This document shows positions 1 to 64,000 of a DNA stretch of 64,000 nucleotides, piece after piece; the stretch's first letter is position 1, and every line of letters starts with the position of its first letter. The DNA is from Pseudomonas sp. p1(2021b) (GTDB lineage: Bacteria; Pseudomonadota; Gammaproteobacteria; Pseudomonadales; Pseudomonadaceae), in assembly GCF_020151015.1 (NCBI RefSeq), contig NZ_CP083746.1, positions 5,114,501-5,178,500 on the forward strand, in the 5' to 3' direction. A program made the position numbers and the translations under genes. The notes beneath the pieces are model-generated. The model was not told where the DNA came from and searched no databases. It saw only the letters and a program-made list of their open reading frames with translations.

Positions 1-1098
1 CGTCTCACGCGTCTGCTCGCCCCGCTCATCGCCGCCGGCCTTTTGGCCGGCGCCCTGCCGGCCCAAGCCGAACAGCGCACCCTGCGGGTGTACAACTGGT
101 TCGACTACATCACGCCGCAAACCCTGACGGACTTTCAGCAGGACAGCGGCGTCAAGCTGATCTACGACATCTTCGACACCAACGAAGCCCTGGAAGCCAA
201 GCTGCTCACGGGCAACTCCGGCTATGACGTGGTGGTCCCGTCGAACGTGTTCCTGGCCAAGCAGATCGAGGCCGGGGTGTTCCAGCCACTGGATCGCAGC
301 AAGTTGCCCAACTGGCAGCACCTGGACCCGGCGCTGATGAAGCTGATCGAGGCCAACGACCCCGGTAACAAGCATGCCGTGCCCTACATGTACGGCACCG
401 TGCTGATCGGCTTCAACCCAGACAAGGTCAAAGCCGCGCTGGGCGACAATGCCCCGGTGGATAGCTGGGACCTGATCTTCAAGGAAGAGAACATCGCCAA
501 GCTCAAGCAGTGCGGCGTGGCCTTGCTCGACTCGCCGTCGGAGATCCTGCCGCTGGCCCTGCGGTACCTTGGGCTGCCGCCCAACAGCGAGAAGCCGGCC
601 GACTACAAGAAAGCCGAAGCGCTGATGCTCAAGATCCGCCCGCATATCACCTACTTCCACTCCTCCAAGTACATGGCGGACATCGCCAACGGCGATATCT
701 GCGTGGCCGTGGGCTATTCGGGCAGCTTTTCGCAGGCGGCCAACCGCGCGCGCGACGCCAAGAACGGCGTGGTGGTGGACATGCGCCTGCCCAAGGAAGG
801 CGCGCCGATCTGGTTCGACATGCTGGCCATTCCGAAGAATGCCGCCAACCCGGAAGACGCCCATGCCTTCATCAATTACTTGCTGAGGCCGGAAGTGATC
901 GCACCGATCAGCGACTTCGTCGGCTACCCCAACCCGAACAAGGACGCCACCGACAAGGTCAGCCCGGCGATCCGCAACAACCCCAACCTGTACCCGACTG
1001 CCGAGGCGATGGCCAAGCTGTATACCTTGAAGCCCTTGCAGCGCGACGCCGAGCGGGCACGGACCCGCGCCTGGACACGGATCAAGTCCGGGACCTGA
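1..1098 (+). CDS. Polyamine ABC transporter substrate-binding protein (PotF/SpuD-like), 5' end cut by window
   Basis: Periplasmic binding protein that delivers putrescine or a related polyamine to an inner-membrane ABC importer. The reading frame is open from base 1. The first 23 or so codons form the hydrophobic core of a signal peptide ending in an Ala-rich ALPAQA cleavage region, so only the first codon or two are missing upstream; the in-frame TTG at 43 is not the start. The mature part begins with the family hallmark [10 protein letters not shown] and continues with YDVVVPS, VPYMYGT and [10 protein letters not shown], spread as in PotF, SpuD and SpuE. About 350 residues after the signal matches the family length. 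No transporter subunits are visible because the gene lies at the edge, and a REP pair follows the stop. The exact ligand (putrescine versus spermidine) cannot be decided from the sequence. Confidence 0.9.
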
Positions 1099-1103
1099 CC
1101 TGA

Positions 1104-1199
1104 CGCCCGATCGCCGGCAAGCCGGCCCCCACCTGTTCTGCGCTGTTTGTAGAGACATCGCCAAACCTGTGGGAGCCGGCTTGCCGGCGATTTCGGGCG
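1104..1199. repeat. REP-type inverted repeat pair
   Basis: Two arms face each other: TCGCCGGCAAGCCGGC from 1111 and GCCGGCTTGCCGGCGA ending at 1191, with the typical CCCACC/TGTGGG borders. It fills the convergent space between the polyamine-binding gene and the MocR gene and could stop transcription from both sides. This is the usual intergenic REP layout of P. putida-group genomes. Confidence 0.8.
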
Positions 1200-1200
1200 C

Positions 1201-2730
1201 TCATGTTTTCCATGCCTTGCGCACCCGCATCAACGCATCCGCAATCTGGGCCTCCGGCACCGCCGCAAACCCCAGCACCAGCCCCGCCCGCTTATCCACA
1301 GGCACCTCGCTGTCCTCGAGCCAGTAGCTGCTCAGGGGATTGACCTCCACGCCAACCGCCTCCGCCAACGCCACCAGTTCCTGCTCTCTCGCATAGTTAT
1401 CCACAGCCACACGCACATGCAGCCCCGCCGCCACCTCTGGCATATCGCCCAATCCGGGCACACCGGTAGGCCAACCCGCCTTGAGCACATTACGCCGTGC
1501 CAGCGCTGCCTTGCGCATGCGTCGGATGTGCCGCTGGAAATGCCCTTGGGCCATGAACTGCGCCATGACGTGCTGGTTACCTATCTCCGAATGCCGCACC
1601 GCCAGTGCTCGCCCCTGGCTGAAAGGCTGCACCAGCCGCTGGGGAAGTACCAGGTAACCCAGGCGCAGGGCAGGAAAGGCGATCTTGCCAAAGGTACCGA
1701 CATATAGAACCCGCCCCTGCCGGTCCAGGGCAGCCAGGGGCGCCAGGGGCGCGCCGCTGTAGCGGTACTCGCCATCGTAGTCATCCTCGATCACCCAACC
1801 GTTGCGCTGCTCGGCCCAGTCCAGCAGCGACAGCCGCCTGGCCAGGCTCATGGTGACACCGGTGGGGTACTGGTGCGCCGGTGTGACGTAGGCCAGCCGG
1901 CAGTCGGCCAATTGCACCAGGCGTTCGCAGTCCAGGCCTTCCTCATCCACAGGTACGCCTCGCACGCAGGCTCCGGCCAAGGCAAAGGTATGACCTGCCG
2001 CGCGGTATCCAGGGTTTTCCACAGCTACCTCGTCGCCCGGCTGCAACAACAACTGTGCACAAAGGCTTATGGCTTCTTGCGCACCACTGGTGATCACAAT
2101 TTGTTCAGCCGTGCAAACAAGCCCGCGCGAGCGACGCAGATAGGCGGCGATGAGCCCCCTGAGCAGCGGTTCGCCCGCAGGGTCGCCATAGCCCAGCAGT
2201 GCGGCATCCGGTTTTCGCCAGAAACCCGCTTGCAGCTTGGCCCAGAGCTGGAAAGGAAACAGGTCGAACGCCGGAACTCCAACGCGAAATGCGCGCGGCG
2301 CGCCTGTACGTGGCGGCGGAAGATGATGGGTTTTCAGGCGCTCCATGGCGCTTCCCGAGCGACCTGAGCTGGATAAATCCTCAGTATCAGATACGCAAAT
2401 TGTGGATAAACCTGTTGATAAACCCCGGGATAACCCTGTGGACAGTTGTGTGGATAGTTTCGGAAGCTGGCTGACATAGGTGCCATCGCCGACCCGGCTT
2501 TCGATATAGCCTTCGGCGTATAGCTGGTCGTAGGCACGCACCACGCTGTTGCGGGAAAGCGACAGCATCGCAGCCAGGTCACGCGTCGCCGGCAGACGCG
2601 TACCACTGCCCAGGCGACCATCCAATACCCTTGCCCGCAGCGCCTGGTAGAGCTGTTGGCTGAGCCCACGGCGGCGGTCCAGCACGATACCGGCTGGGTC
2701 GAAGGGCAACGCAAAGGGGCGTTCATGCAT
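1201..2730 (-). CDS. MocR-family transcriptional regulator (GntR HTH + aminotransferase-like domain, PdxR-like)
   Basis: A 509-residue PLP-dependent regulator. Residues about 15-85 are a GntR winged helix (GTRLPATRDLAAMLSLSRNSV). The C-terminal 380 residues are a fold-type I aminotransferase-like domain, with the putative PLP lysine in VGTFGKIAFPALRLGY. Such proteins usually sense PLP or an amino acid and control a divergent gene, here the PaiB-like gene at 2820; the 89-base space contains repeated TATTGG motifs. The interdomain linker (about residues 90-115) is unusual: it holds five tandem tetrapeptides of LST(Q/G) type made from a 12-base DNA repeat. Two other genic sites in this gene match TTATCCACA exactly (1292 and 1397). 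Which pathway it controls cannot be read from the sequence. Confidence 0.9.
   Translation of the reverse strand: MHERPFALPFDPAGIVLDRRRGLSQQLYQALRARVLDGRLGSGTRLPATRDLAAMLSLSRNSVVRAYDQLYAEGYIESRVGDGTYVSQLPKLSTQLSTGLSRGLSTGLSTICVSDTEDLSSSGRSGSAMERLKTHHLPPPRTGAPRAFRVGVPAFDLFPFQLWAKLQAGFWRKPDAALLGYGDPAGEPLLRGLIAAYLRRSRGLVCTAEQIVITSGAQEAISLCAQLLLQPGDEVAVENPGYRAAGHTFALAGACVRGVPVDEEGLDCERLVQLADCRLAYVTPAHQYPTGVTMSLARRLSLLDWAEQRNGWVIEDDYDGEYRYSGAPLAPLAALDRQGRVLYVGTFGKIAFPALRLGYLVLPQRLVQPFSQGRALAVRHSEIGNQHVMAQFMAQGHFQRHIRRMRKAALARRNVLKAGWPTGVPGLGDMPEVAAGLHVRVAVDNYAREQELVALAEAVGVEVNPLSSYWLEDSEVPVDKRAGLVLGFAAVPEAQIADALMRVRKAWKT
2401..2460. repeat. Five tandem 12-bp units resembling DnaA boxes inside the MocR linker
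   Basis: Nine-mers TGTGGATAA, TGTTGATAA, CCGGGATAA, TGTGGACAG and TGTGGATAG start at 2401, 2413, 2425, 2437 and 2449, exactly 12 bases apart. The first is a perfect DnaA box (TTATCCACA on the other strand). On the coding strand each unit encodes Leu-Ser-(Thr/Arg)-(Gln/Gly/Ile). The array could simply be a slipped linker; DnaA binding is a hypothesis. Confidence 0.85.
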
Positions 2731-2782
2731 GGTATTGGACCTATCGAAATAGCTGCTATTGGCTCTTACCTGGTACCAATAG
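2731..2782. promoter_or_regulatory. Probable MocR operator between divergent genes
   Basis: The space between the MocR start and the PaiB-like gene contains CTATTGG at 2756-2762 and its inverse CCAATAG at 2776-2782, plus a third TATTGG at 2733 in direct orientation 24 bases before the second. Direct and inverted repeats of this kind are typical operators for MocR proteins. Inferred from position and symmetry only. Confidence 0.5.
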
Positions 2783-2819
2783 CCTGCCTAGGATGGAGCC
2801 ATCGAACAAGGACTACGCC

Positions 2820-3449
2820 ATGTACAACGCCAAGCCCCACCAGGAACACGACCTCGAGCGCCTGCACCAGCAGATGCTCGACACCCGCCTCGCCGTACTG
2901 GTCAGCCATGGTGAACAAGGCCTGCTGGCGACCCACCTGCCGGTTTTGCTCACGCCCCATGAAGGCCAATATGGGACCGTCTATGCCCACCTGGCCCGGT
3001 CCAACCCTCAATGGCAGGCCCTGGCCCAGGGCGGTGAAGCTTTGTTGGTATTCGCCGGCGCCGATGCCTACGTCAGCCCGTCCTACTACCCGAGCAAGGC
3101 CGAGCACCACAAGGTGGTGCCGACATGGAACTACCTGGCCGTCCATGCCTACGGCCCGGTCGAGGTGTTCCACGACGCCCCTCGCCTGCTCGAGCTTGTC
3201 AGCCGCCTGAGCGATCGTCACGAACAAGGGCGCGCCGAGCCTTGGAAAGTGAGCGATGCCCCGCGCGACTACATAGACGGCATGCTTCGCGCCATCGTCG
3301 GCATTCGCGTGCCCATCACCCGCCTGCAAGGCGCGCGCAAGCTCAGCCAGAACCGCTCGGCCGAGGATATCCGAGGCGTACGCGAAGGCCTGGCCGCCAG
3401 CGCAGATCACCTGGACAACCAGCTTGCCGCACACATGCATTCACTCTGA
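2820..3449 (+). CDS. FMN-binding negative transcriptional regulator (PaiB family)
   Basis: A 209-residue PaiB-like protein with a split-barrel flavin-binding fold. It has the family opening MYNAKPHQEHDLERLHQQML, the block GTVYAHLARSNPQW and the C-terminal IVGIRVPITRLQGARKLSQN, all characteristic of the FMN_bind_2 family. I chose the ATG at 2820 rather than 2793 because AAGGA lies eight bases before it and because family members begin with MY. PaiB proteins are usually encoded beside an acetyltransferase, as here (3467). Despite the name most are not proven regulators, and a flavin- or polyamine-linked role is possible. The divergent MocR gene probably controls it. Confidence 0.88.
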   Translation: MYNAKPHQEHDLERLHQQMLDTRLAVLVSHGEQGLLATHLPVLLTPHEGQYGTVYAHLARSNPQWQALAQGGEALLVFAGADAYVSPSYYPSKAEHHKVVPTWNYLAVHAYGPVEVFHDAPRLLELVSRLSDRHEQGRAEPWKVSDAPRDYIDGMLRAIVGIRVPITRLQGARKLSQNRSAEDIRGVREGLAASADHLDNQLAAHMHSL

Positions 3450-3466
3450 AGGAAAGGAAAACCGCC

Positions 3467-3913
3467 ATGTCCGAAATCATCCTGCGCCCAGTAAGCGCCA
3501 CCGACCACGCTGCCTGGCTCGCCCTGTGGCAGGCCTACCTGCGGTTCTATGAAACCGAACTGCCGGAAGCCGTCAGCGCCAGCACCTGGCAACGCCTGCT
3601 CGACCCGAACGAGCCTACCCATGCGGCCCTGGCGTGGGTCGATGGCAAAGCGGTAGGGATGGTCAACTGGATCTATCATCGGTCCAACTGGAGCATCGAA
3701 AATTCGTGCTACCTGCAGGATCTGTACGTGGACGGCCAGCAGCGCGGCCTGGGTATCGGCCGGCAACTGATCGAGCATGTCTATGCCACCGCCAAGGCCG
3801 CCGGCTGCATCAAGGTGCACTGGCTGACCCACGAAACCAACGCCACCGCGATCAGCCTGTACGAACAGGTCGCCGAACGCCCAGGTTTCATCCAATTCCG
3901 TAAACCACTGTAG
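3467..3913 (+). CDS. GNAT-family N-acetyltransferase
   Basis: A 148-residue GNAT acetyltransferase. The acetyl-CoA pyrophosphate-binding loop reads QQRGLGIGRQLI (about residues 87-98), preceded by the strand LQDLYVD and followed by VHWLTHETNATAISLYEQ, the usual motif B. The ATG at 3467 follows a strong GGAAAGGAAA and lies 17 bases after the PaiB-like stop, so the genes are probably co-transcribed. PaiA/PaiB pairs modify polyamines in Bacillus, but this protein is not clearly PaiA and its substrate is unknown. Confidence 0.9.
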   Translation: MSEIILRPVSATDHAAWLALWQAYLRFYETELPEAVSASTWQRLLDPNEPTHAALAWVDGKAVGMVNWIYHRSNWSIENSCYLQDLYVDGQQRGLGIGRQLIEHVYATAKAAGCIKVHWLTHETNATAISLYEQVAERPGFIQFRKPL

Positions 3914-3920
3914 GCCGACC

Positions 3921-4592
3921 ATGCGCGACGCACTGAACTTCAAGCCCGCCGCAACACCCAAGGCCGAGCCCATCGAAGGCCGTTTCATCCGCCTGGAGAA
4001 ACTCGACCCGGCGCGCCACGGCGACGACCTGTGGGCGGCATTGCAAGGCCCTGGGTCCGATCCTGCCCTGTGGGATTACCTGCCCTATGGCCCCTTCGGT
4101 GAACGCAGCGCCTTCGATCGCTGGCTGGAAGGCAACGCCGCGGGCCACGACCCGCTGTTCTACAGCGTCATCGACCGTGCCAACGGCCAGGTGCAGGGCA
4201 TCCTCAGCCTGATGTCCATCGTTCCCGACCATGGCCGCATCGAGATCGGCCATATCGCCTTCGGCGCTGCCATGCAGCGCACACCGAAAGGTACCGAGGC
4301 GGTCTACCTGCTGGGCAAGCTCGGCTTCGCCCTGGGCAACCGTCGCCTGGAATGGAAATGCAACAATGCCAACGCCCGCTCCAAGCGTGCAGCCGAGCGT
4401 TTCGGCTTCGTCTTCGAAGGGGTGTTCCGCAATCACATGGTGGTCAAGGACCACAATCGCGATACCGCCTGGTATTCGATTACCGACGAGGAATGGCCGG
4501 CGGTGGCAGCGGGGTTCGAGCGCTGGTTGAGCGAGGAGAACCAGCGGCCTGGTGGGCAATTGAAGACGTTGGAGGCTTGCCGCACGGGCTGA
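3921..4592 (+). CDS. GNAT-family N-acetyltransferase, RimJ/RimL type
   Basis: A 223-residue acetyltransferase of the RimJ/RimL-like branch. It opens with the family block IEGRFIRLEKLDP, has the core IEIGHIAFGAAMQRTPKGTE, and ends with EWKCNNANARSKRAAERFGF followed by FEGVFRNHMVVKDHNRDT, which is the acyl-CoA loop and motif B of this group. It begins seven bases after the preceding GNAT gene and is probably the last gene of the PaiB-GNAT-GNAT transcript. Proteins of this type acetylate ribosomal N-termini or small amines; the substrate is not predictable. Confidence 0.88.
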   Translation: MRDALNFKPAATPKAEPIEGRFIRLEKLDPARHGDDLWAALQGPGSDPALWDYLPYGPFGERSAFDRWLEGNAAGHDPLFYSVIDRANGQVQGILSLMSIVPDHGRIEIGHIAFGAAMQRTPKGTEAVYLLGKLGFALGNRRLEWKCNNANARSKRAAERFGFVFEGVFRNHMVVKDHNRDTAWYSITDEEWPAVAAGFERWLSEENQRPGGQLKTLEACRTG

Positions 4593-4608
4593 GTCGCCAG
4601 AGCTGACG

Positions 4609-4707
4609 CAATCGCGGGACAAGCCCGCTCCCACAAGGTCGACGGCCCCAAGAAAGTGGTACCGGGAGCAGTCCAGCCTGTGGGAGCGGGCTTGCCCCGC
4701 GATTGCG
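4609..4707. repeat. REP-type inverted repeat pair
   Basis: CGCAATCGCGGGACAAGCCC at 4609 is the inverse of the arm ending GCGATTGCG at 4707, with CTCCCAC and GTGGGAG shoulders. It lies between the end of the acetyltransferase operon and the end of oadA, a convergent junction. Confidence 0.8.
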
Positions 4708-4721
4708 TACAAAAGGCAGCA

Positions 4722-4748
4722 CAAAAAAAGGGGAGCATATCGCTCCCC
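4722..4748 (-). terminator. Rho-independent terminator of the pycA-oadA operon
   Basis: Read on the minus strand, GGGGAGC-GATAT-GCTCCCC is followed by seven T residues, 34 bases after the oadA stop. Stem, loop and T-tract are complete, so this is a strong intrinsic terminator. Confidence 0.85.
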
Positions 4749-4781
4749 ATGAGGTAAACCGCTTGTCGTCGAAGGCTTCGA

Positions 4782-6590
4782 TCAGCCTTCGATCTCGATC
4801 AGGATCTCGCCCGGCGTGACACGATCGCCCTTGGCCACGTGGATGGCGGTGACCTTGCCGGCGATCGGCGCCTGGACCTCGGTCTCCATCTTCATGGCTT
4901 CGGTGATCAGCACCGGCTGACCGGCCTTGACCGTGTCACCTTCCTTGACCAGCACATCGACGATGTTGCCCGGCATGGTGGTGCTTACGTGGCCTGGGCC
5001 GCTGGCCTGCTTGCGCTTGCTGCCGCCACCGCTGACGAACTCGTTCAGTGGCTCGAAGACCACCTCTTCCGGCATGCCGTCGATGGACAGGTAGAAGTGG
5101 CGCTTGCCCTCGGCCTTGACACCCACGCCGGTGATGTCGACGCGGTAGGTCTCGCCGTGCACGTCGATGACGAACTCGGTCGGCACACCTTCGCCGCCCG
5201 GGCCGGCCACAGCGCCCGCTTCTGGAATCGGCAGCAGGGCTTCAGGCACCAAGGTGCCGGCTTCACGCTCCTCGAGGAATTTGCGGCCGATATCCGGGAA
5301 CATGGCGAAGGTCAGCACATCTTCCTCGCAGCGGGCCAGGTTGCCGATCTCGGCACGCAGCTTGGCCATCTCCGGCTTGAGCAAGTCGGCCGGGCGCACG
5401 TCGATCACCTCTTCGCTACCGATCGCCTGGCGGCGAAGCTGCTCGTTGACCACACCCGGCGCCTTGCCATAGCCACCTTGCAAGTACAGCTTCACCTCGT
5501 TGGTGATGGTCTTGTAGCGCTCGCCAGCGAGCACGTTGAAGAACGCCTGGGTACCGACGATCTGCGAGGTCGGAGTGACCAGCGGCGGGAAGCCGAGGTC
5601 TTCGCGCACCCGCGGAATTTCCGCCAGCACTTCGTTCATGCGGTTGAGCGCGCCCTGCTCCTTGAGCTGGTTGGCCAGGTTGGAAATCATGCCGCCCGGG
5701 ACCTGGTTGACCTGCACGCGAGTATCCACGGCGGTGAACTCGCTTTCGAACTGGTGGTACTTCTTGCGTACGGCATAGAAGTACAGGCCGATTTCCTGCA
5801 GCAGCTCCAGGTCCAGGCCGGTGTCGAACTCGGTGCCCTTGAGGGCGGCGACCATCGACTCGGTGCCCGGGTGGCTGGTACCCCAGGCGAAGCTGGAGAT
5901 AGCGGTGTCGATGTGGTCGGCACCGTTTTCCACGGCCTTGAGCTGGCACATGGCGGCCAGGCCGGCGGTGTCGTGGGAATGGATGAATACCGGCAGCGAC
6001 TGCTCGGCCTTCAGCGCCTTGACCAGCTCACCGGTGGCGTAAGGGGTCAACAGGCCGGCCATGTCCTTGATCGCCACCGAGTCGCAACCCATGGCTTCCA
6101 TCTGCTTGGCCTGGGCCACGAAGGCATCGATGGTGTGCACGGGGCTGGTGGTGTAGGCGATGGTGCCCTGGGCGTGCTTGCCAGCGGCCTTGACCGCCTC
6201 GATGGCCACGCGCAGGTTACGCACGTCGTTCATGGCGTCGAAGATACGGAACACGTCGATGCCATTGACCGCGGCCTTGGCGACGAAGGCCTTGACCACG
6301 TCGTCGCTGTAGTGGCGGTAGCCCAGCAGGTTCTGGCCGCGCAGCAGCATCTGCAGGCGGGTGTTGGGCAGTGCGGCGCGCAGCTTGCGCAGGCGTTCCC
6401 ATGGGTCTTCCTTGAGGAAGCGCACGCAGGCATCGAAAGTGGCGCCGCCCCAGACTTCCAGCGACCAGTAGCCGACCTTGTCGAGCTTGTCGCAGATCGG
6501 CAGCATGTCTTCGGTGCGCATGCGGGTGGCCAGCAGGGACTGGTGGGCGTCGCGCAGGATTGTGTCGGTGACAAAGATTTTCTTGGACAT
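4782..6590 (-). CDS. oadA: Pyruvate carboxylase subunit B (biotin-containing carboxyltransferase)
   Basis: A 602-residue carboxyltransferase with biotin carrier, which transfers CO2 from carboxybiotin to pyruvate and replenishes oxaloacetate. The N-terminal HMGL-like/carboxyltransferase domain shows TDTILRDAHQSLLATRMR and metal-site residues around FIHSHDTAGLA; a conserved PYC/OADA domain follows; residues 535-602 are a biotinyl domain with the biotin lysine in EAMKMET. I chose ATG 6590 (MSKKIFVTDT) over the upstream 6605 start because family members begin there. It lies 11 bases after pycA in the same operon and is followed by a terminator. No sodium-pump subunits are nearby, which favours two-subunit pyruvate carboxylase over oxaloacetate decarboxylase. 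Confidence 0.95.
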   Translation of the reverse strand: MSKKIFVTDTILRDAHQSLLATRMRTEDMLPICDKLDKVGYWSLEVWGGATFDACVRFLKEDPWERLRKLRAALPNTRLQMLLRGQNLLGYRHYSDDVVKAFVAKAAVNGIDVFRIFDAMNDVRNLRVAIEAVKAAGKHAQGTIAYTTSPVHTIDAFVAQAKQMEAMGCDSVAIKDMAGLLTPYATGELVKALKAEQSLPVFIHSHDTAGLAAMCQLKAVENGADHIDTAISSFAWGTSHPGTESMVAALKGTEFDTGLDLELLQEIGLYFYAVRKKYHQFESEFTAVDTRVQVNQVPGGMISNLANQLKEQGALNRMNEVLAEIPRVREDLGFPPLVTPTSQIVGTQAFFNVLAGERYKTITNEVKLYLQGGYGKAPGVVNEQLRRQAIGSEEVIDVRPADLLKPEMAKLRAEIGNLARCEEDVLTFAMFPDIGRKFLEEREAGTLVPEALLPIPEAGAVAGPGGEGVPTEFVIDVHGETYRVDITGVGVKAEGKRHFYLSIDGMPEEVVFEPLNEFVSGGGSKRKQASGPGHVSTTMPGNIVDVLVKEGDTVKAGQPVLITEAMKMETEVQAPIAGKVTAIHVAKGDRVTPGEILIEIEG

Positions 6591-6601
6591 TATTCGGTTC
6601 C

Positions 6602-8017
<1,416 letters not shown>

Positions 8018-8120
8018 TGGAGTCTTCCCAAAGCCGATGGAACACACGAGCCGGTACTGCCGGTCGGCGTGACCAGACGCTGCTGGCCAGTCGCACATTC
8101 ACCCTAGCGCTGTAGGTTGA

Positions 8121-8143
8121 TAAACAAAAATCAATATTTGTTA
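8121..8143. promoter_or_regulatory. Candidate LysR operator between pycA and its divergent regulator
   Basis: An inverted repeat AACAAA-N8-TTTGTT (8123-8142) sits in the 187-base divergent space in an AT-rich pocket. The position fits autoregulation by the LysR protein and activation of pycA-oadA. Inferred from symmetry and location. Confidence 0.45.
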
Positions 8144-8204
8144 GGGTCGGCATTAGCAAAAGCTTATAGTGCCGTAACAGGGTTTTGCGGAAAGTGAGGA
8201 AAGA

Positions 8205-9167
8205 ATGCGTAAGTCATTGATGCGCATGACTTTAAGGCAGCTGCAGATTTTCAATGAGGTGTGTGACCTGCGCTCCTACAGCCGGGCAGCCGAAGAGATG
8301 GCATTGACGCAACCCGCCGTAAGTCTACAGATCCGCCAGCTCGAAGAGCTGGTGGGCCAGCCGTTGTTCGAATATGTCGGCAAGAAGCTGTACCTCACCG
8401 AGGCGGCCGAAGCCCTGCAACGTGCCAGCCGGGACATCTTCGGTCGCCTGGAAAACCTCGACATGCAGCTGTCGGACATGCAGGGCTCGCTGCAGGGGCA
8501 ACTCAAGCTGGCGATCGAATCCAGCGCCAAGTACTTCGTCCCGCACCTGTTCGCCGCGTTCAAGCAGCGCCACCCGGAGGTCAACCTGACCCTGACGGTG
8601 GTCAACCGCGCCCAGGCGATCCGGCGCCTCTCGGACAACCGCGACGACCTGATCATCATGTCGATGGTGCCCCAGGACATGGGCCTGGAATTCATGCCGT
8701 TCCTCAACAACCCCATCGTTGCCGTGGCACCGCCGGACCATCCGCTGTGCAAGCTGGAAAAACTCCGCCTGCAGGACCTGGAACCTCACACGCTGCTGGT
8801 ACGCGAGCAGGGCTCGGGCACGCGCAAGGCCTGCGAAGAATACTTCAAGGACAAGCGTGTGCATTTCACCCAGACCCTGGAAGTCGCCTCCGCCGACGCC
8901 CAGCGCGAGTGCGTGATCGCAGGCCTGGGCGTCGCCCTGCTGACTCGCCACGCGGTGAACATGGAGCTGGCCACCGGCGTGTTGAAGGAGTTGCCGGTCG
9001 AAGAACTACCCCTGTATCGCAGCTGGTGCGTGGTGCAGTCCAAGGCCAAGCGTCAGTCGCCGGTGGCGTTGGCGTTCCTGGCGTTCATCCGCAATGAACG
9101 GGCGAAGATCAGCGGGCTTGTGGAGCGATTTTCGGGGAAGATGCCGCCGATACCTGCCATACCGTGA
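8205..9167 (+). CDS. LysR-family transcriptional regulator, divergent from pyruvate carboxylase
   Basis: A 320-residue LysR protein. Residues about 8-68 are the winged helix (LRQLQIFNEVCDLRSYSRAA, then QPAVSLQIRQLEELVG); the rest is the periplasmic-binding-like effector domain with HPEVNLTLTVVNR. The ATG at 8205 follows AGGAAAG at good spacing. Its divergence from pycA implies control of anaplerotic CO2 fixation, as proposed for its counterpart in other pseudomonads; the effector domain resembles CbbR-type regulators. The last 59 bases overlap a convergent 72-residue gene. Confidence 0.92.
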   Translation: MRKSLMRMTLRQLQIFNEVCDLRSYSRAAEEMALTQPAVSLQIRQLEELVGQPLFEYVGKKLYLTEAAEALQRASRDIFGRLENLDMQLSDMQGSLQGQLKLAIESSAKYFVPHLFAAFKQRHPEVNLTLTVVNRAQAIRRLSDNRDDLIIMSMVPQDMGLEFMPFLNNPIVAVAPPDHPLCKLEKLRLQDLEPHTLLVREQGSGTRKACEEYFKDKRVHFTQTLEVASADAQRECVIAGLGVALLTRHAVNMELATGVLKELPVEELPLYRSWCVVQSKAKRQSPVALAFLAFIRNERAKISGLVERFSGKMPPIPAIP

Positions 9168-9327
9168 TGTCCTGCAGATCAGGGTAATCGGTGATCTCGC
9201 GAAGCAGTTGGCGCTGGTCGCAGTAGCTTTCGATCGCGCGGCGGAACTCCATGCGGCGCTGGTCCTTTTCCTGCTGCTTGCGAGCCTTGGCGCTGGGTTG
9301 GTACGAACCGTCATGATCACGTGCCAT
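9109..9327 (-). CDS. Small basic hypothetical protein (72 aa)
   Basis: A 72-residue protein rich in Lys, Arg, Glu and Gln at its N-terminus (SAKARKQQEKDQRRMEFRRA), with no signal peptide or membrane segment. It has a good Shine-Dalgarno GGGAGA seven bases before the ATG at 9327, and I recall similar small proteins annotated as hypothetical in other pseudomonads. Its 3' end overlaps the 3' end of the LysR gene by 59 bases, tail to tail, so the two mRNAs would be complementary there. Function unknown. Confidence 0.65.
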   Translation of the reverse strand: MARDHDGSYQPSAKARKQQEKDQRRMEFRRAIESYCDQRQLLREITDYPDLQDITVWQVSAASSPKIAPQAR

Positions 9328-9424
9328 TGCCTGTCTCCCAGAAAGGATGCGGGAGTTTCAGACTGGCCTTTTGGGTTTACGATTTTGCGCTGGTTTGGTG
9401 ACAGAATCGTGAATTTTCATTGCC

Positions 9425-9640
9425 TATACCGCCTTTTCGCGGGTAAACCCGCTCTCATAGAACAACGCATAACTCATTGATTTGACAAGCCCGCTCCTAC
9501 AGAAGAAGGCGGCGCTAGCCACTTGTTCTCTGCGCGACAGCGCAGCCCAAAGGGCTGGGTGATCTCCCACAGAGCCTGCATGGCCCGAAGGGCTGGATTA
9601 TCTTTCACAGGGCCTGTGGGAGCGGGTTTACCCGCGAAAA
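9425..9640. repeat. REP arms and a degenerate direct repeat, no gene
   Basis: The space from 9328 to 9659 has no credible gene. It holds REP arms TTCGCGGGTAAACCCGCTC (about 9434) and GAGCGGGTTTACCCGCGAA (ending about 9640), a third half-arm ACAAGCCCGCTCCTACAG near 9485, and two imperfect direct copies of a segment that starts GCCC(A/G)AAGGGCTG and ends CAC(A/G)G(A/G)GCCTG (about 9544 and 9585). Confidence 0.7.
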
Positions 9641-9659
9641 AGCCGGTTCAAGCTAGCGA

Positions 9660-10526
9660 TCAGTCGTCGGTAGCCTTGATCGACTTGGGCGACAGCCGCA
9701 GGCTGCGCAGGCTGCGCTTGACGCTCTTGAGGTGGTTGACCAGGCTCGGCCCGCGGGCCATGGCCACGCCCATCGCCAGCACGTCGATCACTACCAGGTG
9801 AGCGATACGCGAGGTCAGCGGGGTATAGATCTCGGTATCTTCATGCACATCGATGGCCAGGTTGACAGTGGACAACTCGGCCAACGGCGTCTGGCTCGGG
9901 CACAGGGTGATCAGGTTGGCCCCGCTTTCACGCACCAGGTTGGCCGTGATCAGCAGGTCCTTGGAGCGGCCCGATTGGGAAATGCACACGGCCACATCGC
10001 CAGGCTTGAGCGTCACCGCAGACATGGCCTGCATGTGTGGGTCGGAATAGGCCGCGGCGCTGAGCAGCAAGCGGAAGAACTTGTGCTGGGCATCGGCCGC
10101 CACCGCGCCGGATGCACCAAAGCCATAGAACTCCACGCGCTGGGCCTGGGCCATGGCGGTTACCGCCTGTTGCAGGGCCTGGGGATTGAGGTGTTCGCGC
10201 ACCTCCATCAAGGTATGTAGTGTGGTATCGAAGATCTTCAGGCTGTAGTCAGCGACCGAGTCGTCCTCGTGGATCGCGAACTGCCCAAAACTGGCGCCCG
10301 CGGCCAGGCTCTGCGCCAGCTTGAGCTTGAGGTCCTGAAAGCCCGAACAGCCGATCGCCCGGCAAAAACGTACGATGGTCGGCTCGCTGATCCCCACGCT
10401 GTAAGCCAGGTCGGCCATGGAGCTGTGCATGACGGCAGCCGGATCGAGCAGCACATGGTCGGCCACTTTCAGTTCCGATTTGCGCAGCAAATGGCGCGAT
10501 TGGGCGATATGTTGCAACAGATTCAC
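9660..10526 (-). CDS. hexR: RpiR/HexR-family transcriptional repressor
   Basis: A 288-residue HexR-type regulator of glucose catabolism. Residues about 1-77 form the RpiR HTH (SMADLAYSVGISEPTIVRFC, then GFQDLKLKLAQSLA); residues about 125-255 form an SIS sugar-phosphate isomerase fold with FYGFGASGAVAAD and ISQSGRSKDLL. In pseudomonads HexR senses 2-keto-3-deoxy-6-phosphogluconate and represses zwf, edd and gap. Here it is divergent from a zwf gene with a near-perfect HexR palindrome between them. Pseudomonads often carry more than one hexR-like gene, so this may be the paralogue paired with the extra zwf rather than the primary regulator. Confidence 0.88.
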   Translation of the reverse strand: MNLLQHIAQSRHLLRKSELKVADHVLLDPAAVMHSSMADLAYSVGISEPTIVRFCRAIGCSGFQDLKLKLAQSLAAGASFGQFAIHEDDSVADYSLKIFDTTLHTLMEVREHLNPQALQQAVTAMAQAQRVEFYGFGASGAVAADAQHKFFRLLLSAAAYSDPHMQAMSAVTLKPGDVAVCISQSGRSKDLLITANLVRESGANLITLCPSQTPLAELSTVNLAIDVHEDTEIYTPLTSRIAHLVVIDVLAMGVAMARGPSLVNHLKSVKRSLRSLRLSPKSIKATDD

Positions 10527-10568
10527 AGGCTGGACTCGGTTATGATCGGCTGGCCGGGATGTAGCTTT

Positions 10569-10587
10569 CTTGTAGTTATACTACAAG
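10569..10587. promoter_or_regulatory. HexR operator palindrome
   Basis: CTTGTAGT-TAT-ACTACAAG is a palindrome with perfect eight-base arms. Its core TGTAGTTATACTACA fits the known HexR consensus TGTA(A/G)T-N3-A(C/T)TACA. It lies 43 bases from hexR and 44 bases from zwf, so it can control both. Confidence 0.8.
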
Positions 10588-10630
10588 ACCCGCGACCCGC
10601 CCAGCTAAACGAACGTGGAGAGTGGTGGTT

Positions 10631-12097
10631 TTGACTATTCCTTGCGACATCCTGGTATTCGGTGGTACGGGCGACCTGGCCCTGCACAAACTGCTGCCGG
10701 CGCTCTATCACCTGTATCGCGAGGGCCGCCTGCACAACGCCGTGAGGATCATCGCCCTGGCCCGGCGCAACCTGCCACGGGACGAGTATCTCAAGCTCGC
10801 CGAACGTAACTGTCGGGCCCAGATCGCCCGCAACGACTTCGAGGAAGATGTCTGGCGGCGCTTCTGTGCCCGCCTGGACTACTTCGCCATGGATGCCCTG
10901 CAAAGCGCCGATTTCGTGCGCCTTGCGCGCTACCTGGGCGAGCCTGGAGGGCTGGCCCGTATCTACTACCTGGCTACCGCACCCAACCTGTTCGTGCCCA
11001 TCGCCAACCACCTGCGCATCGCCGGCCTTGCCGACAGCGAAGCACGCATCGTGCTGGAGAAGCCCATCGGCCACTCGCTGGAGTCGGCCACGGCGATCAA
11101 CGAAGCCATTGGTGCGGTATTCGACGAGACCCAGGTGTTTCGCATCGACCACTACCTAGGCAAGGAAACGGTCCAGAACCTCATGGCACTGCGTTTTGCC
11201 AATGCCCTGCTGGAGCCGGTTTGGCGCAATAGCCAGGTCGACCATGTACAGATCAGCGTGTGCGAAACCCTGGGCGTGGAGAACCGCGGCGCCTACTACG
11301 ACCGCGCGGGAGCGACCCGCGACATGCTGCAGAACCACCTGTTGCAGCTGTTGTGCCTGGTGGCCATGGAGCCACCGGCGCAGTTCGACGCCGAAGCGGT
11401 GCGTGATGAAAAGGTGAAGATCCTGCGGGCGCTCAAGCCGATAACCGGCCAGGACGTGCAGGACAAGACCGTGCGAGGCCAGTATGGCGCCGGACACATC
11501 GGCGGCCAGGAAGTGCCGGCCTACTACTTCGAAAAGGATGTGGACAACGACAGCGACACCGAGACCTTCGTCGCCGTGCACGCGCATATCGACAACTGGC
11601 GCTGGGCCGGCGTGCCCTTCTACCTGCGTACCGGCAAGCGCATGGCGCGGCGCTCATCGCAGATCGTCATCCAATTCAAACCGGTGCCACACGAGCTGTT
11701 CAACGGCGGCCAGGTCAACCAGCTGCTGATCCAGCTGCAGCCCGAGGAGCGCATCAGCCTGCGCATGATGACCAAGAGCCCGGGCAAAGGCATGCGCCTG
11801 GCGCCGGTCGAGCTGGACCTGAACCTGGCTCAGGTGTTCGGCCAGACCCGCCGCTGGGACGCCTACGAGCGTTTGTTGCTGGACGTGCTCGAAGGGGACT
11901 CGACGCTGTTCATGCGACGCGACGAAGTGGAAGCCGCCTGGGCCTGGATCGACCCGATCCTCAAGGGCTGGGAGGAGCACTTCCAGCCTCCTCGCCACTA
12001 CGCTGCCGGAAGCAACGGGCCAGAGCAGGCCAACAGCTTGCTGGCCAGGCATGGCAACCAGTGGTATCGAAGCCCAACCGGCGACCGGGCGTCATGA
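10631..12097 (+). CDS. zwf: Glucose-6-phosphate 1-dehydrogenase
   Basis: A 488-residue enzyme that oxidises glucose 6-phosphate to 6-phosphogluconolactone with NAD(P), feeding the Entner-Doudoroff pathway. The dinucleotide loop GGTGDLALHKLLPALY is at the N-terminus, and the active-site signature RIDHYLGKE lies near residue 172. No ATG fits the start. I prefer the TTG at 10631 (giving MTIPCDILVF), because GTGGAG ends ten bases before it, whereas GTG codons at 10622 and 10625 are too close. It is divergent from the HexR-type gene with a HexR operator between them. P. putida carries several zwf copies; this is not obviously the one in the edd-glk cluster. Confidence 0.93.
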   Translation: MTIPCDILVFGGTGDLALHKLLPALYHLYREGRLHNAVRIIALARRNLPRDEYLKLAERNCRAQIARNDFEEDVWRRFCARLDYFAMDALQSADFVRLARYLGEPGGLARIYYLATAPNLFVPIANHLRIAGLADSEARIVLEKPIGHSLESATAINEAIGAVFDETQVFRIDHYLGKETVQNLMALRFANALLEPVWRNSQVDHVQISVCETLGVENRGAYYDRAGATRDMLQNHLLQLLCLVAMEPPAQFDAEAVRDEKVKILRALKPITGQDVQDKTVRGQYGAGHIGGQEVPAYYFEKDVDNDSDTETFVAVHAHIDNWRWAGVPFYLRTGKRMARRSSQIVIQFKPVPHELFNGGQVNQLLIQLQPEERISLRMMTKSPGKGMRLAPVELDLNLAQVFGQTRRWDAYERLLLDVLEGDSTLFMRRDEVEAAWAWIDPILKGWEEHFQPPRHYAAGSNGPEQANSLLARHGNQWYRSPTGDRAS

Positions 12098-12125
12098 ACG
12101 ACCCGATGAGCGACAACACCAGAAG

Positions 12126-12141
12126 GTGAATATTCATACAG
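12126..12141. promoter_or_regulatory. Possible LexA (SOS) box upstream of uvrD
   Basis: GTGAATATTCATACAG matches 12 of 16 positions of the gamma-proteobacterial LexA box CTG-N10-CAG type consensus, with a strong right half ATACAG and a weak left half. It lies 42 bases before the uvrD start. uvrD is SOS-induced in many bacteria, but the match is partial. Confidence 0.35.
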
Positions 12142-12183
12142 TAGGTGTTTGTCCCTTAACCGGCTTGGCCCTAGAATGGCCGG

Positions 12184-14370
12184 ATGCACACAGACGACCT
12201 CTCCCTCCTGTTGAATTCCCTCAATGATGCCCAACGCCAGGCCGTCGCGGCCACGCTTGGGCGTCAGCTGGTGCTTGCGGGCGCCGGCTCCGGTAAAACC
12301 CGCGTGCTGGTGCACCGCATCGCCTGGCTGATCCAGGTCGAGCAGGCTTCGCCGCATTCGATCCTGTCGGTGACGTTCACCAACAAGGCTGCCGCCGAAA
12401 TGCGCCAGCGGATCGAGCAGCTGCTGGGCATCAACCCGGCGGGCATGTGGGTCGGGACCTTCCACGGCCTTGCCCACCGCCTGTTGCGTGCGCATTGGCA
12501 GGAAGCGCGCCTGGTGCAGAACTTCCAGATTCTCGACAGCGACGACCAGCAGCGCCTGGTCAAGCGGGTGATCCGCGAGCTTGGCCTCGACGAGCAACGC
12601 TGGCCGGCGCGCCAGGCCCAATGGTTCATCAACGGGCAGAAGGACGAAGGCCTGCGCCCCCAGCATATCCAGGCCGGCGGCGACCTGTTCCTAGGCACCA
12701 TGCGCAGTATCTACGAGGCCTACGAACAGGCCTGCGAACGTGCAGGGGTCATCGACTTTTCGGAGTTACTCCTGCGCGCGCTGGACCTGTGGCGCGACCA
12801 TCCCGGGCTGCTCGAACATTACCAGCGGCGCTTCCGCCACCTGCTGGTGGACGAGTTCCAGGACACCAACGCCGTGCAGTACGCCTGGCTGCGCCTACTG
12901 GCGGGCCAGAACGGCGGCAGCCTGATGGCCGTGGGCGACGACGACCAGTCCATCTATGGCTGGCGCGGAGCCAAGATCGAGAATATCCACCAGTACACCG
13001 CCGACTTCCCGGATGCCGAGCTGATCCGCCTGGAGCAGAACTACCGGTCCACCAGTGGCATCCTCAAGGCGGCCAACGCCTTGATCGCCAACAACAGTGG
13101 CCGCCTGGGCAAGGAACTGTGGACCGACATGGGCGAAGGCGAGCCGCTTACGTTGTACGCCGCCTACAACGAGCATGACGAAGCGCGCTATGTAGTCGAA
13201 ACCATCGAGAGCCTGATCAGGCAAGGCAATGCGCGCGGCGACATCGCCATCCTGTATCGCTCCAACGCCCAGTCGCGGGTATTGGAAGAAGCCCTGCTGC
13301 GCGAGCGTATTCCCTATCGCATCTACGGCGGCCAACGCTTCTTCGAACGCGCCGAAATCAAGAACGCCATGGCCTACCTGCGCCTGCTCGAGGGTCGCGG
13401 CAACGATGCCGCCCTCGAGCGGGTGATCAACGTGCCGCCACGTGGCATCGGCGAGAAAACCGTCGAAGCCATCCGTGACCACGCCCGTCACAGCCAGCTG
13501 TCGATGTGGGAGGCCATGTGCCAACTGCTCGCCGCCAAGGCCTTGAAAGGCCGTGCGGCAAGCGCCCTGGGCGCCTTCATCGAATTGATGGAGAACCTGG
13601 CCGCCAAGACCCTGGACATGCCGCTGCACCTGATGACCCAGACCGTCATCGAACAGTCCGGCCTGATCATCTATCACCAGGAAGAAAAAGGCGAAAAAGG
13701 CCAGGCACGGGTAGAAAACCTCGAGGAACTGGTCAGCGCCGCGCGCAACTTCGAGACCAGCGAAGATGACGCCGACCTTTCGCCGCTGTCGGCCTTCCTC
13801 GGCCATGCTTCCCTGGAAGCCGGCGATGCCCAGGCGGACGAACACGAAGACAGCGTGCAGTTGATGACCCTGCACAGCGCCAAGGGCCTGGAGTTCCCCT
13901 ATGTGTTCCTGGTGGGCATGGAAGAAGGCCTGTTCCCTCACAAGATGAGCCTGGAAGAGCCAGGCCGCCTGGAAGAGGAACGTCGCCTGGCTTACGTGGG
14001 CATCACCCGGGCCATGCGCCAGCTGATCATGACCTACGCCGAAACCCGTCGCCTGTATGGCAGCGAAACCTATAACAAGGTGTCGCGTTTCGTACGGGAA
14101 ATTCCGGCAGGGCTGGTACAGGAAGTGCGCCTGTCCAATAGCGTCAGCCGCCCCTTCGGCGGTAACCAGAGCAGCTCGAGCAGCCTGTTCGCCAACGCCA
14201 GCATTCCACAAACGGCCTTCACCTTGGGCCAGCGGGTGCAACATTCGGTGTTTGGTGAGGGCGTGATTCTCAATTTCGAAGGCTCGGGTGCCCAGGCACG
14301 GGTGCAGGTCAACTTCGCCGAGGGCAGCAAGTGGCTGATGCTGGGTTACGCCAAACTGGAAGCGATCTGA
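12184..14370 (+). CDS. uvrD: ATP-dependent DNA helicase II
   Basis: A 728-residue superfamily 1A helicase for nucleotide-excision and mismatch repair. The Q motif LNDAQRQAV is followed by Walker A LAGAGSGKTRVL (residues about 30-41), motif Ia TFTNKAAAEMR, Walker B LLVDEFQDTN, motif III GDDDQSIYGWRGA, motif IV LEQNYRST, motif V TLHSAKGLEFPYVFLVGMEE and motif VI RLAYVGITRA. The C-terminal 50 residues contain the Tudor-like RNA-polymerase-binding part (GQRVQHSVFGEGVILNFEG). Length and motif order are typical of UvrD. It stands alone, 86 bases after zwf. Confidence 0.97.
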   Translation: MHTDDLSLLLNSLNDAQRQAVAATLGRQLVLAGAGSGKTRVLVHRIAWLIQVEQASPHSILSVTFTNKAAAEMRQRIEQLLGINPAGMWVGTFHGLAHRLLRAHWQEARLVQNFQILDSDDQQRLVKRVIRELGLDEQRWPARQAQWFINGQKDEGLRPQHIQAGGDLFLGTMRSIYEAYEQACERAGVIDFSELLLRALDLWRDHPGLLEHYQRRFRHLLVDEFQDTNAVQYAWLRLLAGQNGGSLMAVGDDDQSIYGWRGAKIENIHQYTADFPDAELIRLEQNYRSTSGILKAANALIANNSGRLGKELWTDMGEGEPLTLYAAYNEHDEARYVVETIESLIRQGNARGDIAILYRSNAQSRVLEEALLRERIPYRIYGGQRFFERAEIKNAMAYLRLLEGRGNDAALERVINVPPRGIGEKTVEAIRDHARHSQLSMWEAMCQLLAAKALKGRAASALGAFIELMENLAAKTLDMPLHLMTQTVIEQSGLIIYHQEEKGEKGQARVENLEELVSAARNFETSEDDADLSPLSAFLGHASLEAGDAQADEHEDSVQLMTLHSAKGLEFPYVFLVGMEEGLFPHKMSLEEPGRLEEERRLAYVGITRAMRQLIMTYAETRRLYGSETYNKVSRFVREIPAGLVQEVRLSNSVSRPFGGNQSSSSSLFANASIPQTAFTLGQRVQHSVFGEGVILNFEGSGAQARVQVNFAEGSKWLMLGYAKLEAI

Positions 14371-14559
14371 TACCAGACGCAAGGCTTCCAGCTGCTTGTA
14401 GACTTTTCTTTCGTCCGCTGACGAAAGGTCCTATGCACTGAATGGGCTTGGGTACAGGCCCATCAGGCAAAAGATGGAAACATTATGGCGCTGGTCATGT
14501 GCACAACAACCTGTGCAACATGACGCGCGTGCAATCCACCCACAGGGGAAATCCCATCT

Positions 14560-15408
14560 ATGCAACGTTTTCTTAGCATCGTACTGGCGCTGTGCGTCGG
14601 CCTGACGCTGAGCCTGGACGCCAACGCCAAGCGTTTCGGCGGCGGCAAGAGCTCGGGCTCCGCGCCTATCCACCAGACCCGCCAGGCTACGCCAACCACG
14701 CCGGCCGCCGCGCCGACCGCTCCTGGCCGTGCTCCGGCCGCCGCCAGCGGTGCTTCGCGCTGGCTGGGCCCATTGGCCGGTATCGCCGCGGGCGGCCTGC
14801 TGGCCTCCATGTTCATGGGCGACGGCTTCCAGGGCATGCAGATCCTCGACTTCCTGATCATGGGCCTGATCGCCTTCCTGGTGTTCCGCTTCATCGCCGC
14901 GCGTCGTCGCCAGCAGCAGCCGCAGCACGCTGCCGCTGGCCACGCACCCTACCAGCGTGAAAGCCATGCCCAGCCAGCCCAACCGTCGGTCTTCGGTGGC
15001 GCCGCGGCGCCTGCCGCCACACCGGTGATCAACGCACCGGCCTGGTTCAACGAGCAGAACTTCCTGAGCGCCGCACGCAGCCACTTCATGTCGCTGCAGC
15101 AGCATTGGGATGCCAACGAGATGGACAAGATCGCCGAGTTCGTCACCCCGCAGATGCTCGAGTTCCTCAAGCGCGAACGTGCCGACCTGGGTGACGGCTT
15201 CCAGTCCACCTACATCGACAACCTCGATGTGCAGCTCGAAGGCGTCGACGACCGCGCCGACAAGACCATCGCGACCCTGACCTTCCATGGTGTCTCGAAG
15301 ACCTCGCGCTTCGACCAGGGCGAAGCGTTCAGCGAAAGCTGGCACATGGAGCGTGCACAGGGCGAAAACCAGCCTTGGCTGCTCGCGGGTATCCGCCAGA
15401 ACGGCTGA
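14560..15408 (+). CDS. Tim44-like domain membrane protein
   Basis: A 282-residue protein with an N-terminal signal-like segment (residues 1-22), a Pro/Ala-rich spacer, two hydrophobic stretches (WLGPLAGIAAGGLLASMFMG, then MQILDFLIMGLIAFLVFRFI), a second Ala/Gln-rich spacer, and a C-terminal Tim44/MBA1-like alpha-beta domain (residues about 165-282, FLSAARSHFMSLQQHWDAN to WLLAGIRQNG). Bacterial members are inner-membrane proteins of unknown role; the domain binds membranes or unfolded proteins in mitochondrial import. It is monocistronic and followed by a REP pair. Confidence 0.88.
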   Translation: MQRFLSIVLALCVGLTLSLDANAKRFGGGKSSGSAPIHQTRQATPTTPAAAPTAPGRAPAAASGASRWLGPLAGIAAGGLLASMFMGDGFQGMQILDFLIMGLIAFLVFRFIAARRRQQQPQHAAAGHAPYQRESHAQPAQPSVFGGAAAPAATPVINAPAWFNEQNFLSAARSHFMSLQQHWDANEMDKIAEFVTPQMLEFLKRERADLGDGFQSTYIDNLDVQLEGVDDRADKTIATLTFHGVSKTSRFDQGEAFSESWHMERAQGENQPWLLAGIRQNG

Positions 15409-15440
15409 TTCTTCTGGCATGCATTGGGGCTGCCTTGCAG

Positions 15441-15531
15441 CCCTATCGCGGGACAAGCCCGCTCCTACAAGAACGGTGCAATACCGACCTGTAGGAGCGG
15501 GCTTGTCCCGCGATAGGGCCGCAAAGCGGCC
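15441..15531. repeat. REP-type inverted repeat pair with trailing GC hairpin
   Basis: The arm from 15441 (CCCTATCGCGGGACAAGCCC) and the arm ending at 15518 are perfect inverses over 29 bases. GGCCGC-AAA-GCGGCC follows at 15517-15531 and then a T-rich stretch, so the whole can act as terminator of the Tim44-like gene. Confidence 0.85.
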
Positions 15532-15635
15532 CCAAGCTTTTTGTTTCCGCCCCTGCCCGGGGTTTTTGCTTTTGGCAGACTGGCCTACTAGGGTATAACG
15601 CGCAGCGTTGTCATCAAGGTCAGAGGATGTAAGCC

Positions 15636-16043
15636 GTGGAAGAAGTGATCGAACAACTCCGGGAAGCCAATGAGCCAGTCCCCGTACCGCTGGAGCTGCC
15701 AGACGAGGACTTGCTGGTAGAGATCGAAGAGCAGCTGTTCATCAATATTCCCTTCGTGTTCAAGGAATTTCTGCTGACCGTCAGCGACGTGGTCTATGGC
15801 AGCCTGGAACCTGTCACCGTCACCGATCCGCAGTCACACACGTACCTGCCTGACGTTGCCGCGAACGCCTGGGATGCGGGCGTGCCCCGAGACCTGATCC
15901 CCCTGTGCCAGGATGGCGACAACTACTACTGTGTCGAGGAAGACGGTACCGTGGTCCTGTGGGATGGCGATGAAGAAGCCATCGCCGAAGACAACTGGGA
16001 GTCTGTCTGGCATTGGGCCAGGGATGTCTGGCTGGAAAGCTGA
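15636..16043 (+). CDS. SMI1/KNR4 (SUKH) family protein
   Basis: A 135-residue very acidic protein with the SUKH fold signature: LPDEDLLVEIEEQLFINIP, then FKEFLLTVSDVVYG, and a C-terminal LIPLCQDGDNYYCVEEDGTV with LWDGDEEAIAEDNW. The start is a GTG at 15636, with AGAGGA nine bases upstream. SUKH proteins are often immunity proteins against nuclease or deaminase toxins, but many stand alone as housekeeping proteins. No toxin gene is adjacent, so an immunity role is not supported here. Confidence 0.82.
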   Translation: MEEVIEQLREANEPVPVPLELPDEDLLVEIEEQLFINIPFVFKEFLLTVSDVVYGSLEPVTVTDPQSHTYLPDVAANAWDAGVPRDLIPLCQDGDNYYCVEEDGTVVLWDGDEEAIAEDNWESVWHWARDVWLES

Positions 16044-16221
16044 CACCTGCGCTGCACAGGGCCAGCAAAAGCCTACAATCTTTGTAGGCTTTGCCTACAT
16101 GCCAAGCATGGCTCTTAGCCACCACTCCACGTAGAATCGCCTGGCTTTCTGCGCTTGGCCGCGTCGCTACCGCTCCATCCCCTCGGACTTCGATCAAATC
16201 AAGCGCAGAAAGCCCTCCCCC

Positions 16222-17982
16222 TCAATGGGTTTGGTCACGATTGTTGTCCAGCGTTTCCAGCAGCGCGATCTGCATGCGGGAATGAACCCGGATGAACCAA
16301 CGCCATAGCAAAGCCACCACCACCGCTGCTACCACTGCGATCACCAACAAGAGCTCGTTGGTTGGCAGAATGCTCGCCGAAAGCGCGGACAGCAGCAGGA
16401 AGATCACCAACAGCGACAACAACGGAATCACCTCGGCAATCACTCGTCTCACACGCTGGGTATGCCGCCCGGCCATCTCAGGCTTTACGCCCAGTTCGGC
16501 GAGCAACATCGAAAGCGCCTTGAGCTTGCGGTAGGCAGCAATCAGGAACGGCAGCGACAACAACAGCGCGGCGCCCCAGATCAACGCCTTCTGCCGGCTG
16601 ATATCACCGACCCACTCCATGAGCCAGGTGCCGATACGCTCAGCGAAATAACCGCCACTGAAGAAGATCGCGATCACCAACGCCAGGTTCACACCCACCT
16701 GCAACAGGATGCGCCGGATCATTGCGGCCACCATGGCGCCTTCCCCATGAGGCTGGATGCTGCGCAGCCATTCACCGTACAACGACAATACCCGCGCCAA
16801 CCGAGCGGGCACCACCTTGCCGAGCTTCAGCGACAAGGGGTCGGCGGCGCGAATCAGGTAGGGCGTGAGTAGCGTCGTAATGGCCGAGACAGCCACCGCT
16901 ACCGGGTAAAGGAAGTCACTGGTGACCTGCAAAGTCATGCCCAGGGCCGCGATGATGAAGGAGAATTCGCCGATCTGAGAAAGACCCATCCCCACCCGCA
17001 ATGAGGTCCTCCCGTCGTTGCCGGCGATAAAGGCCCCCATGCCGCACGACAGCATCTTGCCCAGCACCACCGCCACGGTGATCACCGCGATCGGCCAGGC
17101 GTAGTCGACCAGCACGCGCGGGTCGATCATCAGGCCGATGGCCACGAAGAAGATGGCACTGAACAGGTCACGTACCGGTTCGATCAGGCGCTCGATCTTA
17201 AGCAGCTGCCGGGATTCGGCCATGATCGCACCGATCAGGAACGCCCCCAGGACCATGCTGTACTCGAGCTTGACCACCAACAGGCAAAAGCCGAAGCACA
17301 GACCCAGCACGGTGATCAGCAGCATCTCGTTGCTTTCGAACTTCGCCACATAGGCCAGCAGCCGCGGCACCAGCAGTATGCCGATAACCAGCGCGACGAT
17401 CATGAACAGGGAAAGCTTGCCCACCGTGGAGAACACCTCGCCCGAACTGACCGTGCCGCTGACCGCGATGCCTGAAAGCAGGGCAATGATGCCGATGCCA
17501 AGGATGTCCTCCACGATCAGCACACCGAAGATCAATTGGGCGAAGCGCTCGTGCTTCATCTTCAGGTCGTTGAGCGCCTTGACGATGATGGTGGTCGAGG
17601 AAATAGCCAGGATCGCGCCCAGGAACAGTGAGTCCATGGTGTTCCAGCCAAACCAGCGGCCGATCTCGAAACCGATCCAGATCATCAGGACGATTTCCAG
17701 GAAGGCCGCGATGAACGCGGTGGCGCCGACCTTGAACAGCTTGCGCAAGCTGAATTCCAGGCCCAGGCAGAACATCAGGAAAATCACCCCGAGTTCAGCC
17801 AGGGTCTTGATGGTGTCTTCATCATGGATCAGGCCGAAAGGCGGTGTGTGCGGGCCGATGATGAAGCCAGCGACGATGTAGCCCAGCACGACAGGCTGCT
17901 TGAAACGGTGGAAAAGAATGGTGACCACCCCGGCCACCAGCATGATCACGGCCAGGTCCTGAATGAAGCTGATGGCATGCAT
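16222..17982 (-). CDS. CPA2-family monovalent cation:proton antiporter (KefB/YbaL-like)
   Basis: A 586-residue integral membrane protein with about 12-13 transmembrane segments, starting MHAISFIQDLAVIMLVAGVV and including the conserved cores VVLGYIVAGFIIGPHTPPFG, LGAILAISSTTIIVKALND and VGMGLSQIGEFSFIIAALGM. This is the Na/H-exchanger fold of glutathione-gated and related K+/H+ antiporters. It lacks the C-terminal TrkA-N nucleotide domain of KefB/KefC; instead it ends with more membrane helices and a short tail. I chose ATG 17982, preceded by AAGGAG; the frame upstream to 18084 reads through a short duplicated segment and has no homology. The transported ion (K+ or Na+) is not certain. Confidence 0.9.
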   Translation of the reverse strand: MHAISFIQDLAVIMLVAGVVTILFHRFKQPVVLGYIVAGFIIGPHTPPFGLIHDEDTIKTLAELGVIFLMFCLGLEFSLRKLFKVGATAFIAAFLEIVLMIWIGFEIGRWFGWNTMDSLFLGAILAISSTTIIVKALNDLKMKHERFAQLIFGVLIVEDILGIGIIALLSGIAVSGTVSSGEVFSTVGKLSLFMIVALVIGILLVPRLLAYVAKFESNEMLLITVLGLCFGFCLLVVKLEYSMVLGAFLIGAIMAESRQLLKIERLIEPVRDLFSAIFFVAIGLMIDPRVLVDYAWPIAVITVAVVLGKMLSCGMGAFIAGNDGRTSLRVGMGLSQIGEFSFIIAALGMTLQVTSDFLYPVAVAVSAITTLLTPYLIRAADPLSLKLGKVVPARLARVLSLYGEWLRSIQPHGEGAMVAAMIRRILLQVGVNLALVIAIFFSGGYFAERIGTWLMEWVGDISRQKALIWGAALLLSLPFLIAAYRKLKALSMLLAELGVKPEMAGRHTQRVRRVIAEVIPLLSLLVIFLLLSALSASILPTNELLLVIAVVAAVVVALLWRWFIRVHSRMQIALLETLDNNRDQTH

Positions 17983-18304
17983 GGCGAGGGACTCCTTTTC
18001 TCGTTGCCGGGGCAGACCGCTCCTCTGCCGAGGCAAACCCGAGCGAGCAGCAAGTACATACTGTTTCAATGCAGGAAAGCCCAAGTTGCATGGGCTCGCT
18101 CAGGTTAACATCGCGCCTGTGTGCGGAAAGCCGATGCAATATGAAGAAACAGATCGGCGATTTCGTCGCCAGCGATGGCATGATTCGCGTGACGATGGCG
18201 CTTCGGCCGACGTCCCGTACCAGGATGTGAAACCACATTGAGGGGAAACAGAAGTGTCTGCAGATACCCGCCCCGTTTCAGCGCAACCAACCCGTGAGCA
18301 CACT

Positions 18305-18790
18305 ATGGAACCTGGAAACGCCCAGTTGACGATGACTGTCCTGATGACCCCGGACATGGCCAATTTTTCGGGCAACGTACATGGCGGCACCCTGCTCAAG
18401 TACCTCGATGAAGTCGCCTACGCCTGCGCCAGCCGCTATGCCGGCACTTACGTGGTGACGTTGTCGGTAGACCAGGTGATCTTCCGCGAGCCCGTGCATG
18501 TCGGTGAACTGGTGACCTTCCTCGCCTCGGTCAACTACACCGGCAATACCTCGATGGAAGTGGGCATCAAGGTGGTGACCGAGAATATCCGCGAGCGCTC
18601 CGTACGCCACTCCAACAGTTGCTTCTTCACCATGGTCGCGGTCGACGACAACCGCCGACCAGTGCAGGTACCACCTCGCCAGCCACAAACCAGCGAAGAA
18701 AAACGCCGCTTCCTGCAGGGCCAGCAACGCCGGCAGATCCGCCAGGAGCTGGAGCAGCGCTACCAGAACCTCAAGACCGACTCGATCTAA
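18305..18790 (+). CDS. Acyl-CoA thioesterase (hotdog fold, YciA/BFIT type)
   Basis: A 161-residue hotdog-fold thioesterase that hydrolyses acyl-CoA to free fatty acid and CoA. The core is MANFSGNVHGGTLLKYLDEV (catalytic Asn/His-Gly-Gly region) and VTLSVDQVIFREPVHVGELV. The C-terminal 30 residues are Arg/Gln-rich. I chose ATG 18305 (MEPGNAQLTMTV), with GTGAGC six bases before it, because family members begin there; an in-frame GTG at 18254 with a GAGGGG before it is an alternative that adds 17 residues. It is divergent from the CPA2 antiporter. Confidence 0.88.
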   Translation: MEPGNAQLTMTVLMTPDMANFSGNVHGGTLLKYLDEVAYACASRYAGTYVVTLSVDQVIFREPVHVGELVTFLASVNYTGNTSMEVGIKVVTENIRERSVRHSNSCFFTMVAVDDNRRPVQVPPRQPQTSEEKRRFLQGQQRRQIRQELEQRYQNLKTDSI

Positions 18791-18826
18791 CCGTTACCCA
18801 AAGGCTTTGAATGCATTCCGGGCCCT

Positions 18827-18923
18827 TGTAGGAGCGGGCTTGTCCCGCGATCAAGGGCGAAGCCCTTGCCAGGCGACGGTGATATCGGGCCCGGATTAAT
18901 CGCGGGACGAGCCCGCTCCTACA
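18827..18923. repeat. REP-type inverted repeat pair
   Basis: TGTAGGAGCGGGCTTGTCCC from 18827 faces its near-perfect inverse ending GCTCCTACA at 18923. It occupies the convergent junction between the thioesterase gene and pdxY. Confidence 0.85.
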
Positions 18924-18938
18924 GGGGTCTCGTCAGCC

Positions 18939-19820
18939 TCAAGCGTTACCGACCACTAAACGCTGCGCTTGAAAGCGCACACGGGGATGGGCAATGCGAT
19001 CCTGGGCCCGGATCAGCTGCAGCTCGTAGCTGGCGCAGGCCTGGGTCTCCAGCAACACCTCGTGCACCGCGGCCGCAGTGAACTCGAACGCCTGTACCCA
19101 GCTGTCACCCAGCAGCACGCGGGCCAGGAATAGCCCAGAGGTCAGGTCGCCCACGCCCACCGGCTGACGCGGGAACGCCAACAGCGGACGCTGCAAATGC
19201 CAGCAACCTTCGCCCGTGACCAGTAGCATCTCGAAACTGTCCTCGGCACGCCCCGGGTAGGCCAAGTGCTTGACCAGCACCACCTTCGGGCCACGTTCGA
19301 GCAGGCCTCGGGCCATGGCCACGCAATCTTCAAGAGACTGGGCCCTACGGCCACAGAAGCTGTCCAGCTCGAGCTGGTTCGGGCAGAGGATGTCCGCCAC
19401 CGAAGCGGCCTCATCGAGCAGGAACTCGCTCACCTCCTCCGGGACGATGCAGCCTTTTTCCGCATGGCCCATGACCGGGTCGCACAGGTACAGCGCCCTG
19501 GGGTTCACCGCCTTGATCCGCTGCACACCCGCCAGGATCGCACGCCCTTGTTCGGCACTGCCCAAGTATCCGGACAACACCGCGTCGCAGTGGCCCAGCT
19601 CGCCGATGTTGGAAATGCCTTCCACCAACGCAGGAATTTGCGCAGGAGCAAGCACTTCGCCGGCCCACTGGCCATACTGTGTATGGTTGGAGAATTGCAC
19701 GGTATTGAGTGGCCAGACATTCACGCCGACCCGTTGCATGGGGAACACCGCCGCGCTGTTTCCGGCATGGCCGAAGACCACGTGGGACTGGATGGCAAGC
19801 AGATGCGGTGTACGTTTCAT
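18939..19820 (-). CDS. pdxY: Pyridoxal kinase PdxY
   Basis: A 293-residue ribokinase-family enzyme that phosphorylates pyridoxal with ATP to give PLP (salvage). It begins [20 protein letters not shown] with the substrate-binding [20 protein letters not shown], then the family block [17 protein letters not shown] and, at the C-terminus, [19 protein letters not shown], which holds the catalytic GVGD aspartate and anion hole. I chose ATG 19820 because homologues start there; the frame upstream has no homology. It is a single gene. The PdxK alternative is less likely given the GCIVPEE and GVGDLTSG sequences. Confidence 0.93.
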
Positions 19821-19937
19821 GCGAATTTTCCAAAGCTGTTTCAAAAGTATGCGGCGCGCAGTATGTACCTGATTGCCACCTGTACGACAGGCCAGGGACA
19901 CAGTTAAGCTGGACCGACCTGTTTGGAGCATAAGCAA

Positions 19938-20330
19938 ATGTTGACCTTGGAGAACCTGTTCGTCCTGATGGTGATAGCCGCCGCCGGCGCCTGGTTATGG
20001 CACAACCACGGGCTACGCGAGAAGGCGCTCGCGCGGGTCAAGCAGCATTGCGCCAAGCTCGACCTCGAGTTGCTCGACGATAACGTCGCGCTCAAGCGCA
20101 TCGGATTCGTGCGCGACGCCAACGGGCGCAAGCGCCTGGCTCGTATCTATGGGTTCGAATTCACCGTCACCGGCGAGCAACGCCATCCGGGTACCGTCAC
20201 CCAATTCGGCGCCCACACCCTGCAGATCGAACTGGCACCCTACCCGTTCGAGATCAAGACGCCACCCAGGTCGGACAACGTCATCGAGATGCAGCAGTGG
20301 CGCCAGGAACACAACCGCTGGCATAACTGA
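19938..20330 (+). CDS. DUF3301 family protein, membrane-anchored
   Basis: A 130-residue protein with one N-terminal membrane helix ([20 protein letters not shown]) followed by a soluble domain containing [20 protein letters not shown] and [17 protein letters not shown], the DUF3301 pattern. The ATG at 19938 has GGAG nine bases upstream. Its stop directly abuts the stop of the convergent CobW-like gene with no base between. Function unknown. Confidence 0.85.
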
Positions 20331-21299
20331 TCAATCATCCAGGCAGCAGGCAGCCAAGGCGGCCTTCAAGGTTTCCAGCGGCTGGGGCTGGTCGAAGATC
20401 AGTTCCAGGCGCGTGTCCTTGCGCCATTCGCTCGGCTGCCAGCTCAGTTCATCGCCGTTGAGGGCGTTGAACGACTGCCAGCCAATCGCGCTGTGGATAA
20501 CACCTTTGGCCCGTCGCCACCGCCAGGCTTGCAGAAACCGCTCCAAGCGGCCCGAGTCGAAACGCTGCGTAGGGTGCCAGCGCCAACCAACGCTCCATCC
20601 CCCCTCCCCGGCCTGAGCGAGACAGACAGGTTGGCGTGGATCGGGCCAAAGCACGTTCAAGGCGGGCGCAGGTTCATCCACAGGTGGTTTATCCACAGAT
20701 TCTGTCGATGCAGGCGCGCTGCTGGGTAGATGATCCAACGCAAACGCCCCATGCTCTGTCCAATAGGCTGGCAAATCGGGCAGTCGAGCACTTATCAACA
20801 GGCGGTTCTGTTCATCCACAGACGCCGATTTGTTGAAGACCAGCACTCCAGCTGCCGCCAAGGCCGTCTGCTGTGCTTCCGGCAATGGCTCGCCACGTGC
20901 CAAGGTCTGGGTATCCAGGACCATCAGCAGCGGTTGCACCGCCAGCACACCTGACCACGGGGCCTGCCGGAGCTGGCCAAGCAACTGCATCGGGTGGCCA
21001 AGCCCGGACGGTTCGATGAACAAGCGGTCGGGCCTGGCCTTGCGCAGCAAACGCCCCAGGCCGACCTGGAACGGCATGCCATTGACACAACACAGGCAGC
21101 CACCGGCGACTTCACCAATGGCAATACCTTCGTTGTCACGGCTCAGAAGCGCCGCATCCAGGCCCACCAAGCCGAATTCGTTGACCAGGACCGCCCATCG
21201 TTCATTCGGAGGGCGCTGGGCCAACAGCTGACGTATCAGGCTGGTCTTGCCCGCGCCCAATGGGCCTGCTATCACGTGGGTAGGGATATTCTGCAACAT
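20331..21299 (-). CDS. CobW/COG0523 family GTP-binding protein (possible metallochaperone)
   Basis: A 322-residue G3E GTPase. Walker A is GPLGAGKTSL (residues about 12-21); the metal-binding motif GCLCC (GCxCC) is at about 67-71; Walker B-like FIEPSGLGHP follows; the guanine-specificity motif is NKSA rather than NKxD. The C-terminal CobW domain is present (QAWRWRRAKGVIHSAIGWQS). It lies 79 bases downstream of a second COG0523 gene behind a Zur-type box, so zinc allocation under limitation is a reasonable inference; other family members serve cobalt, nickel or iron enzymes. The gene carries several DnaA-box-like 9-mers. Confidence 0.85.
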   Translation of the reverse strand: MLQNIPTHVIAGPLGAGKTSLIRQLLAQRPPNERWAVLVNEFGLVGLDAALLSRDNEGIAIGEVAGGCLCCVNGMPFQVGLGRLLRKARPDRLFIEPSGLGHPMQLLGQLRQAPWSGVLAVQPLLMVLDTQTLARGEPLPEAQQTALAAAGVLVFNKSASVDEQNRLLISARLPDLPAYWTEHGAFALDHLPSSAPASTESVDKPPVDEPAPALNVLWPDPRQPVCLAQAGEGGWSVGWRWHPTQRFDSGRLERFLQAWRWRRAKGVIHSAIGWQSFNALNGDELSWQPSEWRKDTRLELIFDQPQPLETLKAALAACCLDD

Positions 21300-21378
21300 G
21301 GAAAAGGGCCTGGAAAAAGCGGTCGCCCCACTATGCCCCTTCGATCAAGCCCGTCAAGCGGCCTGGATATCCACAGGC

Positions 21379-22584
21379 TCAGGCAACTTCTTCATACCAA
21401 GGCCCGAAGGGGTCGTTGAAACGCAGCCAGGCCATTTCGCCCAAGGCCATTTCCTCGTCGGTCAACAAACACGCTTCCAGTTCTGTGGATAACTGCTTGA
21501 AGTCGACGTTTTGCCCGATAAATACCAGCTCTTGCCGGCAATCCCCACTTTCGACGGTCCAATGCTTGAGGATCGCAGCAGTACTGTCCTCGTCTTGGGG
21601 CCAATGCTCTCGTGGAACGAAGCGCCACCAGCGTCCTGCCATGCCATGGCGCATCATGCCACCGGCCTGGGACCAGCTGCCCGCCTCCTGGAACTTGCTG
21701 GCCAGCCAGAAGAACCCCTTCGAACGCAGCAAGCGGCCATTGGTCCACTCGCTGTGGATAAAATCGTGGAAGCGCTCAGGGTGAAAAGGCCGACGAGCTT
21801 GCCAAGTGGTGGCTGCAATCCCGTATTCCTCGGTTTCCGGCACGTGCTCGCCACGCAATTCCTGTAGCCAGCCAGGGGCCTGGGCCGCCTGTTCGAAGTC
21901 GAACAGGCCGGTGTCGAGGATGCGCTCCAGAGGCACCTGGCCCATGACCATGGGGATGATCTGCGCCCGGGCATTGAGGCTGCGCAGGATCGCCATCAGC
22001 TCTTCGCGTTCATGCTGGCTGATCAGGTCGATCTTGCTGAGCAGCAGCACATCGGCGAATTCCACCTGTTCGACCAGCAGGTCGGTGATCGAGCGCTCAT
22101 CGTCCTCGCCCAGGGTTTCGCCGCGGCTGGCCAGGCTGTCGGCAGCCTGGTAGTCACGCAGGAAGTTGAGGCCATCGACGACCGTGACCATGGTATCCAG
22201 GCGCGCCATGTCGGACAGGCTGCGCCCCTGCTCGTCACGGAAGGTGAACGTTTCGGCCACCGGGAGGGGTTCGGAGATACCGGTGGACTCGATCAACAGG
22301 TAGTCGAAACGCCCTTCCCGCGCCAGCTTCGCCACTTCCTCGAGCAAATCCTCGCGCAAGGTGCAGCAGATGCAGCCATTGCTCATTTCCACCAGCTTCT
22401 CCTGCGCCCGGTTGAGGCTGACGTTGCGCTGTACCTCGCTGGCGTCGATGTTGATTTCGCTCATGTCATTGACGATCACGGCCACCCGCAGGTTTTCGCG
22501 ATTGCGCAGTACATGGTTGAGCAAGGTGCTCTTGCCGGCGCCCAGGAAGCCGGACAGCACGGTGACAGGGAGACGGTTGGGCAT
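21379..22584 (-). CDS. zigA: Zinc-responsive COG0523 GTPase (ZigA-like metallochaperone)
   Basis: A 401-residue G3E GTPase beginning [20 protein letters not shown] (Walker A). It continues with the metal motif [32 protein letters not shown], and SKID in the guanine-specificity position, and the long C-terminal CobW domain ([20 protein letters not shown]) of the ZigA/YciC type. These proteins bind zinc and GTP and are thought to deliver zinc to essential enzymes during starvation. ATG 22584 is preceded by GAGG. A Zur-type palindrome lies 47 bases upstream, shared with divergent folE2. The identification as ZigA-type is by length, motifs and context. Confidence 0.88.
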
Positions 22585-22630
22585 AGGGGACCTCATCGGG
22601 CAAAGGCATTCGAAGCGATGCGTTGCATAC

Positions 22631-22643
22631 GTTATATTATAAC
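22631..22643. promoter_or_regulatory. Zur-type box between zigA-like gene and folE2
   Basis: GTTATA-T-TATAAC is a perfect 13-base palindrome in an AT-rich pocket, extended by flanking TTGCATAC and AATACAA. It matches the GTTATA/TATAAC core of gamma-proteobacterial Zur boxes and sits between two classic Zur targets. Confidence 0.8.
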
Positions 22644-22697
22644 AATACAATTTCGCCAAGCCCGTGCGCCGCTGCTGCATTCACCAGGATCGCCAAG

Positions 22698-23585
22698 ATG
22701 ACCAGCCTGACCCTTCCCGATATCGCCACCCAAACCCAACCTCATACGCTCCCCCTGGACTGGGTTGGCATGCAGGGCATCGCCTTGCCATTGCGATATG
22801 AAGGCCGCGTTCTCTGCGGGCAAGCAGACGTCGGCGTCAATCTGGAAGATGGTGTTTCACGAGGGATCCACATGTCGCGCCTGTACCTAGCGCTGGAGGC
22901 CCTCGAGCAGGCCGAGCTGAGTCCGTTGTCGCTACGCCGGTTGCTGGCCGATTTCCTCTCGTCCCATGAGGGGTTATCGTCTGCGGCCTATGTGAGCCTA
23001 AGGTTCGATCACCTACTGAAGCGGCCAGCCTTGGTCAGCCCATTGGCAGGTTGGAAAAGCTATCCCGTTACCCTTGATGCGAAGATCGAAGATGAAATGT
23101 TCCACGTGGAACTATCCGTCGGGGTGCCCTACTCATCCACCTGCCCTTGCTCCGCCGCGCTTGCCCGGCAGCTGATTCAACAGCAGTTTCTTGCCGACTT
23201 CCCCACACGAATGCCCGACCAGGCCGCAATGCTGGAATGGCTGGGCAGCAACCAGGGCATCGTCGCCACGCCGCACAGCCAACGCAGCCAAGCACATGTC
23301 CGCGTCCAACTACGAGACAACCTGGATTACTTACCGATTACCGAACTGATAGATCAGGTCGAGACGGCCCTGGGTACTGCCGTGCAAACGGCGGTGAAGC
23401 GCGCCGACGAACAGGCGTTCGCCTTGGCCAACGGCCAGAACCTGATGTTTTGCGAGGATGCCGCTCGACGGCTACATCAGGCGCTGCGCACAGTAGAATG
23501 GACGGCTGGCTTCAGCCTGCGTGTGGAACATGCAGAAAGCCTGCATGCCCACGATGCGGTTGCTGCCAGCCAATACCGCTGGTGA
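22698..23585 (+). CDS. folE2: GTP cyclohydrolase FolE2 (type IB)
   Basis: A 295-residue COG1469 GTP cyclohydrolase, catalysing the first step of folate and queuosine synthesis. The T-fold motifs include DVGVNLEDGVSRGIHMSRLY, the catalytic Cys region in STCPCSAALARQLI, and the C-terminal FCEDAARRLHQAL. FolE2 works with metals other than zinc and replaces FolE when zinc is scarce. It is divergent from the ZigA-like gene across a Zur-type box. ATG 22698 has AGGA eight bases upstream and gives the normal family start (MTSLTLPDIATQ). Confidence 0.95.
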   Translation: MTSLTLPDIATQTQPHTLPLDWVGMQGIALPLRYEGRVLCGQADVGVNLEDGVSRGIHMSRLYLALEALEQAELSPLSLRRLLADFLSSHEGLSSAAYVSLRFDHLLKRPALVSPLAGWKSYPVTLDAKIEDEMFHVELSVGVPYSSTCPCSAALARQLIQQQFLADFPTRMPDQAAMLEWLGSNQGIVATPHSQRSQAHVRVQLRDNLDYLPITELIDQVETALGTAVQTAVKRADEQAFALANGQNLMFCEDAARRLHQALRTVEWTAGFSLRVEHAESLHAHDAVAASQYRW

Positions 23586-23588
23586 TGC

Positions 23589-24116
23589 TCAAGTGCGTGG
23601 CTTTACCGCACCGCAATCACTGCCCAGCCAGACGGCCCGGGTGTTCATGCTGCCCTGTTGCTGTACACCGGAAGCATTGAAAGTGCCGCTGACCTGGGTC
23701 AGGAATTCTCGATCGCTGAGGAAGGTCGCTTGCCCGTTACCTTGGGCTCGTGGGCAGCTGAACTGGAACTTCCATACGTTGCCCGTACGCTCGGTGATCT
23801 TCTGAGTGCAACCGGACTGAGGATCCTGCAAGGGAATGTCATCAGTCTTGACTTGCTCAGGCGTGAGACACGAACGCACGCCTTTTCCCGCCAGGGTGAT
23901 CCCCTGCTTGGCCAATACCCCTTCCATCATGGCTCGCTGCTCCGGTGGCAGGTTCTTCAACTGCCCGAGCATGAACTCCATATTGGGTAACGGCTTGCCA
24001 TCGACCTGCATGTTACTGGTGGTCAGTTCCCACAAGCCTGGTTGCAGCATCTGCGCTTGCACCAATGGTGCGCCCAGGCCCAATGCCAGGGCCAACAATG
24101 GCAGACGAATCTTCAT
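23589..24116 (-). CDS. DUF3617 family exported protein
   Basis: A 175-residue protein with a signal peptide MKIRLPLLALALGLGAPLVQA, then the DUF3617 pattern PGLWELTTSNMQVDGKPLP, LPPEQRAMMEGVLAKQGI and two Cys pairs (RSCLTPEQV, SGCTQKI, FSCPRA, GSDCGAV), suggesting disulfides in the periplasm. The ATG at 24116 gives an intact signal peptide. It is convergent with folE2, three bases away. Function unknown. Confidence 0.87.
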   Translation of the reverse strand: MKIRLPLLALALGLGAPLVQAQMLQPGLWELTTSNMQVDGKPLPNMEFMLGQLKNLPPEQRAMMEGVLAKQGITLAGKGVRSCLTPEQVKTDDIPLQDPQSGCTQKITERTGNVWKFQFSCPRAQGNGQATFLSDREFLTQVSGTFNASGVQQQGSMNTRAVWLGSDCGAVKPRT

Positions 24117-24243
24117 GGATGAGTGCTCCTCGAAAGACCGGCTACTGGCCGGTTGAGCCTTAGACGCCATTTCCGCTTCCGGGTTGCAAGGCGGGCCTGG
24201 AACATGCTCTGTTATCCCGGTGCTCTCAGCAAGCAGGATGCGT

Positions 24244-25683
24244 ATGGACTACCACAGCCCCTATTTCTTCGGCTATGTACTCGGCCTGATTCACCTGCTC
24301 GGCATCGTCGCCGCGCTGCATGCCGTATTCACCGTACGCACCGCCCAAGGCGCGATCGCCTGGGCCATGTCATTGTTCTTCATTCCTTACTTCACGCTGA
24401 TTCCCTACCTGGTCTTCGGTGCTCGCTCCTTCTATGCCTACATCCAGGCCAGGCGCCAGGCCAACCAGGAGATGCACGTGGCCATGGCCAACCTCAATTG
24501 GCGGCCCTGGGTGGAGGAAGCCCTGACCGCACGCGAGTCGCTGAGCTATGCCGCCCTACGCGCGATGCCCAAGCTGGGGCCCATGCCCTGCCTGGCGAAC
24601 AACGAGGTGAAGCTACTGATCGACGGCAAGGCCACCTTCGACGCGATCTTCGCCGCCATCGCCGAGGCACGCCAGGCGGTACTGGTGCAGTTCTTCATCA
24701 TCCATGACGACAACCTCGGCCGGAAGCTGCAACAGTTACTGCTGCGCAAGGCCGCCGAGGGGGTGCGCGTCTATGTGCTGTACGACCGGGTGGGCAGCCA
24801 TACGCTGCCGGCCAGCTATAGCCAGGCCCTGCGTGATGGTGGGGTGCAGATCCATGCCTTCGCCACGCGCCGCGGCTGGTTCAACCGCTTCCAAGTCAAT
24901 TTCCGCAACCATCGCAAGATCGTGGTGGTCGATGGCTTGCTGGGCTTTCTGGGGGGCCACAACGTCGGTGACGAATACCTCGGCGAACATCCCCGGCTAT
25001 CGCCTTGGCGCGATACCCATGTCCAGGTCAGCGGCCCGGTGCTGGCCTGCCTGCAGGAGTCGTTTGCCGAGGACTGGTATTGGGCCACGCGTGAATTGCC
25101 GCCACTGATCCTGCCCGACACCTACCCGGAAAACGGCGTGCTGTGTCAGGCATTGGCCAGCGGCCCGGCCGACTCCCAGGAAACCTGTGCGCTGTTCTTT
25201 CTCGAAGCTATCCACTCGGCCACCCGCCGGGTATGGATCACCAGCCCCTACTTCATCCCCGATGAAGCGGTATTCGCGGCACTGCGCCTGGCGGTGCTGC
25301 GCGGGGTCGATGTGCGCATCCTCATTCCGGCACGGCCGGACCACCGTATCGTCTACGCCGCCTCCAGCCTGTTCGCGTTCGAGGCGGTACGTGCTGGTGT
25401 AAGAATGTTCCGCTACCAGCCAGGGTTCCTGCACCAGAAGGTGGTGCTGGTGGATGAAGAAGTCAGTGCGATCGGCAGTGCCAACCTGGATAACCGTTCA
25501 TTCCGTTTGAATTTCGAGATCACACTGCTGACCGTGGACCGCACCTTCGCCGACCAGGTCGAGGCTATGTTGTTGAAGGATTTCGAGGAGGCCAGGGAAA
25601 TCAGTGCCGACGACAGCCGTGATACGCATCGCCTGCAACAGCTCGGGATGCGTATCGCGCGGCTGATATCGCCGATCCTTTGA
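24244..25683 (+). CDS. cls: Cardiolipin synthase (phospholipase D family)
   Basis: A 479-residue cardiolipin synthase that condenses two phosphatidylglycerols in the inner membrane. Two N-terminal transmembrane helices ([20 protein letters not shown] and [20 protein letters not shown]) precede two PLD domains with HKD motifs HRKIVVVDG (about residue 222) and HQKVVLVDE (about 400). The ATG at 24244 follows AGGA by five bases. Length and motif order match ClsA. Its stop lies two bases from the stop of the convergent cfa gene. Confidence 0.94.
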
Positions 25684-25684
25684 A

Positions 25685-26869
25685 TTAACGGTAAAGGTCT
25701 TCGCGGGTCCAAGGCAGGTCGTGATGCCCATCTGCGTAAGGCTTCACCGCGAGGATCTGGTGCAGGTTGATCCAGCCCTTGGAGAAGGCATAGGCACAGC
25801 CGGCCAGGTACAGGCGCCAGATGCGCAAGGTCTTCTCTGGTACCAGGGCGGCGGCCTTGTGCAACTGGTTCTCCAGGTTCTCGCTCCAGTGGTTGAGGGT
25901 CTTGGCGTAGTGCAGGCGCAGGCTTTCCACATCGACGATTTCAAGCCCTGCTTCGCAGATACGTGCACTGATCATCGACACATGCGGTAGCTCGCCATGG
26001 GGGAAGACATAGCGGTCGATGAACTCGCCCGCCCCCCGCCCTACCGGGCGCCCATCCACGTGCTTGGCCGTGATGCCATGGTTCATCACCAGGCCGCCTT
26101 CGCGCACGGCACCGAACAGCTTCTGGCAATACAGTTCGAGGTTGGCATGGCCGACGTGCTCGAACATACCGACGCTCACCACCTTGTCGAAGCGGCCATC
26201 CTGGGGCAGGTCCCGGTAGTCGAGGATCTGCAGGTCGACCTGATCGGCCAACCCTTCTTCCTTGACCCGTTGGCGGCCCAGTTTCAGCTGCTCCTTGCTC
26301 AGGGTGATGCCGAACACCTTGGCGCCGTATTCGCGCGCGGCGAACCGCGCCAGCCCACCCCAACCGCAGCCCACGTCGAGCAGGTAGTCACCGGCCTGCA
26401 GGCGCAGCTTGCGGCACAGGTGGTCGAACTTGTTCTGCTGGGCCTCGTCGAGGGTGTTGTCCGGTTCGCGGAAGTAGGCGCAGGAATAGGCCATGTCCTG
26501 GTCGAGCCAGAGCTGGTAGAACTCGTTGGACAAATCATAGTGGTAGGAAATGGCTTCAGCGTCCGTGTCCTTGTCATGCGCGGTACGCTCAGGGGGTGTT
26601 TCGTCTTCGTCCTCCAGCAAGGCTTCGCTGAGCTCGTCGCAGACCCGGATGACTTCCCCGATATCGCCTTCGAGCTCGAGCTTGCCTTCGACGAAGGCGG
26701 CACCCAGTTCATCCAGGCTCGGATGGGTCAGCTGGGAGATCAGCTGAGGCTCCTTGACCAGGATGGTGACCTGCGGGCTCGGCCCCAGGTCGAACTGGTT
26801 GCCGTCCCACAGCTTCAGACGCAAAGGCAAGTGCAAGCTCTGCAACGCAGGTGGAAGTTGCGCAAGCAT
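25685..26869 (-). CDS. cfa: Cyclopropane-fatty-acyl-phospholipid synthase
   Basis: A 394-residue SAM-dependent enzyme that methylenates cis double bonds in membrane phospholipids, typically in stationary phase or stress. The N-terminal lipid-binding part is followed by HYDLSNEFYQLWLD, the SAM motif LLDVGCGWGGLARFAA, GITLSKEQLKLG and the active-site stretch FEHVGHANLELYCQKLF. P. putida carries two such genes (cfaA and cfaB); by neighbourhood this resembles the less active chromosomal copy, but that is from memory. Divergent from lpd with a 209-base space. Confidence 0.93.
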   Translation of the reverse strand: MLAQLPPALQSLHLPLRLKLWDGNQFDLGPSPQVTILVKEPQLISQLTHPSLDELGAAFVEGKLELEGDIGEVIRVCDELSEALLEDEDETPPERTAHDKDTDAEAISYHYDLSNEFYQLWLDQDMAYSCAYFREPDNTLDEAQQNKFDHLCRKLRLQAGDYLLDVGCGWGGLARFAAREYGAKVFGITLSKEQLKLGRQRVKEEGLADQVDLQILDYRDLPQDGRFDKVVSVGMFEHVGHANLELYCQKLFGAVREGGLVMNHGITAKHVDGRPVGRGAGEFIDRYVFPHGELPHVSMISARICEAGLEIVDVESLRLHYAKTLNHWSENLENQLHKAAALVPEKTLRIWRLYLAGCAYAFSKGWINLHQILAVKPYADGHHDLPWTREDLYR

Positions 26870-27078
26870 GAATGACCCTCCCTTTCATTTTTCCAGACGT
26901 CGCGCCTCTAATTGGGACGTCACCGGGAACAGGGTAGTTCATTCGTGGGAAGTTTCCGTGAATACAGACCTTGGTCTAGAAGCATCCGAAACAAATTGAA
27001 GGCATTTTTGTATACAACTTTCCTTGTGCAGACTAATCTTGTGGCCCTCTTGCGCTTCTTCACTCCTGGAGTAAACCC

Positions 27079-28479
27079 ATGAAATCCTATGATGTGGTGA
27101 TCATTGGCGGCGGCCCCGGTGGCTACAACGCAGCGATCCGCGCCGGTCAGCTGGGCATGAGCGTCGCCTGCGTGGAAGGTCGCTCGACCCTCGGCGGCAC
27201 CTGCCTGAATGTCGGCTGCATGCCATCCAAGGCGCTGCTGCATGCGTCGGAGCTCTACGAAGCGGCCACCGGCGAGGAGTTCGCCCACCTGGGAATCGAG
27301 GTCAAGCCTACGCTCAACCTGGCCCAGATGATGAAGCAGAAGGACGAAAGCGTGACCGGCCTGACCAAGGGCATCGAATACCTGTTCCGCAAGAACAAGG
27401 TCGACTGGGTCAAGGGCTGGGGCCGCCTCGACGGCGTCGGCAAGGTCATCGTGAAGGCCGAGGACGGCAGCGAGACCACGTTGCAGGCCAAGGACATCGT
27501 CATCGCCACCGGTTCCGAACCCACCCCGCTGCCGGGCGTGACCATCGACAACCAGCGCATCATCGACTCCACCGGCGCCCTGTCGCTGCCCCAAGTACCC
27601 AAGCACCTGGTGGTGATCGGTGCCGGCGTTATCGGCCTGGAACTGGGCTCGGTGTGGCGCCGCCTGGGTGCCGAAGTGACCGTGATCGAATACCTGGACC
27701 GTATCTGCCCCGGTACCGACGAGGAAACCGCCAAGACCCTGCAGAAAGCCCTGGCCAAGCAAGGCATGGCCTTCAAGCTCGGCAGCAAGGTGACCCAGGC
27801 CACCCCATCGGCCGACAGCGTCAGCCTCACGCTGGAACCTGCAGCGGGCGGCGCGGCCGAAACCCTGCAGGCCGACTACGTGCTGGTGGCTATCGGCCGC
27901 CGCCCTTACACCCAGGGCCTGAATCTGGAAAGCGTCGGCCTTGAAACCGACAAGCGCGGCATGCTGGCCAACGAGCATCACCGCTCCTCGGTGCCAGGCA
28001 TCTGGGTGATCGGCGATGTCACCTCCGGCCCGATGCTGGCGCACAAGGCCGAGGACGAGGCGGTCTCCTGCATCGAGCGTATCGCCGGCAAGGCCCACGA
28101 GGTCAACTACAACCTGATCCCAGGCGTCATCTATACCCGCCCGGAACTGGCCAGCGTCGGCAAGACCGAGGAACAGCTCAAGGCCGAAGGCCGCGCCTAC
28201 AAGGTCGGCAAGTTCCCCTTCACCGCCAACAGCCGCGCCAAGATCAACCATGAAACCGAAGGTTTCGCCAAGGTCATCGCCGATGCCAACACCGACGAAG
28301 TGCTGGGAGTGCACCTGGTGGGCCCAAGCGTGAGCGAGATGATCGGCGAGTTCTGCGTGGCCATGGAATTCTCCGCCTCGGCCGAGGACATCGCCCTCAC
28401 CTGCCACCCTCACCCAACCCGCTCCGAGGCGCTGCGCCAGGCTGCAATGAACGTGGATGGCATGGCCATGCAAATCTGA
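27079..28479 (+). CDS. lpd: Dihydrolipoamide dehydrogenase
   Basis: A 466-residue FAD flavoprotein (E3) that reoxidises dihydrolipoamide in 2-oxo acid dehydrogenase complexes or the glycine cleavage system. FAD loop VVIIGGGPGGYNAAIRAGQ; redox disulfide GGTCLNVGCMPSK; NAD loop VVIGAGVIGLELGSVW; second FAD motif GIWVIGDVTSGPMLAHKAED; catalytic His-Glu in CHPHPTRSEAL. No E1 or E2 genes are adjacent, as for the orphan Lpd3 of P. putida, so its complex is unknown. A strong terminator follows. Confidence 0.95.
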   Translation: MKSYDVVIIGGGPGGYNAAIRAGQLGMSVACVEGRSTLGGTCLNVGCMPSKALLHASELYEAATGEEFAHLGIEVKPTLNLAQMMKQKDESVTGLTKGIEYLFRKNKVDWVKGWGRLDGVGKVIVKAEDGSETTLQAKDIVIATGSEPTPLPGVTIDNQRIIDSTGALSLPQVPKHLVVIGAGVIGLELGSVWRRLGAEVTVIEYLDRICPGTDEETAKTLQKALAKQGMAFKLGSKVTQATPSADSVSLTLEPAAGGAAETLQADYVLVAIGRRPYTQGLNLESVGLETDKRGMLANEHHRSSVPGIWVIGDVTSGPMLAHKAEDEAVSCIERIAGKAHEVNYNLIPGVIYTRPELASVGKTEEQLKAEGRAYKVGKFPFTANSRAKINHETEGFAKVIADANTDEVLGVHLVGPSVSEMIGEFCVAMEFSASAEDIALTCHPHPTRSEALRQAAMNVDGMAMQI

Positions 28480-28505
28480 TCGCATCGAAACGAGGTTGCA
28501 TCGAA

Positions 28506-28538
28506 AAGGGCGAACACAGGTGTTCGCCCTTTCTTTTT
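28506..28538 (+). terminator. Rho-independent terminator after lpd
   Basis: AAGGGCGAACA-CAGG-TGTTCGCCCTT has a perfect 11-base-pair stem and is followed by TCTTTTT, starting 27 bases after the stop. Confidence 0.9.
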
Positions 28539-28691
28539 GACCTGCTCGGCTAAGGTTTCCACGGTCGCCACCGTGCAACTGCGAGTCGCCCCAGTGCGAT
28601 TTTTTATTTCTGGCTGCCCGTAACGTGAGCGACAGCCCCCACTGCGCGGGGCCCCACGACATAACAACGATAATGTCCCGAGGGAGAAGTC

Positions 28692-29630
28692 ATGAAGCGA
28701 TCGATCACAGCGGCCACCTGCGCTGCGTTGTTGAGCGTTGCCAGCGGTACCTGGGCCGCCGAGCCGGCTGCCTGCCAGAACGTGCGCATGGGCTCGGTGA
28801 ACTGGACCGATGTGGTCGCCAGCAGCGCAGTGGCCGAGGCCCTGCTCGACAGCCTGGGCTACAAGGTCAAGCAGACCAGCGCCTCGCAGCAGATCATCCT
28901 CGCCGGCATGGCCGAAAAACGCCTCGACATCTTCCTCGGCTATTGGCAGCCGACCATGCAATCGGTGGCCAAGCCCTACCTGGACAAGCAGCAGATCGAC
29001 GTCATCAGCCCAGCCACCCTGAGCGATGCGCAGTCCACCTATGCTGTTCCCGCCTACGCCTATGACGCAGGCCTGAAGACCTTCGCCGATATCGCCAGAT
29101 TCCGCGACAAGCTGAACAACCGGATCTACCTGATCGAACCGGGCAGCGGCATGAACCGCATCACCCAGCAGATGATCGACCAGGACAAGTTCGGCCTCAA
29201 AGGCTTCCAGGGCGTGGAGTCCAGCGAGGCCGGCATGCTCACGGCGGTGAAGCGCGCCGTCAACCAGCAGAAATGGGTGGTGTTCGCCGGCTGGAAACCA
29301 CACCCGATGAACCTGCAGATCGACATGAAATACCTCTCCGGCAGCGACGATGCATTCGGCCCGAACGAAGGCTCCGCCACGGTCTCGATCATGACCGCCG
29401 CCGGCTACCAGCAGCAGTGCGGCAACGTCGCCAAGCTGCTGCACAACCTACGCTTCACCAGCGAGGGCGTGAGCCAGGTGATGGCGCCCATCCTGGATCG
29501 CACCGCGCCGCTGGAGGCCGCCCGCGCCTGGCTCAAGGCCCATCCTGAGCAGGTATCGACCTGGCTCGCCGGGGTGACCACCTTCGATGGCAAACCTGCC
29601 GACGCGACGCTGGTCGCCAGCCAGCAATGA
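28692..29630 (+). CDS. Quaternary-amine (choline/glycine betaine) ABC transporter substrate-binding protein
   Basis: A 312-residue periplasmic protein with a signal peptide MKRSITAATCAALLSVASGTWA and the OpuAC-type domain: GSVNWTDVVASSAVAEALLD, DIFLGYWQPT, IYLIEPGSGMNRI and WVVFAGWKPHPMNLQIDMKY. The tryptophans and tyrosines resemble the aromatic cage of ChoX-like choline/betaine binders. No permease or ATPase gene is adjacent, so it may work with a distant transporter, as several orphan CbcX-type binding proteins of pseudomonads do. Its stop overlaps the start of the esterase gene (ATGA). Confidence 0.9.
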   Translation: MKRSITAATCAALLSVASGTWAAEPAACQNVRMGSVNWTDVVASSAVAEALLDSLGYKVKQTSASQQIILAGMAEKRLDIFLGYWQPTMQSVAKPYLDKQQIDVISPATLSDAQSTYAVPAYAYDAGLKTFADIARFRDKLNNRIYLIEPGSGMNRITQQMIDQDKFGLKGFQGVESSEAGMLTAVKRAVNQQKWVVFAGWKPHPMNLQIDMKYLSGSDDAFGPNEGSATVSIMTAAGYQQQCGNVAKLLHNLRFTSEGVSQVMAPILDRTAPLEAARAWLKAHPEQVSTWLAGVTTFDGKPADATLVASQQ

Positions 29631-30547
29631 CCCCATCCCCCCTGTCGGCCGGTATGACGGCCTTCATCGAGCGTACCCGCGCCTTCGCCGTGGCGGACTC
29701 GTCGCTCGCCGCTCAACGCGCGGCCTATTCGCGCATGGCCGCGGCCTTCACCCCACCGGCCCCGGCAGGCGTGCAGGTACGCGACCTGAAGCGTGCCCAG
29801 TTGCCACCGTTGCGGTTGTTCTACCCAGCCTGCCCGGCGCCGCCGGGCGGTTGGCCCACCGTGCTGTTCCTGCATGGAGGCGGCTGGATGCTCGGCGGCC
29901 TCGATTCGCACGCGTTCTTCTGTGCAGAACTGGTCACGCGGCAGGGTTTGCTCGTAGTCGCGGTGGATTACCGGCTAGCACCGGAACATCCCTTCCCCGC
30001 CGCACTGGAGGACAGCCTCGCGGCCTGGCGTGCACTGCGTAATGGCCTTGTCGGCGAGCCTGTGGACTGCGCGCGCATGGCAGTGGTCGGCGACAGCGCC
30101 GGTGGCAACCTCGCCGCTGCCCTGTGCCTGGCGTTACGGGATGCCGATGAGCAGCAGCCCTGCGCCCAGGTATTGATCTATCCAGCCCTTGGAGACGGGG
30201 ACACTGCTTCGCGACGCGAATGCGCCGATGCGCCGCTGTTGTCCAGAGAGGACCTGCAGGCGTGCCTGGACGCGTACCTGCCCGAATCCAACCGAAGCTA
30301 CCTGGCATTGCCCTTGCGCGCGCATGACCTGCACGGGCTGGCGCCAGCCATTATCAGCGTCGCCGAGTTCGATCCCCTGCGTGACGATGGACTACTGTAT
30401 GCCGAGCGGCTACGTGGCGACGGGGTGGCTGTGGATTATTTTCCAGGCCATGGGCTGGTGCATGGGTGCTTGCGGGCGAGGGGGTTGCCGGAGGTGCAGC
30501 GCTTGTACGAGGCGTTGTTCGAGGCGCTGGCCAGTAGGATGGCCTAA
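29627..30547 (+). CDS. Alpha/beta hydrolase, hormone-sensitive-lipase-type esterase
   Basis: A 306-residue esterase. The oxyanion motif HGGGWMLGG is near residue 85, the nucleophile elbow GDSAGGNLAAA near 150, and the acid and histidine lie in EFDPLRDDG and GHGLVHGCL. It overlaps the preceding binding-protein gene by four bases (ATGA) and is translationally coupled to it, which suggests action on the same class of substrate, possibly a choline or carnitine ester; that link is inference. Confidence 0.9.
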   Translation: MTPSPLSAGMTAFIERTRAFAVADSSLAAQRAAYSRMAAAFTPPAPAGVQVRDLKRAQLPPLRLFYPACPAPPGGWPTVLFLHGGGWMLGGLDSHAFFCAELVTRQGLLVVAVDYRLAPEHPFPAALEDSLAAWRALRNGLVGEPVDCARMAVVGDSAGGNLAAALCLALRDADEQQPCAQVLIYPALGDGDTASRRECADAPLLSREDLQACLDAYLPESNRSYLALPLRAHDLHGLAPAIISVAEFDPLRDDGLLYAERLRGDGVAVDYFPGHGLVHGCLRARGLPEVQRLYEALFEALASRMA

Positions 30548-30589
30548 CTGTCGGGCGGCCTGGTGTTTATTGGGGCCGCTTTGCGGCCC

Positions 30590-30665
30590 ATCGCGGGACA
30601 AGCCCGCTCCTACAGGGACCTCGCCATCCGCGAGGCTTGCGTGATCCTGTAAGAGCGGGCCGCAC
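30590..30665. repeat. REP pair whose second arm is truncated at the island edge
   Basis: The first arm is intact (TCGCGGGACAAGCCCGCTCC from 30591). The second arm reads CTGTAAGAGCGGGC to 30660 and then departs from the REP sequence, where TTGTCCCGCGA would be expected. This is the last REP seen; none occurs in the following 33 kb. Confidence 0.75.
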
Positions 30666-30686
30666 ATGTTGCTTATTAATAAACTC

Positions 30687-30833
30687 TGTCACAAAACCTC
30701 TGGAAATTCGCGGCCTAGCGGGGAGGTTGATCCTGTGGAAGCGAAATTAAAGGTTGTCACAAAGCATCGCTTTTCAAAAAATCTCGGGGGTTTTCGTTTA
30801 ATAAAGGTTGTCACAACAATAACGGTTGTCACA
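30687..30833 (+). repeat. Four direct repeats with TGTCACA core: probable end of a Tn7-like element
   Basis: TGTCACA occurs in one orientation at 30687, 30755, 30809 and 30827; the last three share a longer core GGTTGTCACA, and most are followed by an A-rich run. The stretch is AT-rich and non-coding, and begins just after the REP breakpoint. Repeated same-orientation transposase-binding sites close to a 5'-TGT terminus are the layout of Tn7-type ends. Candidate terminal TGT trinucleotides lie at 30667 and 30687. The transposase genes are not in the window. Confidence 0.55.
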
Positions 30834-31165
30834 GCAAAGGTTCAGCCGGAGAAAAATCGCAGGGGTACGCCTCGGAAAAAACCCGAAAAAATTATGATGG
30901 TATCTTTTGTGCTTGGAACGGAGACAGTGGAGTTAGAGAATTGAACTGTGCCAGGACGGTTGCGCTAGAGAAAAACTCCCCGGGCGCGTCATTGACCAGC
31001 CAGTCGGTGGGTTGGGCGATGTCATGATGGTCCCGCCTGTGGCGGAGGCGCGTAAGCAACACGTTCTGTGAACGGGGTGTCCCGCACGGCCCGAAATACC
31101 GCAGCAGAAATGGAGCACTTTGTGATGAAAGCGAAGGCCTGATGGCTTCCGCATTTCCTCTCAGA
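30834..31165. other. Non-coding stretch between island end and ars operon
   Basis: AT-rich up to about 30930, then ordinary composition. Short open frames exist on the minus strand but none has a Shine-Dalgarno site or recognisable motif. An imperfect hairpin about 31120-31150, just past the arsJ stop, could end the ars transcript. I see no supported gene. Confidence 0.5.
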
Positions 31166-32407
31166 TCAGTGCGTCTGCTGTGCCATTTCAGTGTGCCTGG
31201 GCAGAGCAATCGAGATGAGTGCAGCGACCAATACGAAGACGCTGGAAACCCACAAGCAAGCCTCCAACCCATAGGCCTGAAACACCCAACCTGACAGCAG
31301 TGTGCCGACCAAACGACCGAGGGCGTTGGACATGTAGTAGAAGCCTACATCCAGGGAGACGCCATCTTCCTTGGCATAACTGACGATCAGGTAGCTGTGC
31401 AGCGATGAGTTCACGGCGAACAGCACACCGAACAGCATCAACCCACCGAGCAAGACTACCTTTGCCGACCAGCCTGCCGACAGGCCCACGGCAATGAGCG
31501 CAGGCAGTCCGGCCAGAGCGATTGCCCAGATGAAGGCTGCTCGGCCATCGGGTACATGACCACGCCTCTTGCCGGTGATATGGGGGGCAAACGACTGGAC
31601 GATGCCATAGCCGATTACCCAGACGGCCAAGAAACCGCCGACCAGCCAGAAGTCCCAGCCAAACGCAGAGCTCAGGTACACCGGTAGTGCCACGACGAAC
31701 CAGATATCCCGCGCACCGAACAAAACCAGCCGTGCGGCCGAGAGGATGTTGATGGCCCGGCTCTTGGACAGCATGTCGCGGAACTTCGGTTTGGCCTTGG
31801 CCTTGCCCAAGTCCTTTTTCAGCAGCATCAGACTACCGATCCAGATCAGGGCCAGCACCGCCGCCATGGCCAGCACCGCCTGGGTGAAACCGAGCAACGC
31901 GAGCAATGCTCCCCCGAGGAAAAAACCCACGCCTTTGAGAGCGTTCTTCGAGCCCGTCAGGATGGCCACCCATTTGTAGAGGATGCCTTGCTGGCTGTCC
32001 GGCACCAGGAGCTTGATGGAGCTCTTGGCGCTCATTTTGTTCAGGTCCTTGGCGATGCCGGAGAGCGCCTGGGCCGCCATCACCCACGGCACCGTCAGCG
32101 AGGCTGCTGGTACCGTGAGCATCAGCAGGGCGAAGACCTGCATGCCAAGGCCGATGTTCATGGTGCGGTTGAGCCCCAGGCGGGCGCCGAGGTAGCCGCC
32201 CACGAGGTTAGTGATCACGCCGAACACTTCGTAGAACAGGAACAGCGCCGCGATCTGCAGCGGCGTGTAGCCCAGCGAATGGAAGTGCAGTACCACCAGC
32301 ATGCGCAAAGCGCCGTCGGTAAGGGTGAAGGCCCAGTAATTGCCGGTAACCAGCAGGTACTGACGCACTTCCGCAGACAGGGCTGACAACGCCTTCATGA
32401 TCGCCAT
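31166..32407 (-). CDS. arsJ: Organoarsenical efflux MFS transporter ArsJ
   Basis: A 413-residue major facilitator with 11-12 transmembrane helices. Family blocks include QYLLVTGNYWAFTLTDGALR, EVFGVITNLVGGYLGARLGL and SGIAKDLNKMSAKSSIKLLV. ArsJ exports 1-arseno-3-phosphoglycerate, made from arsenate by the partner GAPDH, so the pair removes arsenate without reduction. It starts at the base after the gap stop (TAAATG); an in-frame Met three codons on is an alternative start. It is the last gene of the operon. Confidence 0.92.
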   Translation of the reverse strand: MAIMKALSALSAEVRQYLLVTGNYWAFTLTDGALRMLVVLHFHSLGYTPLQIAALFLFYEVFGVITNLVGGYLGARLGLNRTMNIGLGMQVFALLMLTVPAASLTVPWVMAAQALSGIAKDLNKMSAKSSIKLLVPDSQQGILYKWVAILTGSKNALKGVGFFLGGALLALLGFTQAVLAMAAVLALIWIGSLMLLKKDLGKAKAKPKFRDMLSKSRAINILSAARLVLFGARDIWFVVALPVYLSSAFGWDFWLVGGFLAVWVIGYGIVQSFAPHITGKRRGHVPDGRAAFIWAIALAGLPALIAVGLSAGWSAKVVLLGGLMLFGVLFAVNSSLHSYLIVSYAKEDGVSLDVGFYYMSNALGRLVGTLLSGWVFQAYGLEACLWVSSVFVLVAALISIALPRHTEMAQQTH

Positions 32408-33412
32408 TTACTCCGCTGCGCCGACCAGGCGTGCTAGTTCAACCGCACGGTTGGCGTAGCCCCACTCGTTGTCGTACCAGGCGTAGATCTTCACTTGGGT
32501 ACCGTTGACTACGAGGGTGGACAGCGCATCGATGATCGAGGACCGCGGATCGGTGCGGTAGTCGATGGACACCAAGGGGCGTTCTTCGTAGCCCAGGATG
32601 TCCTTCAGCGGTCCTTCGGTTGCGGCTTTCAGCAGCGCGTTGACCTCTTCAGCCGTTGTCTCACGTTCCACTTCGAACACGCAGTCGGTCAGCGAGGCGT
32701 TGGCCAGTGGTACACGTACGGCGTGACCATTCAGCTTGCCGCGTAGCTCGGGGAAGATCTCGGCGATTGCGGTGGCAGATCCCGTGGTGGTCGGGATCAG
32801 GCTCATGCCCGAGGCTCGGGCGCGACGCAGGTCCTTGTGCGGTGTATCCAGAATGCTCTGGGTATTGGTGAGGTCGTGAATGGTGGTGATCGAGCCGTGG
32901 CGTATGCCCAGGTTCTCGTGAATCACCTTGACCACCGGGGCCAGGCAGTTAGTGGTGCAGGAAGCGGCGGTGACGATACGATGCTGCGCCGGGTCGAATA
33001 GGTGCTGGTTGACGCCCATCACCACGTTCAGTGCGCCTTTCTCCTTCACTGGAGCGCAGACGACCACACGTTTGACGCCTTGATCCAGGTAGGCCTGGAG
33101 TACGGCTACCGACTTCATCTTGCCGCTGGCCTCGATGACCAAGTCACAGCCCGACCAGTCGGTGTCCGCGATGGTCTTGTTGGCGGTGACCTTGATGCGC
33201 TTGCCCTCGATCACTACCGCGTCGCCCTCTGCGCGGGCTTCACGGTGCCAGCGTCCGTGGATCGAATCGAAGTTGATCAGATGGGCATGGGTCTCGGCGT
33301 CACCGGCCGGGTCATTGATCTGCACAAACTCGAATTCCGGCCAGTCCCAGGAGGCGCGAAGCGCCAAGCGACCAATACGGCCAAACCCATTGATACCTAC
33401 TTTGATAGCCAT
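32408..33412 (-). CDS. ArsJ-associated glyceraldehyde-3-phosphate dehydrogenase
   Basis: A 334-residue GAPDH. It begins [20 protein letters not shown] (NAD loop) and has the catalytic [11 protein letters not shown] cysteine, [20 protein letters not shown] and [11 protein letters not shown]. In ars operons this paralogue uses arsenate in place of phosphate to make 1-arseno-3-phosphoglycerate for ArsJ. Position directly upstream of arsJ supports this over a glycolytic role. It follows the phosphatase gene by 32 bases. Confidence 0.93.
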
Positions 33413-33444
33413 GTTCTTTTTCTCGAATCGCGATTAGCGAAAGG

Positions 33445-33948
33445 TCAGAGGGTGTCGCTGAACTGGTTGATATACCCAACGTGCGCAGGGTTCTGGATCG
33501 CACGTGGACGCAGGGCCTGGACCTGGGAAACAGCTTCCTGCACAGGGATGCCGCACTCGATCATCAGGCGGGCGGCAAACAGGCCGGTGCGGCCAGAGCC
33601 GCCCTTGCAGTGAATGGCGATCGTCTTACCGGTCATCACCAGCTCTTTCAGGCGTTCCCGGTGAGCCTTCCAGGCGGCCGCAAACGGCTCACCGGGCGCT
33701 TCGTCATCCTCGACCGGCAGGTGGAACCATTCGAGGCCCAGCAGTTGGCACTCCTCGGGAAGCAGATCGATCTCGTTCTGCAGCAGTTCTTCACTCGGCA
33801 TCAGGGTTACCAGCGCGCTTGCGCCGGCATCGTGCAACGTTGCCAGAGCCTGAGATACCGATGTCTCCTTGGTACCTGGGCACGGAGTGAAGATCAGCTG
33901 GCCGACCAGTTCGGAATTAGCCAACACTGAATACGGGTGCAATTGCAT
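33445..33948 (-). CDS. CX5R protein phosphatase (CDKN3/dual-specificity type) in the ars operon
   Basis: A 167-residue cysteine phosphatase. The P-loop is IAIHCKGGSGRTGLFAARLM, a CX5R site at about residues 112-118, and the general acid is probably an Asp of PVEDDEAPGE. It resembles the cyclin-dependent-kinase-inhibitor-3-like phosphatases that occur in ars operons. Its role is not established; dephosphorylating a sugar- or arseno-phosphate intermediate, or a regulatory protein, are both possible. I chose ATG 33948, ten bases after GAGG; a GTG two codons earlier is alternative. It lies between arsH and gap with short spacings, so it is co-transcribed. Confidence 0.85.
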   Translation of the reverse strand: MQLHPYSVLANSELVGQLIFTPCPGTKETSVSQALATLHDAGASALVTLMPSEELLQNEIDLLPEECQLLGLEWFHLPVEDDEAPGEPFAAAWKAHRERLKELVMTGKTIAIHCKGGSGRTGLFAARLMIECGIPVQEAVSQVQALRPRAIQNPAHVGYINQFSDTL

Positions 33949-33960
33949 GCTCACAAAGCC

Positions 33961-34677
33961 TCAAATGGATCGTTGATTGACACGCTTGGATAGTTCTTCA
34001 GCCGACTCTTTACGTTCGGAGTAGCGATCGACCAGGTAGTCGGAGCGATCACGAAGCAGCAGGGTGAACTTCACCAGCTCCTCCATTACGTCGACAACAC
34101 GGTCGTAGTACGAAGAGGGTTTCATGCGACCCGCCTCGTCGAATTCCAGATAGGCCTTCGGCACGGACGACTGGTTAGGGATGGTGAACATGCGCATCCA
34201 GCGGCCGAGGACGCGCAGCTGGTTGACCACGTTGAAAGACTGCGAGCCGCCGCAGACCTGCATCACCGCGAGGGTTTTGCCTTGAGTGGGGCGCACGGCG
34301 CCCATGCTCAGTGGAATCCAGTCGATCTGCGACTTGAACACGCCAGTCATCGCGCCGTGGCGCTCTGGCGAGCACCAGACCATGCCTTCCGACCACAGCA
34401 CCAGGTCGCGCAGCTCCTTGACTATGGGGTGGTCATCGGGCACGTCATCCGCCAGTGGCAGCCCGGTCGGATTGAAGATCCGCGTCTCGGCACCGAAGTG
34501 CTCCAGCAGGCGTGCCGCTTCTTCCGTCAGCAGGCGGCTGAACGAGCGTTCGCGGGTCGATCCGTACAGCAGCAGGATGCGAGGGTTATGGGTGGACTTT
34601 TGCTCGACTGCCAGTTTGTCTGCTGTCGGCAGGTCGACCAGATCGTTGTCGATATTCGGGATATGGTGTTCGGTCAT
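33961..34677 (-). CDS. arsH: Organoarsenical oxidase / NADPH-dependent FMN reductase ArsH
   Basis: A 238-residue flavoprotein that oxidises trivalent methyl- and aryl-arsenicals to less toxic pentavalent forms. The flavodoxin-like FMN site reads [15 protein letters not shown], followed by [20 protein letters not shown] and the family block [20 protein letters not shown]. Length and motifs are typical of ArsH. It starts three bases after the acr3 stop and is translationally linked with it. Confidence 0.95.
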
Positions 34678-34680
34678 GAT

Positions 34681-35742
34681 TTACTCCTGAGTCAAGGCGC
34701 CAGATGGCTGATCGAACCAGCGGCGCTTGAGCCACAAGGCCACGCCCACCAGGGAGATCAGTACCGGCACTTCCACCAAGGGCCCGATGACGGTGGCAAA
34801 CGCGACCGGCGAGGCAAGGCCGAAGGTGGCGATGGCCACGGCAATGGCCAGTTCGAAATTGTTGCTCGCTGCAGTGAACGCCAGCGCCGTGGTACGTGGG
34901 TAGTCAGCTTCCAACAGCTTGCCCATCCAGAAGCTGATGAAGAACATCACCACGAAGTAGATGGTCAGCGGGATAGCGATGCGCAGCACATCCAGCGGCA
35001 GTTGCAGCACCATGTCGCCTTTCAGGCTGAACATGGCGACGATGGTCAGCAGCAACGCCACAAGGGTCAGCGGGCTGATCTTCGGGATGAATCGCTCCTG
35101 GTACCAGGTCTCGCCCTTGCTGCTGATCAGGATCTTGCGGGTCAGGAAACCAGCCAGGAACGGGATGCCCAGGTAGATCAGCACCGATTGGGCGATATCG
35201 AGGAAGCTGGTCTCAATGACGCTACCTTCAAGGCCAAACAGCGGCGGCAACAGCCCCAGGAAGATCCAGGCGTACACGCTAAAGAACAGGATCTGGAAAA
35301 TGCTGTTGAAGGCGACCAGACCCGCCACGTACTGGTTGTTGCCACCGGCGATCTGGTTCCACACCAGCACCATGGCGATGCAGCGTGCCAAGCCGATGAG
35401 GATCAGGCCGGTCATGTACTCAGGCTTGTCGGAAAGGAAGACAACGGCCAGCCCGAACATCAGGACCGGGCCGATCACCCAGTTCTGGATCAGCGACAGG
35501 GCAAGGATGCGCTTGTCCTTGAATACCTGTGGCAACTCCTCGTATTTCACCTTCGCCAGAGGTGGGTACATCATTACGATGAGGCCAATGGCGATGGGGA
35601 TGTTTGTCGAGCCTACCGACAGGCTATTCAGCCACGCAGGCAATCCCTGGAACAGGCTGCCCAGACCAATGCCCAGGCCCATGGCCAGAAAGATCCACAC
35701 CGTCAGGTAGCGGTCTAGAAAGGAAAGTCGGCTTTTGCTCAT
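34681..35742 (-). CDS. acr3: Arsenite efflux transporter Acr3
   Basis: A 353-residue inner-membrane arsenite exporter of the Acr3 (BART) family with ten helices, not the ArsB family. It begins [20 protein letters not shown], has the essential cysteine block [20 protein letters not shown] and the pump motif [20 protein letters not shown]. It removes arsenite produced by the ArsC proteins. It starts 18 bases after arsC. Confidence 0.95.
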
Positions 35743-35760
35743 GGTGGATCTCCCTAAACG

Positions 35761-36231
35761 TCAGAGCGTTCCGATACGGGCCAGCTCGGCCTTAAGCTGG
35801 GCGGCATCCAATTGTTCGAAAGGCAGCGCGAGGAATGCATTGAGGCGTCGTTTGATCTGCTCAAGCGTGACGTCGAACGCTGCGTCCAGTTCGGCGGTGT
35901 TGCCCTGCTGGTCAGAAGGGTCAGAAAGCCCCCAGTGGGCTTTCACTGCTGGTCCGAAGAACACGGGGCAGGCTTCGCCAGCGGCCTTGTCGCAGACGGT
36001 GATGACAAAGTCCGGTGCCAGCTCGGCATGCGCGTCACTTGACTTGCTGCTGAGGCCCTCGGTGGAGATACCAGCACGCTGCAGCGCGGTGATGGACAGC
36101 GGGTGCACATCACCCTTTGGCTGGCTGCCGGCGCTGTAGGCCTTCATGCCGGCCGGGGCCAGATGATTGAAAACAGCCTCGGAGAGGATGCTGCGGCAGC
36201 TATTGGCGGTGCAGAGGAACAGAACTTTCAT
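35761..36231 (-). CDS. arsC: Arsenate reductase ArsC (LMW-phosphatase fold)
   Basis: A 156-residue arsenate reductase. The CX5R loop CTANSCR is at residues 7-13, and further cysteines occur at 80 and 88 (TVCDKAAGEACP), the spacing of the Cys10-Cys82-Cys89 relay of thioredoxin-coupled ArsC. It reduces arsenate to arsenite for Acr3. ATG 36231 (MKVLFLCTAN) matches the family; the longer frame upstream has no homology. It follows arsR by 19 bases. Confidence 0.94.
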   Translation of the reverse strand: MKVLFLCTANSCRSILSEAVFNHLAPAGMKAYSAGSQPKGDVHPLSITALQRAGISTEGLSSKSSDAHAELAPDFVITVCDKAAGEACPVFFGPAVKAHWGLSDPSDQQGNTAELDAAFDVTLEQIKRRLNAFLALPFEQLDAAQLKAELARIGTL

Positions 36232-36250
36232 CGGTTTTTCTCGGCAATGA

Positions 36251-36607
36251 TCAGCAGCAGGAGGCGACGCGTTGAGGGCGGTCACCCATTGTGTCCAGTC
36301 GTTTAGTGCTAGCACTCAGCCATTCGCGGTTGGCCTCCAGCGTCGTCGCCAGGACCTCACGTACCCAGCCGGGAAGCGATGGATGCAGGCGGTAATAAAC
36401 CCACTGGCCCTGACGCCGGTCTTCCAGCAGGTCACACGTGCGCAGTTGCGCCAGGTGGCGGGAAACCTTGGGCTGGCTTTCTTCCAGCGCGCAGGTCAGT
36501 TCACAGACGCAGAGTTCTTCCTCGCGAGAGATCAGCAGCATCATCCGAATGCGGTTCTCGTCGGCGAGGCATTTGAAAACCTTGGTAGGTGTCAGCGAGT
36601 CAGTCAT
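36251..36607 (-). CDS. arsR: Arsenite-responsive repressor ArsR
   Basis: A 118-residue ArsR/SmtB winged-helix repressor. The DNA-binding helix region contains the metalloid site ELCVCELTC (Cys33, Cys35, Cys39), close to the ELCVCDLC motif of the classical ArsR, and EESQPKVSRHLAQLRTCDLL. A terminal CysCys pair is present. It lies eight bases after the second arsC and leads arsC-acr3-arsH. It probably represses the whole operon, perhaps at the repeats near 37055-37080. Confidence 0.94.
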   Translation of the reverse strand: MTDSLTPTKVFKCLADENRIRMMLLISREEELCVCELTCALEESQPKVSRHLAQLRTCDLLEDRRQGQWVYYRLHPSLPGWVREVLATTLEANREWLSASTKRLDTMGDRPQRVASCC

Positions 36608-36615
36608 AGCAATTC

Positions 36616-37029
36616 TCAGTGTTTAGTTTTCACGAGGACGAACATTTTGATGCGCTCATGAATCTCATGAAGCGTGCGTCGGAAGGCATCGTGTTGGTCA
36701 CTGGTAACAGGGTCTTCGAAGTTCCACGCCAGAACCTCGCCGAGGGCAGGCAAAGTAAGGCACTCATGGGCTGCCTTGTCGCAGAGCGTAATCAAGTAGT
36801 CGAACCGTTCCCCTGCAAACTCGTCGATGGACTTGCTGCGTAGAGCCTTGGTATCGATATCGAGATATTCGAGGGCGTCATAGGTGCGCGGATCGACTTG
36901 GCCAGGCTGGGTACCTGCGCTAAAAACTTCGAAATGCACAGGGTCTGTGTGCCGGAGCAAAGCTTCGGCGAGCTGGGAGCGAGCGGCGTTTGCGGTGCAA
37001 ACAAACAGAACGCGGGTCTTGCCAGTCAT
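36616..37029 (-). CDS. LMW protein tyrosine phosphatase / arsenate reductase, first gene of the ars operon
   Basis: A 137-residue LMW-phosphatase-fold protein with P-loop VCTANAAR, then FSAGTQPGQVDP and FDYLITLCDKAAHECLTLPA. It is a second arsenate reductase-like gene, distinct from ArsC at 35761 (different loop and length), closer to the group that relies on glutathione/glutaredoxin or has only phosphatase activity. ATG 37029 was chosen by homology; the frame continues upstream without it. It is divergent from arsR2 and begins the eight-gene transcript. Confidence 0.85.
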   Translation of the reverse strand: MTGKTRVLFVCTANAARSQLAEALLRHTDPVHFEVFSAGTQPGQVDPRTYDALEYLDIDTKALRSKSIDEFAGERFDYLITLCDKAAHECLTLPALGEVLAWNFEDPVTSDQHDAFRRTLHEIHERIKMFVLVKTKH

Positions 37030-37054
37030 CACTTGGTACCCTGAGTGTATATGG

Positions 37055-37080
37055 TTTTTCGAATATACGCTTTTTCGAAT
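37055..37080. promoter_or_regulatory. Direct repeats upstream of the ars operon (possible ArsR operator)
   Basis: TTTTTCGAAT occurs at 37055 and 37071 in the same orientation, 26-51 bases before the first gene of the minus-strand operon. TTCGAA-containing elements are common in ArsR operators, so this is a candidate site for the classical ArsR. Confidence 0.4.
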
Positions 37081-37113
37081 GTGTCGCAACCCCTCGATGA
37101 TGGGTGGCTTTAC

Positions 37114-37133
37114 ATGTGCGCGTTCATGCACAT
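37114..37133. promoter_or_regulatory. Operator candidate for the second ArsR (site 1)
   Basis: ATGTGC-N8-GCACAT, eleven bases before the arsR2 ATG. The N8 spacer GCGTTCAT resembles the reversed spacer of site 2 at 37506, so both look like the same operator in opposite orientation. Confidence 0.6.
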
Positions 37134-37144
37134 ATATTGGCTGC

Positions 37145-37483
37145 ATGACGACCAACCAAAATCTCCGTGCTCAAGCCATCGAAGCCGCCATCGAGTCGCT
37201 AGACGAGACCTTCTTCAAAGCGCTTTGCGAGCCTTCCAGAGTCGCGGTTTTCAAGCGCGTACTTTTGCTCGGCCGGGCGGATGTCGGCGAAATCGCCAAA
37301 GAGCTGCCACAGGAGCGCTCGGTGATCTCCAGGCACCTGCAGGTATTGCATGACGCCAAGATCGTGAAGGCCACCAAGGTGGGTCGGCAGGTGTTCTATG
37401 AAGTAAATGGTGGGTCGATCGTCGAGCGACTGGAGGGCCTGCTCCAGCGAACCAAAGGTCTAGTATCGATCTGCTGTCCGTAG
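37145..37483 (+). CDS. Second ArsR-family regulator, different cysteine layout
   Basis: A 112-residue ArsR/SmtB repressor with the helix pair LPQERSVISRHLQVLHDAKI. It lacks the CVC motif of the DNA-binding helix and has cysteines at 28, 110 and 111 (C-terminal SICCP), so metalloid binding would use a different site. It is divergent from the long ars operon and just upstream of the arsO remnant, with matching palindromes before both itself and arsO. The inducer is probably arsenite or an organoarsenical; not provable here. Confidence 0.87.
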   Translation: MTTNQNLRAQAIEAAIESLDETFFKALCEPSRVAVFKRVLLLGRADVGEIAKELPQERSVISRHLQVLHDAKIVKATKVGRQVFYEVNGGSIVERLEGLLQRTKGLVSICCP

Positions 37484-37505
37484 TCCGGCCTTTTTTTGCC
37501 TTTAG

Positions 37506-37525
37506 ATATGCATGAGTGCGCATAT
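37506..37525. promoter_or_regulatory. Operator candidate for the second ArsR (site 2)
   Basis: ATATGC-N8-GCATAT ends one base before the arsO ATG at 37526, so a bound repressor would cover the ribosome-binding region and promoter of arsO. Confidence 0.55.
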
Positions 37526-38068
37526 ATGAATGAGTTGGATCGCGTTCTGGATGTGGTCGTTATCGGTGGTGGGCAAGCAGGTTTGGCGACTGGCTGGCAT
37601 TTACAGCAGCACGGCTTGGATTACCTCATCTTGGATGAGCAGACATCCCCGGGCGGTAACTGGCGTAACTACTACGAAAGCTTGCAGTTGTTCTCACCAT
37701 CGGAGTACTCAGCGCTGCCGGGGCGAGCGTTTCTTGGCGATCCCAAGGACTACCCGGTGCGAAATGAAGTGGTGCAGTACCTGGAGGCATACGCCGCCGA
37801 GTTTCAGCTCCCTTTTCAGGGCGGTACCCGAGTGGTGGCGGTCGTACAGAAGGGCAAGGCATTTGAGGTTCGCACCGCCAACGGAGCGAATTTCACTACG
37901 CGTGCTGTGGTAGTGGCATCAGGTGGCTTCAGCCGTCCTTTCATGCCTGACATTCCTGGGCTAGAGAGCTTTTCAGGACACTGTCTGCAGATAAAAAAGC
38001 AGCTCCGAAAAGCTGCTTTTCTGCCCTACTCCCCCTTTTTATGCTTGTGGGGTTTCAGGTCTGGGTGA
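37526..38068 (+). pseudogene. Truncated arsO-like flavin monooxygenase
   Basis: The first ~150 codons encode an NAD(P)/FAD oxidoreductase of the ArsO group: FAD loop DVVVIGGGQAGLATGWHLQQ, then SPGGNWRNYYESLQLFSPSE and RAVVVASGGFSRPFMPDIPG. Family members run to about 350 residues. Homology stops near 37985, where the frame enters a terminator hairpin and unrelated DNA and ends at 38068. The NADPH-binding half is missing, so the product is probably inactive. Its promoter and operator remain. Confidence 0.8.
37993..38020 (-). terminator. Terminator of the 42-residue gene
   Basis: On the minus strand AGCAGCT-TTTCGG-AGCTGCT is followed by a run of six T. It starts six bases after the stop codon of the small gene at 38026 and also lies at the breakpoint of the arsO remnant. 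Confidence 0.85.
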
Positions 38069-38154
38069 TCCTTCTGCTTCTCAGGCGTGACCCGCTGCCT
38101 CTTGTCCGGAGTGCCATCTTCGTTGGTGCGTTTAGGGCCTGGCTTGATGCTCAT
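38026..38154 (-). CDS. Small lysine-rich protein (42 aa), unknown
   Basis: A 42-residue frame starting MSIKPGPKRT and ending KHKKGE, with 12 Lys or Arg in the first 30 residues, many Pro and Asp, and no hydrophobic stretch. AAGGAAA lies about six bases before the ATG, and an intrinsic terminator follows the stop by six bases, so it looks like a complete small transcription unit. It lies 123 bases downstream of the eptA-like gene on the same strand. Probably disordered; nucleic-acid or membrane-surface binding would suit the charge, but there is no direct evidence of function. Confidence 0.6.
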   Translation of the reverse strand: MSIKPGPKRTNEDGTPDKRQRVTPEKQKDHPDLKPHKHKKGE

Positions 38155-38277
38155 GCAAATTTCCTTTTCCGCTTGGGTTGTTGAGTACTGCTATGTAGTT
38201 AGTCGAGCTTCTGGCTGCTGTCAAAGCAGCTCGATGTGGAATCGCTATCGACCTCACGTGTTCAGCCCGTTGCAGCA

Positions 38278-39981
38278 TTAGAGGCCTGAGTAGGTGCTTC
38301 CGGTCAAAGTCTTGCAAGGGGCAGTAAAATCAAGAGCTGAGCGATACGAGGATGTCTGGACGTTCATCATCCCGAGTACGGTGTGGAACAGGTTGTCGTG
38401 GCTCAGTGGCGAGCTCGTCTGTGCTTTCAAGCAGCCCACATTGAGGCGTTCGCTTTTCGCGAGAGAATCAGACATCCAGAGCACCAATGGCACCTTGGTT
38501 TGCTCATCTGGGGCCATCGCATAGGGCAGCCCATGCAGGTAAAGACCACCCTCTCCCAGTGACTCTCCGTGATCTGAGACGTACATGAGCGCAGTGTCGA
38601 ATTTGGTATTCGCAGCCAGGATGTCGATCAGCCCGGCCGTCACGTAGTCGGTGTAGAGGATCGAATTGTCGTAGGCATTGATCACCTCCTGCTGCTTACA
38701 TTTGTCGAGCTCATTGGTCTCGCAGACCGGCCCGAATTTCTTGAACTGCGGGGGGTAGCGCTTGTAGTAGGCCGGGCCGTGACTACCTTTGTAGTGGAGC
38801 ACCAGGACTGCATCGCCTTCCTGACGCTTGATGAAGTCCTCCATCTCCGAAAGCAGCACCCCGTCCTTGCACTCGTCGCTGGTACACAGTTGAGCATCTG
38901 CGTGTTGGGTAGCCTTGTGGTTTGGCACCCGATCACAGACCCCTTTGCAGCCCGAATTGTTATCAGTCCACATGACACTGATGCCTGCCCGCTGAAGCAC
39001 ATCGAGCAGCCCTTCTCGGCTCTTGGCCAAGCCGTCCTTGTACTCATCCCTCCCGACGTCCAAGAACATGCATGGCAGGGAAACCGCAGTGGCAGTGCCG
39101 CACGAGCTCACATTCGAGAAGCTGATGACATTGCGCTTTTCCAGCTCTGGATTCGTATCGCGGGAGTAGCCATTAAGGGAGAAGTTGGCGGAACGTGCGG
39201 TTTCCCCCACTGCCAGTACCAGCAGCTTGGGTTTGCGAGCCGCTCCCTGCCTGGTCACCACGGCGTCGGTACCAATGGAGGTCAGCGCTTTCGGTGTGGC
39301 CAGCTTGCGTTTCAGGTAACCATGACCGGCAGCAAACAAATTGGTGGGAACCAGAATGAGCCGGATCTCCCGATTGTTGCGTAGGAGGGAGGCATAAGAC
39401 TGGTACTGGCTCAGCACGATACCAGCAAGGGTTACCAGTGCGAGCGACAGGACGATGAGTCTGCTACCCAACGCTTTGGTCCAGGGCTTGCGTCGCAGGG
39501 GCACCAGACAGATCAGGTAGACGGGCAATACCCCTACCATTGCCACCCAGAGGCCAAGTTTCCAGTTCAGTAGCTCGGACACCTCACCGACGTCGGTCTC
39601 CACGACGTTGGTGAACATCGTGTAATCAATGACGATGCCGTAAGCACTCATGAAGTAGCTGGCGAACGACGCGCTGATCAGCACCAGGCACAGCAGAGGT
39701 TTTGCGAGTCTTGACCATGACAGCAAGCTAAGTACGGTGAACACCCAAACGAACACTACGACTGGCAGGCTGGCGGCGAGCAACCAGTTAACTTCATCAG
39801 TGTTGAATGCCAGGCGCCAGAGCACACGCCAAAGCTCAGCGTTCACGAACAACAACAACCAAAAAGTTACTAGCGCGATGAGTAAATTGGTGCTGATGCC
39901 TTCCTGTCTAACTTTGCGAATAGCATGGATCCATTTACTTAACAGGATGTGAACAATGGATTTAGAAGGTGTCATTATCAA
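38278..39981 (-). CDS. eptA: Lipid A phosphoethanolamine transferase (EptA-like)
   Basis: A 567-residue inner-membrane enzyme that adds phosphoethanolamine to lipid A, lowering the surface charge. Five N-terminal transmembrane helices precede a periplasmic alkaline-phosphatase-like domain with VLAVGETARSANFSLNGYSR (zinc Glu), the catalytic Thr in SSCGTATAVSLPCMFLD, and the metal block YVSDHGESLGEGGLYLHGLP. Cysteines in CKGVCDRVPNH and CETNELDKCK fit the family disulfides. Its location within a metal-resistance island suggests induction by metal stress, as in ColRS-type control of P. putida. It could contribute to polymyxin resistance; that is family knowledge. Confidence 0.92.
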   Translation of the reverse strand: MIMTPSKSIVHILLSKWIHAIRKVRQEGISTNLLIALVTFWLLLFVNAELWRVLWRLAFNTDEVNWLLAASLPVVVFVWVFTVLSLLSWSRLAKPLLCLVLISASFASYFMSAYGIVIDYTMFTNVVETDVGEVSELLNWKLGLWVAMVGVLPVYLICLVPLRRKPWTKALGSRLIVLSLALVTLAGIVLSQYQSYASLLRNNREIRLILVPTNLFAAGHGYLKRKLATPKALTSIGTDAVVTRQGAARKPKLLVLAVGETARSANFSLNGYSRDTNPELEKRNVISFSNVSSCGTATAVSLPCMFLDVGRDEYKDGLAKSREGLLDVLQRAGISVMWTDNNSGCKGVCDRVPNHKATQHADAQLCTSDECKDGVLLSEMEDFIKRQEGDAVLVLHYKGSHGPAYYKRYPPQFKKFGPVCETNELDKCKQQEVINAYDNSILYTDYVTAGLIDILAANTKFDTALMYVSDHGESLGEGGLYLHGLPYAMAPDEQTKVPLVLWMSDSLAKSERLNVGCLKAQTSSPLSHDNLFHTVLGMMNVQTSSYRSALDFTAPCKTLTGSTYSGL

Positions 39982-40464
39982 ACTCTAGGGAGCTGCTCAT
40001 CCATGGCGCTGGTTATGAATAGTCGGGAGCTAAACGGCAAGCCATCGACAGACACTGAGCGAATCAGGCCGTACAGAGCGCCAGAGACCTTGATCCCCTT
40101 AGCCTGAGGACGCTTAGGATGTGTGAGGCATAGGATTAAATGAGAAATTAGCTCTCGCTAGGCGCATTATTTCCGCCACACGATAACGTCATGATGACTT
40201 CGCGATTACAATGCTGACAGAATCGCGATAATGACTTTTTCGATTGTAAATGCTCAGGCTATGATAAAAAATCGGACAGGTCCGACTCTTTGAGTAGTCA
40301 ATGCCATCTGGCGAATTAAATTAAATTTCATAAACAAACCAGCTTCGTTTTGTCGTACGCTAATTTTGAACTTTTACTTTAACTTAAAAGTCATTCTAAC
40401 GAGCAGAACACTTCTTTCACCTTTTGCTCGTGCTGATGTCACCTATCGATGAGGGACGAATACC
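39982..40464. other. AT-rich divergent regulatory region, no gene
   Basis: The 483-base space between eptA and the zinc-ribbon gene is AT-rich, with no supported open frame. It contains the palindrome CGCGATT-N13-AATCGCG at 40201-40227, GATTACAATG at 40204 and ATTGTAAATG at 40242, resembling the boxes before the small exported proteins further on. Confidence 0.5.
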
Positions 40465-40812
40465 ATGAGTTTTCTCAAAAATTTATTGGGCGGCCACCAC
40501 GGCCGTGGCAACCACGGCGGTGGCAAGCATCACGGTAGTGGGCACGGGAGTGATCGACATGACCGGCATGGTCGCTTCGAGCAGCAGCAATCCTGCGACA
40601 GTAATGACCGGGTGATTGAGGATGGTCGCGTAATAGCTCAAGCCCCAATCAAAGATCTGCAGACTTGCAGGCACTGCCGGACCGCAAACGCCCCGTCCGC
40701 ACGCTTTTGTCTAAACTGCGGAACACCACTATCGAGTGGTTGCACGGCCTGCGGCTCATCCCTGACAGCAGGAGCAAAATTCTGCAGCCAGTGCGGCCAA
40801 GCCACCCATTAG
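40465..40812 (+). CDS. His/Gly-rich double zinc-ribbon protein
   Basis: A 115-residue protein. Residues 9-38 are a His/Gly-rich segment (GGHHGRGNHGGGKHHGSGHG) of a kind that binds Zn, Ni or Co. The C-terminal half has two zinc ribbons: CRHCRTANAPSARFCLNCG and CTACGSSLTAGAKFCSQCG, each CxxC-N10/11-CxxC. It has no signal peptide. It lies 55 bases upstream of czcD on the same strand, which suggests a zinc-buffering or sensing role in the cytoplasm. That role is inferred. Confidence 0.8.
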   Translation: MSFLKNLLGGHHGRGNHGGGKHHGSGHGSDRHDRHGRFEQQQSCDSNDRVIEDGRVIAQAPIKDLQTCRHCRTANAPSARFCLNCGTPLSSGCTACGSSLTAGAKFCSQCGQATH

Positions 40813-40867
40813 CGCATGGCCACACTGGAAATCCAACGCGACCACTACCCTGTGCAAGGAGAAATAC

Positions 40868-41773
40868 GTGGGATCGAATCATGATCATGGCAGTGCCGCG
40901 CTTCGTGAGGGGCATCAGAAGAAACTAGTCATGGCATTGGTCCTGACCGGTAGCTTCATGATCGCTGAAGTGATCGGCGCATGGATTACCGGCAGCCTGG
41001 CGTTGCTGTCGGATGCGTCTCACATGTTCACCGACACCGCCGCTTTGGCAATTTCGTTGATTGCGCTTCAGATCGCAAAGCGGCCGGCGGATCAGAAAAG
41101 AACCTTTGGCTATGCGCGGTTGGAGATCCTAGCCTCCACGTTCAACGCCGTGCTGCTCTTCCTGGTGGCGATGTACATCTTGTACGAGGCCTACCAGCGC
41201 TTCTTCATGCCGGCGGAGATCGCCACCGGGGCGATGATGTGGATCGCAATTGTCGGCCTGATCATCAACCTGATTTCAATGCGACTGCTGGCATCTGCCA
41301 GCAACGAGAGCCTCAACGTCAAAGGCGCCTACCTCGAAGTCTGGAGCGACATGCTCGGATCGTTGGGCGTGATCATCGCAGCCCTCATTATCCGCTTTAC
41401 CGGCTGGACCTGGGTCGACACGGTTGTCGCCGTAGCGATCGGCCTTTGGGTATTGCCGCGGACTTGGCAATTGCTTCGAGAGAGCCTGGGGATTCTTATG
41501 GAAGGTGTACCCCGGGGGCTCAACGTGGCGGCAATCGAGGCCACGATCCTCAAGGTCGACGGCGTCACGGATGTCCATGACTTGCACGTTTGGGCCGTCA
41601 GCAGCGGAAGCAACGTGATGACGTCGCACGTGGTCGTCCGAGACGCAGCAGATGGAGATGCTGTGCTAGCGGCCGTCGTGGATGCAGTCAGCGACGCGTT
41701 CGAAATCCATCACTGCACCATTCAGATCGAGCGCGCAGCTTTCCACGAGAACGTTCCGTCGCCGTCGCATTGA
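40868..41773 (+). CDS. czcD: Cation diffusion facilitator CzcD (Zn/Co/Cd efflux)
   Basis: A 301-residue CDF transporter with six helices, which exchanges cytoplasmic Zn2+, Co2+ or Cd2+ for protons. It starts with a GTG after AAGGAG and a short His-containing N-terminus. The metal site lies in GSLALLSDASHMFTDTAALA (HxxxD of helix 2) and LEVWSDMLGSLGVIIAALII (helix 5); the C-terminal domain has VTDVHDLHVWAVSSG and FEIHHCTIQIE, typical of ZntA/CzcD. It follows the zinc-ribbon gene and precedes the mer transposon insertion by 92 bases. Confidence 0.93.
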   Translation: MGSNHDHGSAALREGHQKKLVMALVLTGSFMIAEVIGAWITGSLALLSDASHMFTDTAALAISLIALQIAKRPADQKRTFGYARLEILASTFNAVLLFLVAMYILYEAYQRFFMPAEIATGAMMWIAIVGLIINLISMRLLASASNESLNVKGAYLEVWSDMLGSLGVIIAALIIRFTGWTWVDTVVAVAIGLWVLPRTWQLLRESLGILMEGVPRGLNVAAIEATILKVDGVTDVHDLHVWAVSSGSNVMTSHVVVRDAADGDAVLAAVVDAVSDAFEIHHCTIQIERAAFHENVPSPSH

Positions 41774-41865
41774 TCGGCCGGTAGACACCTGATCAACACA
41801 CCGCCGCCAACGTCGGGGGGGTGTTGTCGAGGAAAGGTAAGGATGGATAGGCGACAGCAGAAGCA

Positions 41866-41903
41866 GGGGGGCTCGCAGAATTCGGAAAAAATCGTACGCT
41901 AAG
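41866..41903. repeat. Terminal inverted repeat of the mer transposon (tnpA side)
   Basis: 38 bases, GGGGGGCTCG at the outside and CGTACGCTAAG inside; the last five bases overlap the tnpA stop region. Matches its partner at 50183-50220 at 35 of 38 positions. Confidence 0.95.
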
Positions 41904-44865
41904 GTTTTCCGGGCATCCGTAGGGGCCGAAACTTCCCGTCTTCCAGTCTGCGGCTCTGCCGCCAGACGTAATCGCCGGTGAGGTTGATGTGCTCCCAGCC
42001 CAGCGGCGACAGGAATTGCAGCAGCTCGCCGTCCACCGGCTTGCCGGCCTCGACCAACCCCTGGGTGGCGCGCTCCAGGTACACCGTGTTCCACAGCACG
42101 ATAGCCGCCGTCACCAGGTTGAGGCCGCTGGCCCGGTAGCGCTGCTGCTCGAAGCTCCGATCCCTGATTTCCCCAAGGCGGTTGAAGAACACCGCCCTGG
42201 CCAGCGAGTTGCGCGCCTCACCTTTGTTCAGGCCGGCATGCACGCGGCGGCGCAGCTCAACACTTTGCAGCCAGTCTAGGATGAACAGCGTGCGTTCGAT
42301 CCGGCCCAGCTCGCGCAGGGCCACGGCCAGGCCGTTCTGGCGCGGATAGCTGCCGAGCTTGCGCAGCATCAGCGAGGCAGTGACGGTGCCCTGTTTGATC
42401 GAGCTGGCCAGGCGCAGGATGTCGTCCCAATGGGCGCGGACGTGCTTGATGTTCAGGGTGCCGCCGATCAGCGGCCGCAGCGTCGGGTAGGTCTGCACGC
42501 CCTGCGGCACGTACAGCTTGGTTTCGCCGAGGTCGCGGATGCGCGGCGCGAAACGGAAGCCCAGCAGGTGCATCAGGGCGAAGACGTGATCGGTGAAGCC
42601 GGCCGTGTCGGTGTAGTGCTCCTCGATCCGCAGGTCGGACTCGTGGTACAGCAGGCCGTCGAGCACATAGGTGGAATCGCGCACGCCGACATTCACCACG
42701 CGGGTGCTGAACGGCGCGTACTGGTCGGAGATATGGGTGTAGAACAGCCGTCCCGGCTCACTGCCGTACTTCGGGTTGACGTGTCCGGTGCTCTCGCCCC
42801 GGCCGCCAGCCCGGAAACGCTGGCCATCGGAGGATGAGGTGGTGCCGTCGCCCCAGTGGGCGGCGAAGGCATGCTGGTACTGGTGGTTGACCAGCTCGGC
42901 CAGGGCCGCCGAATAGGTCTCGTCGCGGATGTGCCAGGCTTGCAGCCAGGACAGCTTGGCGTAGGTCAGACCGGGGCTCGACTCGGCCATCTTGGTCAGC
43001 CCGAGGTTGATCGCATCACCGAGGATCGCGGACAGCAGCAACGTCCGGTCTTTGGCCTCGGCCCCGTCCTTCAGGTGGGTGAAGTGGCGGCTGAAGCCCG
43101 TCCAGTCGTCCACGTCCATCAGCAGTTCGGTGATCTTGATGCGCGGCAGTAACTGACTGGTCTGGTCGATCAGCGCCTGCGCCCGATCCGGCACCGCCGC
43201 ATCCAGCGGGGTGATCTTCAACCCGGACTCGGTGAGGATGGCATCGGGCAGCTCGTTGTCCTTGGCCAGGCGGGCGACAGTGGCCAACTGCTCGTCCAGC
43301 AGCTGCAAGCGCTCTTCCAGATACTGGTCGCTGTTCGGGTTGATCGCCAGCGGCAGGGCCTGTTCCCGCTTGAGCGCGGCGAACTTCTCGGCCGGCAACA
43401 GGTAGTCGTCGAAGTCGCGGAACTGCCGCGAGCCCTTGACCCAGATGTCGCCGGAGCGCAGGGCGTTCTTCAGCTCGGACAGGGCGCAGATTTCGTAGAA
43501 GCGCCGGTCGAGGCCTTCCGGGGTGATCACCAGTGGCTTCCAGCGCGGCTTGATGAAGGCGGTGGGAGCATCGGCCGGCACCTTGCGCAGGTTGTCGGCG
43601 TTCATCTCGCGCAGCGTCTGCACGGCTGCCAGCACGCCCTGCGCGGCCGGGGCGGCGCGCAGCTCCAATACCTCCAGCAGAGCCGGCGTGTAGCGGCGCA
43701 GGGTGGCGAAGTTCTCGCCGACCAGGTGCAGGTGGTCGAAGCCCTCCGGCCGGGCCAGCAGCTCGGCTTCGCTGACGCTCTCGGTGAACTCGTCCCAGGG
43801 GATCACCGCCTCGATGGCGGCATAGGGGTCGCTGCCGGCTTCCTTGGCCTCCAGCAGCGCCTGGCCGATCTTGGAGTACAGGCGCACCTTGTCGTTGATC
43901 GCCTTGCCCTGCTTCTGGAACTGCTGCTGATGCTTGTGCTTCGCGCCGCTGAACAGCTTGACTAGGATGCGGTCGTGCAGATCCACCAGCTCATCAATCA
44001 CGGTTGCAGTGCTCTCCAGCACCACGGCGGCCAGGGTCGCATAGCGCCGCTGCGGCTCGAACTTGCCGAGGTCTTTGGGCGTCATCTGCCCACCCTCGCG
44101 GGCCAGCTTGAGCAGGCGGTTCTGGTGGATGTGCCGGCCCAGGACTTCGGGCAAGTCCACCAGCTGAAATGTCTTCAGCCGCTCGATGTGCTCAAGCATG
44201 TGCCGAGAGTTGGGTTTCAGCGGTGCCTGGCGCAGCCAGGTCAACCAGGTGATGCTGCTGCCGGCCTTGAGCTTCAACAGCTCGTCCAGCTTGGCCCGAT
44301 GCGAGTCCGTGAGCGGTTCAACCAGGGCGCGGTAGACCCGCCGATTGGCCCGTGCAATGGCCTCCGAGCAAGCCCGGTCGATCACGCTCAACGCCGGCAG
44401 GATGCGTCGCTTCTGCCGCAGGCTCTCCAGCGCCTGGCCGGCCAGCAGCAAGCCCTTGTCGGTCTGCTGGGCCAGTTCGGTCAGCTCGCGCACCAGGGCG
44501 CGGAAGTCGGACAGGCCGAACGGGGCCAGTTGAAGGTAGGTGCGCAGTTCCTGGGCGTGCTCGCGACGGGTCACATCGCGCTCGCCGTACTTCGTCCAAC
44601 TCGCCGGATCGGTCTGGACTTGCTTGGCCACCCACAGGATGACCGGTTCGGGCAGCTCGCTGTCAGTGCCCAACGCATAGCCGGGGTAGCGCAGCAGGCA
44701 GAGTTGCACGGCGAAGCCGAGGCGGTTGGCGTCGCCGCGCCGCTGACGGATCAGCGACAGGTCGGAGTCGTTGAAGGTGTAGTAGCGGATCAGGTCATCC
44801 TGGCTTTCTGGCAACGCGAGCAGGGTGCCCCGCTCCGTGGCCGAGAGGATCAAGCGACGCGGCAT
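41899..44865 (-). CDS. tnpA: Tn3-family transposase TnpA
   Basis: A 988-residue DDE transposase of the Tn21 subfamily, exactly the family length. It begins [20 protein letters not shown]. The catalytic domain lies in the C-terminal third, with [20 protein letters not shown], a conserved [15 protein letters not shown] block and the C-terminal [21 protein letters not shown] part. It acts on the 38-base ends. The frame is intact, so the element may be mobile. It is adjacent to tnpR (3 bases apart). Confidence 0.97.
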
Positions 44866-44868
44866 GTG

Positions 44869-45429
44869 TCAGTCGTCCGTGCGGAGGTACTGGTAGAGGG
44901 TTTCCCGGCTGATGTTGAACTCGCGGGCAAGCTGCGCCTTGGGCTCGCCGGCCGTCGCTCGCTGCCGCAGGGTAGCAGCCTGCTCATCGGACAGGGCTTT
45001 CTTGCGGCCCCGGTACGCGCCACGCTGCTTGGCCAAGGTGATGCCCTCACGCTGCCGCTCGCGGATCAGGGCGCGCTCGAACTCAGCGAAGGCCCCCATC
45101 ACCGACAGCATCAGGTTGGCCATCGGCGAGTCCTCGCCAGTGAACACCAGGCCCTCCTTCAGGAACTCGATGCGCACGCCGCGTTGAGTCAGCTTCTGTA
45201 CCAAGCGACGCAGGTCATCGAGGTTGCGGGCCAGCCGGTCCATGCTGTGCACCACCACTGTATCGCCTTCGCGGACGAAGCTCAGCAGCGCTTCGAGCTG
45301 GGGGCGCTGGGTGTCCTTGCCCGATGCCTTGTCGGTGAACACCTTGCTCACCTGTGTCTGTTCCAGCTGGCGTTCCGGGTTCTGGTCGAAGCTGCTGACC
45401 CGGACGTAGCCGATGCGGTGCCCCTGCAC
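44869..45429 (-). CDS. tnpR: Serine resolvase TnpR
   Basis: A 186-residue small serine recombinase that resolves the cointegrate at res. The N-terminal catalytic domain has GYVRVSSFDQNPERQ (Ser nucleophile), VHSMDRLARNLDDLRRLV and FAEFERALIRERQREG; the C-terminal HTH is KAQLAREFNISRETLYQYLR. It is co-oriented with tnpA and preceded by the res region. Confidence 0.97.
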   Translation of the reverse strand: MQGHRIGYVRVSSFDQNPERQLEQTQVSKVFTDKASGKDTQRPQLEALLSFVREGDTVVVHSMDRLARNLDDLRRLVQKLTQRGVRIEFLKEGLVFTGEDSPMANLMLSVMGAFAEFERALIRERQREGITLAKQRGAYRGRKKALSDEQAATLRQRATAGEPKAQLAREFNISRETLYQYLRTDD

Positions 45430-45603
45430 GATGTCTCCTTGGTTGAAGGCGGCTTAAGTGCTCCTTCTGTTCCGTTGTGCCTCAAACCCCGTTTCTGTCA
45501 GGCTGAAATCTATGACCTTCGCAGGCATGTGTCAAAAATGCGAAAGATGACTCTATTCTGACTAAGCGGCGCGGCCCTGCCTGACATCCAGTTAGGGTAT
45601 GCC
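45430..45603. other. res resolution site region
   Basis: The non-coding space upstream of tnpR contains partly symmetric elements in the usual Tn21-type res order: a crossover-like segment near 45575-45603 with CTGACATCCAGTTAGGGTATG and two further inverted motifs (around TGTCAAAAATGCG and GTTTCTGTCAGGCTG). Identified by position and family layout. Confidence 0.6.
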
Positions 45604-46593
45604 TCAATCTGACGGTAGCGAGTCGCAGGCGTTCGGATCGGCATCGGTTTCGTTCCCTGTCTTGGCACGCGCTTCGAAGCGTTGATAACACTCCAACCCG
45701 CAGAAGTGCTCGACGTATTCCGCGCCTTCCGGGGTGAAGGCGGCATCGAGCGGGATTTCCTTGCAGCACACGCAGCAACTGGTGGTGGTCGAGTCACTTG
45801 CATTCATGGTGGCACCCCTCCATTGACTGACGAAGACGGCGAATGCCGCCGCCGGCATTGGCTTCGCGAACAGGAAGCCTTGTCCTGTGTCGCAGTCCGC
45901 TTGTCGCAATAGATCAAGACTCGCCGATGTTTCCACGCCTTCAGCCACCACATCCATGCCCAGCCCGTGCGCAAGCTGAATCACGGTGTGCACGATGGTT
46001 TGGTCGCGGCGGTCGTTGGCGAGCCCGGCGACAAACGATTGGTCGATCTTGAGCGTGCTGATTGGGCAGCACTTCAGATGTTGCAGACAGGAATACCCCG
46101 TCCCGAAGTCATCGGCGGCGAAGCGCACACCGATCTGCCGCAAGGCGTCCAGGGCGGGGAAGATCGCCGGATCACCAAACGCGACCGATTCGGTCAGCTC
46201 GATTTCGAGATACTCGGCGGGCAACTCGGCATCAGCCAGCACGCCCTTTACCCACCCGTCGAAGTCCGGTCCCACTTGGCTCGCCGAAGCATTGACGGCC
46301 AGCCGGAACGGTCGCCATGCCAGCATTCGCCAGTCACGCATCTGGCGGCAGGCTTCGCCCAGCACCCAAGCGCCGATTTCAGGCATCAGGCCGGACGATT
46401 CGACCACGGGCAGGAACTGGCCCGGTGGCAATAGTCCAAGCGTCGGATGACGCCAGCGCAACAGGGCTTCCGCGCCGACAATCCCACCACTGCGCAGATC
46501 GACGACGGGCTGGTAGTGCAGTTCAAGCTGCCCGCGCTCGACCGCTTGGGCCAGTTCCGGCGTCGTCCATCCATCCGGCCGGAAAGCGCTCAT
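45604..46593 (-). CDS. EAL-domain protein with C-terminal DUF3330 (mer urf2)
   Basis: A 329-residue protein. Residues about 10-255 are an EAL c-di-GMP phosphodiesterase domain: [20 protein letters not shown], then EALLRW (the EAL motif), [15 protein letters not shown] and KIDQSF. After a linker, residues about 265-329 form DUF3330 with CCVCCKE and [11 protein letters not shown] cysteines. It is the known urf2 of Tn501-type mer elements. Its start overlaps the merE stop (ATGA). Its role is unclear; it may be an active phosphodiesterase since [11 protein letters not shown] and KIDQSF are retained. Confidence 0.9.
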
Positions 46594-46826
46594 TCTCTTT
46601 CCCTGAATGCCCGCAACGCCCGCGACAGGGACAGAAGGAACAGGCCGGTCAAACCGAGCGCCGCGATGACCCAATGCTCGCCGAGGAAAGCACCGGCGGT
46701 TGTGCCGGCCAGCACGACAGCGAGGATGGGCAGGTGGCAGGGGCAAGTCAGCACAGCCAGTCCGCCCCACAGGTAGCCGGTGATCGGTTTGTGCGTCTCG
46801 GACGGCAAGCGCTCGGGGTTGTTCAT
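46590..46826 (-). CDS. merE: Mercury transport accessory protein MerE
   Basis: A 78-residue inner-membrane protein with two helices and the cysteine pair in [20 protein letters not shown]. MerE helps import Hg(II) and methylmercury. Its start overlaps the merD stop by four bases and its stop overlaps the urf2 start, so the three are translationally coupled. Confidence 0.93.
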
Positions 46827-47188
46827 GGCAGACTCTCCGCGTGCTGTGCCGGCTCGGTCGGCAGGGTGGCCAACTGCACTTCCAGATCGGCCAACGCTTC
46901 GCGCCGACGCTCGACGAACTGACGCAGCAGGGCAAGCTGCGCGGCCGCTTCGTCGCCGTCCGCCGCATCCAGCGCCCGGCACAGCCGCGCCAGCGCGTCG
47001 AGGCCGATGCCCGCCTCGAAGGCCGCCCGCACGAAGCACAGCCGTTGCAAGGCGGCGTCATCGAACAAGCCGTAGCCGCCTGGTGTGCACGCCACCGGGC
47101 GCAGCAATCCGCGCAGCAGGTAGTCGCGCACGATATGCACGCTCACCCCGGCATCAAGAGCCAGCCGGGACACCGTGTAGGCGTTCAT
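46823..47188 (-). CDS. merD: Mercury resistance co-regulator MerD
   Basis: A 121-residue MerR-like HTH protein ([20 protein letters not shown], then [18 protein letters not shown]) lacking the metal-binding cysteines of MerR. MerD binds the mer operator and turns the operon off after mercury is removed. It begins 17 bases after merA. Confidence 0.95.
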
Positions 47189-47205
47189 TGAACACCTCCT
47201 TTTTC

Positions 47206-48903
<1,698 letters not shown>

Positions 48904-48962
48904 TTATCGTTTGTGGCGCCAGACAATGACGTCCGTTGTGCTGCGGTGCCGTTTTCAGTGAC

Positions 48963-49238
48963 TCACTGCTTGACGCTGGACGGATAGCCCGCGTCTGCGG
49001 TTGCCTTGGTCAGCTTCTGCACGCTGGTCTTGGCATCGTCGAAGGTGACGACCGCTTGGCGTGTCTCGAAAGTCACGTCAACTTTGCTGACGCCTTCGAC
49101 CTTGGAAATCGCCTTCTTGACAGTGATCGGGCAGGCGGAGCAGGTCATGCCCGGTACGGACAGCGTGACGGTCTGGGTGGCGGCCCAGACGGGGGCAACA
49201 ACGGCGGCGAGGGCGAGGGAGGCAAACAGTTTCTTCAT
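48963..49238 (-). CDS. merP: Periplasmic mercury-binding protein MerP
   Basis: A 91-residue protein with a signal peptide MKKLFASLALAAVVAPVWA and one HMA domain with PGMTCSACPITVKK. It captures Hg(II) in the periplasm and hands it to MerT. It lies 12 bases after merT and 71 bases before merA. No merC is present, so this is the merRTPADE arrangement. Confidence 0.97.
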   Translation of the reverse strand: MKKLFASLALAAVVAPVWAATQTVTLSVPGMTCSACPITVKKAISKVEGVSKVDVTFETRQAVVTFDDAKTSVQKLTKATADAGYPSSVKQ

Positions 49239-49250
49239 GGTGAACTCCGA

Positions 49251-49601
49251 TCAGTAGAAAAATGGCATGACGTAGGGAAATCCGAGCGCGACCAGAACCA
49301 GCGCGGCCACGATCCAGAAAATGAGCTTGTAAGTAGCTCGCACTTGGGGAATCGCGCAGACCTCACCCGGTTTGCAGGCCGCTGCCTGCCGGTAGATGCG
49401 CCGCCAGGCGAAGAACAACGCCACCAGCGCCACGCCGATAAAGATGGGGCGATAGGGTTCCAACACCGCCAAGTTGCCGATCCAAGCGCCGCTGAACCCC
49501 AAGGCGATCAGAACCAACGGCCCGAGGCAGCAAGCCGAGGCGAGGATGGCGGCAAGCCCTCCAGTGAAGAGCGCGCCGCGCCCGGTTTTTGGTTCAGACA
49601 T
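49251..49601 (-). CDS. merT: Mercuric ion transport protein MerT
   Basis: A 116-residue inner-membrane protein with three helices; the cysteine pair [20 protein letters not shown] in helix 1 and CKPGEVCA on the cytoplasmic loop pass Hg(II) to MerA. ATG 49601 ([10 protein letters not shown]) follows GGACA and matches known MerT; the longer upstream frame reads across the operator. First gene of the operon. Confidence 0.97.
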
Positions 49602-49636
49602 GCGCTTGTCCTTTCGAATTGAAATTGGATAGCGTA

Positions 49637-49667
49637 ACCTTACTTCCGTACTCATGTACGGAGTCAA
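49637..49667. promoter_or_regulatory. mer operator-promoter
   Basis: TCCGTAC-N4-GTACGGA (49645-49662) lies between a minus-strand -35 TTGACT (49662-49667) and -10 TAAGGT (49637-49642). The spacer is 19 bases, the over-long spacing that MerR-Hg untwists to activate transcription. Confidence 0.95.
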
Positions 49668-49672
49668 GCGAT

Positions 49673-50107
49673 ATGGAAAACAATTTGGAGAACCTGACCA
49701 TTGGCGTTTTCGCCAAGGCGGCCGGGGTCAATGTGGAGACCATCCGTTTCTATCAGCGCAAGGGCTTGTTGCTGGAGCCTGACAAGCCCTATGGCAGCAT
49801 CCGCCGCTATGGCGAGGCGGATGTAACGCGGGTGCGCTTCGTGAAATCAGCCCAGCGGCTGGGCTTCAGCCTGGATGAGATCGCCGAGCTGCTGCGGCTG
49901 GAGGATGGCACCCATTGCGAGGAAGCCAGCAGTCTGGCCGAGCACAAGCTCAAGGACGTGCGCGAGAAAATGGCTGACCTGGCGCGCATGGAGGCCGTGC
50001 TGTCTGAGTTGGTGTGCGCCTGCCATGCGCGAAGGGGGAACGTTTCCTGCCCGCTGATCGCGTCACTACAGGGTGGAGCAAGCTTGGCAGGTTCGGCTAT
50101 GCCTTAG
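49673..50107 (+). CDS. merR: Mercury-responsive regulator MerR
   Basis: A 144-residue MerR regulator. The HTH is [20 protein letters not shown]; Hg-binding cysteines lie in [19 protein letters not shown] and [10 protein letters not shown]. It is divergent from merTPADE across the mer operator. Its stop codon overlaps an internal Tn21/Tn501-type end. Confidence 0.97.
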
Positions 50108-50140
50108 CGTGCTTTATTTTCCGTTTTCTGAGACGACCCC
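50103..50140. repeat. Internal relic Tn21/Tn501-type terminal repeat
   Basis: CTTAGCGTGCTTTATTTTCC and the following bases up to GACGACCCC match the mer-side end of Tn21/Tn501 rather than this element's own ends. It lies 43 bases inside the functional end at 50183 and overlaps the merR stop. Confidence 0.85.
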
Positions 50141-50182
50141 TTAGAAAGCCTAGTCAAAGAGCTGTCACGAGAACACCGTTAG

Positions 50183-50220
50183 CTTAGCGTACGATTTTTT
50201 CCGAATTCTGCGGTTCCCCC
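50183..50220. repeat. Terminal inverted repeat of the mer transposon (mer side)
   Basis: 38 bases, CTTAGCGTACG inside to GCGGTTCCCCC outside, followed directly by the target duplication AAGCA at 50221-50225. Confidence 0.95.
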
Positions 50221-50288
50221 AAGCACGTCGTGAGTGCCTGGCGAATGATCCCAGGAGATCCACTCCACTAGCTCAAGTAGGTTCAGCG

Positions 50289-50639
50289 ATGGCTTGGATC
50301 ATTACGAAGTACCTGGTCACTGCCGCGATAGTGATTATCGTGTCTGAGCTGGCAAAGCGCAGTGACAAGCTGGGCGGCTTGGTTGCCGCCCTGCCATTGG
50401 TCACCGTCTTGACGCTCATCTGGCTCTACTTGGAGAACCAGAGCATGGAGAAGATTTCCAATCATGCCTGGTACACGTTCTGGTATGTGATTCCAACGCT
50501 GCCGATGTTTATCGCGTTTCCGGCACTGCTGCCCAAGTTGGGATTCTGGCCAACACTTATCTCCAGCATCCTCATCACCATGGCGAGCTTCGGAGGATTT
50601 GCCCTACTTCTAAGGCGATTGGGCATCGAGTTGCTTTGA
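50289..50639 (+). CDS. DUF3147 family membrane protein
   Basis: A 116-residue integral membrane protein with four predicted helices (ITKYLVTAAIVIIVSELAKR, GLVAALPLVTVLTLIWLYLE, WYVIPTLPMFIAFPALLPKL, LISSILITMASFGGFALLLR). The pattern fits DUF3147, often found in heavy-metal regions of pseudomonads. Originally it was the next gene after czcD, before the transposon inserted. Function unknown. Confidence 0.88.
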   Translation: MAWIITKYLVTAAIVIIVSELAKRSDKLGGLVAALPLVTVLTLIWLYLENQSMEKISNHAWYTFWYVIPTLPMFIAFPALLPKLGFWPTLISSILITMASFGGFALLLRRLGIELL

Positions 50640-50671
50640 GTCGGGTGTAGAGGAAAGCACTCGGTCACCGC

Positions 50672-50998
50672 TTACCGGCTGTTGATGCACTCACCTTTCA
50701 CGAGGTAGCGAACCATGTGCAGTTCGCCCTTGGAATCCTCGTAAGTCATCATGCTTCTCACATTCCCGCAGTACCGCACGCTAGGCGAGACGTACACCAA
50801 CTTGCCAACGTCCAAATCCATACCGTATGCGTAATCTTCAAGCTCGGGCATGGGTTTCTTCACGCTCTGTGCATAGCGTTCTGTAGCCTTCCTGGCAGAC
50901 TGCTCAAGATCGTCGTTGATCTGAACGCTACTTTGGGCATTTGTCGACAGTGCAGAGAAAAGCATGAACGCGGCAATAGCCGATATAGTTGTTTTCAT
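50672..50998 (-). CDS. DUF2790 exported small protein
   Basis: A 108-residue protein with a signal peptide MKTTISAIAAFMLFSALSTNA. The mature part has the DUF2790 core VKKPMPELEDYAYGMDLDVG and a Cys pair (RYCGNVRSMM, KGECINS) likely forming a disulfide in the periplasm. A paralogue is at 58250. The family is enriched in metal-resistance loci of Pseudomonas but has no known activity. An intrinsic terminator lies in its own leader, 16 bases before the start. Confidence 0.88.
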   Translation of the reverse strand: MKTTISAIAAFMLFSALSTNAQSSVQINDDLEQSARKATERYAQSVKKPMPELEDYAYGMDLDVGKLVYVSPSVRYCGNVRSMMTYEDSKGELHMVRYLVKGECINSR

Positions 50999-51013
50999 GA
51001 GAAGTCCATTAAT

Positions 51014-51038
51014 AAAAAAGCGCCCATGGCGGGGCGCT
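51014..51038 (-). terminator. Intrinsic terminator inside the leader of the DUF2790 gene
   Basis: On the minus strand AGCGCCC-CGCCAT-GGGCGCT is followed by six T, ending 16 bases before the ATG at 50998. A second hairpin with nine-base arms (51042-51050 with 51072-51080) lies just upstream in the same leader. Confidence 0.75.
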
Positions 51039-51158
51039 AAAATTCACCTTACCAAAGGAGCGTATGGTTCCAAGGTGAATGCATTGGCGTGAGCAGGGTA
51101 TCGTTACTCCCGCCATGCTGCTTCAGATGAGACTGGCCCAAAGCAGCGCTGCCTGTGT

Positions 51159-51214
51159 GCTGTTCTTAAACTAGCAAAAGCGGCTAACGACAAGATGATT
51201 GTGAAATTACAATT
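51159..51214 (-). promoter_or_regulatory. Metal-responsive promoter of the DUF2790 gene
   Basis: On the minus strand AATTGTAATT (51214-51205), ten bases, CTTGTCGTTAGC (51194-51183), then an AT-rich -10 about 41 bases from the box start. The same order and spacing occurs before the gene at 57088. Confidence 0.65.
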
Positions 51215-51238
51215 TGGACATGTAATAGATTGTAAAGT

Positions 51239-51697
51239 AATTATTCTTGCCCAATTAAGATGAAAAGCCATGCATGCTGGCCGGTTTAAGCCCGTTATCA
51301 AAGGGGCGAACGATCGGTGGCTTGCTACCACTCGGAGCTTGAGCTTGTAGGATTGAACGCCATAAATGCTGAGCAGCTTGGCAGAAACGCCACCCCTCTC
51401 GGCCGAATCCTCCTGTCAGTCCTGAGGACTGATAACCGCTGCAAGCCACAGAATCCGCTAAGCTCAGTAGGGAAAGCCGTCATGACTGTCAGCAATCTTG
51501 CGGCTACATTACAAATTTGTAGGATTTCGCCGCGGCCAGCGTCTTCGCGTTAAGATTCAAGCGTCCTCAGGTGACCCCGGCGTATGGACAGAGGTAGCGA
51601 CTACCAGATGTCATGCACTCAGCCGAACCTTCAAACTGCCTGCAACCACAGTCTTGGCGGATTAGGCCAATTCCTTCCTCACACCTTGAGATAAGTT
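51239..51697. other. Regulatory region upstream of the czcRS-like operon
   Basis: No gene is supported. The region contains the perfect palindrome TACAAATTTGTA at 51510-51521, preceded by ATT and followed by GGATTTCGCC, a candidate binding site for the downstream response regulator (autoregulation), and TTCGCGTTAAGATT at about 51543, which may include the promoter -10. Confidence 0.5.
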
Positions 51698-52372
51698 ATG
51701 CGCGTTCTAGTTGTGGAAGACGAAATTAAAACTGCCGAATATCTTCAGCAGGGCCTATCCGAAAGCGGGTATGTCGTAGATATCGTGCACAATGGTGTTG
51801 ACGCCCTGCACTTGTTCAATACTAACGTCTATTCGTTGGTTCTGCTGGACGTAAACCTTCCTGGCATCGACGGTTGGGACCTTTTGGAAACCATCAGGAA
51901 AACCAGCCGGGTCCGCATCATCATGCTGACCGCTCGTGGTCGCATCAACGACAAGCTCAAAGGCTTGGATGGCGGAGCCGACGATTACCTTGTCAAACCC
52001 TTCGAATTCCCGGAGCTGCTCGCTCGAATCCGTTCGCTGCAGCGGCGTGGTGATGAATTAGTCGAGAAGAGTTCGCTGAAAATTGCCGACTTGGAACTCG
52101 ACTCAGTGCGCCATCGGGTTTTCCGCGCTGGCACACGCATCGATCTCACCACAAAGGAATTTACGCTCCTGCACCTGCTTATGAGCAGGACGGGCGAAGC
52201 GCTGACTCGTTCTCAGATCATTTCGTTGGTCTGGGACATGAATTTTGACTGCGATACCAACGTCATCGATGTCGCTATCCGGCGCCTTCGCTCAAAGATC
52301 GATGACCCGTTTGAAACCAAGCTCATTCACACGCTTCGTGGCGTAGGGTACGTTTTTGAGGAACGCGCATGA
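51698..52372 (+). CDS. czcR: OmpR-family heavy-metal response regulator (CzcR/CopR-like)
   Basis: A 224-residue response regulator. Receiver: MRVLVVEDEIKTAEYLQQGL with phospho-acceptor Asp in LVLLDVNLPGIDGWDLLETI; DNA-binding winged helix: IDLTTKEFTLLHLLMSRTGE and DVAIRRLRSKIDDPF. It is followed by a sensor kinase whose start overlaps its stop (ATGA). By context it controls czcCBA and the small exported protein genes; whether it is named CzcR, CopR or IrlR cannot be settled from sequence alone. Confidence 0.9.
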   Translation: MRVLVVEDEIKTAEYLQQGLSESGYVVDIVHNGVDALHLFNTNVYSLVLLDVNLPGIDGWDLLETIRKTSRVRIIMLTARGRINDKLKGLDGGADDYLVKPFEFPELLARIRSLQRRGDELVEKSSLKIADLELDSVRHRVFRAGTRIDLTTKEFTLLHLLMSRTGEALTRSQIISLVWDMNFDCDTNVIDVAIRRLRSKIDDPFETKLIHTLRGVGYVFEERA

Positions 52373-53787
52373 GGCCATTCAGCCTGGCTGCAAAGCTGGG
52401 ATTAAAGGTGGGGTTGATGAGCGCAGCGTTGCTGCTTCTGTTCGCCACCTTCGGGTATCTGATGGTGGGTCAGGCGCTAGAGCGAAATGCCCGCAGTGAC
52501 CTGGAAGTGAAGATGGCGGGCATGGCTCACAACCTGTCCATGATTTCCGACATCTCAGGAGTCAACGCAGACGCACATCAGCTTGTGGATCTGGTGATGG
52601 GCCACAACAACCTGTACGTCAGCATTTTCGAGTCGGCGCAGAGTGAAACGCCCCTGCTCTCGATTGGCTCGAAGCAGGTCAACGTGGAGGTGCACAAGTT
52701 TCAACCATCCGCACAGCCGAAGGAACATGAGTGGCGCGACACCCAGGACCGCCCCTTGCTGACAGCTTCTCGCACCATGAATTTGGGCGACGGAACCGAA
52801 GTCAGCGTGTACATGACTATGGACCAGTCGTCCAATGAAGCGCTGCTTGATGCATTGCTCACCTGGGCCCTGATGATTTCCCCGCTCATCATCGCGCTGA
52901 TCCTCGCAATCGGCTGGTGGACCGTACGCAGAGGTCTGCTGCCTCTGACCAAGTTCCTGAAAGTCGCCTCGAAGATCTCCACCGAGAGTCTTGACCATCG
53001 TCTGCCGACTAATGGAATGCCAGCAGAACTCAAAGAGCTCGCCGACGGTATCAACATCATGCTGGCTCGCCTGGATGACGGGGTTCAGCAGCTCTCGCAG
53101 TTTTCTGACGATCTTGCTCACGAACTGCGAGCGCCGCTATCCAACCTGATGGGTAAAGCCCAAGTTGCACTGACCAGAGAGCGATCCCTTCCCGAGTACA
53201 GGGAAGTGCTGGAGTCGTGCACAGAAGAGCTGGACCGCATGAGCCGCATGGTTTCCGACATGCTGTTCCTCGCTCAGGTCAGTCATCCGGCATCCATGGT
53301 GGAGTTCGAACCTGTGTCCCTGGTCGATGAAGTTCAGCGGGTGTGTGATCTCTTCAGCATTTCGGCAGAGGATGGCGAGATCCAGCTGCAGATCTCTGGC
53401 AGTGATGACGTGGTGCGCGGTAACCGCCTGATGATTCAACGAGCCGTCTCGAACCTGGTGTCAAATGCGATTCGCTACTGCCCTCGCGGTCGCACGGTCT
53501 ACGTGAAAGTGCAACGCGGTGGTAGCGGCACGACCTTGAGCGTCGGCAACCCGGGCCGCGGGATCGCCAAGGAACACCATGCGCATTTGTTTGAACGGTT
53601 CTACCGCGTAGATAAGAGCCGAGCACGAAGCGAAGGGGGGACCGGTCTTGGCCTTGCCATCGTGCAGTCGATCATGAGCCTGCATCAAGGCTCGGCGAGC
53701 GTGGAAGTGACCGAGGAAAATTTCACCTGGTTCCACCTTCACTTTCCCGAAGCCCAGCTAAAGCAGTCGGCAAAGACCGCTGCTTGA
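52369..53787 (+). CDS. czcS: Heavy-metal sensor histidine kinase (CzcS/CopS-like)
   Basis: A 472-residue kinase with two transmembrane helices (residues about 12-35 and 165-187) bracketing a periplasmic sensor of about 130 residues. Then come a HAMP domain, the phospho-acceptor box FSDDLAHELRAPLSNLMGKA, an N-box in AVSNLVSNAIRY, and G-boxes in VGNPGRGIAKEH and GGTGLGLAIVQSI. The periplasmic domain has a His/Asp-containing segment fit for metal sensing. A terminator follows. Confidence 0.9.
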   Translation: MRPFSLAAKLGLKVGLMSAALLLLFATFGYLMVGQALERNARSDLEVKMAGMAHNLSMISDISGVNADAHQLVDLVMGHNNLYVSIFESAQSETPLLSIGSKQVNVEVHKFQPSAQPKEHEWRDTQDRPLLTASRTMNLGDGTEVSVYMTMDQSSNEALLDALLTWALMISPLIIALILAIGWWTVRRGLLPLTKFLKVASKISTESLDHRLPTNGMPAELKELADGINIMLARLDDGVQQLSQFSDDLAHELRAPLSNLMGKAQVALTRERSLPEYREVLESCTEELDRMSRMVSDMLFLAQVSHPASMVEFEPVSLVDEVQRVCDLFSISAEDGEIQLQISGSDDVVRGNRLMIQRAVSNLVSNAIRYCPRGRTVYVKVQRGGSGTTLSVGNPGRGIAKEHHAHLFERFYRVDKSRARSEGGTGLGLAIVQSIMSLHQGSASVEVTEENFTWFHLHFPEAQLKQSAKTAA

Positions 53788-53801
53788 AGCGCGCCCACTT
53801 G

Positions 53802-53829
53802 AAAAGGCCCGTCAATCGACGGGCCTTTT
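53802..53829. terminator. Terminator after the sensor kinase gene
   Basis: AAAAGGCCCGTC-AATC-GACGGGCCTTTT is a perfect 12-base-pair stem with T- and A-runs at its ends, so it works in both directions; it begins 15 bases after the stop. Confidence 0.9.
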
Positions 53830-53957
53830 GTCTATGCAATGCCTCAGTGCCTAAGCACCACAGGGTCCATAGGTGACCGCAGAATTACCGACTTTATGAT
53901 CTTTTGCTCTTCTGGGTTGGCGTTTCGTAAGCGAGCCGCGAACACACCTTGCGCTCG

Positions 53958-55491
53958 TTAAGCAGGCGTCCACTGATGCGGCAACAAGGCCTCGATCTCG
54001 CTCGCCCGTTGAGTAGGCAGTCGTGTCAGCACGTCCTTGAGGTAGGCATACGGATCATGTCCATTCATACGCGCCGACTGGATCAAGCTCATGATCGCAG
54101 CCGCGCGTTTGCCACTGCGCAGTGATCCAGCAAACAACCAATTGGCACGTCCAAGTGCCCACGGTCGTATTTGGTTCTCGACGTGGTTGTTATCGATGGG
54201 CAACGCGCCGTCGTCCAGGTAGCGCGTCAGCGCTACCCAACGTTTCAAGCTGTAATCGAGAGCCTTGGCGATGGCCGAGCCTTCTGGCACCAGCTCGCGC
54301 TGGGTCAGCATCCAGTCATGCAGTTTTTCAGCGATGGGAACCGCATCCTGCTGACGTATTCGTCGGCGGTCTTCTTCGCTCATGTCCTTGGCCTGTCGTT
54401 CGACCTCGTAGAGCGCACCAATCGTTAGAAGCGCCTGCTCGGCCAACTGACTCTTGTTCGCCGCATGCAAGTCAAAGAACTTGCGGCGCGCATGGGCCAT
54501 GCAGCCAACCTCGACGATGCCTTGTTCGAAACTGGCCTTGTAGCCGGCAAAGTCATCGCACACCAACTTGCCGCGCCAGTCGTCCAGGAAGTTACGCGCA
54601 TGCTCGCCGGCACGGCTCGGGCTGAAGTCGTAGACCACGGATTTCAGCTCTGCGTAAGCAGTGCTGCTGTAGGCCCACACATAACTTCGATGGGTTTTCT
54701 TTTCACCTGGTGCCAGCATCTGAACCGGTGTTTCATCGGCATGGATGACCGGTTGCGCCAGCACCGCTTCACGCAGTGCATCGACCAATGGTTGAAGCTG
54801 AACACCTGTTTGCCCAACCCAGCGGGCCAGTGTCGAACGGGGAATGGCCAAGCCGGCGCGGCCAAAGATCTTTTCCTGCCGGTACAGCGGCAGATGGTCA
54901 GCGAACTTGGCCACCATCACATGGGCCAACAGGCCTGCGGTGGGGATGCCTTTGTCGATGACTTGTGCCGGAACCGGCGCCTGGATCAGGGTTTCGCAAG
55001 CTCGGCAGGCCCATTTGCCACGTACATGCTGCTCGACCGTGAACACACGGCGTGTAATCGAGCTTTTCGCTGACATCTTCACCGATGCGTTGAAGCTCGC
55101 AGCCACACGCGCATTGGGTGTTGTCGGGTTCATGGCGGATAACCGTACGCGGAAGCTGTGCTGGCAGTGGTGCGCGCTTGGGCTTCTGGCTTGGCTCTTT
55201 TGGGGCCGGGTCGGGATGAAGTGCGTTCAGCTCAGCTTCGATGGCCTCAAGGTCGACGTTGAGCAAATCATCGAGCAGACGGCCTTGCTCTGGGCTGATT
55301 TGTTCGCTGCGCTTGGCGTACTTATGGCGTTTGAGAACGGCAATCTCGTGCGTGAGTTGCTCGATGATGATTTTGTCGTTTTGGATCTTGCGACTCATCG
55401 CCTCGACTTGAGACTGCAATGTCAGCGTCTGCGCGAGCAGCGCACGCAGCTCTGCTGGAGTCAGTTGGTCGAGGTCGGGTAAGGAAGTCAT
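53958..55491 (-). pseudogene. tnpC: IS66 transposase TnpC, frameshifted
   Basis: The N-terminal part (MTSLPDLDQLTPAELRALLA, coiled coil, then CACGCELQRIGEDVSEKLDY) runs in one frame to about 55046. The catalytic DDE part (QHVRGKWACRACETLIQAPV, HADETPVQMLAPGEKK, CMAHARRKFFDLHAANK) continues in another frame to 53958. The joint is at TACACGCCG-TGTGTTC, where about two bases are missing relative to the family (expected Pro-Gly-Val-Phe-Thr). The length, 1534 bases, is two short of 512 codons. The transposase is probably inactive unless a slip restores the frame. Confidence 0.85.
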
Positions 55492-55552
55492 GCCGCCAAT
55501 TGTGCCAGAGCACCGCACTGGCGGCGATTGGCGGTTATGCCAATGGCAAGCA

Positions 55553-55888
55553 CTAAAGCCGTGTGATGGTGCTGTTGGCCCCCATGCGCTGCCAAGGTAA
55601 CCCCATGATGAGCGCCTGAAGTTGCTCGCTGTCCAGTTCCACTTGAGCGCCGTGACGAATACCCGGCCAGTGGAATTTACCCTGGTTGAGTCGGCGTGCT
55701 GCCAGCCACACGCCAACGCCGTCATGTACCAGCACCTTTATCCGGTTGGCGCGACGGTTGGCGAAGAGATAAGCGCAGTGCGGCTTCGCCGCACCGAAGA
55801 CCGCGACAACACGGGCCAAGGCCGTTTCGGTGCCGGCGCGCATGTCCATGGGCTCGGTGGCCAGCCAGATGGTATCGATACGGATCAT
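55553..55888 (-). CDS. tnpB: IS66 accessory protein TnpB
   Basis: A 111-residue IS66 Orf2 protein with the family pattern WLATEPMDMRAGTETALARV, CAYLFANRRANRIKVLVHDG and GVWLAARRLNQGKFHWPG. It is required for IS66 transposition though its biochemical role is unclear. Its start overlaps the tnpA stop (ATGA). Confidence 0.93.
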   Translation of the reverse strand: MIRIDTIWLATEPMDMRAGTETALARVVAVFGAAKPHCAYLFANRRANRIKVLVHDGVGVWLAARRLNQGKFHWPGIRHGAQVELDSEQLQALIMGLPWQRMGANSTITRL

Positions 55889-56208
55889 TTGACGAGGCCG
55901 CGAATGAAGCGGGCGCAGCCATCGGGATCGACAGTGGGCCAGATCACTGTGAGTGTGTGTTGTTTGAACGGAATTTCGATACGCGCCAACGTTGGTTGCG
56001 CAGGCGCAGATTCAGTCTTCATCGTCAGCGGCACGAATGCAGGTAACGCGTCAGGTTGGCGGTCACGATAGAGCGGAATCCATTTGCGCACTAGGTTGGC
56101 ATTGATGCCATGGCGCAGCGCGATGCTGGCTATCGACACGTCAGGTTGAAGACATTCCTGGACGACTTGGGCTTTGAACGGTTTTGGATAAGAGGTGCGC
56201 TGGCGCAT
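55885..56208 (-). CDS. tnpA: IS66 accessory protein TnpA
   Basis: A 107-residue HTH protein of IS66 Orf1 type: RTSYPKPFKAQVVQECLQPD, VSIASIALRHGINANLVRKW. ATG 56208 follows AAGGATCACC; the longer frame upstream enters a hairpin. It is the first gene of tnpABC. Confidence 0.9.
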   Translation of the reverse strand: MRQRTSYPKPFKAQVVQECLQPDVSIASIALRHGINANLVRKWIPLYRDRQPDALPAFVPLTMKTESAPAQPTLARIEIPFKQHTLTVIWPTVDPDGCARFIRGLVK

Positions 56209-56222
56209 GGTGATCCTTGCGA

Positions 56223-56270
56223 TAAGGGCGATGGTGTCCACGTATTTTTAGGTGGACACCATCGCCCTTA
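56223..56270. repeat. Perfect 19-bp inverted repeat in the IS66 leader
   Basis: TAAGGGCGATGGTGTCCAC (56223-56241) and its exact inverse (56252-56270) with a 10-base loop lie between the outer inverted end and the tnpA start, 15 bases before that start. Confidence 0.95.
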
Positions 56271-56985
56271 ATGCTGGGATTCTGAAGGTGTGTTGGCTGG
56301 CCGCTTACGGCGTTTCTCCACAGGTGGGAGAAGTATTGGGCATTCACTTTTTCCTGAGCGCTCACACTGCCGGCGGCCTCAATGAACTGCATGGTCGAGT
56401 ACACACAGATCAGTGCCAGGATGAAGAATGCTGTCGCCACCACCATGACATAACGTTTGGCCAGCACCGGTGCCCGCTTTAGCTCCAGGATCGAGGCATC
56501 CGCTAATTTTGTCGCGGCAGTAAGCTCCGAAATCAGCGGTTGGATGGCGGTCTCGACTCCACGAGCGGCAGCGGAATATGCCTCTGCCGCAGCGCGGATG
56601 ACGACCTCTTCGGCATTGGACCAGGCTTTCTCAGCCTTTCGTACCTCCTCCTGAATCTGCCGACTGACAAGGTCAACCTCCTCCACCAGCTCGTTCGACT
56701 TTTCCAGAACAGCGTTGCAGGCCCTGGTCTGGGAGGCCAGCTCATCGAGCTGAACAGTGAGTTTTTCAGTGCTTCGGCGGAAGTCACCGATGGCAACTGA
56801 CCAAGGCTCTATGTCATTCATGGCTATCTCCTAGAGCGGCCGGTGACGGCGCACGGTTTTATTTTGTTAGATATCAAAAATGTAATTTACGGAACAGTTT
56901 GAAGTCAGCCTCGACACAAGCGAGATAGACATGATCCTTCCAGATTTGCAGATTGGGCGCATCCGGCCAGCCGCCTAAATTACGG

Positions 56986-57041
56986 AATTGTAATTATTGA
57001 CTCACCTTGTCGTTAGCTTCGCGTTCCTAAACTACAAACCA
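56986..57041 (+). promoter_or_regulatory. Metal-responsive promoter of the small exported protein at 57088
   Basis: AATTGTAATT (56986-56995), ten bases, CTTGTCGTTAGC (57006-57017) and TAAACT at 57028-57033 as -10. The arrangement matches the promoter at 51159-51214. Confidence 0.7.
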
Positions 57042-57087
57042 ACAAAGGCCGTCAGTCAGGCAGGCCTAGTAAGAACCGAGGCACACA

Positions 57088-57309
57088 ATGAAATTTGTCA
57101 AATCTATCGCTATTGGCAGCCTGCTGCTTGGTCTCGTGGGTACCGCTTACGCTGAAGGTGGTTACGAACGAGCGAAACAGTTCCAGGAAAACTTCCGAAA
57201 TGAACAGGCTCGCTTATGGAGCGACGATTCTTCGGACCAGAACAAACAACAAGTCGCTCAAGAGCAAAAGAAAGAAAGCAAGGATGGTAAGGAACAAGCC
57301 GATAACTAA
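57088..57309 (+). CDS. Small exported protein, PtrA-like
   Basis: A 73-residue precursor with a signal peptide MKFVKSIAIGSLLLGLVGTAYA followed by a Lys/Gln/Asp/Glu-rich mature peptide of about 51 residues (EGGYERAKQFQENFRNEQAR). The AEGG-xxR start and length resemble the PtrA N-terminal family of copper-induced periplasmic proteins. No cysteines. It has its own promoter and a terminator. Probably an envelope-stress or metal-buffering peptide; not proven. Confidence 0.65.
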   Translation: MKFVKSIAIGSLLLGLVGTAYAEGGYERAKQFQENFRNEQARLWSDDSSDQNKQQVAQEQKKESKDGKEQADN

Positions 57310-57350
57310 ACGGCGGTTAAATAGGACTTTAAATGACGAAAGCAATCGAC

Positions 57351-57380
57351 AAAAAAGCCAGGGTAAAACCTGGTTTTTTT
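57351..57380 (+). terminator. Terminator after the small exported protein gene
   Basis: AAAAAAGCCAGG-GTAAAA-CCTGGTTTTTTT, beginning 41 bases after the stop. Confidence 0.8.
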
Positions 57381-57381
57381 G

Positions 57382-57782
57382 TGTCTGGAATTTTACCTTC
57401 GTTTGTACGAGGCGTTTCCGCATTACTGTCTCCGACCAGACCTTCGGTACCTTGCTTGGCGTCTTTCCAACGGCACAGCAACAGCTGACTGGCGTTCGCT
57501 TCGGTGATCTCGACACAGCCCAGGTTGGCAGGCAGCTCAGCATTGCTGTCGAGTAAGCGCCGGGACAGGTAGAATGAGCTGTCACGAGGCCACTTTGCTG
57601 GGTACTGGATGTTTTCGGACTTCCCGCTGCTGTAGAACTCCGAGGAATTCGAGCGGCGACCAGGGTAGATCAGAGGGGCCGATTGAGCACATTCAACCAG
57701 GCCTGAACGACATCTCGCTGGTTCTGAGGCCTCTGCATCAACACCCCGGCATAGATGATGTCGACGCCGATGATTGGCAGTA
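57382..57782. other. Degenerate coding remnants on the minus strand
   Basis: No intact gene. Two stretches look formerly coding on the minus strand: one frame from about 57855 to a stop at 57670 with a membrane-like segment (ALILPIIGVDIIYAGVLM), and a second open frame from about 57660 to a stop at 57329 containing PAKWPRDSSFYLSRRLLDSN and GCVEITEANASQLLLCRWKD, without a start codon. I do not recognise either. Confidence 0.4.
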
Positions 57783-58043
57783 TCAACGCTCGCGGCGGCG
57801 CCCTGGTGATCCTTCGGCCAACCTCATTGATCCGACCGGACAGGAGCAACGCCGAGACAGGTACAGAACCAGCGGCAGCCAGTCGATCAGCCCTAGTTTT
57901 CCTGCGAGCGCTCCGGCTCCGAGCAGGGCACCACAGATCAGCGCGAAAACCAGCTCGGTGTTCATGCCAAAGATGCCGTCGTGCTCATGGCTCAGCCCTT
58001 CATGCTCTGCTTGGTCATCTGGGCGTTCAAGCGAACTTTTCAT
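57783..58043 (-). pseudogene. Truncated heavy-metal P-type ATPase (N-terminus only)
   Basis: The first ~63 residues (MKSSLERPDDQAEHEGLSHE, then HDGIFGMNTELVFALICGAL) resemble the His-rich N-terminus and first membrane helix of Zn/Cd-type P1B ATPases (CadA/ZntA/CzcP). A good AAGGGACGAG precedes the ATG. After LPLVLYLS the frame diverges into unrelated Arg-rich sequence and stops at 57783; no phosphorylation (DKTG) or CPC motif is present. About 90 percent of the gene is lost. Confidence 0.65.
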
Positions 58044-58073
58044 AACTCGTCCCTTCTGGGGGGCAAGACTATA

Positions 58074-58090
58074 AACTGCTCTATGCAGTT
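58074..58090. promoter_or_regulatory. Palindrome in the promoter of the truncated ATPase gene
   Basis: AACTGC-TCTAT-GCAGTT, 31 bases upstream of the ATPase start, in the position of a MerR-family (ZntR/CadR-like) operator. Inferred from symmetry and position. Confidence 0.4.
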
Positions 58091-58249
58091 GAAAGACATT
58101 ACTGTTGTGTAGTTGAGATTTATTTCACAGCTAACCCAGGGGCAGTCATTAAGGCATCTAGCCTAAATGACGTTCATCGAGCTCAATAAAAAATGCCAGG
58201 CACTGCCTGGCATTTATGAATTCTCTAAGTATTCTACTCACAGCAATTA

Positions 58250-58573
58250 CTACTTGTTGTTGATGCATTGCGAGTACATGGAGTAGCGAACCGTCTTAAG
58301 CGTACCCTGAGAGTCCTCGAAGGTCATCAATCGCGGGTAAACTTGGCAGGTACGCGGGTCTTGGGACTGACGCACGAATTTCGCAACATCGATCTTCATG
58401 CCGTAATTGTAGTCCTGGATCTCCGGCATCGGTTTGCCATTTCTCTCGGCATAGTTCGCTACAGCAGTCTGATGCTCCTTGATGTATTGCAGCTGCTTGC
58501 TTTCAGAGTAAGTATAAGCCTGCGAAGCCATCGAGAACATAACAAGTGCAGCAGCAACAATTAGCTTTTTCAT
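58250..58573 (-). CDS. DUF2790 exported small protein (second paralogue)
   Basis: A 107-residue protein with a signal peptide MKKLIVAAALVMFSMASQA and the DUF2790 core NGKPMPEIQDYNYGMKIDVA, then DPRTCQVYPRLMTFEDSQG and SQCINNK with the conserved Cys pair. It is a paralogue of the gene at 50672, sharing the Tyr-Gly-Met block and cysteines. It has a related promoter. Probably periplasmic and metal-induced; function unknown. Confidence 0.88.
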   Translation of the reverse strand: MKKLIVAAALVMFSMASQAYTYSESKQLQYIKEHQTAVANYAERNGKPMPEIQDYNYGMKIDVAKFVRQSQDPRTCQVYPRLMTFEDSQGTLKTVRYSMYSQCINNK

Positions 58574-58608
58574 AGGAACCTCTCAAATTCAAATCATCTC
58601 GGGCGTAA

Positions 58609-58655
58609 CTTTAGCAACGCAGAGGCATCACCGGCATGACGAGAAACTTACAATT
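58609..58655 (-). promoter_or_regulatory. Promoter of the second DUF2790 gene, same box spacing
   Basis: On the minus strand AATTGTAAGT begins at 58655 and CTAAAG begins 41 bases later at 58614, the same distance as in the promoter at 56986. The TTGTCGTTAGC segment between them is not conserved here. Confidence 0.5.
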
Positions 58656-58687
58656 TTGAAAGGTAAGTGCATCTATTTCATATAAAA

Positions 58688-58720
58688 CAAAAAACCCACA
58701 ACGCGTGTTGTGGGTTTTTG
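58688..58720. terminator. Terminator of the czcCBA operon
   Basis: AACCCACAAC-GCGT-GTTGTGGGTT with A- and T-runs at its borders, 17 bases after the czcA stop on the minus strand; it may also act in the other direction. Confidence 0.85.
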
Positions 58721-58732
58721 TATCTGGGGGGA

Positions 58733-61900
<3,168 letters not shown>

Positions 61901-61918
61901 TCATCCTGTCAGTTCGCA

Positions 61919-63199
61919 TCAGTGACTGTGCTCGGCAGAGGCTTTGCCGAGCTCAGACTTGAGTGTGAAGCTGCCATTGGTAGCCACTTGAGCGCCCGCT
62001 TCGATGCCGTCCGTGATTTCCACGTACCCACTGTCACGGCGGCCCAGCTTTACTGGGCGGGTGTCGAAGCCCTCGGCGGTGCGTACGAAGACCGATGGTT
62101 TGTCCTCAACGGTCTGCACGGCGTGTTCCGGGACAGCCACCGCCACGCGATCAGTCTGGGACGTGACTGCGATGTTCACGAAAAGACCAGGACGCCAGGC
62201 CCCGTTGGGATTGGTCAACGTAACGCGGACGGTCGCTGCTCGGTTTTGCTCGCCCAACAGGCTGCCGACATAACCCACCTTGCCCTCGACCTCCACGTTC
62301 ATGTCAGGTGAGGAAACCTTCACGGCGCGGCCGGTAGTGACCTTGGCCAAATCGGTAGGCGGTACAGCGAAAGTGGCCCAAACTTGGTTAAGGTCGGACA
62401 GAATAAAGGCGTTAGTCGCCTCGCTGACGACTTCCCCGACGGTCAAGTGTTTCTCCACCACTACGGCGTCAAAGGGAGCCCTGAGTTCGTAACGGTTACC
62501 GCCTACCGAATTGACCGAGGCACCGATCGCGCTGACTTTTTGCTTGGCGTTGGCCAGAGAGATTTCGGCTTCCTGCAGCGCCTGGCGAGCCTGGAGGTAG
62601 TCCTGCTCCGCAGAAATCTTGTCCTGCCAGAGCTGCTTCTCTCGGCTAAAAGTCACGCGCGCAAGTTCGACACGACGCTGAGCGGCTTGTTGCTCGCTGC
62701 GCAGGTCAGAGATCTGCTGGCTGGCAATCACCGCAAGGACTTGACCCTTCTTGACGGACTCACCCAAATTCGCCTGGACTGTTTCGACAACGCCTGGAAC
62801 GCGAGGAACAACGTGCGCAGTGCGGTCCTCGTCAAAACGAATCTCACCCGGGAAGCTCACGACGGTTCCCAAATCACGAGGCGCTGCCGATTCCAGAGTC
62901 ACGCCAGCTGCTTTGATCTGTTCAGCACTAAGGGTTAGCTTACCTTCTTCCTCACCGCCCTCTTCACTGTGGCCCTCCTCGCCATGACCTTCTTCACCGT
63001 GCCCATCTTCACTATGCTCCGCTTCACTGTTCTCTTTGTTAGCTGATCCGGCCTTCTTGTCATGGCCATGACCATCGTCAGCACCATGTTCTGCGTTAGT
63101 CGCCGCTTGTTGATCGGAACTGCTGTTCCAGGCGAGGCTGCCAAATCCAAGGATTGCCACAGCGGCTACCGCGAGGGCGATCTTGCGTTTGTTTTCCAT
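61919..63199 (-). CDS. czcB: Periplasmic adaptor CzcB of the heavy-metal RND pump
   Basis: A 426-residue membrane fusion protein with an N-terminal anchor (ALAVAAVAILGFGSLAWNSS). Residues about 37-87 are a His/Glu/Asp-rich linker (HGADDGHGHDKK to EEGHSEEGG) able to bind metal. Then come the lipoyl halves (VVPRVPGVVETVQANLGESV), the alpha-hairpin (QQAAQRRVELARVTF) and the beta-barrel (GKVGYVGSLLGEQNRAATVR). It joins CzcA to CzcC. It starts 24 bases before czcA in the operon. Confidence 0.95.
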   Translation of the reverse strand: MENKRKIALAVAAVAILGFGSLAWNSSSDQQAATNAEHGADDGHGHDKKAGSANKENSEAEHSEDGHGEEGHGEEGHSEEGGEEEGKLTLSAEQIKAAGVTLESAAPRDLGTVVSFPGEIRFDEDRTAHVVPRVPGVVETVQANLGESVKKGQVLAVIASQQISDLRSEQQAAQRRVELARVTFSREKQLWQDKISAEQDYLQARQALQEAEISLANAKQKVSAIGASVNSVGGNRYELRAPFDAVVVEKHLTVGEVVSEATNAFILSDLNQVWATFAVPPTDLAKVTTGRAVKVSSPDMNVEVEGKVGYVGSLLGEQNRAATVRVTLTNPNGAWRPGLFVNIAVTSQTDRVAVAVPEHAVQTVEDKPSVFVRTAEGFDTRPVKLGRRDSGYVEITDGIEAGAQVATNGSFTLKSELGKASAEHSH

Positions 63200-63268
63200 T
63201 GCTACTCCTGCTGATCGTAGGCACCGGCAGGTTTAAACGCCGAGTGCCGAGAAAAATGTATGCCCCGT

Positions 63269-64000
63269 TCAGCGTGCGCCGGCGGTCGAGCCTACTTCGC
63301 CATAAACCCTTTCTACTTGCGCACGCGCATTGGTCGCCGCTGCCAGCGAGTCGAGATACTGGCCACGAGCAAGGATCAAGGTGCGCTGGGCGTCCAGTAC
63401 TTCGATAAAGCCGAATTTCCCCATCTCGAATCCGCGGGTTGCGGTATCCACGGCCTGCTGGGCTGAGGGCAGAATGGTCTTGTCGTAGGACTCAACTTCT
63501 TGCATGGCGGTGGACCACTGGTTCAGCGCGGTTTGGGTTTGGGCGCGCAATCTCAACTCGACAGCGTTACGCAGGTCGCGGGCCTGATCGGCACGTCGAG
63601 AAGCGGAAAGAATGTTGCCTTGGTTACGATCAAACAGCGGCAAAGGCATGGACAGACCAACGACATTGACTCGCTCGCGCACCGAGCGGTCGTACTGGCT
63701 ACCCACGCTTACCGTGAGGTTTGGAATACGCTGAGCTTTTTCTGCGCCAAGCGAGGCATCGCTCTTATCAATCTCCACCACTGCCTGCCGCATTTCCGGA
63801 GTCTGATCGAGCTTTGCCAGCAACTCTTCAGTGCGCGGCGGCAAGCCAGGAGACAAGGTTGGTGATTCAAGGCGATCGAATATGGTCACAGAACTCCCCG
63901 TGACTTGGGCGAGTTGCTGGTAAGCATTCGCTTTTTCCGTTTCGGCGCGACGGACCTGCAACCGGGCTTCAGCCAGTTGAACCTGGGCGCGGGTAGCCTC
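63269..64000 (-). CDS. czcC: Outer-membrane channel CzcC of the heavy-metal RND pump, 5' part beyond window
   Basis: The C-terminal 243 residues of a TolC-like outer-membrane factor. Coiled-coil repeats such as RRADQARDLRNAVELRLRAQ and YDKTILPSAQQAVDTATRGF with GKFGFIEVLDAQRTLILARG are typical. The frame is open to the window edge, and the first half and start lie beyond 64000. It precedes czcB by 69 bases. Confidence 0.93.
   Translation of the reverse strand, partial: EATRAQVQLAEARLQVRRAETEKANAYQQLAQVTGSSVTIFDRLESPTLSPGLPPRTEELLAKLDQTPEMRQAVVEIDKSDASLGAEKAQRIPNLTVSVGSQYDRSVRERVNVVGLSMPLPLFDRNQGNILSASRRADQARDLRNAVELRLRAQTQTALNQWSTAMQEVESYDKTILPSAQQAVDTATRGFEMGKFGFIEVLDAQRTLILARGQYLDSLAAATNARAQVERVYGEVGSTAGAR

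Follow-up and report, generated by a model that had tools for sequence, protein, structure and literature searches.

A complete Tn7-like transposon of 61.3 kb almost certainly sits at the chromosomal attTn7 site of Pseudomonas sp. p1(2021b), 25 nt past the glmS stop codon. It starts within the window (the whole 64,000-nucleotide stretch analyzed, C1:5114501-5178500 of the 5.57-Mb genome) and extends 28 kb past the window edge. There, positions are given as window-equivalents (C1 position minus 5114500). The element runs from window position 30667 to window-equivalent 91992 (C1:5145167-5206492; 61,326 bp) and shows tnsABC and TniQ/TnsD genes in order, TGT...ACA ends with inward-facing repeats, a 5-bp duplication and an oriented insertion at glmS (Table 1). 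The preliminary description, based on the window, had expected tnsABCD-like genes, an inverted set of TGTCACA repeats and glmS beyond 64000; all were found there, the inverted set with three repeats and glmS directly beyond the far end of the element.

Table 1 Features of the Tn7-like element and its flanks; positions above 64000 are window-equivalents.
Feature	Position	Strand	Remark
Left duplication GCACA	30662-30666		5-bp target-site duplication; the same 5 bp follow the far end
Tn7-like element, in-window part	30667-64000		continues to 91992
Left end	30667-30833	+	terminus TGTTGCTTATTAATAAACTC, then TGTCACA at 30687, 30755, 30809 and 30827 (spacing 68, 54, 18)
Arsenic cluster	31166-37155	-
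MFS transporter			arsenic cluster; annotated arsJ in plasmid relatives of the stretch
ArsJ-associated GAPDH	32408-33412	-	arsenic cluster
ArsH	33961-34677	-	arsenic cluster
ACR3	34681-35742	-	arsenic cluster
Low-molecular-weight phosphatase family	35761-36315	-	arsenic cluster
ArsR	36251-36607	-	arsenic cluster
Arsenate-reductase-like ORF	36616-37155	-	score under its cut-off
ArsO-like ORF	37496-38068	+	N-terminal part only of flavin monooxygenase model (2-149 of 346), under cut-off
EptA-type phosphoethanolamine transferase	38278-39981	-	under the cut-off of all MCR models listed
CDF-family metal transporter	40868-41773	+
Nested mercury transposon (8,355 bp)	41866-50220		mer genes, EAL/DUF3330 ORF, resolvase-type ORF, Tn3-family transposase
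Two-component pair	51698-53787	+	histidine kinase 52369-53787 scanned; regulator ORF 51698-52372 named by position only
IS66-family transposase	53958-55133	-
RND efflux genes	58733-63961	-	AcrB/AcrD/AcrF-family pump, membrane fusion protein, outer membrane efflux protein
Second RND pump gene, heavy-metal sensor kinase, copA, copB	within 69606-82055
Xre/ParS-type protein	84201-84731	-
tniQ2	84845-85768	+	short TniQ, 307 aa, convergent to tnsD
tnsD	85740-87218	-	TniQ and TnsD domains
tnsC	87243-88691	-	AAA_22/TniB
tnsB	88688-90856	-	PF09299 slightly under cut-off; phmmer to Tn7 TnsB 7pik, E 4.2e-84
tnsA	90849-91748	-	PF08722
Right end	91926-91992	-	three TGTCACA repeats 20 bp apart
Right duplication GCACA	91993-91997
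glmS	92018-93853	-

Both ends of the element have the form TGTT-(16 nt)-TGTCACA, with the left terminus TGTTGCTTATTAATAAACTC and the right terminus TGTTTTTGAATAATAAAGGT, as aligned 20 bp outside the first repeat of each side. The four same-orientation TGTCACA repeats reported earlier were recovered at their positions, all on the forward strand and with no other copy in the window, and their reading as a Tn7-like end is supported. The terminus of this end is TGTTGC at 30667, 20 bp outside the first of them. The count in the 64 kb (4) is less than the chance mean of 7.48; the clustering of all four within 147 bp on one strand is non-random, as 0/500 mononucleotide shuffles of a 500-bp region reached four. 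Genome-wide, GGTTGTCACA occurs eight times, three times at the left end (+), three times inverted (-) at C1:5206426-5206475 and twice elsewhere, compared with three occurrences of the same word read backwards as a control. The repeats are putative TnsB-binding sites. The description of the repeat stretch as AT-rich is right only by comparison with the flank (50% GC over 500 bp vs 57% in the element and 62% in the left flank). The duplication GCACA flanks the element on both sides, 25 nt separate the right terminus from the final base of the glmS stop codon, and the tnsA end points toward glmS, as in the Tn7 layout.

On the left side, the preliminary description had placed a cut REP pair at 30660 and had seen no REP beyond it. 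Scanning for the REP core GCCCGCTCCTAC, with up to 1 mismatch allowed, gave 9 matches over the 30.7 kb of left flank and none within the 61-kb element, in agreement with the second point. As to the first, the truncation is real: alignments with the genome's other REP pairs end at or before window position 30660, and the truncation thus stops 6 bp short of the element boundary. The DNA across the element, however, is the glmS end and carries no REP, and the truncation was therefore not caused by the insertion, which begins at 30667 behind the duplication at 30662-30666. Of the cfa-lpd neighbourhood proposed in the preliminary description, the cfa part has a counterpart in a cyclopropane-synthase-type (CMAS, cfa-like) gene at 25685-26869, about 4 kb from the insertion point.

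An empty site of the same species was searched for with 400-nt joined flanks, which gave no full-length match in 149 same-genus genomes (own included). One junction-spanning match (G085, query 106-400, 77%) was discarded as an empty site, as it turned out to consist of separate REP and glmS pieces. The hydrolase gene of the left flank was absent from the 24 glmS loci inspected, reaching about 1.5 kb from glmS. That this neighbour does not adjoin glmS in those loci, together with the mobile elements nested inside (the mercury transposon and the IS66 transposase), would fit a different origin of the island, either as a genomic island or ICE moved by a site-specific recombinase or as an IS- or Tn3-driven patchwork, with the tns genes as mere cargo. 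Such an origin is most improbable, given that Tn7-type ends with the same 5-bp duplication lie at both outer boundaries and that the same ends bound other copies with different duplications and flanks. It is refuted for the outer boundaries and valid for parts of the interior.

With the ends, duplication, site and gene set of the Tn7-like element read directly from the DNA, homology to Tn7 suggests the biochemical steps of its movement. TnsA and TnsB would cut and join at the TGT ends through binding to TGTCACA, TnsC would serve as a bridge, and TnsD would recognize the glmS end and direct a single oriented insertion. The TniQ model PF06527 matches both TnsD and a second, short protein, TniQ2, showing two TniQ-domain genes in one element. 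NCBIfam yielded no family at E 0.001 for TnsB, TnsC or TnsD, and the TnsE model PF18623 had no match in the genome, but also none in any of 14 controls. General profile models, rather than a cas-specific library, gave no cas match among the subset of element ORFs scanned. An exact 18-mer scan at 40-95-nt spacing returned 25 words, of which the five listed fall in the copA ORF; the CRISPR reading of these listed words was rejected, as they belong to a Met/Asp/His-rich coding repeat. This 48-bp tandem repeat (window-equivalent 79802-79966; L017 16303-16467) mimics a CRISPR in such a simple scan.

The metal cargo includes arsenic (ars) and mercury (mer) genes, as named in the preliminary description, and copper (cop) genes as well; the annotation covers the scanned ORFs, a subset of all. 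An OprD porin is also among the cargo past the window edge. The mercury transposon has 38-bp inverted repeats (35/38 identical) and its own 5-bp duplication AAGCA. By its length and layout (8,355 bp, 38-bp inverted repeats), we take it to be Tn501. It is 100.0% identical to a stretch of NZ_MW300275.1, a copy on a P. aeruginosa plasmid.

To place the element among its relatives, TnsB was compared with named genomes, plasmids and viral contigs. The scan of named genomes gave 15 related loci, all in Pseudomonas. Among 398 genomes of the genus, own included, 21 have a close TnsB (E 1e-200 or better), with an internal stop in one of the 21 matches (G051). The plasmid searches gave four records with a TnsB above 75% identity, namely pKF715A, a P. 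veronii plasmid, pNY5709-IMP and pCF39S; tblastn with TnsB gave no relative in viral contigs. Upstream of tnsA, glmS is found in 12/15 related loci. As for the other three, L029 is cut by a contig start, while the genomes of L028 and L035 have glmS on another contig. Genes of RND, P-type ATPase and EptA type flank the L035 copy; the EptA-type gene near this copy (L101 5046-6746) is similar to the one at 38278-39981. L028 lies on a 485-kb contig of unassigned kind without glmS, next to the TniQ and TnsD genes (Pfam) of another Tn7-like element. Both copies are either stacks at glmS split by the assembly or insertions elsewhere, and the L028 copy looks like an insertion elsewhere than glmS. The TnsB dN/dS of L028 vs L035 is 0.55, an odd value.

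Left ends were located in 12 genomic copies and in three of the four plasmid copies, and most of them show the spacings of 68 and 54 again. For pKF715A no left end was found in the plasmid stretch searched; a single repeat at 294675 was rejected as a candidate. A thirteenth genomic stretch (L054), in which no repeat was present, was left out, leaving 17 copies for the comparison of ends (own, 12 other genomic and 4 plasmid). An identical 5-bp duplication was detected by script in 14/17 copies and in 15/17 after re-reading the right terminus of pCF39S from the next repeat; in the L044/L026 copy the duplication is mismatched. The duplications differ in sequence among most copies, as expected of independent insertions. 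In the 12 glmS-linked copies, own (25) included, the distance from the glmS stop to the right terminus is 22-27 nt.

Further repeat sets, like the ends of different Tn7-like elements, were seen by eye next to the ends of several copies (L047, L051 and L053 on the left; L028, L032 and L035 on the right), which suggests stacks of unrelated Tn7-like elements. In the element neighbouring L028, two genes with a TniQ domain are likewise present (L100 244-1350, 4951-6594), coding for 368 and 547 aa. For the plasmid copy of P. veronii (L038), tnsC and tnsD each gave two partial matches, and their annotation is that of split or short ORFs; this copy is therefore broken or wrongly sequenced.

The four plasmid insertions lie at sites unlike glmS. 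Because the distance to the glmS stop varies, sequences were compared with the stop codon as anchor instead of in a fixed register, and in this comparison the plasmid flanks scored -36 to -66 bits vs 80-101 bits for held-out glmS. The highest of them, the L038 flank with -36 bits, ranks within the top 2.5% of its locus in likeness to glmS, far under real glmS. When the flanks of pCF39S were joined to an empty site, at least 80% of the query was covered as one place in 107/108 matching plasmid records. The one plasmid searched for it, pKF715A, encodes no glmS. Plasmid flanks unlike glmS and the lack of glmS on pKF715A therefore point to, rather than prove, a second target route of the family, possibly onto large plasmids.

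TniQ2 is a fixed component of this Tn7-like family. In 18/18 loci, the short TniQ convergent to tnsD is present as an ORF of at least 268 aa (own, 13 related genomic and 4 plasmid; two of the 15 related loci are cut by contig ends before tniQ2). TniQ2 was found at E 1e-20 or better in 23 of 398 same-genus genomes, including all 21 genomes with a close TnsB; an internal stop interrupts two of the 23 matches (G335, G120). In G238, G253 and G417, TnsB and TniQ2 are found on separate contigs, and in G326 about 17 kb apart. Across the five computable pairs, TniQ2 has a dN/dS of 0.19-0.28, the saturated pair L030 vs L031 being excluded; these values resemble those of TnsD and in most pairs exceed those of TnsA-C. 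Beyond the zinc-finger region there is little likeness between TniQ2 and TnsD of the same element (BLASTP 2e-7, 35 residues), and a sequence search of solved structures gave a weak TniQ match only (E 0.032). The AlphaFold model is of low confidence (pLDDT 62), and its Foldseek search gave no match at E 0.001 or better; the best match was the TniQ of a type I-B CAST (8fcu, E 0.015, probability 0.99, TM 0.35), followed by TnsD. Within 5 kb beyond tniQ2, no ORF of at least 70 aa is common to all 18 loci. The Xre/ParS-type protein was rejected as a partner of TniQ2, as it occurs there in just 11/18 loci, one of them with a displaced copy. This protein (own gene: L018 702-1232) is 93% identical in L030 vs L036, while TniQ2 is only 44% identical, a contrast that suggests cargo exchange between family members.

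One possible explanation, which we put forward tentatively, is that TniQ2 serves as a further selector of targets and directs the family to large or conjugative plasmids, a role taken elsewhere by TnsE or CRISPR effectors. Its presence in all 21 genomes with a close TnsB and the dN/dS range given above would fit such a role, as would the 4/4 plasmid copies that carry tniQ2 at sites without glmS-like sequence and the TniQ of a type I-B CAST as best Foldseek match. In addition, a chromosomal-site route and a plasmid route are described for Tn7-like elements in a review (PMC11406308), and Faure et al. 2023 (PMC10293859) propose that a short TniQ works with another, extra selector. However, no candidate partner is common to the 18 loci, the low-confidence model has no fold match at the threshold used, and TniQ2 is also present in the copies inserted at glmS, so that insertions at glmS and on plasmids cannot be told apart by whether TniQ2 is there. 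Moreover, there are only four plasmid insertions, the L038 flank ranks high for glmS-likeness within its locus, and L028, without glmS on its contig of unassigned kind, indicates that insertions away from glmS may extend beyond plasmids.

It is quite possible, instead, that the plasmid insertions are rare off-targets of tnsABC plus tnsD and that TniQ2 regulates transposition or assists TnsD. The position of tniQ2 next to tnsD in the loci compared is in line with this, and L028 fits an off-target insertion. Cross-regulation is possible, since the CAST I-D TniQ strongly lowers TnsD-directed homing according to Faure et al. 2023 (PMC10293859). The plasmid sites are unlike glmS, however, and the four insertions hit four different megaplasmids. 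Altogether, we consider a plasmid selector and a regulator about equally likely roles of TniQ2.

The full two-route picture, of a Tn7-like family without CRISPR or TnsE in which TnsD leads to glmS and a small, fast-diverging, partnerless TniQ2 leads to megaplasmids, alone or with a host or plasmid protein, seems rather unlikely as a whole; its probability was lowered because L028 lies off glmS on a contig of unassigned kind. Among the papers listed in searches of the open-licence PMC literature, we recognized none on plasmid targeting by a CRISPR-free short TniQ. If TniQ2 does select plasmids, it would add another way in which Tn7-like elements choose plasmid targets and provide a small, testable system for what partnerless short TniQs do, a question left open by Faure et al. 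The Tn7-like element accounts for the arrival of arsenic, mercury and copper resistance as one block in the chromosome, at a site that is both safe and conserved. The occurrence of the family on megaplasmids as well makes it a plausible route of metal-resistance cargo between species.

Tn7 inserts about 25 nt past the glmS stop codon with a 5-bp duplication and its tnsA end toward glmS, and its sites are spread in one end and tightly packed in the other. The element described here resembles Tn7 of E. coli in its TnsA, TnsB, TnsC and TnsD homologues, insertion distance, 5-bp duplication, orientation and spread vs packed sites; unlike Tn7, it has a second, short TniQ and the repeat core TGTCACA, and TnsE went unmatched in a search that was silent on its 14 controls. 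A large copper-resistance Tn7-like transposon was reportedly found in P. syringae pv. syringae by Aprile et al. in 2021; going by its title, it too is a large Tn7-like element for metal resistance in this genus. In P. putida, heavy-metal genes together with Tn7-like tns genes are already on record: according to PMC3056050, strain W619 has tnsABCD beside ars, chr and cop genes and strain KT2440 has tnsABCD with a heavy-metal cluster. Here the likeness is one of gene content as described; the passages on these strains name neither the ends nor a second TniQ, and the text is without glmS. More generally, Benler et al. 2021 (PMC8649781) describe heavy-metal genes as abundant Tn7-like cargo. Faure et al. 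2023 (PMC10293859) counted 998 dual TniQ-TnsD loci and noted short TniQs without a recognisable partner. Unlike CAST I-B and I-D, our element showed no CRISPR array in the simple 18-mer scan and no identified partner of its short TniQ; with the dual TniQ-TnsD loci, CAST I-B and I-D included, it shares the combination of one long TnsD and one short TniQ.
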